The notes beneath the pieces are model-generated. The model did not search any database. It was not told the DNA's origin and was given only the letters and a program-made list of their open reading frames with translations. Position numbers and translations under genes: made by a program. A stretch of DNA of 64,000 bases, from the NCBI RefSeq assembly GCF_027625935.1, contig NZ_CP115300.1, forward strand, positions 3,348,001 through 3,412,000. The letters run 5' to 3'. The stretch comes from Streptomyces camelliae. Its GTDB lineage: Bacteria; Actinomycetota; Actinomycetes; Streptomycetales; Streptomycetaceae. Numbering within the stretch: position 1 is the first letter of the stretch; every line of letters begins with the position of its first letter. Below, piece after piece: positions 1-64,000 of the stretch.

Positions 1-286
1 GGAAGATCATGGCCATCCCGGCGCCCCGGATCTTCCGCCGCTCCTCCTCCTTCAGAGTCAGCAGATCCCGCCCCTGGAAGAGGACCTGTCCGCCGCTGAT
101 CCTCCCGGGCGGCATGTCGAGGATCCCCATGACAGCCTGCGCGGTCACCGACTTCCCCGACCCGGACTCCCCGAGCACGGCGAGGGTCTCCCCCGCGTCC
201 ACCTCGAAGCTCACCCCGTTGACCGCATGCGCGACTCCGTCCCGCGTCCGGAACTCCACCCGCAGATCCCGCACTTCGAGCAGCAC
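1..286 (-). CDS. Peptide ABC transporter ATP-binding protein (OppD/DppD type), 5' part only
   Basis: This is the N-terminal part of an ABC ATPase that runs off the left edge of the window. The visible frame reads VLLEVRDLRVEFRTRDG, then a Walker A motif GESGSGKS around residue 40, then a segment ending in AMIF, which normally leads into the Q-loop. This matches the DppD/OppD family, which powers peptide uptake from the cytoplasmic side. I chose the GTG at 286 because upstream codons in this frame offer no other start before a stop, and because it lies 8 bases after a permease stop codon. That stop belongs to the duplicated tail of the permease, so the gene still sits in its probable ancestral context. 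The Walker B and signature motifs lie outside the window. Confidence 0.85.
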   Translation of the reverse strand, partial: MLLEVRDLRVEFRTRDGVAHAVNGVSFEVDAGETLAVLGESGSGKSVTAQAVMGILDMPPGRISGGQVLFQGRDLLTLKEEERRKIRGAGMAMIF

Positions 287-293
287 GACACGA

Positions 294-393
294 TCACCTC
301 AACCTCGGATCAAGGGCATCACGCACCGCGTCGCCCAGCATGATGAAGGCCAGCACGGTGACGGCGAGGGCGCCCGAGGGCCAGAGGAGGGCG
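294..393. repeat. Direct repeat copy A (100 bp) of a permease gene 3' end
   Basis: Positions 294-393 are identical, base for base, to 488-587. The segment holds the last 32 codons and the stop of the neighbouring permease gene on the minus strand. It is separated from copy B by 94 bp of very C-rich sequence without recognisable content. Copy A keeps the original junction with the downstream ATPase gene, so the extra 194 bp looks like an insertion or duplication. Confidence 0.9.
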
Positions 394-487
394 CACCCAC
401 CCCACCCCGCCCGCCCCGCCGCAGAACACCCGCCCCGGCCGACGCCACTCCAAGCCGCACACGCCACACCCCGAACACCACCGCCCC

Positions 488-587
488 TCACCTCAACCTC
501 GGATCAAGGGCATCACGCACCGCGTCGCCCAGCATGATGAAGGCCAGCACGGTGACGGCGAGGGCGCCCGAGGGCCAGAGGAGGGCG
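488..587. repeat. Direct repeat copy B (100 bp), the genuine permease C-terminus
   Basis: This is the second copy of the 100-bp exact repeat described at 294-393. It forms the true 3' end of the DppC-type permease gene. The identity stops abruptly at both ends: at 293/487 on one side and at 394/588 on the other. Confidence 0.9.
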
Positions 588-1456
588 TGGGGGGCGTTGC
601 GGACGTAGGGGGAGGACGCGGAGATGTCGATGCCCCAGGAGACGCTGGGGGGCTTGAGGCCCACGCCGAGGTAGGACAGGGTCGCCTCCAGGGCGATGTA
701 GGTGCCGAGCGCGATCGTGGCTACGACGATCACCGGGGCCACGGCGTTCGGGGCGATGTGCCGCAGCAGGATGCGGGTGTCGGAGGCGCCGAGGGCGCGG
801 GCGGCCTGGACGTAGTCGTTCTGCTTGGCGGTGATGACCGAGCCGCGCGCGATGCGGGAGATCTGCGGCCAGCCGAGCAGCACCATGAACCCGATCACCG
901 GCCAGACCGTGTTGCTGGTGACCACCGACAGCAGGACCAGGCCGCCCAGCACCACCGGGATCGCGAAGAAGATGTCGGTGAGCCGGGACAGGATCGCGTC
1001 CCAGGTCCCGCCGAAATAGCCCGCCAGGCCGCCCAGGACGGAGCCCAGCACCGCGACCCCCAGCGTGGCCAGGACGCCGACCGTGACGGACGTACGGGCG
1101 CCGTAGACGGTGCGGGTGTAGACGTTGCAGCCCTGGCCGTCGTACCCGAAGGGCGCGCCCGGTCCCGGGCCGTCCTGGGCCCTGGCCAGGTCGCACGTCA
1201 GGGGGCTGCCGGAGGCGATCGCCGAGGGCCACAGGGAGATGAAGACCAGGAAGAGGATCACCAGCCCCGACAGGAGAAAGACCGGGTTGCGGCGCAGGTC
1301 GCGCCAGGCGTCGGACCAGAGCGAGCGGGGCCTGCCCAGCGGGCCGCCGGGCGGCTGCTCCAGCGTCGTGGCCTCGCTCGCCGCGAGGTCCATCGCGCCG
1401 CCCATGCCGGTGCCGGCGATCGCGCGCTCGGGCTCGTACGGCGGCTGTTCAGGCAT
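488..1456 (-). CDS. Peptide ABC transporter permease, DppC type
   Basis: This 322-residue inner-membrane permease belongs to the DppC/OppC family. A long charged N-terminus (about 55 residues) precedes a first membrane segment at roughly residues 56-76. A periplasmic-type loop with two cysteines follows, then a BPD_transp_1 core with several more helices. The EAA loop reads YVQAARALGASDTRILLRHI, with Q in place of the usual E. The C-terminus ends in the family-typical GDAVRDALDPRLR. The ATG overlaps the stop of the upstream DppB-type gene by 8 bases, so translational coupling is likely. The gene works with the adjacent permease, lipoprotein and ATPase as a peptide importer. Its last 100 bases are duplicated just downstream. 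Confidence 0.92.
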   Translation of the reverse strand: MPEQPPYEPERAIAGTGMGGAMDLAASEATTLEQPPGGPLGRPRSLWSDAWRDLRRNPVFLLSGLVILFLVFISLWPSAIASGSPLTCDLARAQDGPGPGAPFGYDGQGCNVYTRTVYGARTSVTVGVLATLGVAVLGSVLGGLAGYFGGTWDAILSRLTDIFFAIPVVLGGLVLLSVVTSNTVWPVIGFMVLLGWPQISRIARGSVITAKQNDYVQAARALGASDTRILLRHIAPNAVAPVIVVATIALGTYIALEATLSYLGVGLKPPSVSWGIDISASSPYVRNAPHALLWPSGALAVTVLAFIMLGDAVRDALDPRLR

Positions 1457-2372
1457 AGCGGATCCTCGGGTCCAGAACGGCGTACAGGAGGTCGACGAGG
1501 AGGTTGGCGACCAGGAAGACCAGGACGAGGACAGTCACGAAGCCGACGACCGTCTGGGTGTTCTGGCGCAGGATGCCCTGGTACAGCTGGTAGCCGACGC
1601 CATGGATGTTGAAGATGCGCTCGGTGACGATCGCCCCGCCCATCAGCGCGCCGATGTCCGTGCCGATGAACGTGACCACGGGGATCAGGGAGTTGCGCAG
1701 CAGGTGGCGTACGACGACCCGGCGCCTGGGCAGGCCCTTGGCGATGGCCGTGCGGACGTAGTCGGAGCGCTTGTTCTCGGCGATCGAGGTGCGGGTGAGC
1801 CGGGTGACGTAGGCCAGGGAGACGGAGGCCAGCACCAGGCCGGGCACGAGCAGCTCGCCGAAGGCGGCGTCCGGGGACACCGACGGTCTGATCCAGGACC
1901 ATTCCACGCCGAGCAGCAGTTGCAGCAGCAGACCGGTGACGAAGGTGGGCACGGAGATGACCACCAGCGTGCCGAGGAGGACGCCGGTGTCGACGGGGCG
2001 GCCGCGCCGCAGGCCCGTCACCACGCCCAGCGCGATCCCGATGACGATCTCGAAGAGGATGGCCACGACGGTCAGCCGCACGGTGACGGGGAACGCCGAC
2101 GCCATCAGCTCGGTGACCTTCTGCCCGTTGAACGCCGTACCGAAGTCGCCGGTGAAGACGTTGCCCATGTAGGTCGCGTACTGCTGCCAGATCGGCTTGT
2201 CCAAGCCGAACTCCCGCTTGAGCTGGGCGGCCGTCGCCGGATCGCACCCCCGCTCGCCGCACAGGCCCGCGACGGGATCGCCCATCACGTTGACCATCAG
2301 GAAGATCAGCATCGTCGACCCCACGAACACCGGGATCATCTGCAGCAGCCGCCTGACGACATAGCGCCCCAT
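1449..2372 (-). CDS. Peptide ABC transporter permease, DppB type
   Basis: This 307-residue permease begins MGRYVVRRLLQMIPVFVG, the usual start of the DppB/OppB family, with one N-terminal helix and a large extracytoplasmic loop containing two cysteines (GLCGERGCDP). The EAA loop reads YVRTAIAKGLPRRRVVVRHL, and the C-terminus ends VLDPRIRYA. The open frame extends far upstream, but homologues start at this ATG, which lies 5 bases after the stop of the substrate-binding protein gene. It should pair with the DppC-type protein downstream to form the channel. The order lipoprotein, DppB, DppC, ATPase is a standard peptide-transporter operon. Confidence 0.92.
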   Translation of the reverse strand: MGRYVVRRLLQMIPVFVGSTMLIFLMVNVMGDPVAGLCGERGCDPATAAQLKREFGLDKPIWQQYATYMGNVFTGDFGTAFNGQKVTELMASAFPVTVRLTVVAILFEIVIGIALGVVTGLRRGRPVDTGVLLGTLVVISVPTFVTGLLLQLLLGVEWSWIRPSVSPDAAFGELLVPGLVLASVSLAYVTRLTRTSIAENKRSDYVRTAIAKGLPRRRVVVRHLLRNSLIPVVTFIGTDIGALMGGAIVTERIFNIHGVGYQLYQGILRQNTQTVVGFVTVLVLVFLVANLLVDLLYAVLDPRIRYA

Positions 2373-2377
2373 GGCGG

Positions 2378-4009
2378 TCAGCCGACCTTGATCTCGTTGT
2401 AGACCGGCACGCTGAAGGGGTCGAGCGCCACATGGGAGAGCCGGGCGGAGTAGCCGGCGCTGCCGTTCTGGTACCAGAGCGGGATGGCCGCCATGTTGTC
2501 GCGGACGACCTCCTCGGCCTGCTGGAAGAGCGCCACGGCCCTGGCCTGGTCGGTCTCGGCGTTGGCCTGGTCCACGCGGCGGTCGAACTCCTTGTTCGAC
2601 CACTTGCCGTCGTTGGAGGAGGCGCCCGTGTAGTACAGGGGCTGCAGGAAGTCCTGGATCAACGGGTAGTCCATCTGCCAGCCGGCCCGGAAGGGACCGG
2701 TCTTCTTGTGCTGCCCGAGCTGGTTGCGGAAGTCGGCGAAGGTGCCGATGGGATTGCCGACGCAGGCCCTGTCGTTGCCGAGGGCGTTGTTGATGGAGTG
2801 GCACACGGCGTCCACCCATTGCCGGTGCGAGCCCGTGTCCGCGTTGTAGGTGATCGTCAGCCGGCCGCCGGGGATCCCGCCGCCCTCCTCGATGAGCTTC
2901 CTGGCCCCCACGGGGTCGTACGCGCAGGCGTGGCCGCACAGCCCCGCCTTGTAGCCGCCGGCCGTGCCGAGGACCGGCGAGGTCCAGTCGGTGGCCGGGG
3001 TGCGGGTGCGGCGGAAGATGGTCCGGGTGATCTGCTCGCGGTTGATCGCCATGGACAGGCCCGTGCGGACCTTCCGTGCCCCGTCGGTGTTCCACCTCGG
3101 GTCGTAGTAGGGGAAGGCCAGGGTCTGCAGGATGCCGGCCGGGGTGTTGATGTACCGGCCGTTCAGGTCTGTGCGGACGTTCTTGAGCTGGGTGGCGGGT
3201 ACGTCGTCGACCAGGTCGAGGTTGCCGGCCAGCACGTCGGTGTACGCGGTGTTGCTGTCGGTGTAGACGAGGAGGGTGACGCCGACGTTCCGGGCCCGAT
3301 CGGGGCCGGGGTAGGCGTCCCACTTCTTCAGGGCCATGGCGGAGCCCTTGGTGTACGACTCGATCTCGTAGGGCCCGTTGCCGACCGGCTTGCTCAGCCA
3401 GGCCGCGTGGTCGGTGAAGAAGGCGCGCGGGAGCGGGGCGAAGGCGGCGTAGCCGAGGGTGTCGGGGAAGCTGGAGAACTTCTGGCTGAGGCGGACGGTG
3501 AAGGTCCGCGGTCCGGTGACCCTCAGCCCGGACAGGGTGTCGGCGGTCTGGGGGCCGCTGTCGGGGTGGACCTTGTCGTAGCCCTCGATGTAACCGAAGA
3601 AGTACGCGTTCTTCTGGTTGTTGCGCAGGGACGCCCCGTAGTTCCAGGCGTCCACGAAGGACCGGGCGGTGACCGGTTCGCCGTTGCTGAACTTCCAGCC
3701 ATTCTTGAGCGTGATCGTGAAGTTCCGCGAGTCGGGGGTGTCGATGCGCTCGGCGAGCATGTTCTCGGCCTTGCCGGTCCTCGGGTCGTACTTCTTCAGG
3801 CCCCGGAAGACCATGTCGAGGACCTTGCCGCCCTGGACCTCGTTGGTGTTGGCGGGCTCCAGGGGGTTCTGCGGGTCACCCCAGGAGGAGGTCAGCACCC
3901 CGGCGCCGCCGTACCCGCTGCCGCCCCCGCAGCCGGCGGCCAGCAGCCCCGCGGCGATCGCGCAGACGGCCCCTGCGGTGCGCCCTCCGGCGTGCGTGAA
4001 CCCCCGCAT
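2378..4009 (-). CDS. Peptide-binding lipoprotein (SBP family 5)
   Basis: This 543-residue extracellular solute-binding protein starts with a lipoprotein signal peptide; the lipobox LLAAGC places the lipidated cysteine at residue 27. The body has the family 5 layout, with a segment FTITLKNGWKFSNGEPVTA near residue 95 and PVGNGPYEIESY near residue 210. It would capture peptides outside the membrane and deliver them to the two permeases encoded just downstream. The start has a strong purine-rich ribosome site (GGAGGGAGGG) upstream. It is the first gene of its operon, divergent from the BldK-type operon across a 473-bp gap. Confidence 0.92.
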   Translation of the reverse strand: MRGFTHAGGRTAGAVCAIAAGLLAAGCGGGSGYGGAGVLTSSWGDPQNPLEPANTNEVQGGKVLDMVFRGLKKYDPRTGKAENMLAERIDTPDSRNFTITLKNGWKFSNGEPVTARSFVDAWNYGASLRNNQKNAYFFGYIEGYDKVHPDSGPQTADTLSGLRVTGPRTFTVRLSQKFSSFPDTLGYAAFAPLPRAFFTDHAAWLSKPVGNGPYEIESYTKGSAMALKKWDAYPGPDRARNVGVTLLVYTDSNTAYTDVLAGNLDLVDDVPATQLKNVRTDLNGRYINTPAGILQTLAFPYYDPRWNTDGARKVRTGLSMAINREQITRTIFRRTRTPATDWTSPVLGTAGGYKAGLCGHACAYDPVGARKLIEEGGGIPGGRLTITYNADTGSHRQWVDAVCHSINNALGNDRACVGNPIGTFADFRNQLGQHKKTGPFRAGWQMDYPLIQDFLQPLYYTGASSNDGKWSNKEFDRRVDQANAETDQARAVALFQQAEEVVRDNMAAIPLWYQNGSAGYSARLSHVALDPFSVPVYNEIKVG

Positions 4010-4482
4010 GCGGCCCTCCCTCCGTGATCGCCGACCCGATACCGGTCACTATCGGGCTATACGACACATACCGCATGCACGCCGCCGGATTGAGCGGCCT
4101 TTAGGGGGACACGTCATCCGAATGCAGGGCAGCCGGTGACGGGCGCTCAGACGATCTTCCGGGGACCCCGCAACACATCTCCGCGTAACGATGCCGAAAC
4201 GTTGGATTGCGACGTGCCGATGTACGCATTTCGACACACCACCGTCCGCATATCGAACCCATTGACCCATTCGCCCGGTTAGTCCGATGTGAAGCACGGA
4301 TCGATTACAACGCACTACCCGCGTAGCTACGGAATGGTCAAGGCAGAGTAAAGAAGGTAAATAGACAACCAAGTCGGCCGAGAATTTATTGACCTTGAAT
4401 GAATTGCGTTGAAAAAGTCCGGCGTAGCCCGTAGGGGAGTGCCCTGCGGAGTCATCAGACCCTCCCTTGGGCCAGGAGCATC
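4010..4482. promoter_or_regulatory. Divergent intergenic region between two peptide-transporter operons
   Basis: No convincing gene lies here. The stretch 4141-4440 is clearly less GC-rich than its surroundings, with runs such as AGAATTTATTGACC near 4381, as expected for promoters. It should hold the promoter of the minus-strand lipoprotein operon and that of the plus-strand BldK-type operon, whose first gene is preceded by AGGAG at about 4474. I could not assign exact -10 and -35 boxes. Confidence 0.5.
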
Positions 4483-5511
4483 ATGACCCCCCCAACTCCA
4501 TCTGCGGCTGCCCCGCTTGAGGTGACCGACGAGTCCGCCGAGAAGACGACCTCTTCTGACGGTTCGAAGGGCTCCGAGAGCAGGACCCCGGGACAGCTGG
4601 CATGGCGTCGCTTCAAGCGCGACCGCGTCGGCGTGATCTCGGCGATCATCGTGATCGCCTTCTTCGTGGTCGGCCTTGCCGCGCCACTCATAGCCAAGCT
4701 GTACGGGAAGAACCCGTACACGACGTACGGCATCAACACGCCCGGCCTGCTGGGCGACAACGGCCTGCCCGCGAAGGCGAACGGCGGCATCAGCAGCGAC
4801 TTCTGGTTCGGCATCGACCCGCAGCTCGGCCGTGACGTCTTCACCTTCCTGCTCTACGCGATCCGCAACTCGCTGCTGATCTCCACCGGGATCACGGTCC
4901 TGGTCATGGTCGTCGGTGTCGTGATCGGCATCACGTCCGGCTACATCGGGGGCAAGACGGACTGGTTCCTCGGCCGGGTCATGGACATCCTGCTCGCCTT
5001 CCCGCAGCAGTTGTTCTTCGTGGCCTTCACGCCCGTGGTCATCTCCCTGTTCGTGGCACCCACCGAGAACACGCCGACCTGGCTCGTTGTGGTCAGCGTG
5101 ATCTCCCTGCTCACCATCTTCGGCTGGGCCTCCATCGCCCGACTGCTGCGCGGTCAGGTACTCGCCCTGCGCGAGCGGGAGTTCGTCGAGGCGGCGAAGG
5201 TCACGGGCGCGTCTCCGGCTCGCATCATCTTCAAGGAGCTGCTGCCGAACCTCTGGACGCCCATCCTCATCCAGGGGACCCTGCTGCTGCCCACGATGGT
5301 CACCACGGAGGCGGGTCTGGCCTTCCTCGGCGTCGGTGTTCAGGACCCGACCCCCGACTGGGGCGTCATGATCGGGTACGCCACCAACTTCTACCAGGAC
5401 GACATCACCTTCCTGTGCTTCCCCGGTATCACGATGGTGATGTTCGTGCTGGCCTTCAACCTCCTCGGTGACTCGGTGCGCGACGCGCTCGACCCGAAGA
5501 CCAACCGCTGA
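4483..5511 (+). CDS. BldK-type oligopeptide ABC transporter permease (DppC family), first gene of operon
   Basis: This 342-residue permease has an N-terminal cytoplasmic tail rich in Ser/Thr/Glu, then RRFKRDRVGVISAIIVIAFF as the first membrane helix (about residues 44-66). The loop KLYGKNPYTTYG is shared with the 23795-24757 paralogue. The EAA loop is FVEAAKVTGASPARIIFKEL and the C-terminus is GDSVRDALDPKTNR. In S. coelicolor the bldK operon has the order permease, lipoprotein, permease, ATPase, ATPase; the order here is identical, so I call this a BldK-type importer. BldK takes up oligopeptides and is needed for aerial mycelium formation. Which of the two operons in this window is the true bldK orthologue is not decided. 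Confidence 0.9.
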   Translation: MTPPTPSAAAPLEVTDESAEKTTSSDGSKGSESRTPGQLAWRRFKRDRVGVISAIIVIAFFVVGLAAPLIAKLYGKNPYTTYGINTPGLLGDNGLPAKANGGISSDFWFGIDPQLGRDVFTFLLYAIRNSLLISTGITVLVMVVGVVIGITSGYIGGKTDWFLGRVMDILLAFPQQLFFVAFTPVVISLFVAPTENTPTWLVVVSVISLLTIFGWASIARLLRGQVLALREREFVEAAKVTGASPARIIFKELLPNLWTPILIQGTLLLPTMVTTEAGLAFLGVGVQDPTPDWGVMIGYATNFYQDDITFLCFPGITMVMFVLAFNLLGDSVRDALDPKTNR

Positions 5512-5588
5512 CCCCGGACCTGTTCAGGACCACGGCGACGACGCCGGGGGCCGACTTCTCTCATCAACTCACTTCAAGGCAGGATGCG

Positions 5589-7352
5589 ATGTCCTTCTCG
5601 CGCAGAAACTTCCTGATAGCCACTGGCGTTGCCGCGGCCTCCACCACCGTCCTGTCGGCGTGCAGCAGCGGCAACTCCAGCAGCTCCGGCGACACCGGCA
5701 AGCAGGGAGCGGCCAAGGCCCAGACGGCCACGGTCAAGATCGGCACGGCGGAGGACTCGAAGGGCCCGGCTCCGGAGGTCTCCGGCGCCAAGAAGGGCGG
5801 CAAGGTCTACCTGCTGAACGACGACGACTTCTCGCACCTCGACCCGCAGCGCGTCTACTACGCCTGGAACTCGCTGGCCGCGATCGTCCTCTCCCGCACC
5901 CTGACCGGCTACAAGGTCAACGACGACGGCTCCATGACCCTGGTCGGCGACCTCGCCACCGACGTCGGCACCATGAAGGACGGCGGCAAGACCTGGACCT
6001 TCACGCTGAAGGACGGGATCAAGTGGGAGGACGGCTCCGACGTCACCGTCGACGACGCCCGCCACGGCATCGAGCGTGCCTTCGCCAGCTTCATCACCGA
6101 GGGCGCCACCTACGTCCCGAACTGGCTGACGGGCACCCAGGACTACCGCAAGACCTACCCCGGTCCCTACGGCGGCAAGCACCTGAAGTCGATCGAGACC
6201 ACCGGCAAGACCATCACCTTCCACCTCTCCGAGGCGCGTCCGGACTTCAACTACGTCCTCGCGATGCACTCCTACGCGCCGACCCCGGTGAAGGGTGACA
6301 CCAAGCAGAACTACGACAAGAAGCCGGTCTCCAACGGCCCGTACAAGATCCAGTCGCACGTCACCGACAAGTCGATGGTGCTGGTCCGCAACGAGCACTG
6401 GGACCCGAGCACGGACCCGATCCGCAACGCCTACCCGGACGAGTTCGACTTCACCTTCGGCATCCAGGCGGACACCGCCGCCGACCGCATCATCGCCGAC
6501 ACCGGCAACGACCAGTACGCGGTCTCCTGGCGCACGGTTCCGCAGGCGAAGGTCCCGCAGGCCACCGCGAAGGCCAAGGACCGTCTGTTCGAGGGCCTGA
6601 GCAGCGGCACCAGCGTGTACTGGATCAACCAGAAGACGGTCCCGGACATGCAGGTCCGCGAGGCCATCATCCGTGCCTTCCCGACCGCCGCCATCCGCTC
6701 GCTGCAGGGCGGCGAGCACCGCGGTGACTACGCGACCGGCATCATGAGCCCGCTCGTCGCCGGCTACAAGTCGCAGGACGTCTGGGGCAAGCTGAAGAAC
6801 CCGGCGGGTGACCCGGCCGCCGCGAAGGCGATCCTGCAGAAGGCCGGCAAGCTCGGCACCAAGATTGTCTACGCGTACCAGGACGACCCGACCCAGGCCA
6901 AGATCAAGGTCGTCGTCCAGAACGCCCTGACGGCGGCCGGCTTCACCGTCGTCACCAAGGCCGTCGACTCCACCACCTGGTACGACCAGACCGGCAAGGT
7001 CGACAGCGGCTTCGACATCTTCTGGGGCGGCTGGAGCGCCGACTGGCCGACCGGTTACTCGGTCTTCCAGCCGCTGTTCGAGGGCGACCAGATCCGCGAC
7101 GAGGGCACCAACTACTGCCACCTGAAGAACGCCGACGTCGACGCCGCCATCAAGGCCGCCACGGCGGAGGTCGACCAGAACAAGGCCAACGAGATGTGGG
7201 CCGCGCTGGACAAGCAGGTGACCGAGCTGGGCACCTTCATCCCGGACGTGTACATGAAGCGCCTGTACATCCACGGCTCCAAGCTCGGCAACCTGAAGAT
7301 GGACCCGAACTTCGACGGCTGCATGCTCTACAAGATGTACGTCAAGGCCTGA
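5589..7352 (+). CDS. BldKB-type oligopeptide-binding lipoprotein
   Basis: This 587-residue SBP family 5 lipoprotein has a twin-arginine start (MSFSRRNFLIATG, R5-R6) and a lipobox VLSAC with Cys25. This predicts Tat export followed by lipidation, unlike the three other binding proteins in the window, which have ordinary Sec-type signals. The body contains TWTFTLKDGIKWEDGSDVT and PVSNGPYKIQSH, typical of peptide-binding proteins. It sits between two permease genes, as bldKB does in the bldK operon. It should bind extracellular oligopeptides for the permeases and ATPases encoded on either side. Gene spacing is 77 bases upstream and about 120 downstream. Confidence 0.92.
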   Translation: MSFSRRNFLIATGVAAASTTVLSACSSGNSSSSGDTGKQGAAKAQTATVKIGTAEDSKGPAPEVSGAKKGGKVYLLNDDDFSHLDPQRVYYAWNSLAAIVLSRTLTGYKVNDDGSMTLVGDLATDVGTMKDGGKTWTFTLKDGIKWEDGSDVTVDDARHGIERAFASFITEGATYVPNWLTGTQDYRKTYPGPYGGKHLKSIETTGKTITFHLSEARPDFNYVLAMHSYAPTPVKGDTKQNYDKKPVSNGPYKIQSHVTDKSMVLVRNEHWDPSTDPIRNAYPDEFDFTFGIQADTAADRIIADTGNDQYAVSWRTVPQAKVPQATAKAKDRLFEGLSSGTSVYWINQKTVPDMQVREAIIRAFPTAAIRSLQGGEHRGDYATGIMSPLVAGYKSQDVWGKLKNPAGDPAAAKAILQKAGKLGTKIVYAYQDDPTQAKIKVVVQNALTAAGFTVVTKAVDSTTWYDQTGKVDSGFDIFWGGWSADWPTGYSVFQPLFEGDQIRDEGTNYCHLKNADVDAAIKAATAEVDQNKANEMWAALDKQVTELGTFIPDVYMKRLYIHGSKLGNLKMDPNFDGCMLYKMYVKA

Positions 7353-7471
7353 TCCATCCCTGAGAGGTGGGGCGGCGATCGGCCGCCCCACCCTCGGCTC
7401 GTCCACCGGGTCCCCGGTCACCCCGGCCCGGCCCGCTCCGCACGACGGCCCTCCCAGGAAAGCCAACCCCC

Positions 7472-8452
7472 ATGCTTCGCTTCCTCGTCCGCCGATTCCT
7501 CGGCGCCGTGATCACGCTGCTGATCATCAGCGCGGTCACCTTCTTGCTCTTCTACGCGGTGCCACGTGACCCGGCCCGGATCGCCTGCGGCAAGGTCTGC
7601 ACGCCGGAGACGCTGAACGTCATCCGGCACAACATGGGGATCTCGGACCCGCTGCCGGTCCAGTACTGGCACTGGCTGAAGGGCATCTTCGCCGGCCGCG
7701 ACTACCCCGGCTTCGGCAGCTGCGCCGCCCCGTGCCTGGGCTACTCGTTCGTCAACCGTGAGCCGGTCTGGGCCACGGTGTGGGACCGGTTCCCGACGAC
7801 GGCCTCCCTGGCCATCGGCTCCTCGGTCGTCTTCCTCATCTTCGGCATCGGTATGGGCATGCTCGCCGCGGTGAAGCAGGGCAAGTCCACCGACAAGATC
7901 GCCAGCTCCGCCTCGCTGGTCGCCTCGTCGATGCAGATCTACTTCGTCGGCCCCGTCGCCCTGTACCTGCTCGTGTACCAGGCGCACATCTTCGACCAGC
8001 CCACGTACACCTCGTTCAGCAGCAACCCGGGTGCCTGGTTCACCGGTCTGATCGTGCCCTGGCTGGTGCTGGCGCTGATCTGGACCGCCAACTACACCCG
8101 TATGACCCGCTCGCAGCTGGTGGAGACGCTGAGCGAGGACTACGTCCGTACGGCCCGCGCCAAGGGCCTGTCCCGGCGCAACGTCTTCTTCCGCTTCGCC
8201 TGGCGCGGCGCGATGGGCCCGATCGTCACCATCTTCGGTATCGACATGGGCGTGCTGCTCGGCGGCGCGATGATCACCGAGAAGACCTTCAGCCTCCAGG
8301 GCCTGGGCATGCTGGCGGTGAAGTCGGTGCAGACCAACGACCTGCCCATGCTGCTCGGCGTCATGATCGTCACCGCCGCGTTCGTGATCGTCGCCAACAT
8401 CGTCGTCGACGCCGTGTACGCCATGATCGACCCGCGGATCCGGCTCGCCTGA
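7472..8452 (+). CDS. BldK-type oligopeptide ABC transporter permease (DppB family)
   Basis: This 326-residue permease starts MLRFLVRRFLGAVITLLI, the usual DppB start. The open frame extends upstream, but the ATG at 7472 has an AGGAAAG ribosome site and matches the paralogue at 20924-21904, which also has 326 residues. The extracytoplasmic loop carries paired cysteines (ACGKVC, SCAAPC). The EAA loop is YVRTARAKGLSRRNVFFRFA and the C-terminus is MIDPRIRLA. It forms the transport channel with the DppC-type product of the first gene of the operon. Confidence 0.92.
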   Translation: MLRFLVRRFLGAVITLLIISAVTFLLFYAVPRDPARIACGKVCTPETLNVIRHNMGISDPLPVQYWHWLKGIFAGRDYPGFGSCAAPCLGYSFVNREPVWATVWDRFPTTASLAIGSSVVFLIFGIGMGMLAAVKQGKSTDKIASSASLVASSMQIYFVGPVALYLLVYQAHIFDQPTYTSFSSNPGAWFTGLIVPWLVLALIWTANYTRMTRSQLVETLSEDYVRTARAKGLSRRNVFFRFAWRGAMGPIVTIFGIDMGVLLGGAMITEKTFSLQGLGMLAVKSVQTNDLPMLLGVMIVTAAFVIVANIVVDAVYAMIDPRIRLA

Positions 8453-8504
8453 CCCCGCCTGCCCCTACCAGCTACCCCGCATCACCCCCCTCTGGAGCGT
8501 CCCC

Positions 8505-9539
8505 GTGACGAGCACCGATTCGCAGCCCTTCCTGTCCGTCAAGGATCTGAAGGTGCACTTCTCGACCGAGGACGGCGTCGTCAAGGCCGTCGACGGCCTG
8601 TCCTTCGACCTCGAACGCGGCAAGACGCTGGGCATCGTGGGCGAGTCGGGGTCCGGCAAGTCGGTCACCAACCTGACCATCCTGGGCCTGCACAACCCCG
8701 ACAGCACCACGGTCGAGGGCTCCATCGAGCTGGACGGCGAGGAGCTGAACGGCGCCTCCGAGAAGACGCTGGAGAAGCTCCGCGGCAACAAGATGGCGAT
8801 GATCTTCCAGGACGCCCTGGCCTCGCTGTCGCCGTACCACACCATCGGCACGCAGATCGGCGAGGTGTACCGCAAGCACACCGGTGCCTCCAAGAAGGAG
8901 GCCCGGGCGCGGGCGATCGAGATGCTGAAGCGCGTCGGCATCCCGCAGCCGGACCAGCGGGTCGACAACTACCCGCACGAGTTCTCCGGCGGTATGCGCC
9001 AGCGCGCGATGATCGCGATGGCGCTGGTCTGCGACCCGAAGCTGCTGATCGCCGACGAGCCGACCACCGCGCTCGACGTGACGGTCCAGGCGCAGATCAT
9101 GGACCTGCTCAAGGACCTCCAGAAGGAGTTCGGCACCTCGATCATCTTCATCACCCACGACCTGGGTGTGATCGCGGACATCGCCGACGACGTGCTGGTG
9201 ATGTACGGCGGCCGGTGCGTCGAGCGCGGCCCGAAGGAGGAGGTGCTGCGCACCCCGCAGCACCCGTACACCTGGGGTCTGCTGGGCTCCATGCCGAGCC
9301 TGGAGGGCCCGGTGGACGTGCCGCTGAACCCGATCCCGGGTTCGCCGCCCTCCCTGCTGAACCCGCCGTCCGGCTGCCGCTTCCACCCGCGCTGTGCCTT
9401 CGCCGACCAGGTCGCGGACGGCAAGTGCGCCAAGGAGCGCCCGCCGCTGGAGATCGTGGACGGTCGCGGCAAGGCCTGCCATCTGACGGACGAGCAGCGC
9501 CGCGAGTTCTTCGCCGACACGGCCGCCCAGGCCCACTGA
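8505..9539 (+). CDS. BldK-type transporter ATP-binding protein (OppD family)
   Basis: This 344-residue ATPase starts at a GTG. It shows Walker A GESGSGKS near residue 47, signature FSGGMRQR near residue 165, Walker B LLIADEPT near residue 185 and a switch histidine in FITHDLGV. The C-terminal oligo_HPY region has the cysteine-containing CRFHPRC segment found in peptide-transporter ATPases. It hydrolyses ATP in the cytoplasm to drive peptide import, as a heterodimer with the next gene product. It lies 52 bases after the permease gene and 26 before the second ATPase gene. Confidence 0.94.
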   Translation: MTSTDSQPFLSVKDLKVHFSTEDGVVKAVDGLSFDLERGKTLGIVGESGSGKSVTNLTILGLHNPDSTTVEGSIELDGEELNGASEKTLEKLRGNKMAMIFQDALASLSPYHTIGTQIGEVYRKHTGASKKEARARAIEMLKRVGIPQPDQRVDNYPHEFSGGMRQRAMIAMALVCDPKLLIADEPTTALDVTVQAQIMDLLKDLQKEFGTSIIFITHDLGVIADIADDVLVMYGGRCVERGPKEEVLRTPQHPYTWGLLGSMPSLEGPVDVPLNPIPGSPPSLLNPPSGCRFHPRCAFADQVADGKCAKERPPLEIVDGRGKACHLTDEQRREFFADTAAQAH

Positions 9540-9565
9540 CGTAAAGAGACGGGATTTTCACCACC

Positions 9566-10624
9566 ATGAGCAGCACCACTCCCCTCCTGGACGTCTCCGG
9601 GCTGACCAAGCACTTCCCGATCAAGGGCGGCTTCCCGATCCGCCGTACGGTCGGTCACGTCCAGGCCGTCGACGGGCTCGACTTCCAGGTGTCCGAGGGC
9701 GAGAGCCTCGGCCTGGTCGGCGAGTCCGGCTGCGGCAAGTCGACCACCGGCCGGCTGATCACCCGCCTGCTGGAGCCCACGGCCGGCACCGTCAAGTACC
9801 GCGGCCAGGACATCACCCACGCCGACCGCAAGGGCCTCGCCCCGATCCGGTCCGAGATCCAGATGATCTTCCAGGACCCGTACGCGTCCCTGAACCCGCG
9901 GCACACCGTCGGCAAGATCATCTCCGGCCCGATGGAGATCAACGGCATCAACCCGGCCGGCGGCCGCGAGAAGCGCGTCCGTGAGCTGCTGGAGATCGTC
10001 GGCCTCAACCCGGAGCATTTCAACCGCTTCCCGCACGAGTTCTCCGGCGGCCAGCGCCAGCGCATCGGCGTGGCCCGCGCGCTCGCCCTGGAGCCGAAGC
10101 TGATCGTGGCGGACGAGCCGGTCTCCGCGCTGGACGTGTCGATCCAGGCGCAGGTCGTGAACCTGCTCCAGAAGGTCCAGAACGAGCTGGGCATCGCCTT
10201 CGTCTTCATCGCCCACGACCTCGCCATCGTCCGCCACTTCTCGCAGCGCGTCGCCGTCATGTACCTCGGCAAGATCGTCGAGATCGCCGACCGCGAGGAC
10301 CTGTACGGCAACCCGCGCCACCCCTACACCCGGGCCCTGCTCTCCGCGGTGCCCGAGGCCACGGTGGACGCGGAGCCGCGCGAGCGCATCCGCCTCGCCG
10401 GTGACGTCCCCTCGCCCATCAACCCGCCCTCCGGCTGCCGCTTCCGCACCCGCTGCTGGAAGGCGACGGAGAAGTGCGCGACCGAGGCGCCGCCGCTGGT
10501 CCAGGCCGAGGGCAACAAGCCGGGCCACCTGACGGCCTGCCACTACCCGGAGACCCAGGAGACGATCCCGGCGCCCCGTACCTCGTCGGACGCCCTGTCC
10601 AAGGACCCGGAGGCGGCGGCCTGA
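9566..10624 (+). CDS. BldK-type transporter ATP-binding protein (OppF family)
   Basis: This 352-residue ATPase pairs with the preceding OppD-type subunit. It has Walker A GESGCGKS near residue 52, signature FSGGQRQR near residue 160, Walker B LIVADEPV, and the oligo_HPY tail with CRFRTRCWKA. Long stretches are identical to the ATPase at 18754-19869, so the two operons are clearly paralogous. It is the last gene of the operon and is followed by a strong hairpin at 10712-10748. Confidence 0.94.
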   Translation: MSSTTPLLDVSGLTKHFPIKGGFPIRRTVGHVQAVDGLDFQVSEGESLGLVGESGCGKSTTGRLITRLLEPTAGTVKYRGQDITHADRKGLAPIRSEIQMIFQDPYASLNPRHTVGKIISGPMEINGINPAGGREKRVRELLEIVGLNPEHFNRFPHEFSGGQRQRIGVARALALEPKLIVADEPVSALDVSIQAQVVNLLQKVQNELGIAFVFIAHDLAIVRHFSQRVAVMYLGKIVEIADREDLYGNPRHPYTRALLSAVPEATVDAEPRERIRLAGDVPSPINPPSGCRFRTRCWKATEKCATEAPPLVQAEGNKPGHLTACHYPETQETIPAPRTSSDALSKDPEAAA

Positions 10625-10711
10625 CGCCCCCCTATTCCGTCGGCCGTCCCCTCGCGGAACGGATGTCACCGGCCCATTGACCCGAGCCCCTGAACGTCCG
10701 GTTCCCGGAAA

Positions 10712-10748
10712 CGAAGGCCCGCGCCTCCCCCCAAGGCGCGGGCCTTCG
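10712..10748 (+). terminator. Hairpin terminator after the plus-strand BldK-type operon
   Basis: A perfect 14-bp stem (CGAAGGCCCGCGCC pairing with GGCGCGGGCCTTCG) encloses a 9-base loop, 88 bases after the last stop codon. There is no clear T-run, which is common for Streptomyces terminators. Because the next gene converges on it, the hairpin may serve both strands. Confidence 0.75.
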
Positions 10749-10768
10749 CCGTGCACCGGTCCACTCGC

Positions 10769-11110
10769 TCACTCCTCTGCGAACAGCTCCGCCGCGTCCG
10801 TGGCGTGTACGGCTCGCTTCGCCCAGGTCTCAAGCTGATCGAGGTCCGTGCAGGCGCTGACGCGCTCGCGGACAGAGTCGGGGACCGTGATGCCGCGCCA
10901 TTCCAGGATGCGGAGGATCATCTCGGCCTTGGCTTCGGCGCGCCCCTGTTCCCGGCCCTGTTCCCGGCCCTGTTCCCGGCCCTGTTCTCGCCCTTCCTCG
11001 CGTACTTGCTCGGCGAGCGGGTGGCGCCAGAAGTACTGGATCGCGGTCATGAGCTCCCTCCACATCTGCTTCGCCTGGGGGTCGGCCAGGCATGAGTCGA
11101 CGAACTGCAC
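10769..11110 (-). pseudogene. C-terminal remnant of an Rpn/YhgA-like (PD-(D/E)XK) Streptomyces protein
   Basis: The 113-residue frame begins MQFVDSCLADPQAKQMWREL. It continues through four EGREQGR-type repeats and ends with VPDSVRERVSACTDLDQLETWAKRAVH and LFAEE. From memory this matches the last third of a Streptomyces family of about 300 residues with an N-terminal Rpn/YhgA-like nuclease domain, which is missing here. A GTG with an AAGGAGAG sequence directly upstream could still permit translation, so a short functional gene is not excluded. I see no trace of the N-terminal half before the next gene. Confidence 0.55.
10945..10992. repeat. Four tandem copies of a 12-bp unit
   Basis: The unit CCTGTTCCCGGC occurs three times exactly (10945-10980) and a fourth time as a variant. 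On the minus strand it encodes repeats of Glu-Gln-Gly-Arg in the remnant gene at 10769-11110. Such units change copy number by slippage. Confidence 0.85.
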
Positions 11111-11142
11111 CTCTCCTTTCGTACGACGTCGTGATCAACGAG

Positions 11143-11542
11143 CTAGGCGGCCACAAGTTCGCACCACACGAACTTGCCCTTGTTGCCGAACCGTGCCGCA
11201 GGCTGCCACCCCCAGTACTCCGCGCACGCCATGACCAGCCCCAGCCCCCGTCCCTCCTCCAGCCCCGCCACACAGCGCACGCGGCGGGTCGGGCGGTACC
11301 GGGTCGGTGTCCCAGGCGCCGATCCACACCATGCCTTCCGGGGAGCGGCGGACCCTGAGTGCGGCGGGCCCCTTGGTGTGCCGTACGGCGTTCGACACCA
11401 GCTCTGTGGCGAGGAGTTCGGCGGTGTCCAGGAGTCCGGTCAGGTCGTGCAGGGTCAGGATCAGGCGCAGGGTGCGGCGGGCGACGGTGACCGCTCTCAG
11501 GTCGTTGGGGATGTAGAGGGTGTAGTCCCAGGTTTCGGGCAT
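11143..11542 (-). pseudogene. Frameshifted anti-sigma-type ATP-binding protein (HATPase_c, RsbW-like)
   Basis: The frame from the ATG at 11542 gives a normal start of a Streptomyces RsbW/SpoIIAB-like protein. It includes the N-box region LLATELVSNAVRHT near residue 45 and VWIGAWDTDP near residue 75. Around 11270-11285 the reading continues only in another frame, which supplies the expected G-box and tail (AGLEEGRGLGLVMACAEYWG, then QPAARFGNKGKFVWCELVAA and a TAG at 11143-11145). One base gained or two lost explains this. The product would have been a small ATP-binding regulator of about 130 residues. It lies just upstream of, and divergent from, an XRE/DUF397 pair, with which such ATPases often cluster. 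A sequencing error is the alternative. Confidence 0.75.
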
Positions 11543-11645
11543 GCGTCATCAACTCCGGTGAGGTGAAGGGGTTTTTGGGCGCAGGGTGGCAACGCCGCAT
11601 ACGCGGTGCACTTCCGCTGCGTGTGCGGTACGTCACCGACGGTAT

Positions 11646-11661
11646 TTCCTAAACTTAGGAA
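11646..11661. promoter_or_regulatory. Perfect palindrome, operator candidate for the XRE regulator
   Basis: TTCCTAAACTTAGGAA has two 7-base arms in perfect inverted repeat around AC. It lies about 75 bases before the XRE gene and about 100 bases before the divergent ATPase gene, in an AT-rich pocket. This is where an autoregulatory HTH protein would be expected to bind. Confidence 0.55.
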
Positions 11662-11734
11662 GACGCAAGCCGTTGCCGTATTCTGGGCCACGAACGAGCT
11701 ACACCCACAGGTGAGTTGAGACAGGGGATAAGGG

Positions 11735-12586
11735 TTGCCGCCGAAGAGGCATCTCACGGCCCGCAGGGTGCGACTGGGCACCGAACTGCGCAGACTGCGC
11801 GAGGCGACGGGCATGAAGGCGCGCGAAGCGGCGGAGTTGCTCGGAGCCGACTCTGTCCAGATGAGTCAGATCGAGTCCGGTGTCGCCGGCGTGAGCGCCG
11901 AACGCGTACGACGCCTGGCCGCCCACTACGCCTGTACGGACGAGGCGTTGATCGACGCTCTCGCGGCCATGGCGACCGATCGGACCCGTGGCTGGTGGGA
12001 GGAGTACCGGGAGCAGCTGCCCGCGCGGTTCATGGATCTGCCCGAGTTGGAACACCACGCCCGCTTCCGCTGGGACGTGGAGTTCCTTCATGTCCCCGGT
12101 CTCCTTCAGACCGCGGATTACGCCCGGCGCCTCTTCTCGTACGTGAATCCGGAGTTTCCGCAGAGCGATGTCGAGCAGCGGGTAGATCACCGGATGAGGC
12201 GCAGGGTCATCATCGAGCGCCCAGACCCGGTCCCGTACGAGGCGGTGATCCACGAGGGGGCACTGCGCATCAGAGTCGGCGACAGATCCACGGCACGGGC
12301 CCAGCTCACCCGGATCCTGGAAATCTCCGAGGCCGAACACGTCACCGTACGCATCATCCCCTTCGACCTGGACGGCTTCGGCGGGGCAGGAAGTGCGATG
12401 GTGTACGCGGGCGGCCCAGTCCCCGAGCTGGACACCGTCGTCCGTGACGGTCCCGGCGGGCCGGTCTACATCGATACCGAAGCCCAGCTCAACCGATATC
12501 GGACCCGATTCCGTAGGGTGGAGGCAGCGTCACTCGCCCCGGACCGTTCGCGGGACTTCATCCACCGACTGTCGAAGGAGCTGTGA
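11735..12586 (+). CDS. XRE-family transcriptional regulator with DUF5753 domain
   Basis: This 283-residue protein has an N-terminal helix-turn-helix (LGTELRRLREATGMKAREAA, residues about 14-65) and a C-terminal DUF5753 domain (GWWEEYREQLP, HVPGLLQTADYARRLF). This is the WhiJ-like architecture that is multiplied in Streptomyces genomes, usually next to a small DUF397 protein and an anti-sigma-type ATPase. Both neighbours are present here. It starts at a TTG preceded by AGGGGATAAGGG and overlaps the DUF397 gene by four bases. The pair is thought to act as a repressor and its modulator in development or antibiotic control; the actual targets here are unknown. Confidence 0.88.
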   Translation: MPPKRHLTARRVRLGTELRRLREATGMKAREAAELLGADSVQMSQIESGVAGVSAERVRRLAAHYACTDEALIDALAAMATDRTRGWWEEYREQLPARFMDLPELEHHARFRWDVEFLHVPGLLQTADYARRLFSYVNPEFPQSDVEQRVDHRMRRRVIIERPDPVPYEAVIHEGALRIRVGDRSTARAQLTRILEISEAEHVTVRIIPFDLDGFGGAGSAMVYAGGPVPELDTVVRDGPGGPVYIDTEAQLNRYRTRFRRVEAASLAPDRSRDFIHRLSKEL

Positions 12587-12858
12587 GCATGCTGACCCCC
12601 AACACCTGGCGAAAGTCCTCCTACTCCGGTGGTGACGAGGGCGACGCCTGCGTCGAGGTTGCACGCCTCGAAAGCTGGAAGAAGTCGTCCTTCTCCGGCG
12701 GAGGCGACGGCAACACCTGCGTCGAAGTCGCCACCCTCGACCCCCACATAGCCATCCGAGACTCCAAAGCCCCAACCCTCGGCACCCTCACCTTCCCCCC
12801 CACCGCCTTCACTCCGTTCATCGAGTCTTTGAAGTTCGACGGCTCGGCCAGGAGTTGA
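12583..12858 (+). CDS. DUF397 protein with a tandem double motif
   Basis: This 91-residue protein has two copies of the DUF397 hallmark. The first is WRKSSYSGGDEGDACVEVA near residue 9; the second is WKKSSFSGGGDGNTCVEVA near residue 33, followed by the usual tail IAIRDSKAP and a C-terminal helix ending FIESLK. Most DUF397 proteins carry one motif in 60-80 residues. The GTG start overlaps the XRE stop (GTGA); an ATG lies two codons later. It is probably the partner that modulates the XRE regulator. Confidence 0.85.
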   Translation: MSMLTPNTWRKSSYSGGDEGDACVEVARLESWKKSSFSGGGDGNTCVEVATLDPHIAIRDSKAPTLGTLTFPPTAFTPFIESLKFDGSARS

Positions 12859-12904
12859 GAGAGTCTCAAGAACTCCACCGGAAACTGACGCACCGTTCAA
12901 CACC

Positions 12905-13663
12905 GTGTGTCAGACTGCCGCGGTGGTAGATCATGTGTTTACCGATCTCACGCTCGCCGCGCTCTACGACCGCCTCAATCCCTGGGGACGGGGTGACGAC
13001 TTCTACCTCGGTCTGGTGCGGGAGGCCCGCTCGGTGCTGGACATCGGGTGCGGCACCGGGCAGGTGCTGCGGCGGGCACGGGCCGAGGGGCACCGGGGCC
13101 GGCTGACGGGGCTCGATCCGGCCCCCGCCATGCTCGTACAGGCGCGGCGGGCCCGGCCGGACGTCGAGTGGGTGCTCGGGGACATGCGCACCCGGTTGTG
13201 GCACGGGGAGTTCGACCTCGCCGTCATGACCGGCCACGCCTTCCAGGAGCTGGTCGGGGACGAGGAGATCCGGCACTGTCTGCGCGGGGTTCGGGCGGCC
13301 CTCGGCGACGGCGGGCGGTTCGTGTTCGAGACCCGCAACCCGGCCGCCCGCGCCTGGGAGCGGTGGACCCCGGACCGGGTGCACGAGATCACCGCCGAGG
13401 ACGGGACATCGGTGCGGGTGTGGCACGAGGTCCAGGGCGACGGGCTCTGCGGGGGGCGGGTGCGGTTCACGGAGACCTACGACGGCGACCGCTGGGCGGC
13501 CCCGCAGGTGTGCCCCAGCGTGCTGCGGTTCCTGGACCGGGAGCCCCTGGAGGGCTTTCTGACCGAGGCCGGGCTGACGGTCGTAGCGCAGTACGGCGAT
13601 TGGGGGCGGGGGCCAGTCACCCCCGCCAGTCCCGAGATCATCACCGTGGCCCGGCCCGCCTAA
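12905..13663 (+). CDS. SAM-dependent class I methyltransferase
   Basis: The protein has the class I Rossmann-fold motif SVLDIGCGTGQVLRR near residue 45 and a following acidic residue in LTGLDPAPAML. FDLAVMTGHAFQEL matches motif IV, and VRAALGDGGRFVFETRNP follows. The substrate cannot be told from the sequence. The start is uncertain: GTG at 12905 gives 252 residues, and GTG at 12923 would give a protein beginning directly at VDHVFTDLTLAALYDRLNPW, as homologues usually do. It stands alone between the XRE/DUF397 pair and an insertion element. Confidence 0.85.
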   Translation: MCQTAAVVDHVFTDLTLAALYDRLNPWGRGDDFYLGLVREARSVLDIGCGTGQVLRRARAEGHRGRLTGLDPAPAMLVQARRARPDVEWVLGDMRTRLWHGEFDLAVMTGHAFQELVGDEEIRHCLRGVRAALGDGGRFVFETRNPAARAWERWTPDRVHEITAEDGTSVRVWHEVQGDGLCGGRVRFTETYDGDRWAAPQVCPSVLRFLDREPLEGFLTEAGLTVVAQYGDWGRGPVTPASPEIITVARPA

Positions 13664-13664
13664 G

Positions 13665-14490
13665 GGCTGTCGCGTAAGCGATCTTGATGTGGGATGGTCT
13701 CGGGCCGTGGCTGGTGTGATCACGGCGTCGGAGCCGTCTTGGATAGCCCCGTTCACCGGGCTGAGTCCGCGCATCTTCGGCAAGTTGGTGAATCAGTTGC
13801 GCCGCGAGGGCGCCGGGGCGCCGGGCCGTGGTCGGCCCTGGAGGCTTCCGCTTCAGGACCGGGTGCTGCTGGTGATCGCGTACTGGCGGACCAACCTGAC
13901 GCTGCGGCAACTGGCACCGCTGTTCGGGGTGTCGAAGTCCGCCGCGGACCGGGTCATCGGCCACCTCGGACCGAAACTCGCGCTCTCACCGTGGCATCGC
14001 TTCCGCAAGGATGCCGTGCTGATCGTGGACGGCACCCTCGTGCCGACGCGCGATCACTCCGTGGCCGAGCAGTCGAAGAACTATCGGTATTCGACGAACC
14101 ATCAGGTAGTCATCGACGCCGACAGCCGACTGGTGGTCGTGGTCGGCCGCCCACTGCCGGGCAACCGTAACGACTGCCGGGCCCGGGCTGAGTCCGGCGC
14201 GAAGGGCGCCGTCCGCAAGACCGTGACGATCGCCGACGGCGGCTACCGCGGAACGGGACTGGTCATCCCCCACCGCTGTAGCACGGGCGAGGAACTCCCC
14301 GGCTGGAAGCAGGCGCACAACAAGAGCCACAAACAAGTCCGGGCCCGCGTCGAGCACGTCTTCGCCCGCATGAAGACCTGGAAGATCTTGCGCGACTGCA
14401 GGCTCCACGGTGACGGCGTCCACCACGCGACGCGCGGCATCGCCCGCCTGCACAACCTCAACCTCGCCGGATAGGCGAATCGGCCGCCCC
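13665..14490 (+). mobile_element. IS5-family-like insertion sequence, right end unclear
   Basis: A transposase gene fills the element. The left boundary is probably the sequence GGGCTGTCGCGTAAGCGATC just after the methyltransferase stop. From memory, related Streptomyces elements begin this way. I could not find its inverted copy after the transposase, so the right end may be lost or diverged, and both limits are approximate. Confidence 0.55.
13707..14474 (+). CDS. IS5-family transposase (DDE_Tnp_4)
   Basis: The transposase has about 255 residues from the GTG at 13707 (a GTG six codons upstream is possible). It contains an N-terminal helix-turn-helix (LTLRQLAPLFGVSKSAADRV) and a DDE core. 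The first Asp is in VLIVDGTLVP, the second in GNRNDCRA, and the Glu is in RARVEHVFARMKTWKILRDC. The protein ends HNLNLAG and looks full length. It would cut and join element ends. It sits in an island rich in remnants, so it is one likely agent of rearrangement here. Confidence 0.88.
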   Translation: MAGVITASEPSWIAPFTGLSPRIFGKLVNQLRREGAGAPGRGRPWRLPLQDRVLLVIAYWRTNLTLRQLAPLFGVSKSAADRVIGHLGPKLALSPWHRFRKDAVLIVDGTLVPTRDHSVAEQSKNYRYSTNHQVVIDADSRLVVVVGRPLPGNRNDCRARAESGAKGAVRKTVTIADGGYRGTGLVIPHRCSTGEELPGWKQAHNKSHKQVRARVEHVFARMKTWKILRDCRLHGDGVHHATRGIARLHNLNLAG

Positions 14491-14544
14491 GTGGCCGCCG
14501 CCATGAGCTGCTGATGAACGAGTCGGCCCACGCCGGTCCCGAGG

Positions 14545-15468
14545 TCACTTCATCTGCCTGCGGGCCTCCTTCACTTCGCGGTCAATGGCCCAGGCGTCGG
14601 CGACCGGCCCGAGGTGGCCGAGCTTGTCGGGATTGATCACTGAGCGAATGGTCTGGATCTGCCCGTCGAGCACCTCGATAGCCAGGATGTGGACCACCTT
14701 GCCGTCCCGGTCGCGAAAGATCGCGCCGGGCTGCCCGTTGATCTCGTGCGCCTCGAACGTGACGTCGATCCGAGCCATCAGGGGGAAGACGGAGGCGAGC
14801 AGCCGGGCCACGTTCTCGGTGCCGCTGACGGCCTTGGCGAGCTGCGGGGCCTTGCCGCCGCCGTCCCCAACCAGCTGGACGTCGGCGGCCAGCAGATTCC
14901 GCAGCCCGCCCACGTCACCATCTTTCAGCGCGTCGAAGAACCGCGTCGCCAGCTCCTGCCGCTCCTGACGGTCCGCTTCGAAACGTGGCCGCCCGGCCTG
15001 CATGTGCCGCCGTGCCCGTACCAGCAGCTGTCGGCACGCCGCCTCCGACCGCCCCACCGCCGCGGCGACCTCGTCGAACCCGAAGCCGAACACCTCACGC
15101 AGGACGAACACCGACCGCTCCAGCGGGCTGAGCCGCTCCAGGAGCAGCAGCGCCGCCATCGACACCGAGTCGGCCAGCTCCGCCGAACGCGCCGGATCCT
15201 GATATGGATCACTGAGCAGCGGCTCGGGGAACCACGGGCCCACGTACTCCTCCCGCCTCACCCGCGCAGAGCGCAGCACGTCGATCGAGATCCGCGTCAC
15301 CGTGGCCGACAGAAACGCCTTGACCGACGCGACCTGGGTCGCCGAGCCGTCGAAGCGCAGCCACGTCTCCTGCACCGCGTCCTCGGCCTCACCCACGCTG
15401 CCCAGAATCCGGTAGGCGATCGAAAACAGCAGCGGGCGCAGCTCCTCGAACTCCTCAACCTTGTTCAC
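14545..15468 (-). CDS. ECF41-type sigma factor (SigJ-like) with SnoaL-like C-terminal domain
   Basis: This 307-residue sigma factor contains region 2 (LLFSIAYRILGSVGEAEDAV, residues about 10-75), region 4 (LERLSPLERSVFVLREVFGF, about 110-165) and a C-terminal NTF2/SnoaL-like domain (LATRFFDALKDGDVGGLRNL) that regulates activity in this group. I start at the GTG at 15468, where the protein reads VNKVEEFEELRP as in relatives and where GGGGAGGGG lies upstream; a longer frame exists. The carboxymuconolactone decarboxylase gene directly upstream on the same strand carries a matching ECF41 promoter at 16135-16161. That pairing is the known ECF41 arrangement. Confidence 0.9.
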   Translation of the reverse strand: MNKVEEFEELRPLLFSIAYRILGSVGEAEDAVQETWLRFDGSATQVASVKAFLSATVTRISIDVLRSARVRREEYVGPWFPEPLLSDPYQDPARSAELADSVSMAALLLLERLSPLERSVFVLREVFGFGFDEVAAAVGRSEAACRQLLVRARRHMQAGRPRFEADRQERQELATRFFDALKDGDVGGLRNLLAADVQLVGDGGGKAPQLAKAVSGTENVARLLASVFPLMARIDVTFEAHEINGQPGAIFRDRDGKVVHILAIEVLDGQIQTIRSVINPDKLGHLGPVADAWAIDREVKEARRQMK

Positions 15469-15540
15469 GACGAAACCCCTCCCCGTACACCTTCCCACCC
15501 GACCGCACTCGCCAGCGCAGACATCTTCTGTGATCACCCG

Positions 15541-15554
15541 GACCACCGGTGGTC
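15541..15554. promoter_or_regulatory. 14-bp perfect palindrome between the decarboxylase and sigma genes
   Basis: GACCACCGGTGGTC is its own reverse complement and lies 73 bases upstream of the sigma-factor start and 67 bases after the decarboxylase stop. A second palindrome, GTGATCAC, lies close by at about 15530-15537. It could be an operator or a weak hairpin; the sequence does not decide. Confidence 0.4.
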
Positions 15555-15620
15555 ACGCTAACGCCGCCGAGCCCGGGCCCGGAGCCCGCAGCCGGACCCC
15601 GAGCCAGTCGCTGATGCCAT

Positions 15621-16094
15621 TCAGTGGAATTGTCCGGGCTCGTAGTTACCGGCCGGCTGCTGGGTGATGATGTTCAGCCGGTTCACCGCATTCATGAAGG
15701 AGACCAGGACCACCAGGGCGGTGAGCTGTTCCTCGTCGTAGTGCTTGGCGGCGTACGCCCACACCTCGTCACTGACGCCCCTGGCCGCATCCGCGACCCG
15801 GGTCCCTTCCTCCGCCAGTTCCAGCGCGGCACGCTCGGCCTCGGTGAAGACCGTGGCCTCCCGCCACGCCGCGACCAGGTTCAGCCGCACCGAGGTCTCG
15901 CCGGCAGCGGCGGCCTCCTTGGTGTGCATGTCGATGCAGGCGGCGCAGCCGTTGATCTGGCTCACGCGCAGCGCCACCAGCTCCTGCGTCGCGGCCTGCA
16001 GCGGCGAGTCCTTGAGCGCCTTGCCCGCCGACATGAAGTACTTCAGGGCCTTGCCGGCAGTCGGGCTGGCGAAGTAGTTCAGTCGCGCGTCCAT
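15621..16094 (-). CDS. Carboxymuconolactone decarboxylase/AhpD-like protein, ECF41 partner
   Basis: This 157-residue protein of the CMD/AhpD family has the redox-type motif INGCAACIDMHTKEA (CxxC at about residues 54-57 followed by His). It starts MDARLNYFASPTAGKALKYF. Proteins of this kind are peroxidase-like or of unknown redox role and are the standard genetic partner of ECF41 sigma factors. The start has GAGGAG upstream. It is transcribed before the sigma gene in the same direction, and its promoter fits the ECF41 consensus. The physiological substrate is unknown. Confidence 0.88.
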   Translation of the reverse strand: MDARLNYFASPTAGKALKYFMSAGKALKDSPLQAATQELVALRVSQINGCAACIDMHTKEAAAAGETSVRLNLVAAWREATVFTEAERAALELAEEGTRVADAARGVSDEVWAYAAKHYDEEQLTALVVLVSFMNAVNRLNIITQQPAGNYEPGQFH

Positions 16095-16134
16095 GGTGTG
16101 CTCCTCTGTGGTCGTCAGTGGCTACACCTCCTGA

Positions 16135-16161
16135 GACGAGGTGGCCCGACACCCTGTGACA
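16135..16161 (-). promoter_or_regulatory. ECF41 promoter upstream of the carboxymuconolactone decarboxylase gene
   Basis: On the minus strand the sequence reads TGTCACA (16155-16161), then exactly 16 bases, then CGTC (16135-16138). This is the published ECF41 consensus TGTCACA-N16/17-CGTC. It ends 41 bases before the start codon at 16094. The same signal was not found ahead of the sigma gene itself, so the sigma factor probably drives its partner. Confidence 0.85.
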
Positions 16162-16385
16162 CGGACGAATGTGACCCGCGTCTCCCCGCCGTCGGCGCCC
16201 GTCGGGTGGCGAAGGTCCCGCCGTCCACGGAGCTTCCAGGGCTCGACCACGGCCGACGCGCAGACATCCGAACGGTGCAGCTGAGCCCTTGGGTTGTGGC
16301 TGAAGTGGGCACATCGAGATTACTTATGGCACATCACTTGGTGACGGTGCCGAGAGCTTGTCCAGCCGGAGAGAGACCTGTTGTC

Positions 16386-18047
16386 TCAGGGCCGCACCAG
16401 TATTCGTGTGACCCCGGCGACCAGCGTCGTGGCTAGTGTCCAGCCACTGATGATGAGCGCATAGGTCAGCACCTGACTGGACCCGCTCGGATTCCACGCG
16501 CCCGATTGACCGAGGCTCACTACCGGCACCAACAGGTCGAGCGTGTAGGCGACCGGGTTGAAATGCGGGCCGCCCGTGCCCAGCGGTGCGGGGTGGTGGG
16601 AGGCGAAGTAGACCGATCCGGCGGCGAGCAGGCCCAACAACCACAGCCCGGCCAACCACGGCCGATACCCGTACCCGACCGTTGCGTCCTGGAGAAGGCC
16701 CCATGCTTTCGCCGGCACGCCCGCTGCCTCACGTCGCCGCCGCTGCTGGGCCAGCAGCACCCGCCGCGACTCGCCGTCACGCCCCACCGCGCGGTAGCGC
16801 GCGGCCAGCTGCTCGTAAGGCTGAGGCTGATACGCGTCACGAGCCAGCCACGGCAGTCGCCTCCCGGCCGTCGGCAACGGCATCAGTTCGTCATAGACGA
16901 AGCCGTCCAGGCGCAGCTTGTCGGGCCAGGACGCGGCGTCGTCCTCGAACGTCGTAGTCCGTGCCCGCCGCAAGTCCAAGCTGTGCGCGGTGAATCCCTC
17001 ATTGCAGAACATCGCCCCTTCGACGCGCGCGCCGGAGGCGTCGAGCGTGCCCAGTCGCGCACCGCTCAGTGTCAGCGGCCCGATGACACGGGCCGAGTTG
17101 AGCCGGACCGCGCCCGAAGTCGTGACGCCCGAAAGGTTGACCCCGCCCTCGACCGAGATGTGGTCTGCGCGCAGCGCCGTTTGGCCGTGGTCGTCCACCA
17201 GGTCGGCGTCGGGCAGCATGAGTCCGCCCTTGATCGTGGCGTCGCTGAGGTCGACGCCGCCGGTGACGGTGAACCGGTTCTTCGCTCGGGTGTTGCCACG
17301 GCGGGCGAACATGCCGGTGTCGACGCGCAGCCCCTGCGCCAGCAGGGCAGGCGTGGGTGGGCGGTTGGGCTCCTCGTGGGTGATCCGGGCGCCGTCCAGA
17401 TGCAGGTATCCGCCGATGCGCGCGCCGGGGAGCCGGAACTGTCCGTCGAGGACGACGTCGTGGCAGTACATCGCGGTGTCGACGACGAGCAGGTCGCCGT
17501 TGATGGCGGTGCGCGGCGGCGTCCAGTCGGCGTCAGGGTCCGGTGGTTCGGGCGGGGGCGCGGTGATCGTGGTCCCGCTGATTTCGATCTCGAAGACGCG
17601 TGCCGCGTAGAGGCTGAGCCGGCCGAGGCGGCAGCCCTCCATCTGGAATTCGCCGCGGATCTCGGCGCGGTTGGCTTCCAATACGGTGAGGTAGCAGCCG
17701 CGCAGGCGCACGCTGCGCGTCTCGGCTTCGGCGAGGTCCAGGCCGTCGTCGAAGCAGCAGTGCTCGAAGTCGAGTGCGTAGGGGACTTGCGTGTGGGCGA
17801 GCGTGAGTCGCCCGACGACACGAGCGCCGGCCAGTTTGACCCCCGCGCCGCCGTTCGCATCGGGCCCGCTGCCAGTCAGCAGCGCCGCGATCACCTCGGC
17901 GCGAATGTCGCGGGTGCGCGGCCACGACGTCGCTTGGCCGGGGCCGTCGTCGGGTCGGGAGCGCAGGTCGACCAGGGCGCCGGTGGGAAAAGCGTGCCAG
18001 AGCCGCTCCTCGGTGGCCGTCAGGGTGCTGATCTGGAAGCCGCTCAC
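16386..18047 (-). CDS. Beta-helical membrane protein (often named membrane-associated oxidoreductase)
   Basis: This 553-residue protein has a long N-terminal part (about residues 60-400) with irregular pentapeptide-like strands (VKLAGARVVGRLTLAHTQV, GGVNLSGVTTSGAVRLNSAR). It suggests a right-handed beta helix. Two or three membrane helices follow near the C-terminus (WLAGLWLLGLLAAGSVYFAS and LTYALIISGWTLATTLVAGV). Streptomyces proteins of this kind carry the label membrane-associated oxidoreductase, but I see no cofactor motif that supports a redox activity. The function is unknown. The gene stands alone between the ECF41 pair and an IS630 remnant. Confidence 0.75.
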   Translation of the reverse strand: MSGFQISTLTATEERLWHAFPTGALVDLRSRPDDGPGQATSWPRTRDIRAEVIAALLTGSGPDANGGAGVKLAGARVVGRLTLAHTQVPYALDFEHCCFDDGLDLAEAETRSVRLRGCYLTVLEANRAEIRGEFQMEGCRLGRLSLYAARVFEIEISGTTITAPPPEPPDPDADWTPPRTAINGDLLVVDTAMYCHDVVLDGQFRLPGARIGGYLHLDGARITHEEPNRPPTPALLAQGLRVDTGMFARRGNTRAKNRFTVTGGVDLSDATIKGGLMLPDADLVDDHGQTALRADHISVEGGVNLSGVTTSGAVRLNSARVIGPLTLSGARLGTLDASGARVEGAMFCNEGFTAHSLDLRRARTTTFEDDAASWPDKLRLDGFVYDELMPLPTAGRRLPWLARDAYQPQPYEQLAARYRAVGRDGESRRVLLAQQRRRREAAGVPAKAWGLLQDATVGYGYRPWLAGLWLLGLLAAGSVYFASHHPAPLGTGGPHFNPVAYTLDLLVPVVSLGQSGAWNPSGSSQVLTYALIISGWTLATTLVAGVTRILVRP

Positions 18048-18147
18048 GGCATTCGAGCATCGCTGGACAGGGTCGGCAGCGCAAGGGGATTGCCTGCGCG
18101 ACGGACGATCGCGGCGGGCGAGTTTCCGACGACGGCGTTTCGCGACG

Positions 18148-18569
18148 TCATGGCGGTAGCAGGTGGAAGGTCAGGCCGGTCTCCGCGACGAAGCCGTCGA
18201 GGACGACGGGCCGGTACTGAAGGCGCTTGAGTCGGTTGCGGTTCAGCGTCTCCAGCGCATCGACGGTGAGCGCGGCCAGTTGGCCAGGCTGCGTTTGACG
18301 TGGGACCACACGCCCTCGACCGGGTTCAGGCTTGACCTGCGACTTCGTACTGAGCTCGCACCGCTGCCCAGCGGGCCCCGGCTTGCCGGCGCCGCCGTCC
18401 CGCCGCGCTCGAAGTCAGCCCTCCACCGGTATACCGACCGCACCGTCACCCGCAGGCGCTTGGCGATCTCCGAAGGCGTGACGTCCTCGACGAACATCGC
18501 GGCAGCCTGCATCCGCAATGCCTCACAGTGTGCCCGCCCCGCGGCGTCACCGCCCGCCGCCTCGCGCAT
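18148..18569 (-). pseudogene. Internally deleted and frameshifted IS630-family transposase
   Basis: The frame starts with an intact helix-turn-helix region (FVEDVTPSEIAKRLRVTVRS, about residues 27-50). It then jumps directly from GTAAPASRGPLG to the C-terminal LNPVEGVWSHVKRSLAN of IS630 transposases, so the DDE core between them is lost. After LAN the original reading resumes one base over (ALTVDALETLNRNRLKRLQY) and ends LLPP-stop at 18148. It cannot encode an active enzyme. It lies next to the second BldK-type operon, at the edge of the first island. Confidence 0.8.
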
Positions 18570-18753
18570 ATCTCACATCAACTGCATAGCGCCTCAGGGC
18601 CGTTCGTCAGCACGGTGAACCTCGGCGAGACGACATCAAAGCGCCGTCGTCAGCAGTCAGTTGGACCCTCGTCATGCAAGACGATGTACCAGTCCAGGCC
18701 CCGCCCGAGAAGGCGGAACCCACAGATTGATCACGACTCGATACGCGCCCTGG
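18570..18753. other. Short gap with possible mobile-element debris
   Basis: No gene is recognised here. Local frames are short and the base composition is less biased than in neighbouring genes. It joins the IS630 remnant to the end of the second BldK-type operon. Confidence 0.35.
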
Positions 18754-19869
18754 TCAGTCGGCATCCTCCTCCAACGCCGCCAGCGCCGGGTCCAGGACGA
18801 TGTCCTCCTCGCGTTCGACGGTCGGGTCCTCCGGGAAGTGGCAGGCCGTCAGATGGCCCTCGTGGTTTCCGGAGAGCCGGACCAGCGGGGGTTCCTCGGT
18901 CGCGCACTTGTCCTGTGCCTTCCAGCAGCGGGTGCGGAAGCGGCAGCCGGACGGCGGGTTGATCGGGGACGGGACGTCACCGGCCAGCCGGATGCGCTCA
19001 CGCGCGGTGCCCTCCTCCTCCGTGAGGTTCACCTCGGGTACGGCGGACAGCAGGGCGTGGGTGTAGGGGTGGCGCGGGCGGGCGTAGATGGACTGGCGGT
19101 CGCCGACCTCGATGATCTTGCCCAGGTACATGACGGCGACGCGCTGCGAGAAGTGCCGGACGATCGCCAGGTCGTGCGCGATGAAGACGAACGCGATGCC
19201 CAACTCGTTCTGCACCTGCTGGAGCAGGTTCACGACCTGCGCCTGGATCGACACGTCCAGGGCCGAGACCGGCTCGTCCGCCACGATCAGCTTCGGCTCC
19301 AGCGCCAACGCCCTCGCCACGCCGATGCGTTGCCGCTGGCCGCCGGAGAACTCGTGCGGGAAGCGGTTGAAATGCTCCGGATTCAGGCCGACGATCTCCA
19401 GCAGCTCACGGACCCGCTTCTCCCGGCCACCCTCCGGTTCGATCCCGTTGATCTCCATCGGGCCCGAGACGATCTTGCCGACCGTCTGCCGCGGGTTCAG
19501 CGACGAGTACGGGTCCTGGAAGATCATCTGGATCTCGGAGCGGATCGGCGCCAATTCCCTGCGCGTCGCGTGGCTGATGTCCCGGCCCCGGTACGTGATC
19601 GAGCCGGACGTCGGCTCCAGCAACCGCGTGATCAGCCGGCCCGTGGTCGACTTGCCGCAGCCCGACTCGCCGACCAGCCCGAAGCTCTCGCCCGCGTGCA
19701 CGGTCAGGTCGATGCCGTCCACGGCCTGGACCTGGCCGACGGTCCGGCGGATCGGGAAACCGCCCTTGACCGGGAAATGCTTGGTCAGTGCCGAGACCTG
19801 AAGCAGCGGCTCCCGGTCCGCGCCGGTGTTCTCCTCGCGCGGGGCCGGAAGGACCTGTTCCTCTGTCAT
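18754..19869 (-). CDS. BldK-type transporter ATP-binding protein (OppF family), second operon
   Basis: This 371-residue ATPase closely resembles the protein at 9566-10624. The segment from HFPVKGGFPIRRTVG through FSGGQRQR and LIVADEPV is nearly the same, with identical runs such as EIVGLNPEHFNRFPHE. It has an extra acidic N-terminus (MTEEQVLPAPREENTGADRE) and an extra acidic C-terminus (AALEEDAD). Walker A is GESGCGKS, and the oligo_HPY tail has CRFRTRCWKA. It is the last gene of the second five-gene operon and should work with the OppD-type subunit encoded 19 bases upstream. Confidence 0.94.
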   Translation of the reverse strand: MTEEQVLPAPREENTGADREPLLQVSALTKHFPVKGGFPIRRTVGQVQAVDGIDLTVHAGESFGLVGESGCGKSTTGRLITRLLEPTSGSITYRGRDISHATRRELAPIRSEIQMIFQDPYSSLNPRQTVGKIVSGPMEINGIEPEGGREKRVRELLEIVGLNPEHFNRFPHEFSGGQRQRIGVARALALEPKLIVADEPVSALDVSIQAQVVNLLQQVQNELGIAFVFIAHDLAIVRHFSQRVAVMYLGKIIEVGDRQSIYARPRHPYTHALLSAVPEVNLTEEEGTARERIRLAGDVPSPINPPSGCRFRTRCWKAQDKCATEEPPLVRLSGNHEGHLTACHFPEDPTVEREEDIVLDPALAALEEDAD

Positions 19870-19888
19870 GCCGGTGACCTCCTATGAC

Positions 19889-20911
19889 CTAGCCCAGTCG
19901 GGGCTTGATCTCCTCGATGAAGATGGTCCGCTTCTGCTCACCACTCAAGTGACAGGCCGACGCCCGGTCGGGGGCGAGGAGCGGACGCTCGCGTACGCAG
20001 CGGCCGGCGGCCGCCACCCGGTCCTGGAACGTGCAGCGGGGGTGGAAGCGGCAGCCGGACGGCGGGGTGAGCAGCGAGGGCGGCGTGCCGGGGATCGGGG
20101 ACAGCCGGGCGCCGAGGTCGGAGTCCAGGCGCGGCATCGAGTGCAGCAGGCCCCAGGTGTACGGGTGCTGGGGCGCGCGCAGCACCTCGCCGGTGGTGCC
20201 CCGCTCCACCGCGCCGCCCGCGTACATCACCATGATGTCGTCGGCCATGTCGGCGATCACCCCCAGGTCGTGGGTGATGAAGATGATGCCGGATCCGAAC
20301 TCCTGTTGCAGGTCCTTGAGCAGATCGAGAATCTGCGCCTGCACGGTCACGTCGAGGGCGGTCGTCGGCTCGTCGGCGATGAGCAGGTCGGGGTCGCAGA
20401 CCAGCGCCATGGCGATCATCGCGCGCTGGCGCATTCCGCCGGAGAACTGGTGCGGATAGTCCTTCGCCCGCTCCCTGGGGTTCGGGATGCCGACCTTGCC
20501 GAGCATCTCCACGGCCCGGTCCCACGCCGCCTTCTTCGAGGCACCGGTGTGCTTCATGTACGGCTCGGCGATCTGCCGGCCGACGGTGTAGTACGGGGAG
20601 AGCGCGGTGAGCGGGTCCTGGAAGATCATGGCGACCTTGTTGCCGCGCAGCTTCTCCAGCTCGGCCTCGCGGGCGGTGGTCAGCTCCCGTCCGTCCAGCA
20701 GGATCTCGCCCTCGATCGTGGTGAACATGGGGTTGTGCAGGCCGAGGATGGTCAGGTTGGTCACGGACTTGCCCGAGCCGGACTCCCCCACGATGCCGAG
20801 CGTCCTGCCCCGCTCCAGGTCGAAGGAGAGCCCGTCCACGGCCCGTACGACGCCGTCCTCGGTCCGGAAGCTGACGTGCAGGTCCCGCACGGACAGGAGA
20901 GGGATGCTCAT
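19889..20911 (-). CDS. BldK-type transporter ATP-binding protein (OppD family), second operon
   Basis: This 340-residue ATPase has Walker A GESGSGKS near residue 42, signature FSGGMRQR, Walker B LLIADEPT and FITHDLGV, with a C-terminal CRFHPRC motif. Its N-terminus is shared with the first-operon protein ([20 protein letters not shown] there, [20 protein letters not shown] here). It starts 12 bases after the DppB-type permease stop. Together with the OppF-type partner it energises peptide import. Confidence 0.94.
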
Positions 20912-20923
20912 CGGGGTCTCTCC

Positions 20924-21904
20924 TCAGGACAGCCGCACGCGCGGGTCGATGAAGGCGTACGTGGTGTCGACGATGATGTTGAACAGCAGGATCATGGTGG
21001 CGGAGAAGAGCATCACGCCGAGCAGCAGCGGCAGGTCGCTGAAGAAGACGGCCTGGACGGCGAGGTTGCCGAGGCCGGGCAGGCCGAAGGTGTACTCGGT
21101 GATGATGGCGCCGCCGAACAGCGAGCCGAGGTCGATGCCGAAGATGGTGACGATCGGGATCAGCGAGCCGCGCCAGGCGTAGCGGAAGAAGACGTAACGC
21201 CGGGACATGCCCTTGGCGCGGGCGGTGCGGACGTGTTCCTCCTGGAGCTGTTCGATCATCGAGGACCGGGCCATACGGGTGTACTGCGCGGCGAAGATCG
21301 TGGACAGCACCACCCAGGGGATGATCAGGCCGTTGAACCAGCTGACGGGGTCATGGGTGAACTCGTTGTAGGCGGGCTTGTCGAACCAGTGGGTCTGGTA
21401 GACGAGGACCGCGAGAGCCAGCGGGCCGAGGAAGTAGATCTGCAGCGAGCTGACGACCATGGCGCCCGCGGTGGCCGTCTTGTCGATCAGCGTGCCGCGC
21501 CGCCAGGCGGCGAGCAGCCCGGTGCCGAGGCCGACGGCCAGGAAGCACACGGCCGCGCCCAGGGTGAGCGAGACGGTGGTGGGCAGCCGGTCCATCAGCG
21601 TGCTCCAGACCTGCTCGTTGGTGTGGTACGAGTACCCGAAGCAGGGGGCGGGGCAGGGGCCCTGGGCGAACTGGCTGCTGCCCAGGGCGAGGTTGTGCAG
21701 GAAGATCCCGTACTGCTCGGTGAGGGGCTTGTCGAGGCCGAGCACATGGTGGATGTTCGCGATGCTGTCCGGGTTGCAGGTCTTGCCGCACATCAGCAGG
21801 GCCGGGTCCCGGGGCACCCCGAAGAACAGCAGGAACGTGACGATGCTCAGCAGGAACAGGATGACGACGGCACCGATGATCCGGCGCACGAGGAAGCGCA
21901 GCAT
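20924..21904 (-). CDS. BldK-type oligopeptide permease (DppB family), second operon
   Basis: This 326-residue permease has exactly the length of its paralogue at 7472-8452. It starts MLRFLVRRIIGAVVILFLLS and has the same cysteine pattern in the first external loop (MCGKTC, PCPAPC). The EAA loop is HVRTARAKGMSRRYVFFRYA and the C-terminus is FIDPRVRLS. The open frame continues far upstream into the lipoprotein gene, but the ATG at 21904 matches the family. It lies 32 bases after the lipoprotein stop. Confidence 0.92.
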   Translation of the reverse strand: MLRFLVRRIIGAVVILFLLSIVTFLLFFGVPRDPALLMCGKTCNPDSIANIHHVLGLDKPLTEQYGIFLHNLALGSSQFAQGPCPAPCFGYSYHTNEQVWSTLMDRLPTTVSLTLGAAVCFLAVGLGTGLLAAWRRGTLIDKTATAGAMVVSSLQIYFLGPLALAVLVYQTHWFDKPAYNEFTHDPVSWFNGLIIPWVVLSTIFAAQYTRMARSSMIEQLQEEHVRTARAKGMSRRYVFFRYAWRGSLIPIVTIFGIDLGSLFGGAIITEYTFGLPGLGNLAVQAVFFSDLPLLLGVMLFSATMILLFNIIVDTTYAFIDPRVRLS

Positions 21905-21936
21905 GGCAGGGCAGCTCTCCGACGTCGGCGGCCGGT

Positions 21937-23748
21937 TTACTTGATGAACAGACGGCGCGGGTCGATGCCGCCGATGACGTCGTCGTAGACGAGGCCGCCG
22001 ACCTGGGAGCCGGCGATCTGGACCTGCTTGTAGTAGGCGGTCGGGACCTCGTTGACCACCTTGGTGAGCAGGTACTTGTCGAGTTTCTCCCATTCGGCCG
22101 CGGACTTGGCCGGGTCCGTGATCAGGCTGATCCGGTCGATCTCGCTGTTCACGTGCGGGTCGTTGAGCTGCGTGTAGTTCGACGCTCCGTCGGCGATCTG
22201 GCGGCCGTCCTCCAGCGGCGGGAGCACCGTCAAGGCGGAGGGCCAGTCGGCGGACCACGCGGTGTGGAAGATGTCGTAGGGGTTGTTCAGCTTGGAGACC
22301 TGGTCGAAGTAGGTCTCGGACGGGATCTCCTGGCGCTGGACATCGAAGCCGGCCTTCTGCAGGCCCGCTGCCATGGCGGTGGAGTACTGCTGGCCCTCGG
22401 GGGTGTTCATGTAGCCGAACGTCAGCTTCAGGTGGAGTTTGCCGGCCTGCTGGAGCAGCTTCCTGGCCTTGGCCGGGTCGCCGCCGGGGTTCTTCTTCTT
22501 GCCGTACGGGTCGAAGGCGGGGTCGTAGCCGGGGACGGTCGGGGAGATCAGGCCGCCCGCGACCTCCATGGCGTCGCTGCCGCCGTAGGCCCGCACGAAG
22601 GGCGAGACCGGCAGGGCGTAGGCGATGGCCTCGCGGACCCGGATGTCCTTCATCTCGGGCTTGCTCGTGTTGATGTGCATCAGGCCGACGAAGCCCTGGT
22701 AGCCGGAGACCGTACGGGATTTGAGCTGCGGGTCGCCGAGGACGTGGGAGAGGTTGCCCGCGTCGACCTGGTTGCTGAAGCTGAGGCCGGTCCGGTCGGC
22801 CCCGCTGTCCGCGAGCAGCGCCTTGGTGGAGGTCTCGAACTGCTGGTTGAACGTGATGGTGAACCGGTCCACGTACTGGTGCCGGATCGGGTCCGTCTTC
22901 GGGTCCCAGTTCGGGTTCCTGACCAGCACCATCGATTTGCCGGACTGGAAGGACTGGATCTTGTACGGGCCGGTCGTGACCGGGTTCTTGTCGTACCTCT
23001 CCCGGGTGTCGCCCTTGGCGGAGACGACCGAGTAGCCCGCCATGGCCAGGGTGTACGGCAGATCCGGGTGGGGCTTCTTGAAGTGGAAGACGACCGTCTT
23101 CGCGTCGGGCGTCGACAGGACACTGTCCGGCAGGTGCCGGCCCTTGTACGGGCCGTCCGGAAGCAGCTTGCGGTAGTCGGTGCCCGAGGTGTCGGCGAGC
23201 CACTGCTGGAGGTAGCTCGGGCCCTGGGTGATGAAGGGCGCGAAGAGGCGCTCGACGCTCTGGCGGACGTCCGCCGAGGTGATCGGGGTGCCGTCGGCGA
23301 ACTTGATGCCGTCCTTGAGCGTGTACTTCCAGGTCCTGCCGCCGTCGGTGGTGGTGCCGGAGTCGGTGGCGAGGTCGCCGACCACCTCGTGCCGGTGCCC
23401 GTCGTCACTGGTCGTCTTGTATCCGGTCAGGCCTCTGTGGATCAGCTGCGCGACCACCATCTGGGCCTGCACGTAGATCTGGGCCGGGTCGAGATGGGCG
23501 TAGCTGTCGCGCTCCAGCACCTCCATCGTGCCGCCGGACCTGGCGCCGGGCACGGGGGCCGCGGGTCCGGTGGAGTCGGCGGCGTTCCCGAACTTGATGG
23601 GCGCCTGCTGGCTCTTGGCGTCCTGCTGGGCCTTCTTGTCGTTCGTGCCGCCGTCGCTGCCGCCCTTGCTGCAACCGGTGAGCACGAGAGCTCCGGCCGC
23701 GAGCACGGAGAGTGCGCCGTATGTGTGGCGTCCGCCCCTGATCATCAC
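21937..23748 (-). CDS. Oligopeptide-binding lipoprotein (SBP family 5), second BldK-type operon
   Basis: This 603-residue binding protein has a Sec-type lipoprotein signal with lipobox VLTGC (Cys26), unlike the twin-arginine start of the first-operon protein. A lysine/glutamine-rich linker follows, then a family 5 body (TWKYTLKDGIKFADGTPITS, PVTTGPYKIQSFQSGKSMVL). It shares with the 5589-7352 protein the segment that opens the mature domain (FGNAADSTGPAAPVPGARSG here, IGTAEDSKGPAPEVSGAKKG there). It captures peptides for the two permeases flanking it in the operon. Different binding sites are likely to give the two operons different peptide ranges. Confidence 0.92.
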   Translation of the reverse strand: MMIRGGRHTYGALSVLAAGALVLTGCSKGGSDGGTNDKKAQQDAKSQQAPIKFGNAADSTGPAAPVPGARSGGTMEVLERDSYAHLDPAQIYVQAQMVVAQLIHRGLTGYKTTSDDGHRHEVVGDLATDSGTTTDGGRTWKYTLKDGIKFADGTPITSADVRQSVERLFAPFITQGPSYLQQWLADTSGTDYRKLLPDGPYKGRHLPDSVLSTPDAKTVVFHFKKPHPDLPYTLAMAGYSVVSAKGDTRERYDKNPVTTGPYKIQSFQSGKSMVLVRNPNWDPKTDPIRHQYVDRFTITFNQQFETSTKALLADSGADRTGLSFSNQVDAGNLSHVLGDPQLKSRTVSGYQGFVGLMHINTSKPEMKDIRVREAIAYALPVSPFVRAYGGSDAMEVAGGLISPTVPGYDPAFDPYGKKKNPGGDPAKARKLLQQAGKLHLKLTFGYMNTPEGQQYSTAMAAGLQKAGFDVQRQEIPSETYFDQVSKLNNPYDIFHTAWSADWPSALTVLPPLEDGRQIADGASNYTQLNDPHVNSEIDRISLITDPAKSAAEWEKLDKYLLTKVVNEVPTAYYKQVQIAGSQVGGLVYDDVIGGIDPRRLFIK

Positions 23749-23794
23749 GAGGATCCCACCCTTCTGTGTGTCACCAGTACGTGCACGTGCCAGG

Positions 23795-24757
23795 TCAGCG
23801 CGCGGTCTTGGGATCGAAGGCGTCCCTGACCGAGTCCCCGAGGAGGTTGAACGCGACGACGAAGATGATCATCGAGACGCCGGGGAAGAACATGTAGGTG
23901 ATGTCGTTCTCCATCACCAGCTGGGTGGACGCCTTGGCGAACATCTGCCCCCAGTCCGGCGTGGGTTCGACGATGCCCACGCCGAGATAGGACAGAGCCG
24001 CCTCGGCGGTCACGAAGTTGGGCAGCAGATACGTCCCCTGCACCAGCAGCGGGGTCACGAGGTTCGGCAGGATCTCCTTGCTGATGATCCGCCACGGCGA
24101 GGCGCCGCTGACCTTGGCCGCCTCGATGAACTCCCGCTCCCGCAGGGCGAGTGAGGTGCCGCGCAGAATGCGGCCGAGGCCCATCCAGCCCAGGAACCAC
24201 TGGACCAGGATCAGGGCGAGCACCCGGACGTAGGTGGGGGTCTCGTCACGGGGGCTGACGAACAGGGAGACGACGACCGGCATGCTGGCGATGAAGAACA
24301 GCTGGGCCGGGAAGGCGAGCAGGAAGTCGATGACCCGGCCGATGAAGTAGTCGGTCCTGCCGCCGAGATAGCCGGCCGCGACCCCGAGCAGGATGCCGGT
24401 GACGACGACGGCGAGGGTGACCGCGACCGAGATCATCAGCGAGGTGCGGATGCCGTAGATCAGCTTGGTGAAGACGTCGTAGCCGTTGCCGGGTTCGAGG
24501 CCGAACCAGAACTCCCCGCTGATACCGCCGTTGGGCTTCACCGGCACACCGGCGCTGTCGAAGAGTTCCGGGCGTTCGTCCGCGTACACCGTGTACGGGT
24601 TCTTGCCGTAGAGCGTGGAGATCAGGGGGGCGAGCAGGCCAATCAGGAAGAAGAAGCCCACGACGTAGGCCGAGATCACACCCGTGCGGTCGCGTCTGAA
24701 GCGCAGCCAGACGAGCCGGCCAGGTGACCGCCCCTCGATCTTGCCAGGATTTGTCAC
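23795..24757 (-). CDS. BldK-type oligopeptide permease (DppC family), first gene of second operon
   Basis: This 320-residue permease shares layout and motifs with the protein at 4483-5511, including TLYGKNPYTVYADERPELFD and a very similar C-terminus (GDSVRDAFDPKTAR). The first helix is VISAYVVGFFFLIGLLAPLI. The EAA loop is FIEAAKVSGASPWRIISKEI. The N-terminal tail is shorter than in the paralogue. It opens the operon that runs toward the first island; typA lies upstream on the same strand, separated by a terminator. Confidence 0.92.
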   Translation of the reverse strand: MTNPGKIEGRSPGRLVWLRFRRDRTGVISAYVVGFFFLIGLLAPLISTLYGKNPYTVYADERPELFDSAGVPVKPNGGISGEFWFGLEPGNGYDVFTKLIYGIRTSLMISVAVTLAVVVTGILLGVAAGYLGGRTDYFIGRVIDFLLAFPAQLFFIASMPVVVSLFVSPRDETPTYVRVLALILVQWFLGWMGLGRILRGTSLALREREFIEAAKVSGASPWRIISKEILPNLVTPLLVQGTYLLPNFVTAEAALSYLGVGIVEPTPDWGQMFAKASTQLVMENDITYMFFPGVSMIIFVVAFNLLGDSVRDAFDPKTAR

Positions 24758-24848
24758 GGATCGCCCACTTCACCAGTAGGAATGTGACTCCACGTGTTCA
24801 CCCAATGACCCGAGCGCTGACCGCAAACTACCCCCGAAACCGGGTTGC

Positions 24849-24888
24849 AAAAAGCCCGGGCACCCCCCTTCCTGGGGGGTGCCCGGGC
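24849..24888 (-). terminator. Rho-independent terminator of typA
   Basis: A perfect 15-bp stem (GCCCGGGCACCCCCC pairing with GGGGGGTGCCCGGGC) encloses a 5-base loop. On the minus strand it is followed by TTTTT. It starts 15 bases beyond the typA stop and separates typA from the downstream permease operon. Confidence 0.92.
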
Positions 24889-24903
24889 TCAACTCGGCTT
24901 GGC

Positions 24904-26811
24904 TCAGCCGTGCTTGGCGCGGCTCGCGGCGCGGGCCCGCTCACGCTGGTCCAGGTTCACCTTGCGGATGCGAACGGCCTCCGGGGTCACCTCGACGCAC
25001 TCGTCGTCACGGCAGAACTCCAGCGACTGCTCCAGCGACAGCTTGCGCGGCGGCACGATCGACTCGGCCACGTCGGCCGTCGAGGACCGCATGTTGGTGA
25101 GCTTCTTCTCCTTGGTGATGTTGACGTCCATGTCGTCGGAGCGGGAGTTCTCGCCGACGATCATGCCCTCGTACACCTCGGTGCCCGGCTCCACGAAGAG
25201 CACACCGCGCTCCTGGAGGTTCGTCATCGCGAACGCGGTGACGGCACCGGCGCGGTCGGCGACCAGCGAGCCGTTGTTACGGGTCTGCAGGGTGCCGAAC
25301 CACGGCTCGTGGCCCTCGTGGATCGAGTGGCCGATGCCCGTGCCGCGGGTCTGGGTCAGGAACTCGGTCCGGAAACCGATCAGACCGCGGGACGGAACCA
25401 CGAACTCCATGCGGACCCAGCCCGAGCCGTGGTTGGACATGTTGTCCATACGGCCCTTGCGGACACCCATGAGCTGCGTGACCGCACCCATGTGCTCCTC
25501 GGGCACGTCGATCGTCATGCGCTCGACCGGCTCGTAGACCTTGCCGTCGACGTCCTTGGTGACGACCTGCGGCTTGCCGACGGTCAGCTCGTAGCCCTCC
25601 CGGCGCATGGTCTCGACGAGAATCGCGAGCGCCAGCTCACCACGGCCCTGCACCTCCCAGGCGTCCGGGCGGTCGGTCTCCAGCACGCGCAGCGAGACGT
25701 TACCGATCAGCTCGCGGTCCAGGCGGTCCTTCACCTGGCGGGCGGTGACCTTGCGGTCCTTCACGGCCGCCTTCGCGTCGGCGCCCTTGCCGGTGCCGCC
25801 ACGGCCGACCAGCGGCGAGGTGTTCGTACCGATGACCATGGAGATCGCCGGCTCGTCCACCGTGATCAGCGGCAGCGGGACGGGGTTCTCGGTGTCCGCG
25901 AGCGTCTCACCGATCATGATGTCGGGGATACCGGCGACCGCGCAGATGTCACCCGGGCCGGCCTTCTCGGCGGGCTTGCGGGTGAGCGCCTCGGTCATCA
26001 TCAGCTCGGAGATGCGCACGTTGCTGATGGAGCCGTCGCGCTTGATCCAGGCGACCGTCTGGCCCTTGCGCAGCTCGCCCTGCTCCACGCGGAGCAGCGC
26101 GATACGGCCGAGGAAGTTGTCGGCGTCGAGGTTGGTGACGTGGGCCTGGAGCGGCGCGTCCTCGTCGTACGTCGGGGCCGGGATGTGCTCCAGGATCGTG
26201 GAGAAGAACGGCTCCAGGCTGTCGCTGTCGGCCGGGACCGTGCCGTCGTCCGGCTTGGTCAGCGAGGCGATGCCGTCACGGCCGCAGGCGTAGACGATCG
26301 GGAACTCGATCTGCTCCTCGTCGGCGTCCAGGTCGAGGAAGAGGTCGTAGGTCTCGTTGACGACCTCGTCGATCCGGGAGTCCGGGCGGTCCGTCTTGTT
26401 GATGCACAGGATGACGGGCAGGCGCTGCTGGAGAGCCTTGCGCAGCACGAAACGGGTCTGCGGCAGCGGGCCCTCGGAGGCGTCCACCAGCAGCACGACG
26501 CCGTCGACCATCGACAGACCGCGCTCGACCTCGCCACCGAAGTCGGCGTGGCCGGGGGTGTCGATGATGTTGATGGTGATCGGTTCCCCGCCGTCCTTGG
26601 GGTGGTACTTCACCGCCGTGTTCTTGGCGAGGATCGTGATGCCCTTCTCACGCTCCAGGTCGTTCGAGTCCATCACCCGGTCGTCGACCTGGTCGAGCTG
26701 GTGGGCGGCGAACGCGCCGGCCTGCTTCAGCATGCCGTCGACGATGGTGGTCTTGCCATGGTCGACGTGGGCGACGATGGCGACGTTGCGGATGTCGTGG
26801 CGCGTGGCCAT
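24904..26811 (-). CDS. typA: Translational GTPase TypA/BipA
   Basis: This 635-residue ribosome-associated GTPase starts MATRHDIRNVAIVAHVDHGK. The P-loop AHVDHGKTT lies at about residues 13-21, and DTPGHADFGGEVER and CINKTD give the other G motifs. Domain II, EF-G-like domains and the BipA-specific C-terminus (TNMRSSTADV, CVEVTPEAVRIRKVNLDQRE) follow. BipA acts in 50S subunit assembly and stress or cold adaptation. A longer open frame exists, but the ATG at 26811 gives the conserved start. It is followed by a strong terminator. Confidence 0.96.
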   Translation of the reverse strand: MATRHDIRNVAIVAHVDHGKTTIVDGMLKQAGAFAAHQLDQVDDRVMDSNDLEREKGITILAKNTAVKYHPKDGGEPITINIIDTPGHADFGGEVERGLSMVDGVVLLVDASEGPLPQTRFVLRKALQQRLPVILCINKTDRPDSRIDEVVNETYDLFLDLDADEEQIEFPIVYACGRDGIASLTKPDDGTVPADSDSLEPFFSTILEHIPAPTYDEDAPLQAHVTNLDADNFLGRIALLRVEQGELRKGQTVAWIKRDGSISNVRISELMMTEALTRKPAEKAGPGDICAVAGIPDIMIGETLADTENPVPLPLITVDEPAISMVIGTNTSPLVGRGGTGKGADAKAAVKDRKVTARQVKDRLDRELIGNVSLRVLETDRPDAWEVQGRGELALAILVETMRREGYELTVGKPQVVTKDVDGKVYEPVERMTIDVPEEHMGAVTQLMGVRKGRMDNMSNHGSGWVRMEFVVPSRGLIGFRTEFLTQTRGTGIGHSIHEGHEPWFGTLQTRNNGSLVADRAGAVTAFAMTNLQERGVLFVEPGTEVYEGMIVGENSRSDDMDVNITKEKKLTNMRSSTADVAESIVPPRKLSLEQSLEFCRDDECVEVTPEAVRIRKVNLDQRERARAASRAKHG

Positions 26812-26963
26812 AAGTTGCCGTACTCCCGGAGTGTGAGGAAAGCCTGCGCGTACGTCTGCGTTACGCGGGCCCTGCCGGGCTTGACACGCCACGGCCTTAC
26901 CCCATCGTACGGGGCCCTGAGGAAGTCGGCTTCCTCAGGGCTCTGTGATGATCTCCATGGAGG

Positions 26964-29141
26964 TCATTTCGTGGGACTGATGGGACTCGGGGCACCTTTC
27001 GCGCCCTTCTTCAGATAGCCCATGTCCTCGAAGACCGGCGTCTGGAAACCGAACGCCCCGGCGTTGACGAGATCCCGCCGCGCCCCCACCAGCTGCGGCC
27101 GCTGATACAGCGGAATCGATCCGGCGGCTGCCCAGATCCGGGCGTCCGCCTTCCTGATCAGGTCCCGCTCCTCGCCCTCGTCCAGGGTCGCCGCGGCCTG
27201 GTCGAAGAGCTGGTCCACCTGGTCCGTGCCGACCCGCGTGTAGTTCTGCTCGACGTTCACCGACCCGTCGGCGGCCGGCGCCGGTTTGGCGTAGACCGGC
27301 CGGGCGTCCGTCGCCGGGAAGGCCGACGAGGGCCACGAGTACAGCGCGAGGTCGTAGTCGCCGGAGGCGATGTGGTCCTTGAAGTAACTGTCGTCCGGGA
27401 CCTTGCTGATCGTCGTCCGGATGCCGACCTGCTCCAGCATCGCGGAGATCCGCTCGGCGACGGTGTTCAGCGTCTCGGAGCCGGGCCCGGAGGGGAGCAC
27501 GAAGCGCAGCGTGAGCGCCTTGCCGTCCTTGGCGAGCGGTGCGGCCGGCGCGGCGCCCGGGGCGGCCGTGCCCTGGGGGGCGTACGCCCCGGCCGCGCCC
27601 CCGTGCCTGCCCTCCTGCGCGAGATGCCGGTCGGCGCCGTCGCCCCGGTCGCCACCCTTGCTGTCATCGCCCTTGTCGTCCTCGCCGACGATGTACTGCC
27701 CGTCCCTGCCCCCGTCGGACGGCTTCTCCTTGTCACCCTTGTCTTTCTTGTCGCCCTTGTCGCTCTCGGGACCGGCCGCCTTGTCGCCCTTCTTCGGCTC
27801 CTTGACCGGCCCCCCGGACACCCAGCCGGCGTCGGCGAGCAGCGCTGCCGCCTCCTTGGTGTCCATCACGCCGATCGCGCCGCTGCCGTCGGCGTAGTCG
27901 GGCTGCCCGGACAGGGCGAGATGGCTGCCGACCGGGATCGCGGGCAGGCCCAGCGGGGTGAGCACCAGCTTGGCCAGCGCCGTGCGGTCCAGGGCGCGGG
28001 CGACGGCCCGGCGGACCCGCTCGTCGGCCAGCGGGCCCTCGGAGCCGTTGAGGGCCAGCTGGGTGTAGGCGGGCTCCAGCGACTTGCGGACCTCGAAGCC
28101 GCGCAGCGCCTGCTGCTCGTCCAGGTAGCCGGCGATGGCCTTGCGCAGCTCCGTCTGATCCGACTCGGCCTCGTCCGAGTCCAAGCCGTGCGCCAGCGCC
28201 CAGGAGCGCAGCTTCTTCACGGAGGTCTTGCCGGAGCCCCGCAGCGGGTTCGCACCGCCGTGCGCGGCGAGCCCGATCCGCCGGGCCTCGGCGGGGTCGA
28301 TGTCGGCGAGGTCCACGCTGCCGTCGGCGAGCGCGGCGGCCCGCTTGTCGCGGGGTACGGCGTGCAGCTCGATCTGGGACAGCTTGGCGGGCCGGCCCCA
28401 CCAGCGCGGGTTGCGGGTGAGGACGACGTCCTTCTGGGCGGTGTCGACCTTGTCCACCGTGAAGGGTCCGGCGGTGACCTTCAGCTTGCGCCGGGCGCCG
28501 TCGTTGAAGGCGTCCGGGGTGCCCGTGACGTCCTTCGGGTACAGCGGCGAGAACAGCGACTTCCAGTCGGCGTAGGGGCGGGAGAAGGTGACCCGGACCT
28601 GGAGGTCGCTGGCGCCGCGCTCGATCCTGTCGATGCGGTCGTAGCCGGCGTTGCGGGCGGTCCAGTAGGCGCTGTCCTTGCCGGACAGGGCGCGCCACTG
28701 GGCGACGAAGTCGGCGGCGCCGATCTCCCGGCCGTCGCTCCACACGGCCTGCTGGTTCAGCTTGTACAGCACGACCTGGCGCGGCTCGGTCTCGATGACC
28801 TTGGCCGACTCCAGGTAGGCCGGGTCGGGCACCGGCCGGCCGGTGGCGTCGAGCCGGAACATGGAGGGCAGCACGGCCTGGGCGATCCGGTTGGTGCCGG
28901 CGTCGGCGTCGGCCTGGAAGGTGTTCAGGGTCTCGGGGACGGCGTCGACGGCCCACTTCAGCGTGCCGCCGTCGGCGATCCGGTCCCGGGCGACCGGAGC
29001 GATGTCCTGCCCGGCGAGGGGCTTCGCGACCTCTTCCTCGTCGGAGCCGCACCCGGCGAGGAACGGCACCGCGAGCGCGCCCGCGGCCAGAAAGGCGACC
29101 GATCGCATGACGGCGCGCGGCCCGACTCCGTCGTGGGACAT
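26964..29141 (-). CDS. Large peptide-binding-type lipoprotein (SBP family 5) with low-complexity insert
   Basis: This 725-residue protein has a lipobox FLAGC (Cys31) and a family 5 fold (TLKWAVDAVPETLNTFQADA, WSDGREIGAADFVAQWRALS). It is much longer than usual. A hydrophilic stretch at about residues 450-545 is rich in Lys, Asp and Gly (KGDKKDKGDKEKPSDGG) and then in Ala and Pro, and it splits the SBP domain. It has no transporter genes beside it, so it may serve a distant permease or act as a sensor. typA follows on the same strand after about 150 bases. In S. coelicolor, as I recall, a similar lipoprotein gene also lies next to typA. Confidence 0.85.
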   Translation of the reverse strand: MSHDGVGPRAVMRSVAFLAAGALAVPFLAGCGSDEEEVAKPLAGQDIAPVARDRIADGGTLKWAVDAVPETLNTFQADADAGTNRIAQAVLPSMFRLDATGRPVPDPAYLESAKVIETEPRQVVLYKLNQQAVWSDGREIGAADFVAQWRALSGKDSAYWTARNAGYDRIDRIERGASDLQVRVTFSRPYADWKSLFSPLYPKDVTGTPDAFNDGARRKLKVTAGPFTVDKVDTAQKDVVLTRNPRWWGRPAKLSQIELHAVPRDKRAAALADGSVDLADIDPAEARRIGLAAHGGANPLRGSGKTSVKKLRSWALAHGLDSDEAESDQTELRKAIAGYLDEQQALRGFEVRKSLEPAYTQLALNGSEGPLADERVRRAVARALDRTALAKLVLTPLGLPAIPVGSHLALSGQPDYADGSGAIGVMDTKEAAALLADAGWVSGGPVKEPKKGDKAAGPESDKGDKKDKGDKEKPSDGGRDGQYIVGEDDKGDDSKGGDRGDGADRHLAQEGRHGGAAGAYAPQGTAAPGAAPAAPLAKDGKALTLRFVLPSGPGSETLNTVAERISAMLEQVGIRTTISKVPDDSYFKDHIASGDYDLALYSWPSSAFPATDARPVYAKPAPAADGSVNVEQNYTRVGTDQVDQLFDQAAATLDEGEERDLIRKADARIWAAAGSIPLYQRPQLVGARRDLVNAGAFGFQTPVFEDMGYLKKGAKGAPSPISPTK

Positions 29142-29431
29142 CTCTGCTACCTCCGGGAAGCCGCGAGCGATATGATCACCTTTGGCGGTATTTGGAGCTG
29201 ATCAGATCTAATGCGGCCCACTGAAGAGGAAAGGATCCGGCCACAGCGGGCGACACGGCGACGACGGGCGGTAACCTCACCCGTTCGGCGCAATACGACC
29301 GGAAGATGCATCCGTACGCCTCCGCCAATCGCTGCACATGCCTTCACATCGGCAGGTGTGACGCGCAACACTCCAAGGCGCATGAACGGTGCCGCCCCGG
29401 CACGCCGGACCCGTGGAAGTGAGGACACGTC

Positions 29432-29728
29432 ATGTCCGTGCACGACGACATCACCTCGGTCCAGCGCTCTCTCGACGAACTCGACCGGTCGCTGGGGCGC
29501 CTGGAGCACCAGCTCGGCAGCGGCGGCCTGGAGATGCGCCGGGTCCGCGTGGACGCCGACCATCTGCGCGAGAGCCTCCGGCTGCTCCGGGAGGCGGCCG
29601 ACACCGACACCCGGACCGAGCCGCGCCGGCCCGACCTCGTCACCATCTCCGACAAGCCCTACGACTTCAGCCTGTGGACGGACACGGACGACGAAGGCCT
29701 GGGCGCCCGCGACCGGCACGCGCCCTGA
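29432..29728 (+). CDS. Small predicted coiled-coil protein of unknown function
   Basis: This 98-residue protein starts MSVHDDITSVQRSLDELDRS and has heptad-like leucines through about residue 55, suggesting a helical hairpin or coiled coil. An acidic tail (LWTDTDDEGLG) follows. I do not recognise a family. The ATG is preceded by GGAAGTGAGG. It sits 64 bases before the membrane-anchor gene of the succinate dehydrogenase-type operon and may share its transcript. Confidence 0.65.
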   Translation: MSVHDDITSVQRSLDELDRSLGRLEHQLGSGGLEMRRVRVDADHLRESLRLLREAADTDTRTEPRRPDLVTISDKPYDFSLWTDTDDEGLGARDRHAP

Positions 29729-29792
29729 CCCCCTGAGCCGCAGCAAGAGCCACGGAAGAGCCGTAAAAGAGCCATAGAAGCGGAGCCCCGCC

Positions 29793-30614
29793 TTGGCCAC
29801 TGGTACCGACCCCCAACAGAACAGCGGCGGCGTACGGACGGCTGCGCGCGCCGCGATCGACGCGCCGCATCTGCGGACCGACCGCTGGTGGCTGGCGCCC
29901 GCCGCCACCGCGGCCGGCCTGCTCGCCTTCGTCGTGTACTCCGCCTGGCGGGGCTTCGCGAACGCGGACTACTACGCGGCGCCGTACGTCTCGCCGTTCT
30001 ACTCGCCCTGTCTGGCACAGAACTGCCGGACCATGCACGCGGGTCCGAACGCCGACGTCTTCGGGAGCTGGTGGGGTCTGTCCCCCGCCATCATCATCCT
30101 GATCTTCCCGCTCGGCTTCCGGCTGACCTGCTACTACTACCGCAAGGCGTACTACCGCAGCTTCTGGGCGTCCCCGCCCGCCTGCGCCGTCGCCGAGCCG
30201 CACAAGAAGTACACCGGCGAGACCCGCTTCCCGCTGATCCTGCAGAACGTCCACCGGTACTTCTTCTACGCCGCCGTGCTGGTCGCCGGCGTGCTCACCT
30301 ACGACACCGTGCTGGCCTTCCGGGACACCCACTACCGCTGGGGCCACATGGGCCTCGGCACCCTGGTCTTCCTGGTCAACATCGTGCTGATCTGGGCGTA
30401 CACGATCTCCTGCCACTCGTGCCGGCACATCGTCGGCGGCAAGCTCAAGCACTTCTCCAAGCACCCGGTGCGCTACCGGGCATGGAGTTACGTCGGCCGG
30501 CTCAACGGCCGGCACATGCAACTGGCGTGGGCGTCGCTGTTCAGCGTGTGGCTCGCCGACTTCTACGTCTATCTCGTCGCGTCCGGGGTCTTCGCCGACC
30601 CGCGCTTCTTCTAG
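29793..30614 (+). CDS. Membrane anchor (cytochrome b-type) subunit of a succinate dehydrogenase/fumarate reductase-type complex
   Basis: This 273-residue protein has about five hydrophobic segments (WLAPAATAAGLLAFVVYSAW, GLSPAIIILIFPLGFRLTCY, YFFYAAVLVAGVLTYDTVLA, GTLVFLVNIVLIWAYTISCH, AWASLFSVWLADFYVYLVAS). It has histidines in or near helices (VHRYFFY, HSCRHIVGG, GRHMQ) that could bind haem. It is the first of three genes, 24 bases before the flavoprotein, so it is the obvious quinone-side anchor. It is longer than ordinary SdhC and resembles the single large anchors of some actinobacterial Sdh1-type enzymes. The start codon is TTG. The cysteine pair TISCHSCRH is unusual. Confidence 0.8.
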   Translation: MATGTDPQQNSGGVRTAARAAIDAPHLRTDRWWLAPAATAAGLLAFVVYSAWRGFANADYYAAPYVSPFYSPCLAQNCRTMHAGPNADVFGSWWGLSPAIIILIFPLGFRLTCYYYRKAYYRSFWASPPACAVAEPHKKYTGETRFPLILQNVHRYFFYAAVLVAGVLTYDTVLAFRDTHYRWGHMGLGTLVFLVNIVLIWAYTISCHSCRHIVGGKLKHFSKHPVRYRAWSYVGRLNGRHMQLAWASLFSVWLADFYVYLVASGVFADPRFF

Positions 30615-30638
30615 AGCTTCCAGTGAGGGACTGAACTG

Positions 30639-32564
30639 ATGTCCGTGGTGGACCGGCAGGAGTGGGACGTCGTCGTGGTCGGTGCCGGCGGCGCCGGGCT
30701 GCGGGCCGCGATCGAGGCGCGCGAGCGGGGCGCCCGTACGGCGGTGATCTGCAAGTCGCTGTTCGGCAAGGCGCACACGGTGATGGCCGAGGGCGGCATC
30801 GCGGCGGCGATGGCCAACGTCAACGAGCACGACAACTGGCAGGTCCACTTCCGCGACACCATGCGCGGCGGCAAGTTCCTCAACCAGTGGCGGATGGCCG
30901 AGCTGCACGCGCAGGAGGCCCCGGACCGGGTCTGGGAGCTGGAGACCTGGGGCGCGCTGTTCGACCGTACGAAGGACGGCCGGATCTCGCAGCGCAACTT
31001 CGGCGGCCACGAGTACCCGCGCCTCGCCCACGTCGGCGACCGTACGGGCCTGGAGCTGATCCGCACGCTCCAGCAGAAGATCGTCGCCCTGCAGCAGGAG
31101 GACTTCAAGGAGACCGGGGACTACGAGTCCCGGCTGAAGGTCTTCCAGGAGTGCACGGTCACGAGGATTCTCAAGGACGGGGATCGCGTTTCAGGTGTTT
31201 TCGCCTACGACCGGGAGACCGGCCGCTTCTTCGTCCTGGAGGCCCCCGCGGTCGTGGTCGCGACCGGCGGCATCGGCAAGTCCTTCAAGGTGACGTCGAA
31301 CTCGTGGGAGTACACGGGCGACGGGCACGCGCTGGCGCTGCTCGCGGGCGCGCCCCTGCTGAACATGGAGTTCGTGCAGTTCCACCCGACCGGCATGGTC
31401 TGGCCGCCGTCGGTGAAGGGCATCCTCGTCACCGAGTCGGTGCGCGGTGACGGCGGGGTGCTCCGGAACTCCGACGGCAAGCGGTTCATGTTCGACTACA
31501 TCCCGGACGTCTTCAAGGAGAAGTACGCCGAGTCGGAGGAGGAGGGTGACCGCTGGTACGAGGACCCGGACCACAACCGCCGCCCACCGGAGCTGCTCCC
31601 CCGCGACGAGGTGGCCCGCGCGATCAACGCCGAGGTGAAGGCGGGCCGCGGCTCGCCGCACGGCGGGGTCTTCCTGGACGTGTCCACGCGGATGCCGGCC
31701 GAGGTGATCCGGCGCCGGCTGCCGTCCATGTACCACCAGTTCAAGGAGCTGGCGGACGTCGACATCACGGCCGAGGCGATGGAGGTCGGCCCGACCTGCC
31801 ACTACGTGATGGGCGGCATCGCGGTCGACTCGGACACGGCGGCGGCGCGCGGCGTGCCGGGGCTGTTCGCGGCCGGTGAGGTGGCCGGCGGCATGCACGG
31901 CTCCAACCGGCTCGGCGGCAACTCCCTCTCCGACCTGCTGGTCTTCGGGCGCCGGGCGGGCTGGCACGCGGCCGAGTACGCCCAGGCGCACCCGCGGCCG
32001 CCGGTCGACGACGCCCAGGTCGACGCGGCGTCCGCGGAAGCCCTGCGCCCCTTCTCCGCGGAGGCGGAGGGCGAGGCGGGCCCGCCGGAGAACCCGTACA
32101 CCCTGCACCAGGAACTCCAGCAGACCATGAACGACCTGGTCGGCATCATCCGCCGCGAGGGCGAGATGGAGCAGGCCCTGGAGAAGCTCGCGGAGCTGCG
32201 GGTGCGCGCCCGCCGGGCCGGTGTGGAGGGGCACCGCCAGTTCAACCCGGGCTGGCATCTCGCCCTGGACCTGAGGAACATGCTGCTGGTCAGCGAGTGT
32301 GTGGCCCGGGCGGCGCTGGAGCGCACCGAGTCGCGCGGCGGGCACACCCGCGAGGACTGTCCGACGATGGAGCGCTCCTGGCGCAATGTGAACCTGCTGT
32401 GCGCGCTCGCCGACCCCTCCGGCGGCCTGGCGGCGACGGACCCCGCCCGGGGCCAGATCCGGCTGACCCGCGAGACCACCGATCCCATCCGCCCGGACCT
32501 GCTCGCCCTCTTCGAGAAGGAGGAGCTGGTCAAGTACCTCGCCGAAGAGGAGCTGTACGAGTGA
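30639..32564 (+). CDS. sdhA: Succinate dehydrogenase/fumarate reductase flavoprotein subunit
   Basis: This 641-residue flavoprotein has the FAD-binding start VVVGAGGAGLRAAIEARERG and the segment KAHTVMAEGGIAAAM, whose His normally carries covalent FAD. The substrate-side regions VQFHPTGMVWPP and GSNRLGGNSLSDLLVFGRRAG are also present. It oxidises succinate or reduces fumarate at the cytoplasmic face and passes electrons to the iron-sulfur subunit. The gene overlaps sdhB by four bases (GTGA). Its similarity to the long SdhA type of actinobacteria suggests a second, non-canonical enzyme beside the usual Sdh; this is inference. Confidence 0.93.
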   Translation: MSVVDRQEWDVVVVGAGGAGLRAAIEARERGARTAVICKSLFGKAHTVMAEGGIAAAMANVNEHDNWQVHFRDTMRGGKFLNQWRMAELHAQEAPDRVWELETWGALFDRTKDGRISQRNFGGHEYPRLAHVGDRTGLELIRTLQQKIVALQQEDFKETGDYESRLKVFQECTVTRILKDGDRVSGVFAYDRETGRFFVLEAPAVVVATGGIGKSFKVTSNSWEYTGDGHALALLAGAPLLNMEFVQFHPTGMVWPPSVKGILVTESVRGDGGVLRNSDGKRFMFDYIPDVFKEKYAESEEEGDRWYEDPDHNRRPPELLPRDEVARAINAEVKAGRGSPHGGVFLDVSTRMPAEVIRRRLPSMYHQFKELADVDITAEAMEVGPTCHYVMGGIAVDSDTAAARGVPGLFAAGEVAGGMHGSNRLGGNSLSDLLVFGRRAGWHAAEYAQAHPRPPVDDAQVDAASAEALRPFSAEAEGEAGPPENPYTLHQELQQTMNDLVGIIRREGEMEQALEKLAELRVRARRAGVEGHRQFNPGWHLALDLRNMLLVSECVARAALERTESRGGHTREDCPTMERSWRNVNLLCALADPSGGLAATDPARGQIRLTRETTDPIRPDLLALFEKEELVKYLAEEELYE

Positions 32565-33334
32565 GCAGCTACGAGGCCCGCTTCAAGGTGTGGCGGGGCG
32601 ACGCCGGGGGCGGCGGCCTGGAGGACTTCGCGGTCGAGGTCAACGACGGCGAGGTGGTGCTGGACATCATCCACCGCCTCCAGGCCACCCAGGCCCCCGA
32701 CCTGGCCGTGCGCTGGAACTGCAAGGCGGGCAAGTGCGGTTCGTGCTCGGCGGAGATCAACGGCCGGCCGCGCCTGATGTGCATGACGCGCATGTCGGTG
32801 TTCACCCGCGACGAGACGATCACGGTGACCCCCCTGCGCGCGTTCCCGGTGATCCGCGATCTGGTGACGGACGTCGGCTTCAACTACCAGAAGGCGCGCG
32901 AGATCCCCGCCTTCGTGCCGCCGGCCGGCCTCGGCCCCGGCGAGTACCGGATGATGCAGGAGGACGTGGACCGCGCGCAGGAGTTCCGCAAGTGCATCGA
33001 GTGCTTCCTGTGCCAGGGCACCTGCCATGTGGTGCGCGACCACGAGGAGAACAAGGCCGCGTTCGCCGGCCCGCGCTATCTGATGCGCGTCGCCGAACTC
33101 GACATGCACCCGCTGGACGCGGCCGCCGAGACCGGCCTGGACCGCAAGAGCACGGCCCAGGACGAGCACGGCCTCGGCTACTGCAACATCACCAAGTGCT
33201 GCACGGAGGTGTGCCCGGAGGACATCCACATCACCGACAACGCCCTGATCCCCCTGAAGGAGCGGGCGGTCGACCGCAAGTACGACCCGCTGGTGTGGCT
33301 GGGCTCGAAGATCAGGAGGAGGTCGTCGTCGTAG
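32561..33334 (+). CDS. sdhB: Succinate dehydrogenase/fumarate reductase iron-sulfur subunit
   Basis: This 257-residue protein has an N-terminal plant-type ferredoxin domain (CKAGKCGSCSAEI, then LMCM) for the [2Fe-2S] cluster. A C-terminal domain with CIECFLCQGTCHV and CNITKCCTEVCPEDI supplies the [4Fe-4S] and [3Fe-4S] clusters. It carries electrons from the flavin to the membrane quinone site. I chose the GTG overlapping the flavoprotein stop, because the frame further upstream is only open by chance. The final codons overlap a convergent membrane-protein gene by 23 bases. Confidence 0.93.
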   Translation: MSSYEARFKVWRGDAGGGGLEDFAVEVNDGEVVLDIIHRLQATQAPDLAVRWNCKAGKCGSCSAEINGRPRLMCMTRMSVFTRDETITVTPLRAFPVIRDLVTDVGFNYQKAREIPAFVPPAGLGPGEYRMMQEDVDRAQEFRKCIECFLCQGTCHVVRDHEENKAAFAGPRYLMRVAELDMHPLDAAAETGLDRKSTAQDEHGLGYCNITKCCTEVCPEDIHITDNALIPLKERAVDRKYDPLVWLGSKIRRRSSS

Positions 33335-33623
33335 CGGCGCTGTCGCGGCCGGGGCGCTCGGACAGCACCCGCAGGCGCAGCGCGGCCATGATGCCGAGCC
33401 AGCCGAGCCAGGCCAGGAGGTTGTGACCGCCGGCGAGCGGGCCCAGATAGATGAACACCGCCCAGCCGGCGGCCCCGAGGAGGCAGCCGTAGCCCCACAG
33501 CTTCGGGCGCAGGACCCGCGCGCGGCCCCAGGGCGCGACCCAGCCGGTCGTGAGGCTCGCGACGCCCGCGGCGGCGAGGAGGCCGAAGAGGACGGTGGCG
33601 GCCACCACCAAGACCATGTGCAT
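33312..33623 (-). CDS. Small membrane protein of unknown function
   Basis: This 103-residue protein has three hydrophobic segments: MVLVVAATVLFGLLAAAGVA, LWGYGCLLGAAGWAVFIYLG and LLAWLGWLGIMAALRLRV. It starts at an ATG (a second ATG is two codons on) and lies 5 bases after the phosphotransferase gene. Its 3' end overlaps the end of sdhB on the opposite strand. No family is recognised. Its position suggests co-transcription with the phosphotransferase. Confidence 0.65.
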   Translation of the reverse strand: MHMVLVVAATVLFGLLAAAGVASLTTGWVAPWGRARVLRPKLWGYGCLLGAAGWAVFIYLGPLAGGHNLLAWLGWLGIMAALRLRVLSERPGRDSAATTTTSS

Positions 33624-33628
33624 GGCGG

Positions 33629-34615
33629 TCAGAGTTTCACCAGGTCCAGCGCCTGCGCCAGATTGTGCTCCGCAATTTCGCGCATGGATTCGGCAAAGGG
33701 AAAGTCCCCTTGAAGTAGCCGGAGCGGCCCGGCGACGAGGTTCAGGTGCAGCGCCAGCCGGTACAGCCGCAGCCGGTCCTCGTCCAGGCCGTCGGCGCGC
33801 AGGGCGGCGTAGTGCGGCCCGAAGCGCATCCGCAGGAAGGCGTGCTCCCACTCGGCGTCGAAGTACATCAGCCCTTCGATGTCGATCAGGGCGGGCCGGC
33901 CGTCGGCGTCCAGCAGGACGTGGTCCGGCCCGAGTTCACCGTGCACGAGGACGTGCTCGGCACGCGGCCGCGCCTCGGCGGCGAGGGAGCGCACGGCATC
34001 CTCCAGCCGCTCCTGGGCGGCGGCCACGCGCGGATCGCGTACGGCGGTCTCGGCGATGTCGGACAGGGCGCGGTCGGCGACGAGCCGGGCGCAGGAGTCG
34101 CCGTACGCGCTGCCGCCGGCGGCGGTCACGGCGACCTTGCCGTGGGCGGCGGAGCGGCAGCCGCGCAGCGCGCGCAGGGACTCGGCGAGCGCGTCGAGCG
34201 CCGGGGCGGCCGCGTCCGGGTCCCGGCGCAGCGCCTCCTCCAGGCTGCCGCCGGTCAGGTCCTCGACCACGGCCGCGCGGGCCTCGGGGTCCACGTGGAG
34301 CAGGCGCGGGGTGCGGACGCCGGCGGCGGCGAGACGGTCGTGGGCGGCGGTGAACAGGCCGAGGCCGCTCGCGTGCGAGAACGGGTCGCGCGGGTCGGCC
34401 GCGGGCGCGGCACCGGAGTGGCTCCAGTAGTCCTCGTCGGGTGTCCAGAGGTAGGCGATCGCGCTGCCGCCGTCGTCGAGGCGGAGCCGGTAGACGCCCT
34501 TCTTGCTGCCGCCGCGCAGCCGGGTGACGGCGCTGAGCGTGCGGTGCCGGCCGAGGGCGGCCCGGGCGAGGGGGGTGAGGTCGGCGACGGTCCTGGGCTG
34601 TCGTGTCTCGGTCAC
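33629..34615 (-). CDS. Aminoglycoside phosphotransferase-family (kinase-like) protein
   Basis: This 328-residue protein has the APH fold. The nucleotide-binding part has GGSKKGVYRLRLDDGGSAI, the catalytic loop is VHGELGPDHVLLDADGRPAL (HGExxxxH-like, near residue 235) and the metal-binding Asp is in LIDIEGLMYFDAEWEHA. In many relatives the loop is HGDxxxxN; here Glu and His replace Asp and Asn, so activity on antibiotics should not be assumed. A small-molecule kinase role is possible. GTG start, 28 bases after the glycoside hydrolase-like gene. Confidence 0.82.
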   Translation of the reverse strand: MTETRQPRTVADLTPLARAALGRHRTLSAVTRLRGGSKKGVYRLRLDDGGSAIAYLWTPDEDYWSHSGAAPAADPRDPFSHASGLGLFTAAHDRLAAAGVRTPRLLHVDPEARAAVVEDLTGGSLEEALRRDPDAAAPALDALAESLRALRGCRSAAHGKVAVTAAGGSAYGDSCARLVADRALSDIAETAVRDPRVAAAQERLEDAVRSLAAEARPRAEHVLVHGELGPDHVLLDADGRPALIDIEGLMYFDAEWEHAFLRMRFGPHYAALRADGLDEDRLRLYRLALHLNLVAGPLRLLQGDFPFAESMREIAEHNLAQALDLVKL

Positions 34616-34643
34616 CGGCCCGAGTCTTCCGCAGGGGAACGGC

Positions 34644-36080
34644 TCAGCGAACCCAGTTTTCCTGGTAGGCGCGCCAGTCGGCCTCCGTCGCCGCGAAGTC
34701 CACGTACAGCGCGACACCGAAGCGCGCCCGGTGGGCGTCGGTCCGGGACAGGCCCAGCCGGACACCGCGGACGGCGGCCGGGACGGTCTCCGCGTGGGCC
34801 CAGTGGCCGAAACGGTTCTCGTGGTAGAAGGGCAGGCCCATGAGGAGGTCGGTGGTCTTCGGGGTGACCTCCAGGGCGAGGCTCGTCTGCTGGGCCACAT
34901 AGCCGCCGTACAGGCTCTGCAACGGCTGCATGGTGTCGTACGACATGACGGCGATCTGGTCCACGCGGCGGGCCACCTGCCCGAAGTAGGCCTGCGACCA
35001 CCACTTGGGGTGACCGGTGGTCGTGCCCCAGAAGGAGTGGAACGCGGGCAGCGGGTCGATCTGGTGCGCGGCGACGGACAGCAGGGCGTGCCGGGCACGG
35101 GTGAGGGTGCGCAGCTGGTCCAGGAGACCGAGATAGTGGCGGTCGCCGGAGTGCAGCGGCTCCAGGTCGAAGTGGACGCCGTCGTAACCGGTGGCGAGGA
35201 CGCGGCGGGTGGAGGCGAGGATCGCGGTGCGGGTGGCGGCACGCTCCAGCCGCATCCCGTCGGGGCTCTCGCTGGCCAGCTTGTCGCCGAGCCACGCCTG
35301 CACACGGACCCCGGGCAGCTCCCGGTGCACGGCCGATATCAGCCAACGGGCCCTCGGATACGCCGAGGCGGGCAGGGTGCCGTCGTCCTCCAGCGGGCCG
35401 GAGTGGACGTAGAGGTCCCGGATGCCGGTGCGCTTCAGCCGCTGGGCGAGCTCCCGCACATCCTGGTCCTTCTTCCGGCCGTCCACCCAGGCGTGGCCCA
35501 GCCAGACGGCGTCCCGGCCACGGGTCGTGGTGCCCTGCTCGGGGGTGCCGGTGTAGTTGACACGAAGGGCGGTCTCGGCGGTGAGGAGGGGCACGAGCAG
35601 GAGCGCGAGGAGGGCGAGACCATAACGAAGCAGACGGCCCCGGACCGTCCTCCCCCCACTCCCCCGCCCGCCGCGGGCCTCGCCCTCGGAGGGAGCCTCG
35701 CCGCCGGAGGGGGCCTCGTCGCCGGAGGGGGCCGGCGCCTGCCGGGGGGCTTCGCCGTCGGAGGAAGCCTCGCCATCGGAGGGAGCCTCGTCGCCGGAGG
35801 GGGCCGGCGCCTGCCGGGGGGTCTCGCCGTCGGAGGGGGCCTCGCCGCCGGAGGGGGCCGGAGCCTGCCGGGGGGTCTTGCCGTCGGCTCCTTCGGTGGG
35901 AGTCTGCCGAGCGTCCTCGACGTCGGGCGGGGTCGGCCCATGCCCGGGGGCGTCGCCGTCGGATGCGGCAGACGTCTGCCCAGCGTCCTCGCTGTCAGGC
36001 GCGGTCGGCCCCCTCCAGGGGGCCTCGCCGTCGGCCCCCTCCGTGGGAACGTGCTCGCGCCGGCCGGGCTCGCTGTCCAT
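34644..36080 (-). CDS. Membrane-anchored GH18-like glycoside hydrolase with repetitive N-terminal region
   Basis: This 478-residue protein has a hydrophilic, repetitive N-terminus (about residues 1-145), one membrane helix (LLRYGLALLALLLVPLLTAE) and an extracellular catalytic-type domain. The segment GYDGVHFDLEPLHSGD resembles the DxxDxDxE motif of GH18 chitinase-like proteins, with D and E present. PLLRV-type barrel strands and YDTMQPLQSLYGGYVAQQ follow. The topology is cytoplasmic or linker N-terminus, anchor, then barrel outside. The substrate is unknown; cell-wall glycans are plausible. I start at the ATG at 36080, which has AGGGGG upstream. Confidence 0.75.
   Translation of the reverse strand: MDSEPGRREHVPTEGADGEAPWRGPTAPDSEDAGQTSAASDGDAPGHGPTPPDVEDARQTPTEGADGKTPRQAPAPSGGEAPSDGETPRQAPAPSGDEAPSDGEASSDGEAPRQAPAPSGDEAPSGGEAPSEGEARGGRGSGGRTVRGRLLRYGLALLALLLVPLLTAETALRVNYTGTPEQGTTTRGRDAVWLGHAWVDGRKKDQDVRELAQRLKRTGIRDLYVHSGPLEDDGTLPASAYPRARWLISAVHRELPGVRVQAWLGDKLASESPDGMRLERAATRTAILASTRRVLATGYDGVHFDLEPLHSGDRHYLGLLDQLRTLTRARHALLSVAAHQIDPLPAFHSFWGTTTGHPKWWSQAYFGQVARRVDQIAVMSYDTMQPLQSLYGGYVAQQTSLALEVTPKTTDLLMGLPFYHENRFGHWAHAETVPAAVRGVRLGLSRTDAHRARFGVALYVDFAATEADWRAYQENWVR
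35716..35890. repeat. Degenerate tandem repeat with 18-bp periodicity
   Basis: The block CCGGAGGGGGCCGG(C/A)GCCTGCCGGGGGG and its surroundings recur with starts near 35716, 35788 and 35842, spacings of 72 and 54 bp, both multiples of 18. On the minus strand this encodes repeats such as RQAPAPSGDEAPSDGE. Copy number is likely to vary between strains. Confidence 0.75.
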
Positions 36081-36160
36081 TTTCTGCCCCCTCTTCCCTC
36101 GTCCCCCGCCCGTATCCGTCCCGCTCGCGGCCGGGCCTACCTGCCCATACGCTCCGAAAT

Positions 36161-37732
36161 GTGACGTCCTCCCTGATCCGGGGCCGACCCCGGCGTGCCA
36201 AGGCGCACATACGGGTGCGGGTGGCGCATGCCGTGCTGGGTGTCGTGGTCGGGGTCGGGTGGCTGGTGTTGCCGGTGATGACGGTCGTGGCCGAAGATCC
36301 GGTTCCCGCGCCGCCCACCGGGACGGTCGCGAGCGCCGCCGCGCCACCGCAGGGCGGCACGTCCACCGCCGACCTCGTGCTGCCCCTGCTCGCCGGTGTC
36401 GCGGCACTGGCGCTGGCCGGTTACGGCTGGCTGCGCCGCACCCGGCGGGCCCGCACCCGTACGACCCCGGGGATCGTCTCCGCCGCCCCGCCGACCCCCA
36501 CTCCGGCCGACTTCGAACGCCAGGCCCGCACCGCGCTCGTGCTGGCCGACGACTGTGTCCGCACGAGCCGGGAGGAACTCTCCTTCGTCCAGCGGCGGTT
36601 CGGACGGACGGACACCGAGGTCTTCACCCACGCCCTGCGGGCCGCCGAGACCGAGCTGTCGGCCGCGTGCGCGATCTGGCGGCGCTACGAGCAGGGCACA
36701 CCTAGGGATCCGGCGGCCCGACGGCAGGCGCTGGTGGGGGTGATCGGCCGGTGCGCGGAGGCGGGGCGGCGGCTGGACTCGGTGGCGGCGGAGCTGGACC
36801 TGCTGCGGGGGCTGGCGGGGCCGGGGCTGAACGGAGCCCTGGAGATCGCCGAGGGTCGCTTCCGCGAGCTGACCGGGCGGACGATCATCGCGCAGGACAC
36901 GCTGCCCGCGCTGCGCGAGCGCTACGGAGCCTCGGCGCTCGGCCCGGTCACCGGGTACGTCGAACAGGCCAAGGACCGGCTGGTGTTCGCCACCGCCCGG
37001 CTCAACGAGGCCCGCCAGGCCGCCGACGCGGCCGACGACGGACGCGCCGCCCGGCACCTGCGCGCCGCCGAGGGCGCCGTGTCCCAGGCGGAGGTGCTGA
37101 TCGGCGGGGTGGAACGGCGCGCGAGGGACCTACGGCAGGCGGCCGAACTGCTCCCGGCCACGCTGACGGGCGCGGAGGCGGAACTGGCGAAGGCCCGACG
37201 GGGGGCCGGCACCCCACTGCCCCCCGGCGAACTGCACGCCCGGCTGGCCCACGCGGACACGGTGCTGGCCGCCGTACGGGAGGAGCTGACGACGGGCCCG
37301 TACGACCCGCTGGACGCGCTGCACCGGATCACACGGGCGGTACGGCGGCTGGAGAACGGCCGCGAGGGCGTGGTGTCCGCGGCGGCTGTGCTGGTGGCCC
37401 GCGACTCCGTGTCCGGGGCGGAGGAGTTCATAGCGGTGCACCGAGGCGCGGTGGGCCCGGAGGCCCGGGTGCGCCTGGCGGAAGCAATACGCGAACTGGC
37501 CGCGCACGACGCCGACCGTGCCGACGCAGCGTCCCGCGAAGCCCGGGACCGAGCCGAACAGAACGTCCGCACCCACGGCACCCCGTACGCGGACATCCCC
37601 CACGCCGCCCCGGGCCTGGCGGGCGCGATCCTGGGCGGCATCCTCCTGCCGGAACCCCCCGGCACCGACATCCCGGCAGCCTACGGCGGCCCGGAGACAA
37701 GAGCCCGCCACCACGCACCCGAGCCCCCGTGA
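36161..37732 (+). CDS. Membrane protein with long helical (coiled-coil) domain, unknown function
   Basis: This 523-residue protein has a hydrophobic N-terminal segment (AHAVLGVVVGVGWLVLPVMT), a Pro/Thr-rich external stretch and a second helix (LVLPLLAGVAALALAGYGWL). The rest (residues about 120-480) is Ala/Arg/Glu-rich and helical, as in TPM-domain-associated actinobacterial proteins. The tail is Pro-rich. GTG start; the open frame extends upstream, but this start gives a normal membrane-entry sequence. It is divergent from the glycoside hydrolase-like gene by 80 bases and may share regulation with it. Confidence 0.72.
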   Translation: MTSSLIRGRPRRAKAHIRVRVAHAVLGVVVGVGWLVLPVMTVVAEDPVPAPPTGTVASAAAPPQGGTSTADLVLPLLAGVAALALAGYGWLRRTRRARTRTTPGIVSAAPPTPTPADFERQARTALVLADDCVRTSREELSFVQRRFGRTDTEVFTHALRAAETELSAACAIWRRYEQGTPRDPAARRQALVGVIGRCAEAGRRLDSVAAELDLLRGLAGPGLNGALEIAEGRFRELTGRTIIAQDTLPALRERYGASALGPVTGYVEQAKDRLVFATARLNEARQAADAADDGRAARHLRAAEGAVSQAEVLIGGVERRARDLRQAAELLPATLTGAEAELAKARRGAGTPLPPGELHARLAHADTVLAAVREELTTGPYDPLDALHRITRAVRRLENGREGVVSAAAVLVARDSVSGAEEFIAVHRGAVGPEARVRLAEAIRELAAHDADRADAASREARDRAEQNVRTHGTPYADIPHAAPGLAGAILGGILLPEPPGTDIPAAYGGPETRARHHAPEPP

Positions 37733-37790
37733 CCGCCGACACCGTGACCGCCGGCACCGTGTCAGCCGGCACCGTGTCAGCCGGCGTCGG

Positions 37791-40412
37791 TCAGAAGAGG
37801 CTCAGCAACGCCTCCGCCGGGTCGGTGAGGGGCGACTCTCCCCCGGGCAACGGCAGTTCGAACCACACCGTCTTGCCGCGAGGCGTCCGGCGCGAGCCCC
37901 ACGCCGCGCTGAGCAACCCCACCAGCTGCAACCCCCGGCCGCCCTCGTCCGTGTCCCGGGCGCGTCGTCGGCGAGGCTGGACCAGGCCCGAGTCCCAGAC
38001 CTCGCACACCAGAGTCCGGTCCAGCAGCAGCCGTAGCCGGATCTCCCCCTCGCCGTACCGCAACGCGTTGGTGACCAGCTCGCTGACCAGCAGTTCCGTG
38101 GTGTCGACCAGCGCCTCCAGGTCCCAGCTCAGCAGCTGCCCCCGGGCGTACTCCCGAGCCCGCCCCACACTGCGCGGCTCCCTCGGCAGCGTCCAGTCGC
38201 CGACGGACTCGGCCGGCAGCCCCTGCACCCGCGCCATCAGCAGCGCGATGTCGTCCTCGCCGTGATGGGTGTCGAGGGTGTTGAGGACGTGGTCGCAGAC
38301 GTCCTCCAGCTGCCGGGCGGGATCGGTCAGCGCGCCGACGAACGCCTGCAGCCCCTCGTCCAGCGGATGGTCACGGGACTCGACCAGGCCGTCCGTGTAG
38401 AGAGCCAGCAGGGCTCCCTCCGGGAGTTCCACCTCGACTTCCTCGAACGGCTCGCCGCCCACGCCGAGCGGCATGCCGGGCGGCACGTCCAGCATGAGCG
38501 CAGGCTCGCCGGGCTCGACCAGCACCGGCGGCAGATGGCCCGCATTGGCGAACGTACAGCGTCTGGTGACGGAGTCGTACACGGCGTACACGCAGGTCGC
38601 CAGGTAGACCTCGGAGAGGTCGGCGTCCCGGGGCTGGCGGGCCGTACGGGTCGCTCCCTGCACCCCGCCCGGCGTACCGAGCCCCCGGGCGATCTCGTCC
38701 AGCGCCGAGAGCACCTCGGCCGGTTCGAGGTCCAGCAGGGCCAATGTCCGTACCGCGGTGCGGAGTTCACCCATCGCGACCGCCGCCCGCAGTCCCCGCC
38801 CCATCACGTCGCCGACCACCAACGCCGTACGGTGACCGGGCAGTTCGATCACGTCGAACCAGTCGCCGCCCACCTCGGTCGCCGCGTTGCCGGGCAGATA
38901 GCGGCAGGCGATGTCCAGCCCGGAGGCCTCGGGGTCGCCCGGCGGGAGCAGGGACCGTTGCAGGATCAGCGCCCGCTCGTGCTCTCTGCGGTACAGCCGC
39001 GCGTTGTCGATGCAGACGGCCGCGCGCGCCGCCAACTCCACCGCCAGATCCCGGTCACGGTCGCCGAACGGCTCGCTGCCCTTCGTCCGGGCGAACTGCG
39101 CGAGGCCTACGACGGTGTCGTGGGCGACCATCGGCACGGCCAGCGTGGACTGCACGAGGCCGCCGTCCTCCGGCGGCACGGCTTGCGGCCGGGCGGTGCG
39201 CAGGGCGTCCGCGCAGGGCGAGTTGAAGGGGAAGTGGTGGACCGCGCCGACCTCGACGGGTTCGCCGCTGACCCCGAAGGGCACACCGGAGACGGCGCTG
39301 GCGAAGGCCACGCGGCGCAGCTCGGCGCTGCCGTCGGCCCGGCCGGGCGGGGTCTCGTCGCGGGTCAGCAGCCCCTGGTAGAGGTCGACGGTGGCGAGGT
39401 CGCAGAAGCCGGGCACGACGACGTCGAGGAGTTCGCGCGCGGTCGTCTCCAGGTCCAGGGAGTTCCCTATGCGGGCCCCGGCCTCGTTGAGCAGGGCGAG
39501 ATTGCGCCGGGCGGCGGCGGCCTCGCGGGCGGCGGCCCGGCGCGCGGTGATGTCGGTGCCGAGCCAGGCGATGCCGATGGGCCGGCCGCTGCCGCCGTGC
39601 ACGCGGTAGAGGTTGACCGACCAGTGCCGGCGCTCTGCCGAGTCCGGGACATAGCCCGTGACATGCATGTCGGTGATGGACTGTCCGCTCTCCAGCACCC
39701 GGCGCAGGGTGGCCGAGACCCGCTCGGCCTCCCCGCGCTGCAGATAGTCGTGCACGCCCTTGCCCCGGTGGTCGTCCGGGGAGCCGCCGAAGACGGAGGC
39801 GAATCTCTCGTTGGCCCGACGGACCCTCAGATCACTGTCGATCAGCAGGAATCCGAACGGGGATTGGCCGAAAATGGCCTGCGAGGCGGCGAGGTCGGTC
39901 TCGATGCTGCGCAGTGTGCGGACGTCGACGACGATGCACACGGCGGCCTTGTCGCCCTCGGCGGTCCGGGTGGGCATGACGTAGACCTCGGCCAGCCCCT
40001 CCTCACCGCGCGCGCCGTCGGGTCCGTCGGGCATCCGGAAGGGTACGACTCCGGTCCACTCGCGCCCGTCGAGGATCTCGGCCATCTTGCGCTGGCCGCG
40101 CTCGCGCAGATCGGGGTCGACGAAGGCCTCTATGGGGTCCATGCCGACGGCGCGTGCGGCGGGGACGCCGAAGAGCTGCTCGGCCCGCAGGCTCCACTGG
40201 TCGACCAGGCCGCCGGGGCTGATGGAGAAGGACGCGACCCGGATGTAGTCGTAGATGGAACCGGGCGGACTGCTCTGCCACATGGCGTCGCCGGACGCCG
40301 CACCACTGTGGGCGGCGGCCACCGCGGCCGGGTTGCGCACGTCGTCCGCCTGGTCCCTCGCGCCGTCCGACGGGTCCTCGGACTCCGTGGCCTTCGCTGG
40401 TATCTCGCTCAC
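37791..40412 (-). CDS. Multidomain PAS-PAS-GAF-PP2C phosphatase with C-terminal HATPase
   Basis: This protein has about 873 residues. Two PAS domains (about 55-165 and 180-295) are followed by a GAF domain (about 305-465). Then comes a SpoIIE/RsbU-type PP2C domain (about 495-720) with GGDWFDVIELPGHRTALVVG and VVGDVMGRG, and FANAGHLPPVL and YTDGLVESRD. The C-terminal RsbW-like HATPase (about 735-865) has ELLVSELVTNALRYG and GGRGLQLVGLLSAAWG. It could both dephosphorylate an anti-sigma antagonist and bind or phosphorylate partners in a partner-switch sigma-factor pathway. GTG start with GGAGGGG upstream. A second HATPase gene lies 294 bases upstream on the same strand. Confidence 0.88.
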   Translation of the reverse strand: MSEIPAKATESEDPSDGARDQADDVRNPAAVAAAHSGAASGDAMWQSSPPGSIYDYIRVASFSISPGGLVDQWSLRAEQLFGVPAARAVGMDPIEAFVDPDLRERGQRKMAEILDGREWTGVVPFRMPDGPDGARGEEGLAEVYVMPTRTAEGDKAAVCIVVDVRTLRSIETDLAASQAIFGQSPFGFLLIDSDLRVRRANERFASVFGGSPDDHRGKGVHDYLQRGEAERVSATLRRVLESGQSITDMHVTGYVPDSAERRHWSVNLYRVHGGSGRPIGIAWLGTDITARRAAAREAAAARRNLALLNEAGARIGNSLDLETTARELLDVVVPGFCDLATVDLYQGLLTRDETPPGRADGSAELRRVAFASAVSGVPFGVSGEPVEVGAVHHFPFNSPCADALRTARPQAVPPEDGGLVQSTLAVPMVAHDTVVGLAQFARTKGSEPFGDRDRDLAVELAARAAVCIDNARLYRREHERALILQRSLLPPGDPEASGLDIACRYLPGNAATEVGGDWFDVIELPGHRTALVVGDVMGRGLRAAVAMGELRTAVRTLALLDLEPAEVLSALDEIARGLGTPGGVQGATRTARQPRDADLSEVYLATCVYAVYDSVTRRCTFANAGHLPPVLVEPGEPALMLDVPPGMPLGVGGEPFEEVEVELPEGALLALYTDGLVESRDHPLDEGLQAFVGALTDPARQLEDVCDHVLNTLDTHHGEDDIALLMARVQGLPAESVGDWTLPREPRSVGRAREYARGQLLSWDLEALVDTTELLVSELVTNALRYGEGEIRLRLLLDRTLVCEVWDSGLVQPRRRRARDTDEGGRGLQLVGLLSAAWGSRRTPRGKTVWFELPLPGGESPLTDPAEALLSLF

Positions 40413-40706
40413 GCGAACCGTCCCCTCCAGCTCACCGCGCCCGGCACCGGTCACCGGGGGCGGCTGCCCGCAGTATCCAGCACTACGGCGCCGCACGACA
40501 CGGTGTTCACGATCACAGCATGGTCCAGGTGTTTTTCGGACCAGTCCGTGACAACACTTCCACTCTTCTAACCAGGGAACACGCCGTCGAATCACGCACC
40601 CGGGGGGCGACGGCGCGCCCGGGGCGCACGTTGGACGAGCCATCGCCCTATGTACACCCCCGTGCCCCCTCGGATGCTCCCGCGTCACCCTCACCCCGCC
40701 GGTTCG
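40413..40706. other. Intergenic region upstream of the PAS-PP2C gene
   Basis: This 294-bp stretch has no recognised gene. It includes an AT-richer pocket near 40500-40575 (TGTTTTTCGGACC) that may hold the promoter of the downstream minus-strand regulator. A short inverted pair GGACCAGTCC lies near 40538. Confidence 0.4.
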
Positions 40707-41114
40707 TCACTCCGGTACCACCAGTTCGAACCAGACGGTCTTTCCGCTCGTGCCGGGCCGGGTGCCCCAGCGGCGCGAGGAGCCGGCGACCAGTTGCAGA
40801 CCGCGCCCGCTCTCGTCCTCGGCGTGGGCGACGCGTTCGCGCGGCGGGTCCGGGAGCGGGTCGGAGACCTCCACCCGCAGCGTCGCGCCGAGCTGGGCGG
40901 GGCGCACCAGCCGTACCCCGATGGGGCCGGTGGCGTGCCGCAGCGAGTTGGTGACCAACTCGCTGACCAGCAGCGCCGCCAGATCGGCCACGCAGTCGAG
41001 GTCCCAGCCGTGCAACTGACCGCGGACCGCCGCGCGTGCGGTGCGCACCGCGCCCGGTTCCGCGGGAAAAGTCCACTCGGCGCAGTCACCATCGGTGTCG
41101 ATCACGCCGATCAC
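40707..41114 (-). CDS. Anti-sigma-type ATP-binding regulator (HATPase_c, RsbW-like)
   Basis: This 135-residue single-domain HATPase contains LLVSELVTNSLRHATGPIGV (N-box) and the G-box sequence DESGRGLQLVAGSSRRWGTR, ending KTVWFELVVPE. It belongs to the Streptomyces family of small RsbW/SpoIIAB-like kinases. It resembles the C-terminal domain of the next gene product (37791-40412), suggesting that both act in related partner-switch circuits. The start ATG gives a complete domain. It is a close intact counterpart of the frameshifted gene at 11143-11542. Confidence 0.85.
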   Translation of the reverse strand: MIGVIDTDGDCAEWTFPAEPGAVRTARAAVRGQLHGWDLDCVADLAALLVSELVTNSLRHATGPIGVRLVRPAQLGATLRVEVSDPLPDPPRERVAHAEDESGRGLQLVAGSSRRWGTRPGTSGKTVWFELVVPE

Positions 41115-41352
41115 TTCCCAGGCCAGCGAGCTTCACCCATGTCCGGTTTCATGGGGTTAATGGGCACATACCCGATATCCGGCAGGCATTACCGTGCGCC
41201 GGGGCGCACAGTGGCACGAACGGCGTACGAGGCACTCCGTGCGGGGAGCCGCCCGCCCGCGAGCCGGGGTGATACGGCCGCGGGTCCGTTTCGACTGGTC
41301 GCGACCCGCGGCGCAGCCGTGTGCCGGCCAGGTCCCGCGCCCCCTCACGGGA

Positions 41353-41796
<444 letters not shown>

Positions 41797-41826
41797 GAGG
41801 CGGAGCCTACGGGAGGCCGCCGTAGG

Positions 41827-42018
41827 TCAGTTGCGCGCGCCGTCCCCGTTCTGGCCGATGCACTCGACCCAGTAGAGCTGGTCGTGCCCCCGGTCGTCGA
41901 GGCTGTCGGCGATCTTCTGCGCCTCGGCCCGTGTCGCGTACCGGCCGACGCGATAGCGATTGCCGTTGTCGTCCTGCCGTATCACGATCCAGGGCAGGGA
42001 GACCGTCCCCTCACTCAT
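41827..42018 (-). CDS. Small SPOR-like domain protein
   Basis: This 63-residue protein reads WIVIRQDDNGNRYRVGRYATRAEAQKIADSLDDR, the SPOR-like fold found in short Streptomyces proteins. SPOR domains elsewhere bind denuded peptidoglycan, but this version has no signal peptide or membrane segment. It therefore probably acts in the cytoplasm in an unknown role. ATG start; a longer frame is open upstream, but the conserved part begins here. It is the first of two genes with the Nudix hydrolase. Confidence 0.75.
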   Translation of the reverse strand: MSEGTVSLPWIVIRQDDNGNRYRVGRYATRAEAQKIADSLDDRGHDQLYWVECIGQNGDGARN

Positions 42019-42475
42019 GGCTCCCACCGCCCCCGACGCTCCCTTCCGCACCGCCCCACCTTCCCCCAGTCTCGACTGCGCTCGCCTGGGGGGACCCCCA
42101 CCCCGTCCCGGGCCCCCGCCGAGCCACGCCTAAGGAAACCGCAATCCGCATATGCCCGAGCGTACGCCCAACCTTTACGCAGCGAACACGGCTTTTCACA
42201 AAGAGGTACGCAACCAGCCAGAACGGCGGGGGCGCACGTGTGCGAATGCGCCGTAGTGAGCGCCGTCGTCGTGCGGCGGAGGCATATCCGAGTGACCCGT
42301 GACCACCTGGGAAAACGGCCGGATCGCGGCGCTGGGCCGCGGGCCGGACGCGGACGCTCGGCCGGAGATCCAGGCGCCCGGAGCACCGAGGGTGTGCGCT
42401 ACCTCACTCCAGGGGGCGCACAGACAGGCTTCCGATTCCCGACCCTCCGTCAGATGTCCGGCGGCGCGCAGGGCG
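42019..42475. other. Gene-free region upstream of the SPOR gene
   Basis: About 457 bp holds no recognised gene. It includes a hairpin repeat at 42063-42092 and promoter-like sequence for the SPOR/Nudix pair. Positions 42400-42475 follow the end of the GntR-type gene and are likely to carry its transcript end. I see no convincing terminator stem. Confidence 0.4.
42063..42092. repeat. Short dispersed hairpin repeat (CCCCCAG...CTGGGGG)
   Basis: A 7-bp stem (CCCCCAG, CTGGGGG) encloses a 16-base loop and is followed by GACCCCCA. From memory similar hairpins occur in many Streptomyces intergenic regions. Only one copy was noticed in this window. Confidence 0.5.
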
Positions 42476-43228
42476 TCACTTCACCGGCAGGTGATACGCC
42501 ACCCGGTACCGGTCCGCCGGAATCACCACGTCGGCGGTCTCCACCGGGCGGCCGGAGGCGTAGTACGTGCGCTGGATGACGAGGACGACATGGCCGGGGA
42601 CGCCGCCGAGCACATGCAGTTCCTCGGCGAGGCCGGGGCGGGCGCCGACCTCCTCGGTGACGTTGTCCACGATGACGTCGATGGCCCGCATGCGCTCGGC
42701 CACGCCCATGCCGCCGAGCGGCCCCTCCTCGGGCAGCATCACCGGCGTACGGCCGGTGAGGGCGAGGGGCTCCCAGGAGGTGGAGAGCATCATCGGCTCG
42801 CCGCCCTCCCGGAACAGGTACTTGGTGCGCATGACCCGGTCCCCCGCCTGGATCGCGAGCCGCTCGGCGATGGCGGCCCCGGCCTGGGTCTGCTCGCTGC
42901 TGGACTCCCAGGTGCCGCGCACGGAGGCGTCGGCCTGCTCCTGCCGGAAGGGGGTGGCACCGCAGGCCGGGCGGTAGCCGGAGCGGGCCACCCGCCGGGG
43001 CACCGGCCGCTCGCGCACATACGTCCCCGAGCCGGAGCGCCCCTCGACCAGCCCCTCGGCCATCAGCACCTTGCGGGCCTCCAGCGCGACCGTGTCCGAG
43101 ACGCCGTACTCCTCGCGGATGCGGGCCTGGGACGGCAGGCGGGTGTGGGGCGGCAGTGAACCGTCGACGATCTTCTTGCGGAGATCACCCGCGACACGCA
43201 GGTACGCCGGCTGCTCACCGAAAGTCAC
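42476..43228 (-). CDS. GntR-family transcriptional regulator (HutC subfamily)
   Basis: This 250-residue regulator has an N-terminal winged helix (YLRVAGDLRKKIVDGSLPPH, then LPSQARIREEYGVSDTVALE, residues about 8-75). A C-terminal UTRA ligand-binding domain (RTKYLFREGGEPMMLSTSWE, VVLVIQRTYYASGRPVETAD) follows. HutC-type proteins respond to sugars, amino acids or other small molecules. It starts 226 bases from the divergent serpin gene, and the gap contains an inverted repeat that may be its operator. The target is unknown. Confidence 0.9.
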   Translation of the reverse strand: MTFGEQPAYLRVAGDLRKKIVDGSLPPHTRLPSQARIREEYGVSDTVALEARKVLMAEGLVEGRSGSGTYVRERPVPRRVARSGYRPACGATPFRQEQADASVRGTWESSSEQTQAGAAIAERLAIQAGDRVMRTKYLFREGGEPMMLSTSWEPLALTGRTPVMLPEEGPLGGMGVAERMRAIDVIVDNVTEEVGARPGLAEELHVLGGVPGHVVLVIQRTYYASGRPVETADVVIPADRYRVAYHLPVK

Positions 43229-43266
43229 TGGCCGCTCCCATCAGGTTGTACAGACAGCAACAGCGT

Positions 43267-43285
43267 GGCAACCGTGGGTTGTGCC
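43267..43285. promoter_or_regulatory. Inverted repeat between the GntR and serpin genes, operator candidate
   Basis: GGCAACC-GTG-GGTTGTGCC has CAACC/GGTTG arms around GTG with an outer GC pair and one bulge. It lies 39-57 bases upstream of the GntR start. GntR-family proteins often bind such sites in their own promoter. The assignment rests on position and symmetry only. Confidence 0.35.
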
Positions 43286-43454
43286 GCGCAAGCAAAGGCC
43301 AGAGAATCACTCGATGTGATGACATGGCGCGGGGGAGGGCTTTACCCAGGCACTTTCTCCCCCATATCGGCGCGCTCACACCTCCGCAAGGGGTCCGGCC
43401 GGCCCAGAGGTACGGTGCTCCTTGGGCCAGGGCGGTGATGATTCGGGGGGAACG

Positions 43455-44699
43455 GTGACAGCAGCCTTGACGGGGCGTCGGGCGGGCGCGCAGGCCGTAC
43501 AGGCCGTGAACGGGCTCACCCGGCGGTGGACGGCGAGCACGCCGGACGCCGAGGGCACGGTCTTCTCGGCACCGGGCGTCTGGCCCCTGCTGGCCTTTCT
43601 GGCCGACGGCGCGGCGGGCCCGGCGCGGGCGGAGCTGAGCGAGGCCCTCGGCCTGCCGGCGGATCAGGCGGCCGGTGCGGCACGGGAGTTGCTGGCGGCG
43701 CTCGCCTCGGTGCCCGGCCTGGACGCGGCGCTCGGCCTCTGGACGCGGCAGGGGCTGCCCCTGCGCGAGGAGTGGCGGGCCGGGCTGCCGGCCGGGTCGT
43801 ACGGGGTGTTCGGCGACGACCTGGTCACCGCGCAGGAACGGCTGGACGCCTGGGCGGCCGAGCGGACCGGCGGGCTGGTCGAGCGCATGCCGGTGACGCT
43901 GACCCGGGACGCGCGGATGGTGCTGGCCAGTGCCCTCGCGCTGCGGACGACCTGGCGGCAGCCCTTCGAGGAGCAGCCGCTGCGGCCGGACGCCGGCCCC
44001 TGGCAGGGCCGGACGCTGCGCGGTCTGCGGCGGCGCGGCCCACGGCCGGACCGGGTGGGTGTGACGGGCACGCCGGACGGCTTCGTGACGGCGCTGACGG
44101 TGCCGGGCGACAACGGCGTCGACGTCCATCTGGTGCTCGGCGAGGAGCGGATGACTCCCGGTCAGGTGCTCACCGCCGGGGTGGGCATCGTGGAGCGGGC
44201 GCTGCCGCTCACCCCGGGCGGCACGCTGCCGCACGGCCACGTCGGCCCCGGCCTGTACGTGGAACAGCAGCCGGCACTGGCGCCGGAGCCGGTGTCGCTC
44301 GACGTACGGACGGTGGCGTACGAGGTGCGTGCCGACCACGACCTCCTGTCCCTGGCCCCGCTCTTCGGCCTGGTGACGGCGTCGGACCCGGCCCACGGCC
44401 ACTTTCCCGGGATCAGTGATGTCCCGCTCGCCGTCGGCCAGGCCCGCCAGTCGGCGCTGGCCCGGTTCGGTGCGCTCGGGTTCCGGGCGGCGGCGGTGAC
44501 GGCGGTCGCGGAGGTGTACGGCAGCGCACCGCCGCAGTACCGCTACGAGTCGAGGGTCGTCCGGGCGGTGTTCGACCGCCCCTTCGGCTTCCTCGCCGTC
44601 GACCGCGAGTCCCGGCTGGTGCTGATGGCGGGCTGGGTCGCGGACCCGGCGCCGGAAGCCGTCAGGAGCTTCCCGGGCGCTGTTCCTCCAGGACGCTGA
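43455..44699 (+). CDS. Serpin-family (serine protease inhibitor-like) protein
   Basis: This 414-residue protein (from the GTG at 43455) has the serpin layout: an N-terminal helical part (GTVFSAPGVWPLLAFLADGA), LASALALRTTWRQPFEEQPL for the strand after the first helices, and a C-terminal DRPFGFLAVDRESRLVLMAG segment. The reactive-loop region (GFRAAAVTAVAEVYGSAPP) lies near residue 350. It lacks a signal peptide, so it is probably cytoplasmic. Whether it inhibits a protease is unknown; the loop is Ala-rich, as in inhibitory serpins. The 3' end overlaps a MarR fragment on the other strand by 38 bases. Confidence 0.82.
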   Translation: MTAALTGRRAGAQAVQAVNGLTRRWTASTPDAEGTVFSAPGVWPLLAFLADGAAGPARAELSEALGLPADQAAGAARELLAALASVPGLDAALGLWTRQGLPLREEWRAGLPAGSYGVFGDDLVTAQERLDAWAAERTGGLVERMPVTLTRDARMVLASALALRTTWRQPFEEQPLRPDAGPWQGRTLRGLRRRGPRPDRVGVTGTPDGFVTALTVPGDNGVDVHLVLGEERMTPGQVLTAGVGIVERALPLTPGGTLPHGHVGPGLYVEQQPALAPEPVSLDVRTVAYEVRADHDLLSLAPLFGLVTASDPAHGHFPGISDVPLAVGQARQSALARFGALGFRAAAVTAVAEVYGSAPPQYRYESRVVRAVFDRPFGFLAVDRESRLVLMAGWVADPAPEAVRSFPGAVPPGR

Positions 44700-44886
44700 C
44701 ACAGCGGGCGAGCAGCCCGGTCAGAGCGTCCCGCTCGGCATCGGTGAACTCGGCGGCGAGGGCCCGCTCGACGCGTACGGCGGCGGTGCCGGCCTCGGTC
44801 ACCGCGGCGTACGCGTCCGAAGGGCGTCCCGGACCGCCCGCCGGCCCCGTCGAAGTGAGCCCGCGGCCGGCCGCGGCGAGGGGCAC
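44662..44886 (-). pseudogene. C-terminal remnant of a MarR-family regulator
   Basis: The 74-residue frame contains SDAYAAVTEAGTAAVRVERA and LAAEFTDAERDALTGLLARC, which resemble the last helices of a MarR regulator. The DNA-binding part is absent; the frame begins in Ala/Gly-rich sequence directly after the carA-like stop at 44926. It overlaps the end of the serpin gene. It is best read as debris at the edge of the decayed cluster. Confidence 0.55.
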
Positions 44887-44925
44887 CTGCGCGGTGCCGT
44901 CGCCGGCGGCCCGCCGCGGCCGGGG

Positions 44926-46193
44926 TCAGCGCGTCCCGCGGACGCGGCGTACCGCTCCGTCCAGCACGGACCAGGGGTCGGCGGGCTCCAGCGCGCCCTC
45001 GGCGGCCCGGTCGAGGAGTTCGGCGAAACAGGCGCGGTAGAGGCGCTCGCGGTCGGCGGTGCCCGTGTCCCGCTCCAGGCGGCGGATCACGCCCTGCTGG
45101 AGTCCGCCGCCGTGGCGCACGGCGATCTTCTTGCGCCAGGCGATCGGCTCGGGCAGCCGGGTGCCCATGGCCGTGCGCAGGTGGTGCTTCTCCCGGCCCT
45201 CGCGCACCTTGCACTCCGGCGCGGTGTCCAGGGCCGTCCGCATCACCGGCCGCGCCCAGAAAGGGTGGTGGGTGGTGGTGCCGTAGGCGAGCGGCATGCG
45301 GTTGGACAGTTCGTTGCTGCGCCGGGTGCGGTCGACGGCCGTGAGGCACTGGTCGATCAGCTCGTCGCGGTGGTCGAAGGGGCGGTAGAGGCCTGCGTTG
45401 ATCAGATCGCTGCCGTAGCCGGTGAGCAGCACCTTCTCGGGGGCGATGTGCGCAGCCGCTGCACGGACGTGGCGGTCAGGGCGACTTCGACGACCTCGGG
45501 CTCGGTGCCGCCGAGCCGGCGGACGGCCTCCGGTATGGAGGCGATGATCTGGCCCTCGGCCAGCTCGACGGGCTCCAGCGCGATGCCGAGTTCGGCGCAG
45601 AGTTCGGCCGCGTCGGCGAGTTCGTCGCCCCAGGGGGTGGCCACGCTGTACGGGGTGACGGACAGCCCGGACGTGGCGGCGAGGTAGGTGACCGTGCCGG
45701 AGTCGATGCCGCCGGACAGCAGGGTGGCGTAGCCGGTGCCCTCGGGGGTGGCCGCGTCGATCCGGCGGATCTCCTCGGTCAGCGCCTCGATCTGGGCCTC
45801 GCCGGCGGCGAGCGGGTCCTCGCGGCGCGGAGCCCGGAACGCGGCGAGCGGGTCCGCCTCGTCGCGGGTCTCGGTCAGGTTCGTGATGCCGGCGATGGTG
45901 CTGGACAGGTCGGTTATGTCGTCGATCCAGGCGTCGGCCTCGTCGCCGCCGGAGAACTCCGAGACCTCGTGGAAGCCGCCGCCGGCGCCGAAGGAGCGGG
46001 CCGCGCCGCCGTACAGGACGACGCAGCGGACCCGTTCGTCGCCGTCCAGGTCGAGCATCAGCCGGGTCAGTTCGCGCATGCGCGCCCTGCTGAACGGATT
46101 CTGTTCGTGCGACTGCGAGAACTCCACCAGGGCGACGCCCTCGGAACGTACCTCGCACGTCATGGTCGCTGTCGCGATGTCGATGGCCGACAC
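44926..46193 (-). pseudogene. carB'-carA' fusion remnant: carboxymethylproline synthase N-terminus joined to carbapenam synthetase C-terminus
   Basis: From a GTG with a strong AAGGAGGG ribosome site, the first ~95 residues match the N-terminus of CarB-type carboxymethylproline synthase (HEQNPFSRARMRELTRLMLD, VLYGGAARSFGAGGGFHEV). At about NLTETRDEADP the frame passes directly into the synthetase domain of a CarA/beta-lactam-synthetase-like enzyme, with the ATP-binding PP-loop LLSGGIDSG. At about 45462 a one-base deletion shifts the frame. The rest (APEKVLLTGYGSDLINAGLY, PIAWRKKIAVRHGGG) continues in another frame to the TGA at 44926. The oxyanion-hole half of CarB and the glutaminase-like N-domain of CarA are missing. 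The product is surely inactive. Confidence 0.82.
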
Positions 46194-46382
46194 GGACCCT
46201 CCTTCCTAGCTCAGAGATAATTGGATAGTTATGCAGACCGACCTGATCGCGCTTCACCGCTCAAACTCCGCGCTTCGCATGGTGTTTGCCGGGAATGCAT
46301 TGCCGGACAGGTTGATTGAATGTACGGTGACCGGAATGTTCATTCACCCACCCAGTCACCCGCTCGGGAAGGAATGCGAACC
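46194..46382. promoter_or_regulatory. Divergent promoter region of the carbapenem-type remnant and the oat gene
   Basis: This 189-bp AT-richer gap separates the carB'-carA' remnant from the acetyltransferase gene. It holds the inverted repeat TGAATG-N18-CATTCA at 46317-46346 and a near-palindrome CCGGGAATGCATTGCCGG at 46289-46306. Either could bind a regulator controlling both directions. GAAGGA precedes the plus-strand ATG and AAGGAGGG the minus-strand GTG. Confidence 0.5.
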
Positions 46383-47537
46383 ATGCCGATGACGGCCCCG
46401 AAGGGCTTTCGCAGCGTGACCAGGAACATGGGGCTCAAGGACGTCGAGGACGACTTCGCGGCCGTCGTCTCCGAGGTGCCCGCCCGCTCCGCCGCCGTGT
46501 TCACCCGGTCGCGCTTCGCGGGACCGAGCGTCGTCCTCAGCCGCGAGGCGGCGCCCCGGCAGCAGAGCCGCGGCATGGTCGTGCTCTCCCGGAACGCCAA
46601 CGTCGCCACCGGCAGCGCGGGCGCGGCCAACGCGGCCGAGGTGCGCCGCAGGGTCGCCGAGATCGCCGGCATCGACCCCGAGGAGCTGGTCATCGGCTCC
46701 ACCGGAGTGATCGGCCGTCCCTACCCCATGGAGAGCATCCGGGCCGGACTCGACGCGCTGTCCTGGCCGTTCCCGGAGGCGGACTACGCGGCGGCGGCCG
46801 CGGCCATCATGACGACGGACACCCGGCCCAAGTACCTCAGCGTGCGGGTCGGTGACGCCGTGCTCGCCGGTATCGCCAAGGGCGTGGGCATGATCGAACC
46901 GAACATGGCCACCCTGCTGACTTTCTTCTTCACCGACGCGGACATCCCGGCCGCCGAACTCGACGCCCTGTTCCGCCGGGTGATGGACCGGACGTTCAAC
47001 GCCCTGAGCATCGACACCGACACCTCCACCAGCGACACCGCCGCGATCTTCGCCAACGGCCTGGCCGGTCCCGTCGACCTCGCCGAGTTCGAGCAGGCGC
47101 TGCACACCGTCGCCCTGCACCTCGTCCGCGACATCGCCTCCGACGGCGAGGGCGCCGGCAAGCTCATCGAGGTCCAGGTCACCGGGGCCCGCGACGACGC
47201 CCAGGCCAAGCGGGTCGGCAAGAGCGTGGTCAACTCGCCCCTGGTGAAGACGGCCGTGCACGGGGCCGACCCCAACTGGGGCCGGGTCGCGATGGCCATC
47301 GGCAAGCTGGAGGACGAGACCGACATCGAGCCGCCCCGGGTACGGATCTGGTTCGACGACCTCCCCATGCACCCGGAGGAGCCGAGCGACGCGCTGCTGG
47401 AGCAGGCCGCACGGTATCTGACCGGCGACGAGGTGGTCATCCGGGTGGACCTCGGCATCGGCGACGGTGCGTTCACCGTCTACGGCTGCGACCTCACCGA
47501 GGGCTATGTGAAGATCAACGCCGACTACACCACCTGA
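46383..47537 (+). CDS. oat: Ornithine acetyltransferase, OAT2/ArgJ family
   Basis: This 384-residue protein is a full-length, undamaged member of the ArgJ family. It has RGMVVLSRNANVATG near residue 65, the self-cleavage site GMIEPNMATLLTFFFTDADI (Thr nucleophile after MA, near residue 180) and a C-terminal YGCDLTEGYVKINADYTT. From memory its wording is closest to OAT2 of the clavulanic acid cluster (FTRSRFAGPSVVL, SIDTDTSTSDTA, NGLAG). It would transfer acetyl groups between N-acetylornithine and glutamate. It is divergent from the carB'-carA' remnant and ends in a strong hairpin. Together these suggest it belonged to a beta-lactam pathway rather than to arginine synthesis. Confidence 0.9.
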   Translation: MPMTAPKGFRSVTRNMGLKDVEDDFAAVVSEVPARSAAVFTRSRFAGPSVVLSREAAPRQQSRGMVVLSRNANVATGSAGAANAAEVRRRVAEIAGIDPEELVIGSTGVIGRPYPMESIRAGLDALSWPFPEADYAAAAAAIMTTDTRPKYLSVRVGDAVLAGIAKGVGMIEPNMATLLTFFFTDADIPAAELDALFRRVMDRTFNALSIDTDTSTSDTAAIFANGLAGPVDLAEFEQALHTVALHLVRDIASDGEGAGKLIEVQVTGARDDAQAKRVGKSVVNSPLVKTAVHGADPNWGRVAMAIGKLEDETDIEPPRVRIWFDDLPMHPEEPSDALLEQAARYLTGDEVVIRVDLGIGDGAFTVYGCDLTEGYVKINADYTT

Positions 47538-47546
47538 GCCGGCCGC

Positions 47547-47580
47547 GCTGCGGCACGGTCCGCCCGGACCGTGCCGCAGC
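47547..47580 (+). terminator. Hairpin terminator after oat
   Basis: A perfect 15-bp stem (GCTGCGGCACGGTCC paired with GGACCGTGCCGCAGC) has a 4-base loop and begins 10 bases after the oat stop. There is no T-run. Because a minus-strand remnant ends just beyond it, it may act on both strands. Confidence 0.75.
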
Positions 47581-47587
47581 GGCGCGC

Positions 47588-47916
47588 TCAGTACACCGGG
47601 AGCCGGGGATCGATCTCGTTCGCCCATCCGACGGCGCCCCCTTCCAGGTGTACCGCGCCGGTGAACCCGGCCGCCCGCGCCACGGTCAGGACCTGGAGCG
47701 TGCGCACCCCGGTCCGGCAGTAGAAGACCGGGGTGCGGTCCTGCCGCAGCGTCGGCAGGGCGGACCCGTCCGGCCACTCGGGCAGTGCACCCCGCGGTAG
47801 AAGACCACCAGGCTGAAGCGGTCGGGACGCTGGTCGGCGAGGACCCAGCGGCCGCCGCCGACCAGCGGGACGTCGAGGGCGGGCACGGGCCGACGGGGGG
47901 CGAGTGACGTGTGCAT
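47588..47916 (-). pseudogene. Out-of-frame fusion of peroxiredoxin N-terminus and rhodanese C-terminus
   Basis: From the ATG at 47916 the first ~45 residues resemble an AhpC/TSA-type peroxiredoxin start (LADQRPDRFSLVVFYRGVHC). At about 47780 the coding pattern moves to another frame, which reads as the end of a rhodanese domain: TPVFYCRTGVRTLQVLTVAR, with the active-site-type Cys in CRTGVR, then GGAVGWANEIDPRLPVY and a stop at 47588. A deletion joining two genes or domains out of frame is the simplest account. Confidence 0.7.
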
Positions 47917-47993
47917 GGCAGGCTCCGGTGCGGGCGAGTCGTTTCGGACGGTCGGGGCGGTTCGGACGGTCGGGGCGGCGGGGTGTACGGCGC

Positions 47994-48607
47994 TCAGGCC
48001 GCGTCCGGCAGGGTCAGCCGGCCGCGGAACAGCACCCGGGTGCCGCCCGGGCTGATGGCCGTACGGCCGTGCAGGGTCCGCTGGTTGCCGGTGATCATCA
48101 GGTTTCCCACCTGCCAGCGGTGGGTGTGCGCGTAGCGCGGTGCGCGCAGGAAGGCGTCCAGCTCGGTGAAGAACCGGTCGGACTCCTCGGGGTCCCTCCC
48201 CTTGACCCTGACCTCCCAGGAGCGCGGAGTGACGTCCGGTGGGAAGGCCGTGGCCAGGTTCAGGGACTTCACCCGGCCGTAGTCCCGGGTCGCCGGGATG
48301 GTGTACCAGTCCTCCGGGACGGTCGGGAAGTAGCCGCGCTCGGTGACCAGGTACTCGATCTCGTGCTCGTCGAGAACCCGGCGCAGCCGCTCGGGCATCT
48401 CCGCCCAGGCGGTCAGCTGGTCGCTGACGTAGGTCTTGCCCGAGCCGGGGGCGTCGGAGAACTCGGCGGCGTACAGGATGATCAGGTCGACCCGCTCACC
48501 GACCAGCAGCCCGTCGGTGTGAATGGGCAGCGGCCCGCGCCCGGTGACGACCTTCCCCTCGTCCCGGGAGGCGTTGAGCTTGAGCAGATCGGCGCCGCCC
48601 TCGCCGA
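47994..48607 (-). pseudogene. 5'-truncated CarC-like (carbapenem synthase) Fe(II)/2-oxoglutarate oxygenase
   Basis: The minus-strand frame is open from 48607 to the TGA at 47994 but has no start: about 205 residues remain of a roughly 275-residue protein. It contains DEGKVVTGRGPLPIHTDGLL with the HxD iron ligands, VDLIILYAAEFSDAPGSGKT, and the distal ligand region TGNQRTLHGRTAI. Wording and spacing follow CarC (VTGRGQLPFHADG, LYAAEI, RVLEE, ERGY). In CarC such enzymes epimerise and desaturate carbapenams. The N-terminus is cut off exactly where a TnpC-like fragment begins. TauD-like oxygenases such as clavaminate synthase are the alternative. Confidence 0.78.
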
Positions 48608-48916
48608 GACTTCTACGACAAGGTCCGCGCCCGCGGCGCCACCCCCGACAGCGAACAGCGCCTGCGCAAACAGGTCCGCCGCCTCAAGGAACTCCGGGCT
48701 GCCGACGCGGAGGAGATCGCCCGGCTCAAGGCTGACGTCGAAGCCCTCGTCGGCGCCCTGCACCAAGCAACCGCCGAGAACCAACTCCTACACCAACAGT
48801 TGGCAGACCGTACGGCCGGGCTCCGCCCGCTGCCCTCTCAGCATCAGCCGCAGGCCCCCCGTACGGAGAGCAGGCCCTCGGAGAGTACCGGAACGGGATA
48901 TAGGGGTATGCGATGA
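48608..48916 (+). pseudogene. TnpC-like (recombinase-helper) 3' remnant
   Basis: The frame DFYDKVRARGATPDSEQRLR, then RLKELRAADAEEIARLKADV, and a Pro-rich end stopping at 48916 has the helical look of TnpC-type proteins. These accompany tyrosine recombinases in Tn554-like tnpABC elements. From memory, similar proteins are common in Streptomyces. The start is missing: it begins at the exact point where the CarC-like gene is cut. It is probably the end of an element whose insertion or deletion removed the oxygenase start. Confidence 0.6.
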
Positions 48917-49036
48917 TCACTGTGCACCGGCGAGGCGATCGGCCCCGACATCCTGGCTCAGACACAGGGTTCCTTCCCCGGCCGGGCCCGGCCACGAGCT
49001 CGTTGAACGGTCACCGCGACGGCCGGCTGCCCGCGT

Positions 49037-50491
49037 TCATCGGGGTTCGCCGAACCAGCAGCCGAGCGCCCGTTCCAGGTCATGTGTGCTGCCATCCGGG
49101 TTGCTGGCCCAGCACACGTAGCCGTCCGGCCGAATGAGCATCGGCTCGGTGTCGGCGCCCTGACCCACGCGATCCACTCGGTCTGACCAGAGGGCGGCGA
49201 CCTTGGCGAACGTGTCGGCAGGGTCGAGCAGGACGCCGCGCCCGGACCGTAGCAGTTCGTGCAGCCGGACCGAGCCGGGGATGTCCATGTCCGGCGAAGG
49301 CCGGCCGACGAGCGGGTGGGTCTTGGTGTCCGGCATCGGGTAGCGGACCGCCGTCCCGGACAACGTGTCGGCGAGAAAGTCCTGGACCTCCGGCAGCCGC
49401 ACCATGTCCGTGAAGATCGCCTTGAGGGCCTCCACGTCAGGGTCGCGGGTGCCTGCCCAGTCCATCAGCAGGCTCTGCGCCTGGACGTTGCGCAGCACGG
49501 CGGCTCCTACCGGGTACCGTTCCGTGTGATACGTCTCCAGCAGGTTCTCCGGTGCCCAGCCGTGCACCGCGGCGCCGAGTTTCCAGCCGAGATTGAGTGC
49601 GTCCTGCATCCCGGTGTTCATGCCCTGCGCGCCGAGCGGAAGGTGGATGTGGGCGGCATCTCCCGCCAGGAACACCCGCCCGTGCCGGTACTGCTCGACC
49701 TGCCGGGCCGCGTTGGTGATACGGCGGGCGTAGCGCAGTTCGAGCAGATGCACGCGCGATTCGAACACCCTGCGCAGGCCGCCGCGGATCTCCTCCTCGG
49801 TGACCGGGACCTCCCTGGGCAGTGACCGGCCCGGCCCGCCCAGGGCGAGCCTGTGCAGCGGCCTGCCCTGCGGATCGGTACCGAGCGGGAACAGTGCCGC
49901 CCAGTGCCCGTCGTCGCTCCAGGTGTGCGACACCGACTGGTCGACGCCGCTCAACCGCACGTCGGCGGCGACCACGGTCAACGTGCCCGGTCGCCCCGGG
50001 AAGCCGACCCGCAACAGCGAGCGCACCGTGCTGTGAGCGCCGTCGGCGGCGACGAGATATCGGGCGTGGACGGTGGCGCCGTGGGCGAAGGTCGCGGTGA
50101 CCGTGTCCGCGTCCTGGGCAAGGCCGACCAATTCGTGGTCCCGCCGGACGTGGATCCCGCGCGCGGCGAGGTGCTCTTCGAAGAACCCCTCGATCGCCAC
50201 CTGCGGCACGGAGCGCCACGGCAGGCGGTGCCGAGCGAGGTGGGCCGGGAGCGGTATGCCGGCGAAGTGGCCGTCGATGACCGGATGGTCTCCGGCTGCC
50301 AGCACCGGTTCCAGCAGCCCGCGCTGGTCGAGTGCCTCCAGCGTGCGGGACTGCATGCCACCTGCCTTGGACAACTCGCTGCGCTGCGGCAGCTTGTCGA
50401 CCAGCACGGTCGACACCCCCGCCACCAGCAGTTCGTTGGCCAGTGTCATTCCGGTCGGGCCCGCGCCGACGATGAGCACGTCCGTGTCCAT
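49037..50491 (-). CDS. FAD-dependent aromatic monooxygenase (PHBH-like, polyketide-hydroxylase type)
   Basis: This 484-residue protein starts MDTDVLIVGAGPTGMTLANE with the FAD dinucleotide-binding fold. It has the family segments GGMQSRTLEALDQRGLLEPV, YLVAADGAHSTVRSLL (DG motif) and VFLAGDAAHIHLPLGAQGMN (GD motif). The C-terminal thioredoxin-like part (VLLDPADTFAKVAALWSDRV) is as in antibiotic-pathway hydroxylases. It would hydroxylate an aromatic compound using NADPH and oxygen. I start at the ATG at 50491; the open frame runs further. It is divergent from the Lrp-type regulator by about 115 bases, so the two are probably a regulated pair. Confidence 0.9.
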   Translation of the reverse strand: MDTDVLIVGAGPTGMTLANELLVAGVSTVLVDKLPQRSELSKAGGMQSRTLEALDQRGLLEPVLAAGDHPVIDGHFAGIPLPAHLARHRLPWRSVPQVAIEGFFEEHLAARGIHVRRDHELVGLAQDADTVTATFAHGATVHARYLVAADGAHSTVRSLLRVGFPGRPGTLTVVAADVRLSGVDQSVSHTWSDDGHWAALFPLGTDPQGRPLHRLALGGPGRSLPREVPVTEEEIRGGLRRVFESRVHLLELRYARRITNAARQVEQYRHGRVFLAGDAAHIHLPLGAQGMNTGMQDALNLGWKLGAAVHGWAPENLLETYHTERYPVGAAVLRNVQAQSLLMDWAGTRDPDVEALKAIFTDMVRLPEVQDFLADTLSGTAVRYPMPDTKTHPLVGRPSPDMDIPGSVRLHELLRSGRGVLLDPADTFAKVAALWSDRVDRVGQGADTEPMLIRPDGYVCWASNPDGSTHDLERALGCWFGEPR

Positions 50492-50606
50492 GGTTTCTCC
50501 TCTGGTTGTGCCGGTCAGGACAGGAGCAACGGTCCACCTGCCGGGCCGACAGAGCCAGAAACCGGCCCAGTTGCGTTGGTATCCGACGTTGATTAGCTTC
50601 GCTTCG

Positions 50607-51599
50607 GTGGAATCCGACTCCGATGAGCTGGATCGTCGACTCGTGCACGCCCTACAGATCGACGGCCGGGCCCCGTTCAGCACCATCGCCGAGGTTCTCG
50701 GCGTGTCGGATCGCACCATCGCCCGCAGGTACGCCCGGCTGCGGTCGACCGGGGCGGTGCGGGTGCTCTGCGGGGTCGACCCGACCGCGCTGGGCGGGAT
50801 GCTGTGGTTCCTGCGGGTGCGATGCGCACCCACCGCTTCGGTCCCGGTCGCCGAGGCGCTGGCCGGACGCCCCGATACCTCCTGGGTGAGCCTCAGCTCC
50901 GGGGGTACCGAGATCACCTGCGTGGTCCGCGCCGAGTGCGAGGCCGACAGCGAGGCGCTGCTGCTGGCCAAGCTCCCCCGGACTCCCCGGGTGGAGGGGG
51001 TGACCGCGCATTCGGTGCTGCACGCTTTCTACGGGGGCCCGGACAACCTGATCGGCAAGCTCGGATTGCTGGACGAGGAGGCGATCGAACGGCTGCGCCC
51101 GCCCCCGGTGTCGAACCGGCCGGGACCGGTGCGGCTCGACGACGGTGACCGCAAGCTACTCGCCGCGCTCGCCGGCGACGGCCGGGCCGGATTCGAGCAG
51201 TTGGCTGCGGCGACCGGCTGGTCGGCGACGACGGTCCGGCGCCGGATGACGGAGCTGCGCGAACGAGGAGTGCTGTACCTGGACCTCGACGTCGACTGGC
51301 GCATGTTCGACATGGGCAGCCGAACCCTGCTCTGGCTCTCGGTCGCTCCCGCGCATCTGGCAGAGGTCGGCCAAGCGCTGGCCGAGCATCCAGAGATCGC
51401 GTTCGCCGCCGCCACGACCGGGCCGACCAACCTGTACGCGAGCGTGGTGTGCGCGAACCAGCGGGAGCTGTACCGGTACCTGACCACCCGGGTGGCCGCG
51501 CTGCCGGCCGTCACGCACGTCGAGACGGCACCCGTCATCAGGACCGTCAAACAGGCAGGGCAGCGCCGTTCAGGAGATCTGCCCGGTTTGATCACATGA
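50607..51599 (+). CDS. Lrp/AsnC-family regulator with two HTH and two ligand domains
   Basis: This 330-residue protein contains two AsnC-type modules in tandem. The first HTH is ELDRRLVHALQIDGRAPFST (then IAEVLGVSDRTIARRYARL) and the second is DGDRKLLAALAGDGRAGFEQ (then LAAATGWSATTVRRRMTEL). Each is followed by an RAM-type ligand domain. The frame is open upstream, but the GTG at 50607 gives the normal start. It probably controls the divergent monooxygenase gene. The double-length form occurs in Streptomyces. Confidence 0.88.
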   Translation: MESDSDELDRRLVHALQIDGRAPFSTIAEVLGVSDRTIARRYARLRSTGAVRVLCGVDPTALGGMLWFLRVRCAPTASVPVAEALAGRPDTSWVSLSSGGTEITCVVRAECEADSEALLLAKLPRTPRVEGVTAHSVLHAFYGGPDNLIGKLGLLDEEAIERLRPPPVSNRPGPVRLDDGDRKLLAALAGDGRAGFEQLAAATGWSATTVRRRMTELRERGVLYLDLDVDWRMFDMGSRTLLWLSVAPAHLAEVGQALAEHPEIAFAAATTGPTNLYASVVCANQRELYRYLTTRVAALPAVTHVETAPVIRTVKQAGQRRSGDLPGLIT

Positions 51600-51779
51600 G
51601 GTCGAGGGTGGCCAGTGGGCGGGTGGCGTTCCGTGCGGGTAGGACCACGGTTTGCAGTTGAGTTCGGGCGTCACAGGTACTCCTGGACAGTCAGCCGCTG
51701 TACCGCGGCAAGGCCAGAACGCCGTCAGCCGTGGCCACCGCAGCACCCTCGCCAGATCAGAGGTTCCGGTCAGCCCTTG

Positions 51780-52010
51780 CTCAACACGCTGGACTTGGCA
51801 GAGAAGCGCTGCGGGACGGCATCGCCGACGGCTCCTTCAACCCGGACCTGGACCCCCGGGCCACTGCCTACGCCCTGTGGGCCGCCATGAACGGCATCCT
51901 CGCCCTGAGCCGGCGAGCCGACCGACTCCGCGTCGCGCCCGAGGACATGGGCCCGTACTCGACACCATCGTCACCGTGCTCACCCGCGGCCTCGACTCAA
52001 GAAACCGACC
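51780..52010 (+). pseudogene. C-terminal remnant of a TetR-family regulator, frameshifted
   Basis: The segment EALRDGIADGSFNPDLDPRA, then TAYALWAAMNGILALSRRAD and RLRVAPEDMG, matches the ligand-domain end of a TetR regulator. The pattern then continues one base over (VLDTIVTVLTRGLDSRN), so a frameshift lies near 51955. The DNA-binding domain is absent. It lies between the Lrp gene and a broken TPR gene. Confidence 0.65.
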
Positions 52011-52052
52011 ACTCTGTTCACCTGTACAGACCCGCGCAGCAGAGGAACGACC

Positions 52053-52496
52053 GTGCAACTGCCCGAGGGCGTCTTCGCCGAGATCAAGGAGCTGTGCCAG
52101 GAAGGCGATGCCCTGACCGGCATGGGAGAGTTCGACGAGGCCGAGCCGCGCTAAGCGCAGGCCCTACGGCTGCTTCCGGGTGGTCCGCGTGCCTGGGCCG
52201 CTTCGACCTGGATCCATGTGGCGATCGGCGACGCGCGCTGGCGCCATCGGAGCTTCGCCGAGGCGTACGCGTCCTTCCGCGACGCCGTCGAGTGCCCCGA
52301 GGGACTCGGCAACCCGTACATTCACCTGCGCCTGGGCCAGACCGCCTTCGAGCTCGGCCACCACGACCAGGCCGCGGACGAACTGATGCGCGCCTACATG
52401 GGAGGCGGCCCCGGCATCTTCGACGAGGACGACCCCAAGTACCTCGCCTTCCTGCGGACCCGCGCAGACCTCGGCCCCGGCACACGCTCACGGTGA
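52053..52496 (+). pseudogene. TPR protein gene with an in-frame stop
   Basis: From a GTG at 52053 the frame reads VQLPEGVFAEIKELCQEGDA and hits TAA at 52152, then continues in the same frame (GNPYIHLRLGQTAFELGHHD, FDEDDPKYLAFLRTRADL) to a TGA at 52494. Without the TAA it would be a typical ~147-residue Streptomyces tetratricopeptide protein. A single substitution explains the defect; both parts keep good sequence. It suggests recent decay or a sequencing error. Confidence 0.7.
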
Positions 52497-52779
52497 GACG
52501 TTCCGCGCCCGCGCCCGCCCTGCGACTCGCCACCGACATGCTGACGGCCCTGCTGCTGCCTGCCGCGCGTACGGTCTTCACGACCCTCGCGGAGGGGTCC
52601 GGTGACGCGGGGTACTGCGGATACGCCCTGTACTCCGATGCCGACGCGAGGACGGTCTGCTGCGCGGTCAACACACGCAGCCACCTGGCTCGCAGCCCGC
52701 TCTCTGGCCCGAGCCGCCCTCGCCGGCACCGGCCGAGGTCCCACCACGGCGTTGGCCTACCTGCGCCACCAGGTCACCG
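52497..52779 (+). other. Possible DUF4303-like fragment
   Basis: A frame near 52530-52690 reads TVFTTLAEGSGDAGYCGYAL and then YSDADARTVCCAVNT, loosely like the start of DUF4303 proteins. It soon merges into unrelated sequence before the integrase remnant. The support is weak; no functional gene is claimed. Confidence 0.3.
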
Positions 52780-53077
52780 CGTCTACACCCACTTCATGGA
52801 CGGTGCATGGCGGCCCGCATGCCAGAAGGCCGGCATACCGAAGGGCACCGATCCCCATGCCCTCCGGCACCACTACGCCAGCCCGCTGATCAAGAACGGC
52901 GAGTCGGTGAAGACCGTCTCCGAGCGGCTCGGTCATACCGATGCCGCGATGACGCTGAACATCCACACCCACCTCTGGCCCGACTCCGAGGAGCGGACCC
53001 GCGCCGCCGTGGACCGCGCCTACGGCGCCGACCACGACGCGGACCAGGGTGACATCCCGACCGCCGAAGCGGCGTAA
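52780..53077 (+). pseudogene. C-terminal remnant of a phage-type tyrosine integrase
   Basis: The frame has the conserved DPHALRHHYASPLIKNGESV (HxLR...H box), VSERLGHTD and NIHTHLWPDSEERTRAAVDR. In active enzymes the position in T-Y-S-H-L-W carries the nucleophilic tyrosine; here it is H (NIHTHLW), so it is dead. The N-terminal and most of the catalytic domain are missing. It marks the end of the second island, about 110 bases before ychF. Confidence 0.75.
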
Positions 53078-53184
53078 CGACGCCGGTCGCGTCGGCCGGA
53101 GTTGGCAGTCCTGCGGACTCCATGCGGACCGCAAAGGCCGCCCAACCCACTCCGCCGCAGGTCAGACGGCCTTCCGATGATCGC

Positions 53185-54273
<1,089 letters not shown>

Positions 54274-54466
54274 GTTGCGACTTCCCGTAGTGAGTGGGCG
54301 ATGAGTGGGCCGGAGGTGCCAGGGGCCAGAGACTGACACTGGCCGATCCCCCAGTTTACGGCGTCCACGGCGACGGCCTCGCGGGAGCTTCGAACGCCCG
54401 GCCAAGCTCTTTTCACCGGCGTGTCTGATGGGCGATTCGGCACATAAACAGACCTAAGTTGGTCCA

Positions 54467-55009
54467 GTGGAGCAACACAGAACGCGACCCCCGAACGACG
54501 GACCGCGACGCGGCATGCCACCGCCCGCGCAGCTGCCCCCGCAGGCCCGCCGCCGGCCGGCGTCAGGGGCAGATCCGCGGCAGGTACGGCAGGTACGGGT
54601 CGCCCGGCCGGCGCCGCCCGCGGGGCGGCTGCCGGGCCCCCGGCTCACCGGGCTCGGCAGCGGGCTCTTCTGCATCGTCGTGATGTTCCTGCTCGGCTGC
54701 CTGGACCAGCTGCTGTTCGGTGCGTCCATGCCGGTGTACGGCGTGCTGTTCGTGCCGGTGTGCGTCCTGACCGCACTATGGGTGCGTGACAGTGACCTGC
54801 TGACCGCCCCCGTGATCCTGCCGATCGCGTTCGCCCTCGGGCTGCTCCCCGTCGCCGACGGCAAGGCGGGGCTGCTCTCCCGCCTGATGGGCGTGTTCAC
54901 CGGGCTCGCCACGCAGGCCGGCTGGCTGTACGGCGGGACGCTCGTCGCCTGCGTGATCGTGCTCGTCCGGCGGGTGCGGTGGGTACGGCGGCGCCGGCGC
55001 CGTACCTGA
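54467..55009 (+). CDS. DUF6542-type membrane protein
   Basis: This 180-residue protein has a basic, proline-rich N-terminus (about 65 residues), four hydrophobic helices (LFCIVVMFLLGCLDQLLFGA, VYGVLFVPVCVLTALWVRDS, LLTAPVILPIAFALGLLPVA, GWLYGGTLVACVIVLVRRVR) and an arginine-rich tail. The layout fits the DUF6542 family of actinobacterial membrane proteins of unknown role. GTG start. It is divergent from ychF and followed by the repeat at 55011-55105. Confidence 0.78.
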   Translation: MEQHRTRPPNDGPRRGMPPPAQLPPQARRRPASGADPRQVRQVRVARPAPPAGRLPGPRLTGLGSGLFCIVVMFLLGCLDQLLFGASMPVYGVLFVPVCVLTALWVRDSDLLTAPVILPIAFALGLLPVADGKAGLLSRLMGVFTGLATQAGWLYGGTLVACVIVLVRRVRWVRRRRRRT

Positions 55010-55010
55010 A

Positions 55011-55105
55011 CGCCGTACCGGTACCCGCCGTACCGGTACCCGCCGTCCCGGATACCCGCGCCGTACCCGGTACCCGCGCCGTACCCGGTACCCGGCGCTT
55101 CTCCT
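55011..55105. repeat. Degenerate tandem repeat rich in GGTACC
   Basis: Short units like GCCGTACCGGTACCC repeat with variation (CCGTACCGGTACCCGCC, GTACCCGCGCCGTACCCG) between two convergent genes. GGTACC occurs several times. The region could form hairpins and stop transcription from both sides. Confidence 0.7.
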
Positions 55106-55856
55106 ACCGGTGCTGCTGCTCGGCCGCTCTCATCGCCGCGCCCACGATCCCCGCGTTGTTCTGCAGCTGCGCGGGGACGATCTCGGCTCTGACGCCCTGG
55201 ATGAGGTGCAGGAACTTGTCCGCCTTGCGGCTGACCCCGCCGCCGATGATGAACAGCTCGGGCGAGAAGAGCATCTCCACGTGCGCCAGGTACTTCTGGA
55301 CGCGGTGCGCCCACTGCTCCCAGCTCAGCTCGCCGTCCTCCTTGGCCTTGCTGGAGGCGCGCTTCTCGGCGTCGTGGCCGTTGAGCTCCAGGTGGCCCAG
55401 CTCCGTGTTCGGCACGAGGACGCCGTCGACGAAGACGGCGCTGCCGATGCCGGTGCCGAAGGTGAGCAGGATGACCGTGCCCGTCCGGTCGCGGCCGGCG
55501 CCGAAGCGCATCTCGGCGACGCCCGCGGCGTCCGCGTCGTTGACCACCGTCACCGGCAGCCCGCCGAGCCGGCCGCCGAACAGCGCGCCCGCGTCCGTGT
55601 CGATCCAGCTCTTGTCGACGTTCGCCGCCGTGCGGACCATGGCGCCGCCCGTGATCACTCCGGGGAAGGTCAGGCCGACCGGGCCCGTCCAGCCGAAATG
55701 GTCCACGACCTGCTTGACCCCGTCGGCCACGCCGTCCGGTGTCGCCGGGTGCGGGGTGAGCACCTTGCAGCGCTCCTGGGCCAGGTCGCCCTTGTCCAGG
55801 TCCACAGGGGCGCCCTTGATCCCTGATCCGCCGATGTCCACGCCGAAGATCTGCAT
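55104..55856 (-). CDS. ppgK: Polyphosphate glucokinase
   Basis: This 250-residue ROK-type kinase starts MQIFGVDIGGSGIKGAPVDL and has TGTVILLTFGTGIGSAVFVD and the polyphosphate-glucokinase-type segment PNTELGHLELNGHDAEKRAS. An ATP/polyP site follows near LFIIGGGVSRKADKFL. It phosphorylates glucose using polyphosphate (and usually ATP) in the cytoplasm. The length is normal and the ATG start is clear. It lies upstream of the repeat at 55011-55105; ispH is on the same strand behind it. Confidence 0.93.
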   Translation of the reverse strand: MQIFGVDIGGSGIKGAPVDLDKGDLAQERCKVLTPHPATPDGVADGVKQVVDHFGWTGPVGLTFPGVITGGAMVRTAANVDKSWIDTDAGALFGGRLGGLPVTVVNDADAAGVAEMRFGAGRDRTGTVILLTFGTGIGSAVFVDGVLVPNTELGHLELNGHDAEKRASSKAKEDGELSWEQWAHRVQKYLAHVEMLFSPELFIIGGGVSRKADKFLHLIQGVRAEIVPAQLQNNAGIVGAAMRAAEQQHR

Positions 55857-55885
55857 GGCACCACGTTACGACGGACCACTGACAG

Positions 55886-56893
55886 TCACGCCTCGGCGGC
55901 ACCGCTCCCGCCGCGCTCGGCGACCAGCGTGGCCGCCTCTTCGCGCAGGTCACGGCGGAGTTCCTTGGGCAGCGAGAAGGTGATGGACTCCTCGGCCGCC
56001 CTGACCAGCTCCACGTCGCCGTAGCCCCGCTCGGCGAGCCACTGAAGGACCTGCTCGACCAGGACCTCGGGGACGGAGGCACCGGAGGTGACGCCGACGG
56101 TCGTCACGCCCTGGAGCCAGGCCTCGTCGATCTCGTCGGCGAAGTCCACCAGGTAGGCCTCGCGGGCTCCGGCCAGCTTGGCGACCTCGACCAGCCGCTT
56201 GGAGTTGGAGGAGTTGCGCGAGCCGACGACGACGACCAGCTCGGCCTCGGCGCCCATCTGCTTCACGGCGAGCTGCCGGTTCTGCGTGGCGTAGCAGATG
56301 TCGTCGCTGGGCGGGGAGACCAGCCCGGGGAACTTCGTCTTCAGGGCGTCGACGGTCTCCATCGTCTCGTCGACGGAGAGGGTGGTCTGGGACAGCCAGA
56401 CGACCTTCGACGGGTCGCGGACCTCGACCTTGGCGACGTCGCCCGGGCCGTCGACGAGCTGGATGTGGTCGGGGGCCTCGCCGGAGGTGCCGATGACCTC
56501 CTCATGGCCCTCGTGCCCGATCAGGAGGATGTCGTAGTCCTCCTTGGCGTAGCGGACGGCCTCCTTGTGGACCTTGGTGACCAGGGGGCAGGTGGCGTCG
56601 ATGGTGGCGAGCCGGCCCCGCGCGGCCTCCTCGTGCACGACCGGGGCGACGCCGTGCGCCGAGAACATCACGATGTTGCCGGGCGGCACCTCCTCCGTCC
56701 GCTCGACGAAGATCGCGCCCTTCTTCTCCAGGGTCTGCACGACGTACTTGTTGTGGACGATCTCGTGCCGGACATAGATCGGGGCCCCGTACTGTTCGAG
56801 GGCCTTCTCGACGGCGATCACGGCGCGGTCCACACCCGCGCAGTAGCCACGAGGGGCGGCGAGCAGGACACGGCGGCCAGTCGAAGAGGTCAT
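55886..56893 (-). CDS. ispH: 4-hydroxy-3-methylbut-2-enyl diphosphate reductase
   Basis: This 335-residue [4Fe-4S] enzyme completes the MEP isoprenoid pathway. The cluster cysteines are in [12 protein letters not shown] (residue about 18), [11 protein letters not shown] (about 105) and [11 protein letters not shown] (about 200). HHxG-like and SGASVPE segments near 275 complete the site. I start at the ATG at 56893 ([11 protein letters not shown]); a nearby in-frame ATG upstream (MGHMTSS) is less likely. It lies 30 bases before ppgK on the same strand; the APC permease diverges. Confidence 0.95.
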
Positions 56894-56958
56894 GTGCCCC
56901 ATCGTAAAGCCCGTGTCCGACCGCGTTCGGACGCGTGGTGCGGGGAAGACTGGTCGCC

Positions 56959-58344
56959 ATGTCCGACACCGGTACGGCGGCTTCCACGACCGGCGCACAG
57001 CACCGGCTGCGGCGCAGCCTGGGCTCCAGGGACCTGGTGGTCTACGGGCTGCTGTTCATCGCCCCGATGGCGCCGGTGGGGGTGTTCGGCACGCTGGACG
57101 CCCGGTCGCACGGCGCGGTGGCGCTGGTGTACGTGGTGGCGACGGTCGCCATGGGATTCACCGCATTCAGCTACGCGCAGATGGTGCGGGTCGTACCGCA
57201 GGCGGGGTCGGTGTTCGCCTACGCGCGCGTGGGGCTCGGCAGAGGGGCTGGGTTCATCGCGGGCTGGATGGCGATGCTGGACTACGTCCTCATCCCGGCC
57301 GTCGCCTATCTCTTCTCCGGCATCGCGATGAACGCGCTGGTGCCCCAGGTGTCCCGGTGGGTGTGGACGATGCTCGCGGTGGTGATCACGACGCTGCTGA
57401 ACCTGTGGGGCGTGCGCGCCGCCGCGCGCGTGGGCTTTCTCGTGCTGGCGATGGAGATCGTCGTCCTGGTGGTGTTCGTGACGGCGGCGATCGTGGTCCT
57501 GGCGCGGGACGGGGCGACACGGCCACCCCTGTCCCCCCTGACGGGCGACGGCACGCAGGGCGGGTTCGCGCTGTCCGGGGTGATCGGCGCGGTGTCGGTG
57601 GCCGTGCTGTCGTACCTGGGCTTCGACGCGATCGCGGCCTTCGCCGAGGAGGTCACCGGGGGCTCGGCCGAGGTGGCGCGGGCGCTGCTGTTCTGCCTGG
57701 CGCTGGCCGGTGTGCTGTTCGTGGCGCAGACGTACCTGGTCGCCCTGCTGGAGCCGGCGACGTCCGCGCAGCTGGCCGCCGATCCGGCCCGGCAGGGGCC
57801 GGCCTTCTACGACGCCGTCGACGTCTCGGTGGGGCGCCGGCTGCACGACCTGGTGGCCGCGAGCAAGGCGATCGGCGCGGCGTTCGCGGCGCTGGCGGGG
57901 CAGGCCGCGGCGGGACGGCTGCTGTTCGCGATGGGACGCGACCGACGGCTCCCGCGCGCGTTGTCGCGCACGGACGCGGGCGTACCGCGGGTCGCCCTGC
58001 TGTGCGCCGCGGTGATCACGCTCCTCGCGGCGGGGTGGGCGGCACGGCGCGACGACGGGCTGGACAAGCTGGTCTCCGTGGTCGACATCGGCGCCCTGAC
58101 GGCCTTCACCCTGCTGCACGCGAGCGTGGTGGGCTGTTTCGCGGTACGGCGGCGCGGGGACGGGCGGCGGCCGAGCTGGTGGCGGCATGTGCTGGCGCCG
58201 GTGCTCGGGGCGGCGATCACGGTGGCGGTGATCGTGGCGGCGAGCGGGGTGGCGCAGGTGGTGGGGGCGGTGTGGCTGGCGATCGGGGTGCTGGTGCTGG
58301 TGGGGCAGCGGGGGCGGACGGGGGTCGCCGAGGAGTTGCCGTAG
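56959..58344 (+). CDS. APC-family amino acid permease
   Basis: This protein of about 461 residues has roughly twelve hydrophobic segments ([80 protein letters not shown]). It has the APC signature region near [12 protein letters not shown]. It would import or exchange an amino acid or amine; the substrate cannot be told from the sequence. I use the ATG at 56959 (MSDTGTAAS) rather than the earlier frame start. It diverges from ispH and is followed within 40 bases by xseA. Confidence 0.88.
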
Positions 58345-58379
58345 CCCCCCTGTCAGTACTCCCCGTTACTCTCGACCGC

Positions 58380-59588
58380 ATGGCTGTGAACACCTCTCCC
58401 GAAGCTCCCCTCCCCGTCGGTGAGGTCTCCCGGCTGATCGGGGGCTGGATCGACCGGCTCGGGGCGGTGTGGGTCGAGGGGCAGATCACGCAGTTGTCGC
58501 GGCGGCCCGGTGCCGGGGTCGTGTTCCTGACGTTGCGGGACCCGTCGCACGACATCTCCGTGAGCGTGACCTGTTATCGGCAGGTGTTCGACGCCGTCGC
58601 CGATGTCGTCGGCGAGGGGGCGCGGGTCGTGGTCCTGGCCAAGCCGGAGTGGTACGCCCCGCGCGGCCAGCTGTCGCTGCGGGCGGCCGAGATGAGGCCC
58701 GTCGGTGTCGGGGAGCTGCTGGCCCGGCTGGAGCAGCTGAAGAAGGCGCTCGGTGCCGAGGGGCTGTTCGCGGCGGAGCGGAAGAAGCCGCTGCCGTTCC
58801 TGCCGCAGCTGATCGGCCTGGTGTGCGGGCGGGCGTCGGCCGCGGAGCGGGACGTGCTGGAGAACGCCCGGCACCGCTGGCCCGCCGTCCGCTTCGAGGT
58901 GCGCAACGTTCCCGTGCAGGGTGTGCACGCCGTCCCGCAGGTCGTGCAGGCGGTGAAGGAGCTGGACGCGATGGACGACGTGGACGTGATCATCGTCGCC
59001 CGGGGCGGCGGCAGCGTGGAGGATCTGCTCCCGTTCTCCGACGAGCAGCTGGTACGGGCCGTGGCTCAGTGCCGTACGCCCGTCGTCTCGGCCATCGGGC
59101 ACGAACCCGACACTCCGCTGCTGGACTACGTGGCCGACCTGAGGGCCTCCACCCCCACCGACGCGGCCAAGAAGGTCGTACCGGACGTGGGCGAGGAGCT
59201 GGCGCGGGTGCGGATGCTGCGCGACCGGGCCCGGCGGTGTGTGCACGCGTATCTGGAGCGGGAGGAGCGGGGGCTGGCGCACGCGCTGGCCCGGCCGGCG
59301 ATAGAGGATCCGCACCGGATGATCGACGAGCGGGCGGACCACGTGGCCTCGCTGGTGGAGCGTTCGCGGCGCTGCCTCGGGCATCTGCTGGACCGCGCGG
59401 ACTCGGAGCTGACGCACACGCACGCGCGCGTGGTGGCCCTCTCCCCGGCGGCCACGCTGAAGCGCGGGTACGCGGTGCTGCAGAAGGCCGACGGGCACGT
59501 GGTGCGCGATCCGGAGGAGGTCGCGCAGGGCGAGGCGCTGCGGGCGCGCGTCGCCGACGGTGAATTCACAGTGAAGGTGGGCGAATGA
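58380..59588 (+). CDS. xseA: Exodeoxyribonuclease VII large subunit
   Basis: This 402-residue subunit has an N-terminal OB-fold ([20 protein letters not shown]) and the XseA catalytic domain ([60 protein letters not shown]). A helical C-terminus ([20 protein letters not shown]) follows. With XseB it degrades single-stranded DNA from both ends during repair. ATG at 58380; an upstream open frame in other sequence is not used. It overlaps xseB by four bases (ATGA). Confidence 0.95.
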
Positions 59589-59809
59589 CGAGCAAGGTGG
59601 ACGAGACGCTCTCCTACGAGCAGGCGCGAGACGAGCTGATCGAGGTCGTACGGCGTCTGGAGGCGGGCGGTACGTCGCTGGAGGACTCCCTGGCGCTGTG
59701 GGAGCGCGGCGAGGAGCTGGCCAAGGTGTGCCGGCGCTGGCTGGAGGGTGCGCGGGCCCGGCTGGACGCGGCGCTCGCCGAGGAGGAGTCCGGGGAAGAG
59801 GGCGAGTAA
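59585..59809 (+). CDS. xseB: Exodeoxyribonuclease VII small subunit
   Basis: This 74-residue helical protein reads [20 protein letters not shown], then [20 protein letters not shown], with an acidic tail. It is the XseB family, which coats and controls XseA. The ATG overlaps the xseA stop, so the two are translationally coupled. Confidence 0.94.
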
Positions 59810-59946
59810 CGGCAGCCGGGCGCTGTGAAGCGAATCACCGTACTCCAGTTTTCGTTGAAGGTTAAACCTCATCTGGCGTATGGTCGGTTTCCGTCAGCCG
59901 GTCCGGCACCTCCTGGACCGGACACGCACGCTCAGGAAGTCCACGC

Positions 59947-60537
59947 ATGTCTCTCGTTCTTGACCCGGCCGCCCAGGACCTGCTGTTCCGCGAGGCCCAC
60001 ACCGCGAACACCTTCACCGACGAGCCGGTGACCGACGAGCAGGTCCAGGCGATCTACGACCTGGTCAAGTACGGTCCCACCGCCTTCAACCAGACCCCGC
60101 TGCGCATCACCCTGGTCCGCTCCGCCGAGGCCCGCGAGCGCCTGGTGCAGCACATGGCCGAGGGCAACCAGCCCAAGACGGCCGCCGCCCCGCTGGTCGC
60201 GATCCTCTCCGCGGACAACGAGTTCCACGAGGAGCTGCCGACCCTGTTCCCGGCCTTCCCGCAGGCCAAGGAGCTCTTCTTCGCCGAGCGCCCGGCCCGC
60301 GAGAGCGCCGCCTCGCTCAACGCCGCCCTCCAGGCCGCGTACTTCATCGTCGGCGTCCGCGCCGCGGGCCTCGCCGCCGGCCCGATGACCGGCTTCGACT
60401 TCGAGGGCGTCCGCAAGGAGTTCCTGGACGACGACCACACCCCGCTGATGATCGTCAACATCGGCAAGCCGGGCGAGAACGCCTCCTACCCGCGCTCGCC
60501 GCGTCTGGCGTACGAGGACGTCATCACGACCGTCTGA
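59947..60537 (+). CDS. Nitroreductase-family malonic semialdehyde reductase (RutE-like)
   Basis: This 196-residue protein reads FTDEPVTDEQVQAIYDLVKY, GPTAFNQTPLRITLVRSAEA and GLAAGPMTGFDFEGVRKEF, characteristic of the RutE/HadB subgroup of flavin reductases. It likely reduces an aldehyde or similar substrate with NAD(P)H and bound FMN. A typical promoter pocket (AAGGTTAAACC) lies upstream at about 59859. It ends before a strong hairpin and is not obviously tied to its neighbours. Confidence 0.88.
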   Translation: MSLVLDPAAQDLLFREAHTANTFTDEPVTDEQVQAIYDLVKYGPTAFNQTPLRITLVRSAEARERLVQHMAEGNQPKTAAAPLVAILSADNEFHEELPTLFPAFPQAKELFFAERPARESAASLNAALQAAYFIVGVRAAGLAAGPMTGFDFEGVRKEFLDDDHTPLMIVNIGKPGENASYPRSPRLAYEDVITTV

Positions 60538-60550
60538 GACGCCCCCGAAC

Positions 60551-60589
60551 ATGGCACAGGCCCCCGGCAGCGCCGGGGGCCTGTGCCAT
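60551..60589 (+). terminator. Hairpin terminator after the RutE-like gene
   Basis: A perfect 18-bp stem (ATGGCACAGGCCCCCGGC paired with GCCGGGGGCCTGTGCCAT) has a 3-base loop. It lies between two convergent genes and can serve both. Confidence 0.88.
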
Positions 60590-60606
60590 ACGGTCGTACG
60601 CGCGGG

Positions 60607-61134
60607 TCACTTGGTCTTCAGTGCCGCCGCCATCTTCGCCAGGTCGTCGAAGGACGCCGTGCCCGCGACCACCGTGGTGGAGCCGTGCGTGCCGTCCAGG
60701 ACGAGGGCGGCGTAGCGGCCGCCGGTGTAGCGGGTCCAGGTGCGGCCGTCGATCGACTCCTTCTTCGCCGTCGCCGTGGCGCCCTGGCTGGCGTCGTCGA
60801 TGAAGTCGGCGGGCTTCTGCGTGGACTGCTCCAGCTGCACGTACTGCCCGTCCGGGGTCTGGAAGCCCAGGTGCCAGCGATCATTGTTCGCACCGTCGTA
60901 CCTCACCGAGGTCGCCTTCCACGCGCTCGGCAGACCCTCGGGAGCCGCGACCGGGTAGCTCGCCGCGCGGCGCGCCGTGACCAGCTCGACCTGGTAGTCG
61001 ACCCGCTTGAGGTCGGGGGCGTGATCATCGTGCGGGATCGCGAGGAAGTAGACGACCGCCGCCGCGAGACCCACCAGGACCAGGGAGAGAATCATGTCCC
61101 GGGCCGTCTTCTGCTTGCCGTTGGAACCTGCCAC
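60607..61134 (-). CDS. DUF4245 protein, membrane-anchored
   Basis: This 175-residue protein has a short cytoplasmic start, one helix (MILSLVLVGLAAAVVYFLAI, about residues 14-33) and an extracytoplasmic domain (YPVAAPEGLPSAWKATSVRY, LGFQTPDGQYVQLEQSTQKP). This is the DUF4245 family of actinobacteria, often next to glpX or fumarase genes as here. No function is established. It is divergent from glpX by 127 bases. Confidence 0.88.
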   Translation of the reverse strand: MAGSNGKQKTARDMILSLVLVGLAAAVVYFLAIPHDDHAPDLKRVDYQVELVTARRAASYPVAAPEGLPSAWKATSVRYDGANNDRWHLGFQTPDGQYVQLEQSTQKPADFIDDASQGATATAKKESIDGRTWTRYTGGRYAALVLDGTHGSTTVVAGTASFDDLAKMAAALKTK

Positions 61135-61261
61135 GCCCTCTATCGTCGCAGGTGCCCCAAGCGCTCATCCGTGGGGTCCCCTGCTCATTTTGTCTGCCTA
61201 ACGATAGAGTCGTGGCCAACACCCTCATCCGGCCGTCGTCGTATCAGAAAGGTGCGCTCCG

Positions 61262-62296
61262 ATGACCGAAAATCATCACCTCCCGTCCGAGCTCGATGTT
61301 CCCTCCGAGGCTCCCGACCGCAACCTCGCCCTGGAACTCGTCCGGGTGACCGAGGCCGCCGCCATGGCCGCGGGCCGCTGGGTGGGGCGCGGCGACAAGA
61401 ACGGCGCCGACGGTGCCGCGGTGCGCGCCATGCGGACCCTCGTCTCCACCGTGTCGATGAACGGCGTGGTCGTCATCGGCGAGGGCGAGAAGGACGAGGC
61501 CCCGATGCTCTTCAACGGGGAGCACGTGGGCGACGGCACCGGGCCCGAGGTCGACATCGCGGTCGACCCGATCGACGGTACGACGCTGACGGCCAAGGGC
61601 ATGCCGAACGCGATCGCCGTCCTCGCCGCCGCCGAGCGCGGCGCGATGTTCGACCCGTCTGCCGTGTTCTACATGGACAAGCTGGTCACCGGCCCCGAGG
61701 CCGCGGACTTCGTCGACATCGACGCGCCGGTCGCCGTGAACATCCGGCGCATCGCCAAGGCCAAGCGGTCCGCGCCGGAGGACGTCACCGTCGTCATCCT
61801 CGACCGGCCGCGGCACGAGGGCCTGATCAAGGAGGTCCGGGACGCCGGCGCGCGCATCAAGCTGATCTCCGACGGCGACGTCGCCGGCTCGGTGTACGCG
61901 CTGCGCGAGGGCACGGGCGTGGATCTGCTGCTCGGCATCGGCGGTACGCCCGAGGGCATCATCTCGGCCTGCGCCGTGAAGTGTCTGGGCGGGACGATCC
62001 AGGGCAAGCTGTGGCCGAAGGACGACGAGGAGCGTGCACGGGCCATCGACGCCGGGCACGATCTGGACCGCGTTCTGACGACGGACGACCTGGTGTCCGG
62101 GGAGAACGTGTTCTTCGTCGCGACCGGCATCACCGACGGTGAGCTGCTGCGGGGTGTGCGGTACCGGTCGGAGACCGCGCTGACCGAGTCGATCGTGATG
62201 CGGTCGAAGTCGGGGACGGTGCGGAGGATCGACTCCGAGCACCGGCTCAGCAAGCTGCGGGCGTACAGCGCGATCGACTTCGACAAGGCCAAGTAG
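61262..62296 (+). CDS. glpX: Class II fructose-1,6-bisphosphatase
   Basis: This 344-residue enzyme has the lithium-sensitive phosphatase-type motifs [20 protein letters not shown] and [20 protein letters not shown] (metal-binding DPIDGTT), then [15 protein letters not shown]. It hydrolyses fructose-1,6-bisphosphate in gluconeogenesis. The length is normal. It starts [14 protein letters not shown]. It lies upstream of a WhiB-like gene on the other strand, separated by a hairpin repeat. Confidence 0.96.
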
Positions 62297-62321
62297 GTCC
62301 GGGCCGAGTACGCCTGTTCAA

Positions 62322-62413
62322 AGGGGGCGCGTGGGGCGCCGGCGACTGCGGGTGGTTCGTGGTTGCTCGCGCCCACGCGGCGCAGCCGCACATCGATACA
62401 GCCCCGCGCCCCT
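62322..62413. repeat. Long imperfect inverted repeat between convergent genes
   Basis: AGGGGGCGCG near 62322 pairs with CGCGCCCCTT near 62404, with a GC-rich middle that includes TGGGGCGCCGG and GCGGCGCAGCCGC. Similar intergenic repeats with ends GGGGCGCG/CGCGCCCC are common in Streptomyces genomes. It probably ends transcription of glpX and the WhiB-like gene. Confidence 0.6.
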
Positions 62414-62455
62414 TCAGGTTGGGTTGCGCCCCCAGTGTGGAGAGGGCGCCCCTCC

Positions 62456-62833
62456 CTAACCCGCCATCCTGTTCGCCGCCGTCGTCCTCGCCGCCTTCTT
62501 CAGTTCCATCTCCCTGCGCCGGCGGCGCGCCAGGACCACGCGGCGTTCCGCTGCCGTGAGGCCGCCCCAGACGCCGTAGGGCTCGGGCTGGAGGAGAGCG
62601 TGTTCACGGCACTCGACCATCACCGGGCAGCGGGCACAGACACGCTTGGCCGCCTCCTCGCGGGACAGGCGGGCGGCGGTCGGCTCTTTCGACGGCGCGA
62701 AGAACAGGCCGGCCTCGTCGCGCCGGCACACCGCTTCGGTGTGCCAGGGTGCGTCTTGGTCCCTGTCTCGCGCTGGCACCCGCTGGGCCGGAAGGGCAGC
62801 GACCTGCAGGGACGAATGCGGCGGTTGCAGCAC
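62456..62833 (-). CDS. WhiB-like iron-sulfur regulator
   Basis: This 125-residue WhiB-family protein has four conserved cysteines (AVCRRDEAGLFFAP with one, then VCARCPVMVECREH with three) that bind [4Fe-4S]. The GVWGGLT motif is followed by a basic tail RRRRREMELKKAARTTA. Such proteins bind sigma factors and control development, redox response or antibiotic resistance. In S. coelicolor, from memory, a whiB-like gene lies next to glpX in the same place. GTG start; the N-terminal 30 residues are less conserved. Confidence 0.9.
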   Translation of the reverse strand: MLQPPHSSLQVAALPAQRVPARDRDQDAPWHTEAVCRRDEAGLFFAPSKEPTAARLSREEAAKRVCARCPVMVECREHALLQPEPYGVWGGLTAAERRVVLARRRRREMELKKAARTTAANRMAG

Positions 62834-63007
62834 GGTCTACTCCTGACGACGGCTTCGCGAGCGAGAGACGATGCAGCAAGGCCTACCCGCTGTGCGCGCG
62901 CCTATGCACTGCGTTCCCAACCGCGGGCGCGCGACGGCTCGTTCGCGCCCCCTGGCCCCCGGTGCGGGAGGACCGGCCCCTTCCGGTCAGCGGCGGATGC
63001 GCGACCG
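62834..63007. other. Gap upstream of the WhiB-like gene
   Basis: 174 bp without a gene. It should hold the WhiB-like promoter. I see no clear motif beyond GC-rich inverted segments (GCGGGCGCGCG near 62932). Confidence 0.4.
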
Positions 63008-63727
63008 TCAATGGCCCAGGTGTTTGCGCAGCTTCCTGTCGACCTTGTCCTGGACCCGCTCCAGCTTGCGGTCGACCTTGCTCTGCACCCGGTCCAGGAT
63101 GTCGCCCACGCGCTTGCCGCGCCGGGGCCGCGCCTCCACGCTGCCGAGGACGGCCCAGCCGTCGACGTAGACCACGGGGGCGTCGGCATCGACCGAGTCC
63201 AGCGTGTCCACCTCGAAACTGCCGAGGACACCGCCGCCGGTGCCGCGCAGCGACACGTTCTCCGGGACGCGGATCTGGACGTCACCGAAGACCGAGACGG
63301 CCTTGATCACGACCTGCTGATATTCGAAGATCGCCTCGCTGAGGTCGATCTCGACGCTGCCGAAGACCGAGTACGCGTGCAGCCTGCGCCCCGCGCGCCA
63401 GCGGCCTCGGCGCACAGCGCTGCTGAAGACCGCCACGACGTTGGTGTCCGCCTCGTGGGGTATCGCGCCCGGGGTGGGGCGGGGCGGGACCGGCGTGTAG
63501 GCGGGGGCGGCCGGCTGCTGGTGGGCGGCAGGCAGGTCCCGGATGAAGGCCTCCAGCTCACCCACCGTCTTGGCGTGCAGCACCCCCTCGACACGCTCGG
63601 CGTGCTCGTCGGCGGTCAGCCGGCCCTCGGCGAGGGCCTCGCGGAGGATGTCGGCGACCCGGTCACGGTCGGCGTCCGAGGCACGCAGCTCGGAGACAGG
63701 CGCATCGGTGTGCTTCTGAAGGTCCAC
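63008..63727 (-). CDS. DUF1707 protein with LiaF-like domain and C-terminal basic repeat
   Basis: This 239-residue protein has an N-terminal DUF1707 domain (LRASDADRDRVADILREALA, EGRLTADEHAERVEGVLHAK), a proline-rich linker (about residues 65-90) and a domain of short beta strands. In that domain SVFGSVEIDLSEAIF and KAVSVFGDVQIRVPENVSLR resemble LiaF/DUF2154 cell-wall-stress proteins. The tail has two copies of VQxKVDRKL (VQSKVDRKLERVQDKVDRKL). There is no membrane helix. It may sense envelope stress. It diverges from the fumarase gene. Confidence 0.8.
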   Translation of the reverse strand: MDLQKHTDAPVSELRASDADRDRVADILREALAEGRLTADEHAERVEGVLHAKTVGELEAFIRDLPAAHQQPAAPAYTPVPPRPTPGAIPHEADTNVVAVFSSAVRRGRWRAGRRLHAYSVFGSVEIDLSEAIFEYQQVVIKAVSVFGDVQIRVPENVSLRGTGGGVLGSFEVDTLDSVDADAPVVYVDGWAVLGSVEARPRRGKRVGDILDRVQSKVDRKLERVQDKVDRKLRKHLGH

Positions 63728-63895
63728 GGAAGCAGCGTACCGAAACGCGATAGATCGCGACTAGGGGCTGTGGAAAACGCGCGTGTCGCGAACTGAGCCT
63801 TACCTCACAGGTTCCGTGTCGGCGGCAGGTCCTAGGCTGGTGAGGCCCGCCAGCGTCGGCGGGCGGCCGTCCGTCACAGTGAGGAATGGGCTGAG

Positions 63896-64000
63896 ATGCC
63901 TGAGTTCGCGTACACCGATCTGCTCCCCCAGGGAGAGGACACCACCCCGTACCGGCTGGTGACCTCCGAGGGCGTGTCCACCGTCGAGGGGCCGGACGGG
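63896..64000 (+). CDS. Class I fumarate hydratase, N-terminus only
   Basis: The frame MPEFAYTDLLPQGEDTTPYR, then LVTSEGVSTVEGPDG, is the usual start of Streptomyces class I fumarase. It continues past the right edge. It catalyses fumarate to malate in the TCA cycle. The ATG is preceded by GTGAGGAATGGG. Neighbouring glpX and DUF4245 genes fit the S. coelicolor order as I recall it. Confidence 0.85.
   Translation, partial: MPEFAYTDLLPQGEDTTPYRLVTSEGVSTVEGPDG

Follow-up and report, generated by a model that had tools for sequence, protein, structure and literature searches.

Remnants in Streptomyces camelliae of a putative two-part cluster combining car-type and clavam genes

Remnants of carbapenem-type genes in Streptomyces camelliae appear to mark the eroded edge of a large biosynthetic cluster of beta-lactam type with two halves, one car-type and one clavam, a reading to which we assign a probability of about 0.7. 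The remnants lie within a stretch of 64,000 nucleotides (the window), and a genome of the same species, Streptomyces sp. CoH27, carries the corresponding genes whole, plus 34.7 kb that is missing from the window.

An earlier sequence-only reading had named four pieces, CarB', CarA', CarC' and OAT, and all were located between positions 44926 and 48612. The carA' remnant (44926..45878, minus strand) derives from the synthetase domain of a carbapenam/beta-lactam synthetase, carries a frameshift at ~45.45 kb, and is 98.4% identical to the intact carA of CoH27, with which it is comparable over 317 codons. Next to it, carB' (45880..46193, minus strand) retains ~105 codons from the start of a carboxymethylproline synthase-like gene (99.0% to CoH27 carB). 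Comparison with CoH27 revealed that a deletion of ~957 bp created an in-frame carB'-carA' fusion, which reads as one 263-aa ORF (45402-46193) upstream of the frameshift. An OAT2-type (ArgJ family) ornithine acetyltransferase gene (46383..47537, plus strand) is intact; its ORF is openable at 46320, and the CoH27 start aligns to 46383. Beyond it are the last ~63 of 110 codons of a rhodanese-like gene (47588..47779, minus strand) and a redoxin/AhpC-like remnant (47771..47916, minus strand; first 49 of 173 residues matched), stubs that were joined by a ~514-bp deletion. The CarC-like 2OG oxygenase gene carC' (47994..48612, minus strand) lacks its first ~70 codons, as previously claimed, and retains ~205 of 277 residues, including the HTDG and LHGR motifs and a Phe at the Tyr165 position. 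Unrelated DNA (48613..53185) then stands in place of the remaining 34.7 kb of the CoH27 cluster (CoH27 181762-216458).

Searches against the sequences of solved structures bore out the proposed identities. Residues 9-104 of carB' matched a CarB homologue (PDB 5o34, 6.5e-41) and CarB (2a7k, 2.7e-14), versus 1.8e-3 or worse for other crotonases, and the top matches of carC' were carbapenem synthase (1nx4/4oj8, 3.1e-23 and 3.7e-23), with the next protein at 3.5e-3. The C-terminal part of carA' matched beta-lactam synthetase (1jgt, 1.2e-13) and CarA (1q15, 1.6e-13), versus merely 2.3e-3 for asparagine synthetase B; the proposed CarA type thus fits, although beta-lactam synthetase is equally near and more than the C-terminus is kept. 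The best solved-structure match of OAT was 1vz6 (1.1e-155), which we take to be the OAT2 of the clavulanate cluster, as expected for the intact OAT2-type gene noticed earlier in the middle of the locus; chains related to 1vz6 are named glutamate N-acetyltransferase 2. These matches rule out identities as a general crotonase, asparagine synthetase or TauD. NCBIfam matches of the relic pieces were to general families, far below cut-off. Whole sets of car-type genes beside OAT occur in CoH27, S. diastatochromogenes and others, and the outcome named at the outset as contrary, with asparagine synthetase, enoyl-CoA hydratase and TauD as best matches and the genes never together, did not occur. Overall, the earlier observation is confirmed and most of its interpretation holds.

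The genome of CoH27 is ~98% colinear with the window on both flanks (98.1-98.5% identity for most of 18752-47779, 94.9% over 47771-48612, and 98.0-98.4% for most of 53186-64000). The order of the relics is not due to chance, since whole genes stand in that order in this genome of the same species. Its intact cluster, ~39 kb long, is flanked by a serpin-like gene on one side and, on the other, by a GTPase gene, which we take for ychF. The car half comprises CarA, CarB and CarC, with OAT, rhodanese and redoxin interposed among them, as well as ArgG/ArgH, a formyltransferase, two NRPS proteins, a decarboxylase and a ligase; CarB-CarA-CarC, OAT, ArgH and ArgG are spread across ~22 kb, and of these the window keeps only CarB', CarA', CarC' and OAT. 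The cluster ends in an early clavam set (a CeaS-like gene, BLS and a PAH-CAS fusion) along with an ATP-grasp ligase, a FemAB-like transferase and an exporter. Best matches of the fusion were proclavaminate amidinohydrolase (2e-151) and clavaminate synthase 1 (3e-124), and BLS matched 1jgt at 6.2e-153 versus 2e-18 for CarA. The CeaS-like gene has only an acetolactate-synthase-like NCBIfam name and is presumed to be CeaS from its size and neighbours. A prolyl-ligase/pyrrole cassette (AMP ligase plus acyl-CoA dehydrogenase) was considered but is not supported, the best matches being acyl-CoA-type ligases and ordinary acyl-CoA dehydrogenases.

Relative to CoH27, synonymous and nonsynonymous substitutions numbered 15 and 20 in the relics, compared with 188 and 96 in 24 flanking control genes (p = 0.009), and a branch test for relaxed selection gave p = 0.056 only. 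On these modest statistics, the car relics have drifted under relaxed selection. OAT (11 and 2) did not differ from the control genes (p = 0.23) and resembles a functional gene in its substitution pattern. A move of the lost genes to another place in the window genome was considered, but four probes found no copy there: CarC matched the relic alone, PAH-CAS just an agmatinase-like protein (43% to PAH), CeaS nothing at 1e-150, and an 8-kb piece of the NRPS region nothing beyond short stretches (<=349 bases, 64-93%). The decayed and intact pair inside one species shows a route by which such a cluster is lost.

The two beta-lactam-type pathways are contiguous in CoH27 and in S. pseudovenezuelae, each of which has CeaS, BLS, PAH and CAS in one cluster; gene lists for both came from a home-made gene caller, with Pfam/NCBIfam family names for CoH27. 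On a single contig of S. pseudovenezuelae, the clavam side reads OAT-(539-aa gene)-CeaS-BLS-PAH-CAS-FemAB-LAL-MFS, followed by two genes and then the car side, AMP ligase...NRPS...CarC-redoxin-rhodanese-CarB-CarA. In S. pseudovenezuelae and in genome G052, the ArgH and ArgG next to CarA share only 40 and 47% identity with those of CoH27. The clavam half was linked in only 2 of the 9 distinct NRPS-type loci seen, and the car half of S. diastatochromogenes stands without any clavam gene within 100 kb. All nine loci share the NRPS2 adenylation code DL(Y/W)N(L/M)SLIW, which we take to be a cysteine code. The wider list of 24 loci is a lower bound because only two short motifs were scanned, and the alignment behind this search held 35 of 89 CarC homologues; nine loci (L018-L026) matched short stretches only and were left out of all counts. 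Of the 15 loci with a full-length CarC, 12 have CarA, CarB and CarC together, and OAT lies within the fetched stretch in 12 (CoH27 counted in both).

Under the proposed explanation, malonyl-CoA and a cyclic imine amino acid, which is pyrroline-5-carboxylate in the cases known, would be condensed by CarB; CarA would use ATP to close the beta-lactam, and the CarC-type 2OG oxygenase would oxidise the bicycle. OAT and ArgG/ArgH would supply ornithine/arginine, and tailoring may fall to the two NRPS proteins (one with an adenylation domain of unassigned substrate, the other with the cysteine-type code), decarboxylase, ligase, rhodanese and redoxin. CeaS, BLS, PAH and CAS would lead from arginine to clavaminate, acting with the ATP-grasp ligase, FemAB-like transferase and exporter. 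Loss of the cluster in the window strain would have involved the replacement of ~34.7 kb, two deletions of lesser size and one frameshift; OAT alone stayed intact and probably serves as a second acetyltransferase of the arginine pathway. The relics, the whole locus in the sister strain, the gene content and the linkage in two species are observed; the substrates, products, order of loss and reason for the linkage of the halves are inferred.

The broken genes could instead be assembly errors, which is scarcely credible: nothing was found in its favour, the window genome (9.6 Mb in 3 contigs, completeness 100) gave no second copy with the four probes, and several distinct deletions together with a frameshift, the replacement of 34.7 kb and amino-acid changes accumulated in the relics do not amount to a single misassembly. 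It is also very improbable that OAT is a housekeeping arginine gene standing beside the relics by chance. Its score above the ArgJ equivalog cut-off (412 vs 351 bits) and its substitution pattern would suit such a role, and association with car genes is not universal, as OAT lies 27 kb from carC in locus L006 and was not found in the fetched stretches of L007 and L011 or in the 60 kb read around the car genes of G052. However, the window genome has a second ArgJ gene (G000:C1:7376897), the window copy is nearest 1vz6, OAT sits between carB and rhodanese in both CoH27 and S. diastatochromogenes, and OAT is likewise found with car-type genes in Micromonospora, Saccharothrix, Rhodococcus and Acinetobacter. 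A car set with OAT2, first judged unusual, is recurrent, with a precedent in the att operon of Rhodococcus fascians. Nor does OAT mark the clavam half alone, because it accompanies car genes that have no clavam genes nearby, as in S. diastatochromogenes. OAT2 had earlier been associated with clavulanate, and the part of the cluster that the window strain lost is, in CoH27, a clavam pathway.

A decaying ordinary Pectobacterium-type car cluster, with (5R)-carbapen-2-em-3-carboxylate as product and OAT as a bystander, is improbable. The solved-structure bests of carB' and carC' are indeed CarB-type and CarC, and the CarA, CarB and CarC trio is shared with this cluster type, compared here via Pantoea sp. 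At-9b. The Pantoea plasmid cluster, however, has proline dehydrogenase and ferredoxin next to a CarC with Tyr at 165, whereas the Pfam scan of 30 CoH27 cluster proteins found neither (CarD/CarE); conversely, NRPS genes are present in CoH27 and OAT recurs as counted above, while the Pantoea stretch, whose gene table is possibly incomplete, listed no NRPS and had no argJ within 12 kb. Phe occupies the Tyr165 position in 85 of 89 CarC sequences, the window relic included (Tyr in 1, others in 3). According to one study, Tyr165 of CarC serves C5 epimerisation (PMC6097109). Because CarC here has Phe instead, a (5R)-carbapenem by the known route is doubtful for the CoH27-type cluster, and the Phe-type family parallels, in nature, the Y165F mutant already studied. 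The former product may have been a carbapenem, an assignment that the sequence-only reading likewise treated with caution; the CarC family here lacks the epimerisation residue. By analogy with att of R. fascians D188 (plasmid pFiD188), the product of the car half might instead be a signalling compound (autoregulator) or a bicycle without a beta-lactam, rather than an antibiotic, which we consider rather unlikely. The att operon, flanked by ArgP and LysE genes, shares ArgH, ArgG, CarB-, CarA- and CarC-like proteins and OAT with CoH27 and also has an AMP ligase and an annotated formyltransferase. The seven matched proteins are 30-66% identical, the AMP ligase (30% over 328 residues) belonging to a large superfamily, and the formyltransferase did not match that of CoH27 at 1e-8. 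The att products were suggested to be involved in signalling (PMC7261884), and the absence of Tyr165 in the CarC family also favours this reading. Against it, the listed att stretch lacks genes for NRPS, rhodanese, redoxin and the clavam pathway, whereas in Streptomyces NRPS genes extend the core, which in two species is also joined to a clavam pathway, and the att metabolite itself was not identified as of 2014 (PMC4092121).

The two-half cluster also differs from other known systems. The thn and cmm clusters (thienamycin, MM 4550) have CarB/CarA-type first steps in common with it, and a CarB-like protein of Streptantibioticus cattleyicolor, probably the ThnE of S. cattleya, is 69% identical over the carB relic. 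For the radical SAM enzymes of their C6 side chain, Pfam scans of the 30 CoH27 proteins named no such family, and the thn cluster has no close CarC homologue (PMC6097109). CoH27 has counterparts of all five early clavam enzymes of S. clavuligerus (CeaS, BLS, PAH, CAS and OAT2), with PAH and CAS fused, unlike in S. clavuligerus, and the scanned proteins yielded no P450, short-chain dehydrogenase or beta-lactamase-like family; clavam enzymes are the best solved-structure matches of BLS, PAH and CAS from CoH27 and of the window OAT.

Linkage of a clavam and a car-type cluster was not reported in the accessible literature searched, and such a cluster offers a direct test of whether pairing of this kind evolved more than once. 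We tentatively suggest, as a possibility short of even odds, a second kind of natural beta-lactam supercluster, evolved independently of cephamycin-clavulanate, in which an att/car-type pathway and a cysteine-activating NRPS would make a bicyclic beta-lactam (perhaps 5S-configured or thiol-bearing), joined to a clavam pathway supplying a beta-lactamase inhibitor or partner; the window strain would have lost all but OAT after its split from the sister strain. The cephamycin C-clavulanate supercluster of S. clavuligerus is a known case in which nature couples a beta-lactam to an inhibitor of beta-lactamases. Its two beta-lactam pathways likewise adjoin, whereas the CA-like clusters found in non-producers are described as standing outside superclusters (PMC6856088). 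There the clavam half is paired with cephamycin C, here with a car-type/NRPS cluster, and CA-like and carbapenem clusters are reported to co-occur in genomes (PMC12482188).

Searches of the window bore out the sequence-only reading of a decayed carbapenem-type locus: pieces of CarB, CarA and CarC and a whole OAT were found and had been rightly named. On the minus strand, a fused open reading frame of 263 aa (45402-46193) has CarB sequence at its start and runs on into the synthetase domain of CarA/beta-lactam synthetase. Beyond a frameshift at about 45.45 kb, the remaining CarA sequence is read in a different frame down to 44926. The OAT/ArgJ gene is whole (46383-47537, plus strand; NCBIfam ArgJ, 412 bits; closest structure 1vz6). 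Past it, on the minus strand, lie the 3' part of a rhodanese gene, the 5' part of a redoxin gene and carC' (about 48606 to 47994), in which the HTDG metal motif is present and whose top structure match is carbapenem synthase.

A CarC match at 1e-20 was found in 6 of 392 genomes of the genus sample, including the window's own relic and Streptomyces sp. CoH27, rated the same species as the window strain. The intact counterpart that had been sought in related Streptomyces is located in CoH27, where the same gene set is whole: CarA (482 aa), CarB (259 aa), OAT (384 aa), rhodanese (110 aa), redoxin (173 aa) and CarC (277 aa). The two sequences are colinear at 98.1-98.5% identity over window positions 18752-45878 (gap at 35834-36017), 98.3% over 45880-47779, 94.9% over 47771-48612, and again 98.0-98.4% from 53186 to 64000 (gap at 57073-57866). 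Relative to CoH27, the window lacks about 957 bp at 45878/45880, comprising the end of carB and the start of carA, and about 514 bp of rhodanese/redoxin sequence at 47771-47779, in addition to smaller indels and the carA frameshift. The entire CoH27 segment 181762-216458 is missing from the window, which has 4.6 kb of unrelated DNA in its place. This replacement (48613-53185) has a mosaic-like appearance: by eye, its plus strand reads as transposase coiled-coil-like and integrase-end-like parts, and it also encodes an AsnC-type regulator and an FAD monooxygenase of the rifampin-monooxygenase type (394 bits, below the cut-off of 800). Parts of it have copies elsewhere in the window strain's genome, at G000:C1:9265365 and 9261198. 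At the cluster edge is a Serpin-family gene (43422-44699, plus strand; Pfam Serpin, 2e-20; CoH27 counterpart 175113-176357), an unusual family for a bacterium.

Between the window and CoH27, the relic carA, carB and carC together differ by 15 synonymous and 20 nonsynonymous codon changes, OAT by 11 and 2, and 24 control genes, namely flanking called genes recovered in CoH27 at >95% length, by 188 and 96. By Fisher tests the relics differ from the controls (p = 0.009) and from OAT (p = 0.020), while no significant difference was seen between OAT and the 24 controls (p = 0.23). Polarised by S. diastatochromogenes, the relic changes (synonymous/nonsynonymous) number 7/16 for the window branch, 5/1 for the CoH27 branch and 3/3 of ambiguous placement; the nonsynonymous excess on the window branch is suggestive only (p = 0.056). 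Identities to CoH27 are 98.4% for carA', 99.0% for carB' and 96.7% from redoxin' to carC', compared with 98.3 and 98.9% for two flanking stretches. Since the cluster is intact in CoH27, the most parsimonious interpretation is that the window strain lost it after the two strains diverged.

The larger finding beyond the relic is this intact sister cluster, although the kinds of its components are already known: it is an att-type CarBAC-OAT set enlarged by NRPS genes, joined in two species to a clavam pathway. Its 33 called proteins were annotated by Pfam scans of 30, with OAT scanned as the window copy, the thiamine enzyme by NCBIfam only, and the final 89-aa protein outside all scans. Beyond carC follow a carrier protein, an NRPS (condensation-adenylation-PCP-thioesterase, its condensation match below cut-off), a PLP decarboxylase of ornithine/DAP type, a second NRPS protein (adenylation-PCP-condensation), an FMN-binding protein, an acyl-CoA dehydrogenase-like protein, an AMP ligase, a LuxR regulator, ArgH, ArgG and a formyltransferase. 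Next are a second CarB-like crotonase (L035:10119-10883), MaoC, a methyltransferase, an AurF-like oxygenase, an amino acid:carrier-protein-ligase-like protein, a phosphopantetheinyl transferase, an ATP-grasp ligase, an arginase-TauD fusion (671 aa, L035:16146-18161), a beta-lactam synthetase, a thiamine-diphosphate enzyme, an EamA transporter, a FemAB-like protein and an MFS exporter. The second CarB-like protein has His where all four other aligned CarB-type proteins have the Glu of the MPE motif, which has a catalytic role. With code positions located by motif, the NRPS2 adenylation domain reads DL(Y/W)N(L/M)SLIW in 9/9 compared loci, which we take to agree with a cysteine code, and that of NRPS1 reads DPRLFALL(A/S) in 7/9, no residues being recovered for L008 and L013.

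In the clavam half, the fusion matches proclavaminate amidinohydrolase (PAH, 2e-151) and clavaminate synthase (CAS, 3e-124), and the synthetase gives a much stronger match to BLS (1jgt, 6.2e-153) than to CarA (2e-18). The thiamine enzyme, which drew only acetolactate-synthase-type NCBIfam names, below cut-off, is presumably CeaS, judging by its neighbours and its size. At 1e-150 it has relatives in 25 of the 382 genomes of a genus sample, and none in the window strain's own genome.

Among plasmids, tblastn with intact CarC gave six records at 1e-15. On R. fascians pFiD188 the order is argH-argG-formyltransferase-CarB-CarA-CarC-AMP ligase-argJ, near a fas gene; we take this stretch to be the att operon because of its place and the published account of an att locus of 10 genes next to fasR (PMC7261884, PMC4092121). 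Identities to CoH27 are 53% (ArgH), 66% (ArgG), 43% (CarB), 30% (CarA), 42% (CarC), 30% (AMP ligase) and 56% (OAT), and for the formyltransferase no match was obtained at 1e-8. On Acinetobacter indicus plasmid pB18-1 the genes lie close together in the order argJ-CarB-CarA-CarC-ligase (L104:7502-14207). A Pantoea plasmid instead has the classical car layout, in which proline dehydrogenase and a 2Fe-2S protein come after CarA-CarB-CarC, and argJ is absent from the gene listing of that stretch. OAT therefore appears, from few lineages, to mark the att-type branch, where it may substitute for CarD/CarE as the source of an ornithine/proline-derived substrate.

CarC positions were counted on an alignment of the CoH27 protein with 1nx4 and checked against residues named in PMC6097109. 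The iron ligands H101, D103 and H251 and the 2OG-binding R263 are kept. Tyr165, the proposed hydrogen donor in C5 epimerisation (PMC6097109), is Phe in CoH27; across 89 CarC homologues, window relic included, this position is Phe in 85, Tyr in one and another residue in three, and among the plasmid proteins it is Phe in R. fascians and Acinetobacter and Tyr in Pantoea. The Y165F mutant of CarC is described as catalysing substrate oxidation (PMC6097109), and Phe-type CarC is predicted to be an oxidase or desaturase without stereoinversion.

The CarC family is rare, since a class-wide sample searched at 1e-25 gave a match in 1 of 394 genomes, the window's own relic only. After 9 of 24 loci were left out, 15 with a full-length CarC match were counted, including CoH27 itself and two near-identical loci of Saccharothrix luteola (L013, L014), in which the same car-type locus lies on two scaffolds. 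CarA, CarB and CarC occur together in 12/15, and OAT lies within the fetched stretch in 12/15, 27 kb from carC in L006. CarB and OAT were not found in the fetched stretch of L007, nor CarA and CarB in that of L008; in L011 CarC is the only core member.

PAH and CAS were sought in 17 distinct genomes (19 handles, G392 and G399 duplicating G033 and G372) and found at at least 60% identity in CoH27, S. pseudovenezuelae, S. luteola and G052. They are linked to car genes in CoH27, as one fused protein, and in S. pseudovenezuelae, as separate ORFs; they lie 5 Mb from the car genes in G052 and, in S. luteola, on a 262-kb contig (G401:C5) distinct from both car contigs. Clavam-car linkage was thus seen in 2/9 distinct NRPS-type loci. 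A 919-kb contig of S. pseudovenezuelae encodes OAT, CeaS, BLS, PAH, CAS, the FemAB-like protein, the ATP-grasp ligase and MFS, and a complete AMP ligase-to-CarA block begins 2.2 kb past the clavam set, with two other genes between; homologues of ArgH and ArgG follow at lower identity (40 and 47%). Co-occurrence of CA-like and MM 4550-like clusters in one genome has been reported (PMC12482188); term searches of that paper's main text found no mention of NRPS, CarA or CarC, nor of S. pseudovenezuelae, S. diastatochromogenes or CoH27, and its only use of 'adjacent' is for cephamycin C, while its supplementary figures show cluster variants. Superclusters are discussed for cephamycin C with clavulanate (PMC6856088). 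Among the top-listed open-licence papers, judged by title and opening of the abstract, none dealt with a linked clavam and car-type cluster, though such a report may exist elsewhere.

Beyond its ArgH and ArgG homologues, S. pseudovenezuelae has a second CarA-like gene (G394:C4:176787-178217, 64% to CoH27 CarA), after which come genes for a 287-aa protein and an FAD-enzyme-like protein that resemble two post-CarA genes of S. diastatochromogenes. The latter species has the car half and the arginine genes, with no CeaS, BLS or PAH-CAS within the 100 kb examined. Inside its cluster are a flavin-halogenase/QhpG-like gene (below cut-offs) and a FabF-like ketosynthase (L039:198-2914), and genes like this pair, judged by their N-termini, lie at 173623-176291 in S. 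pseudovenezuelae.
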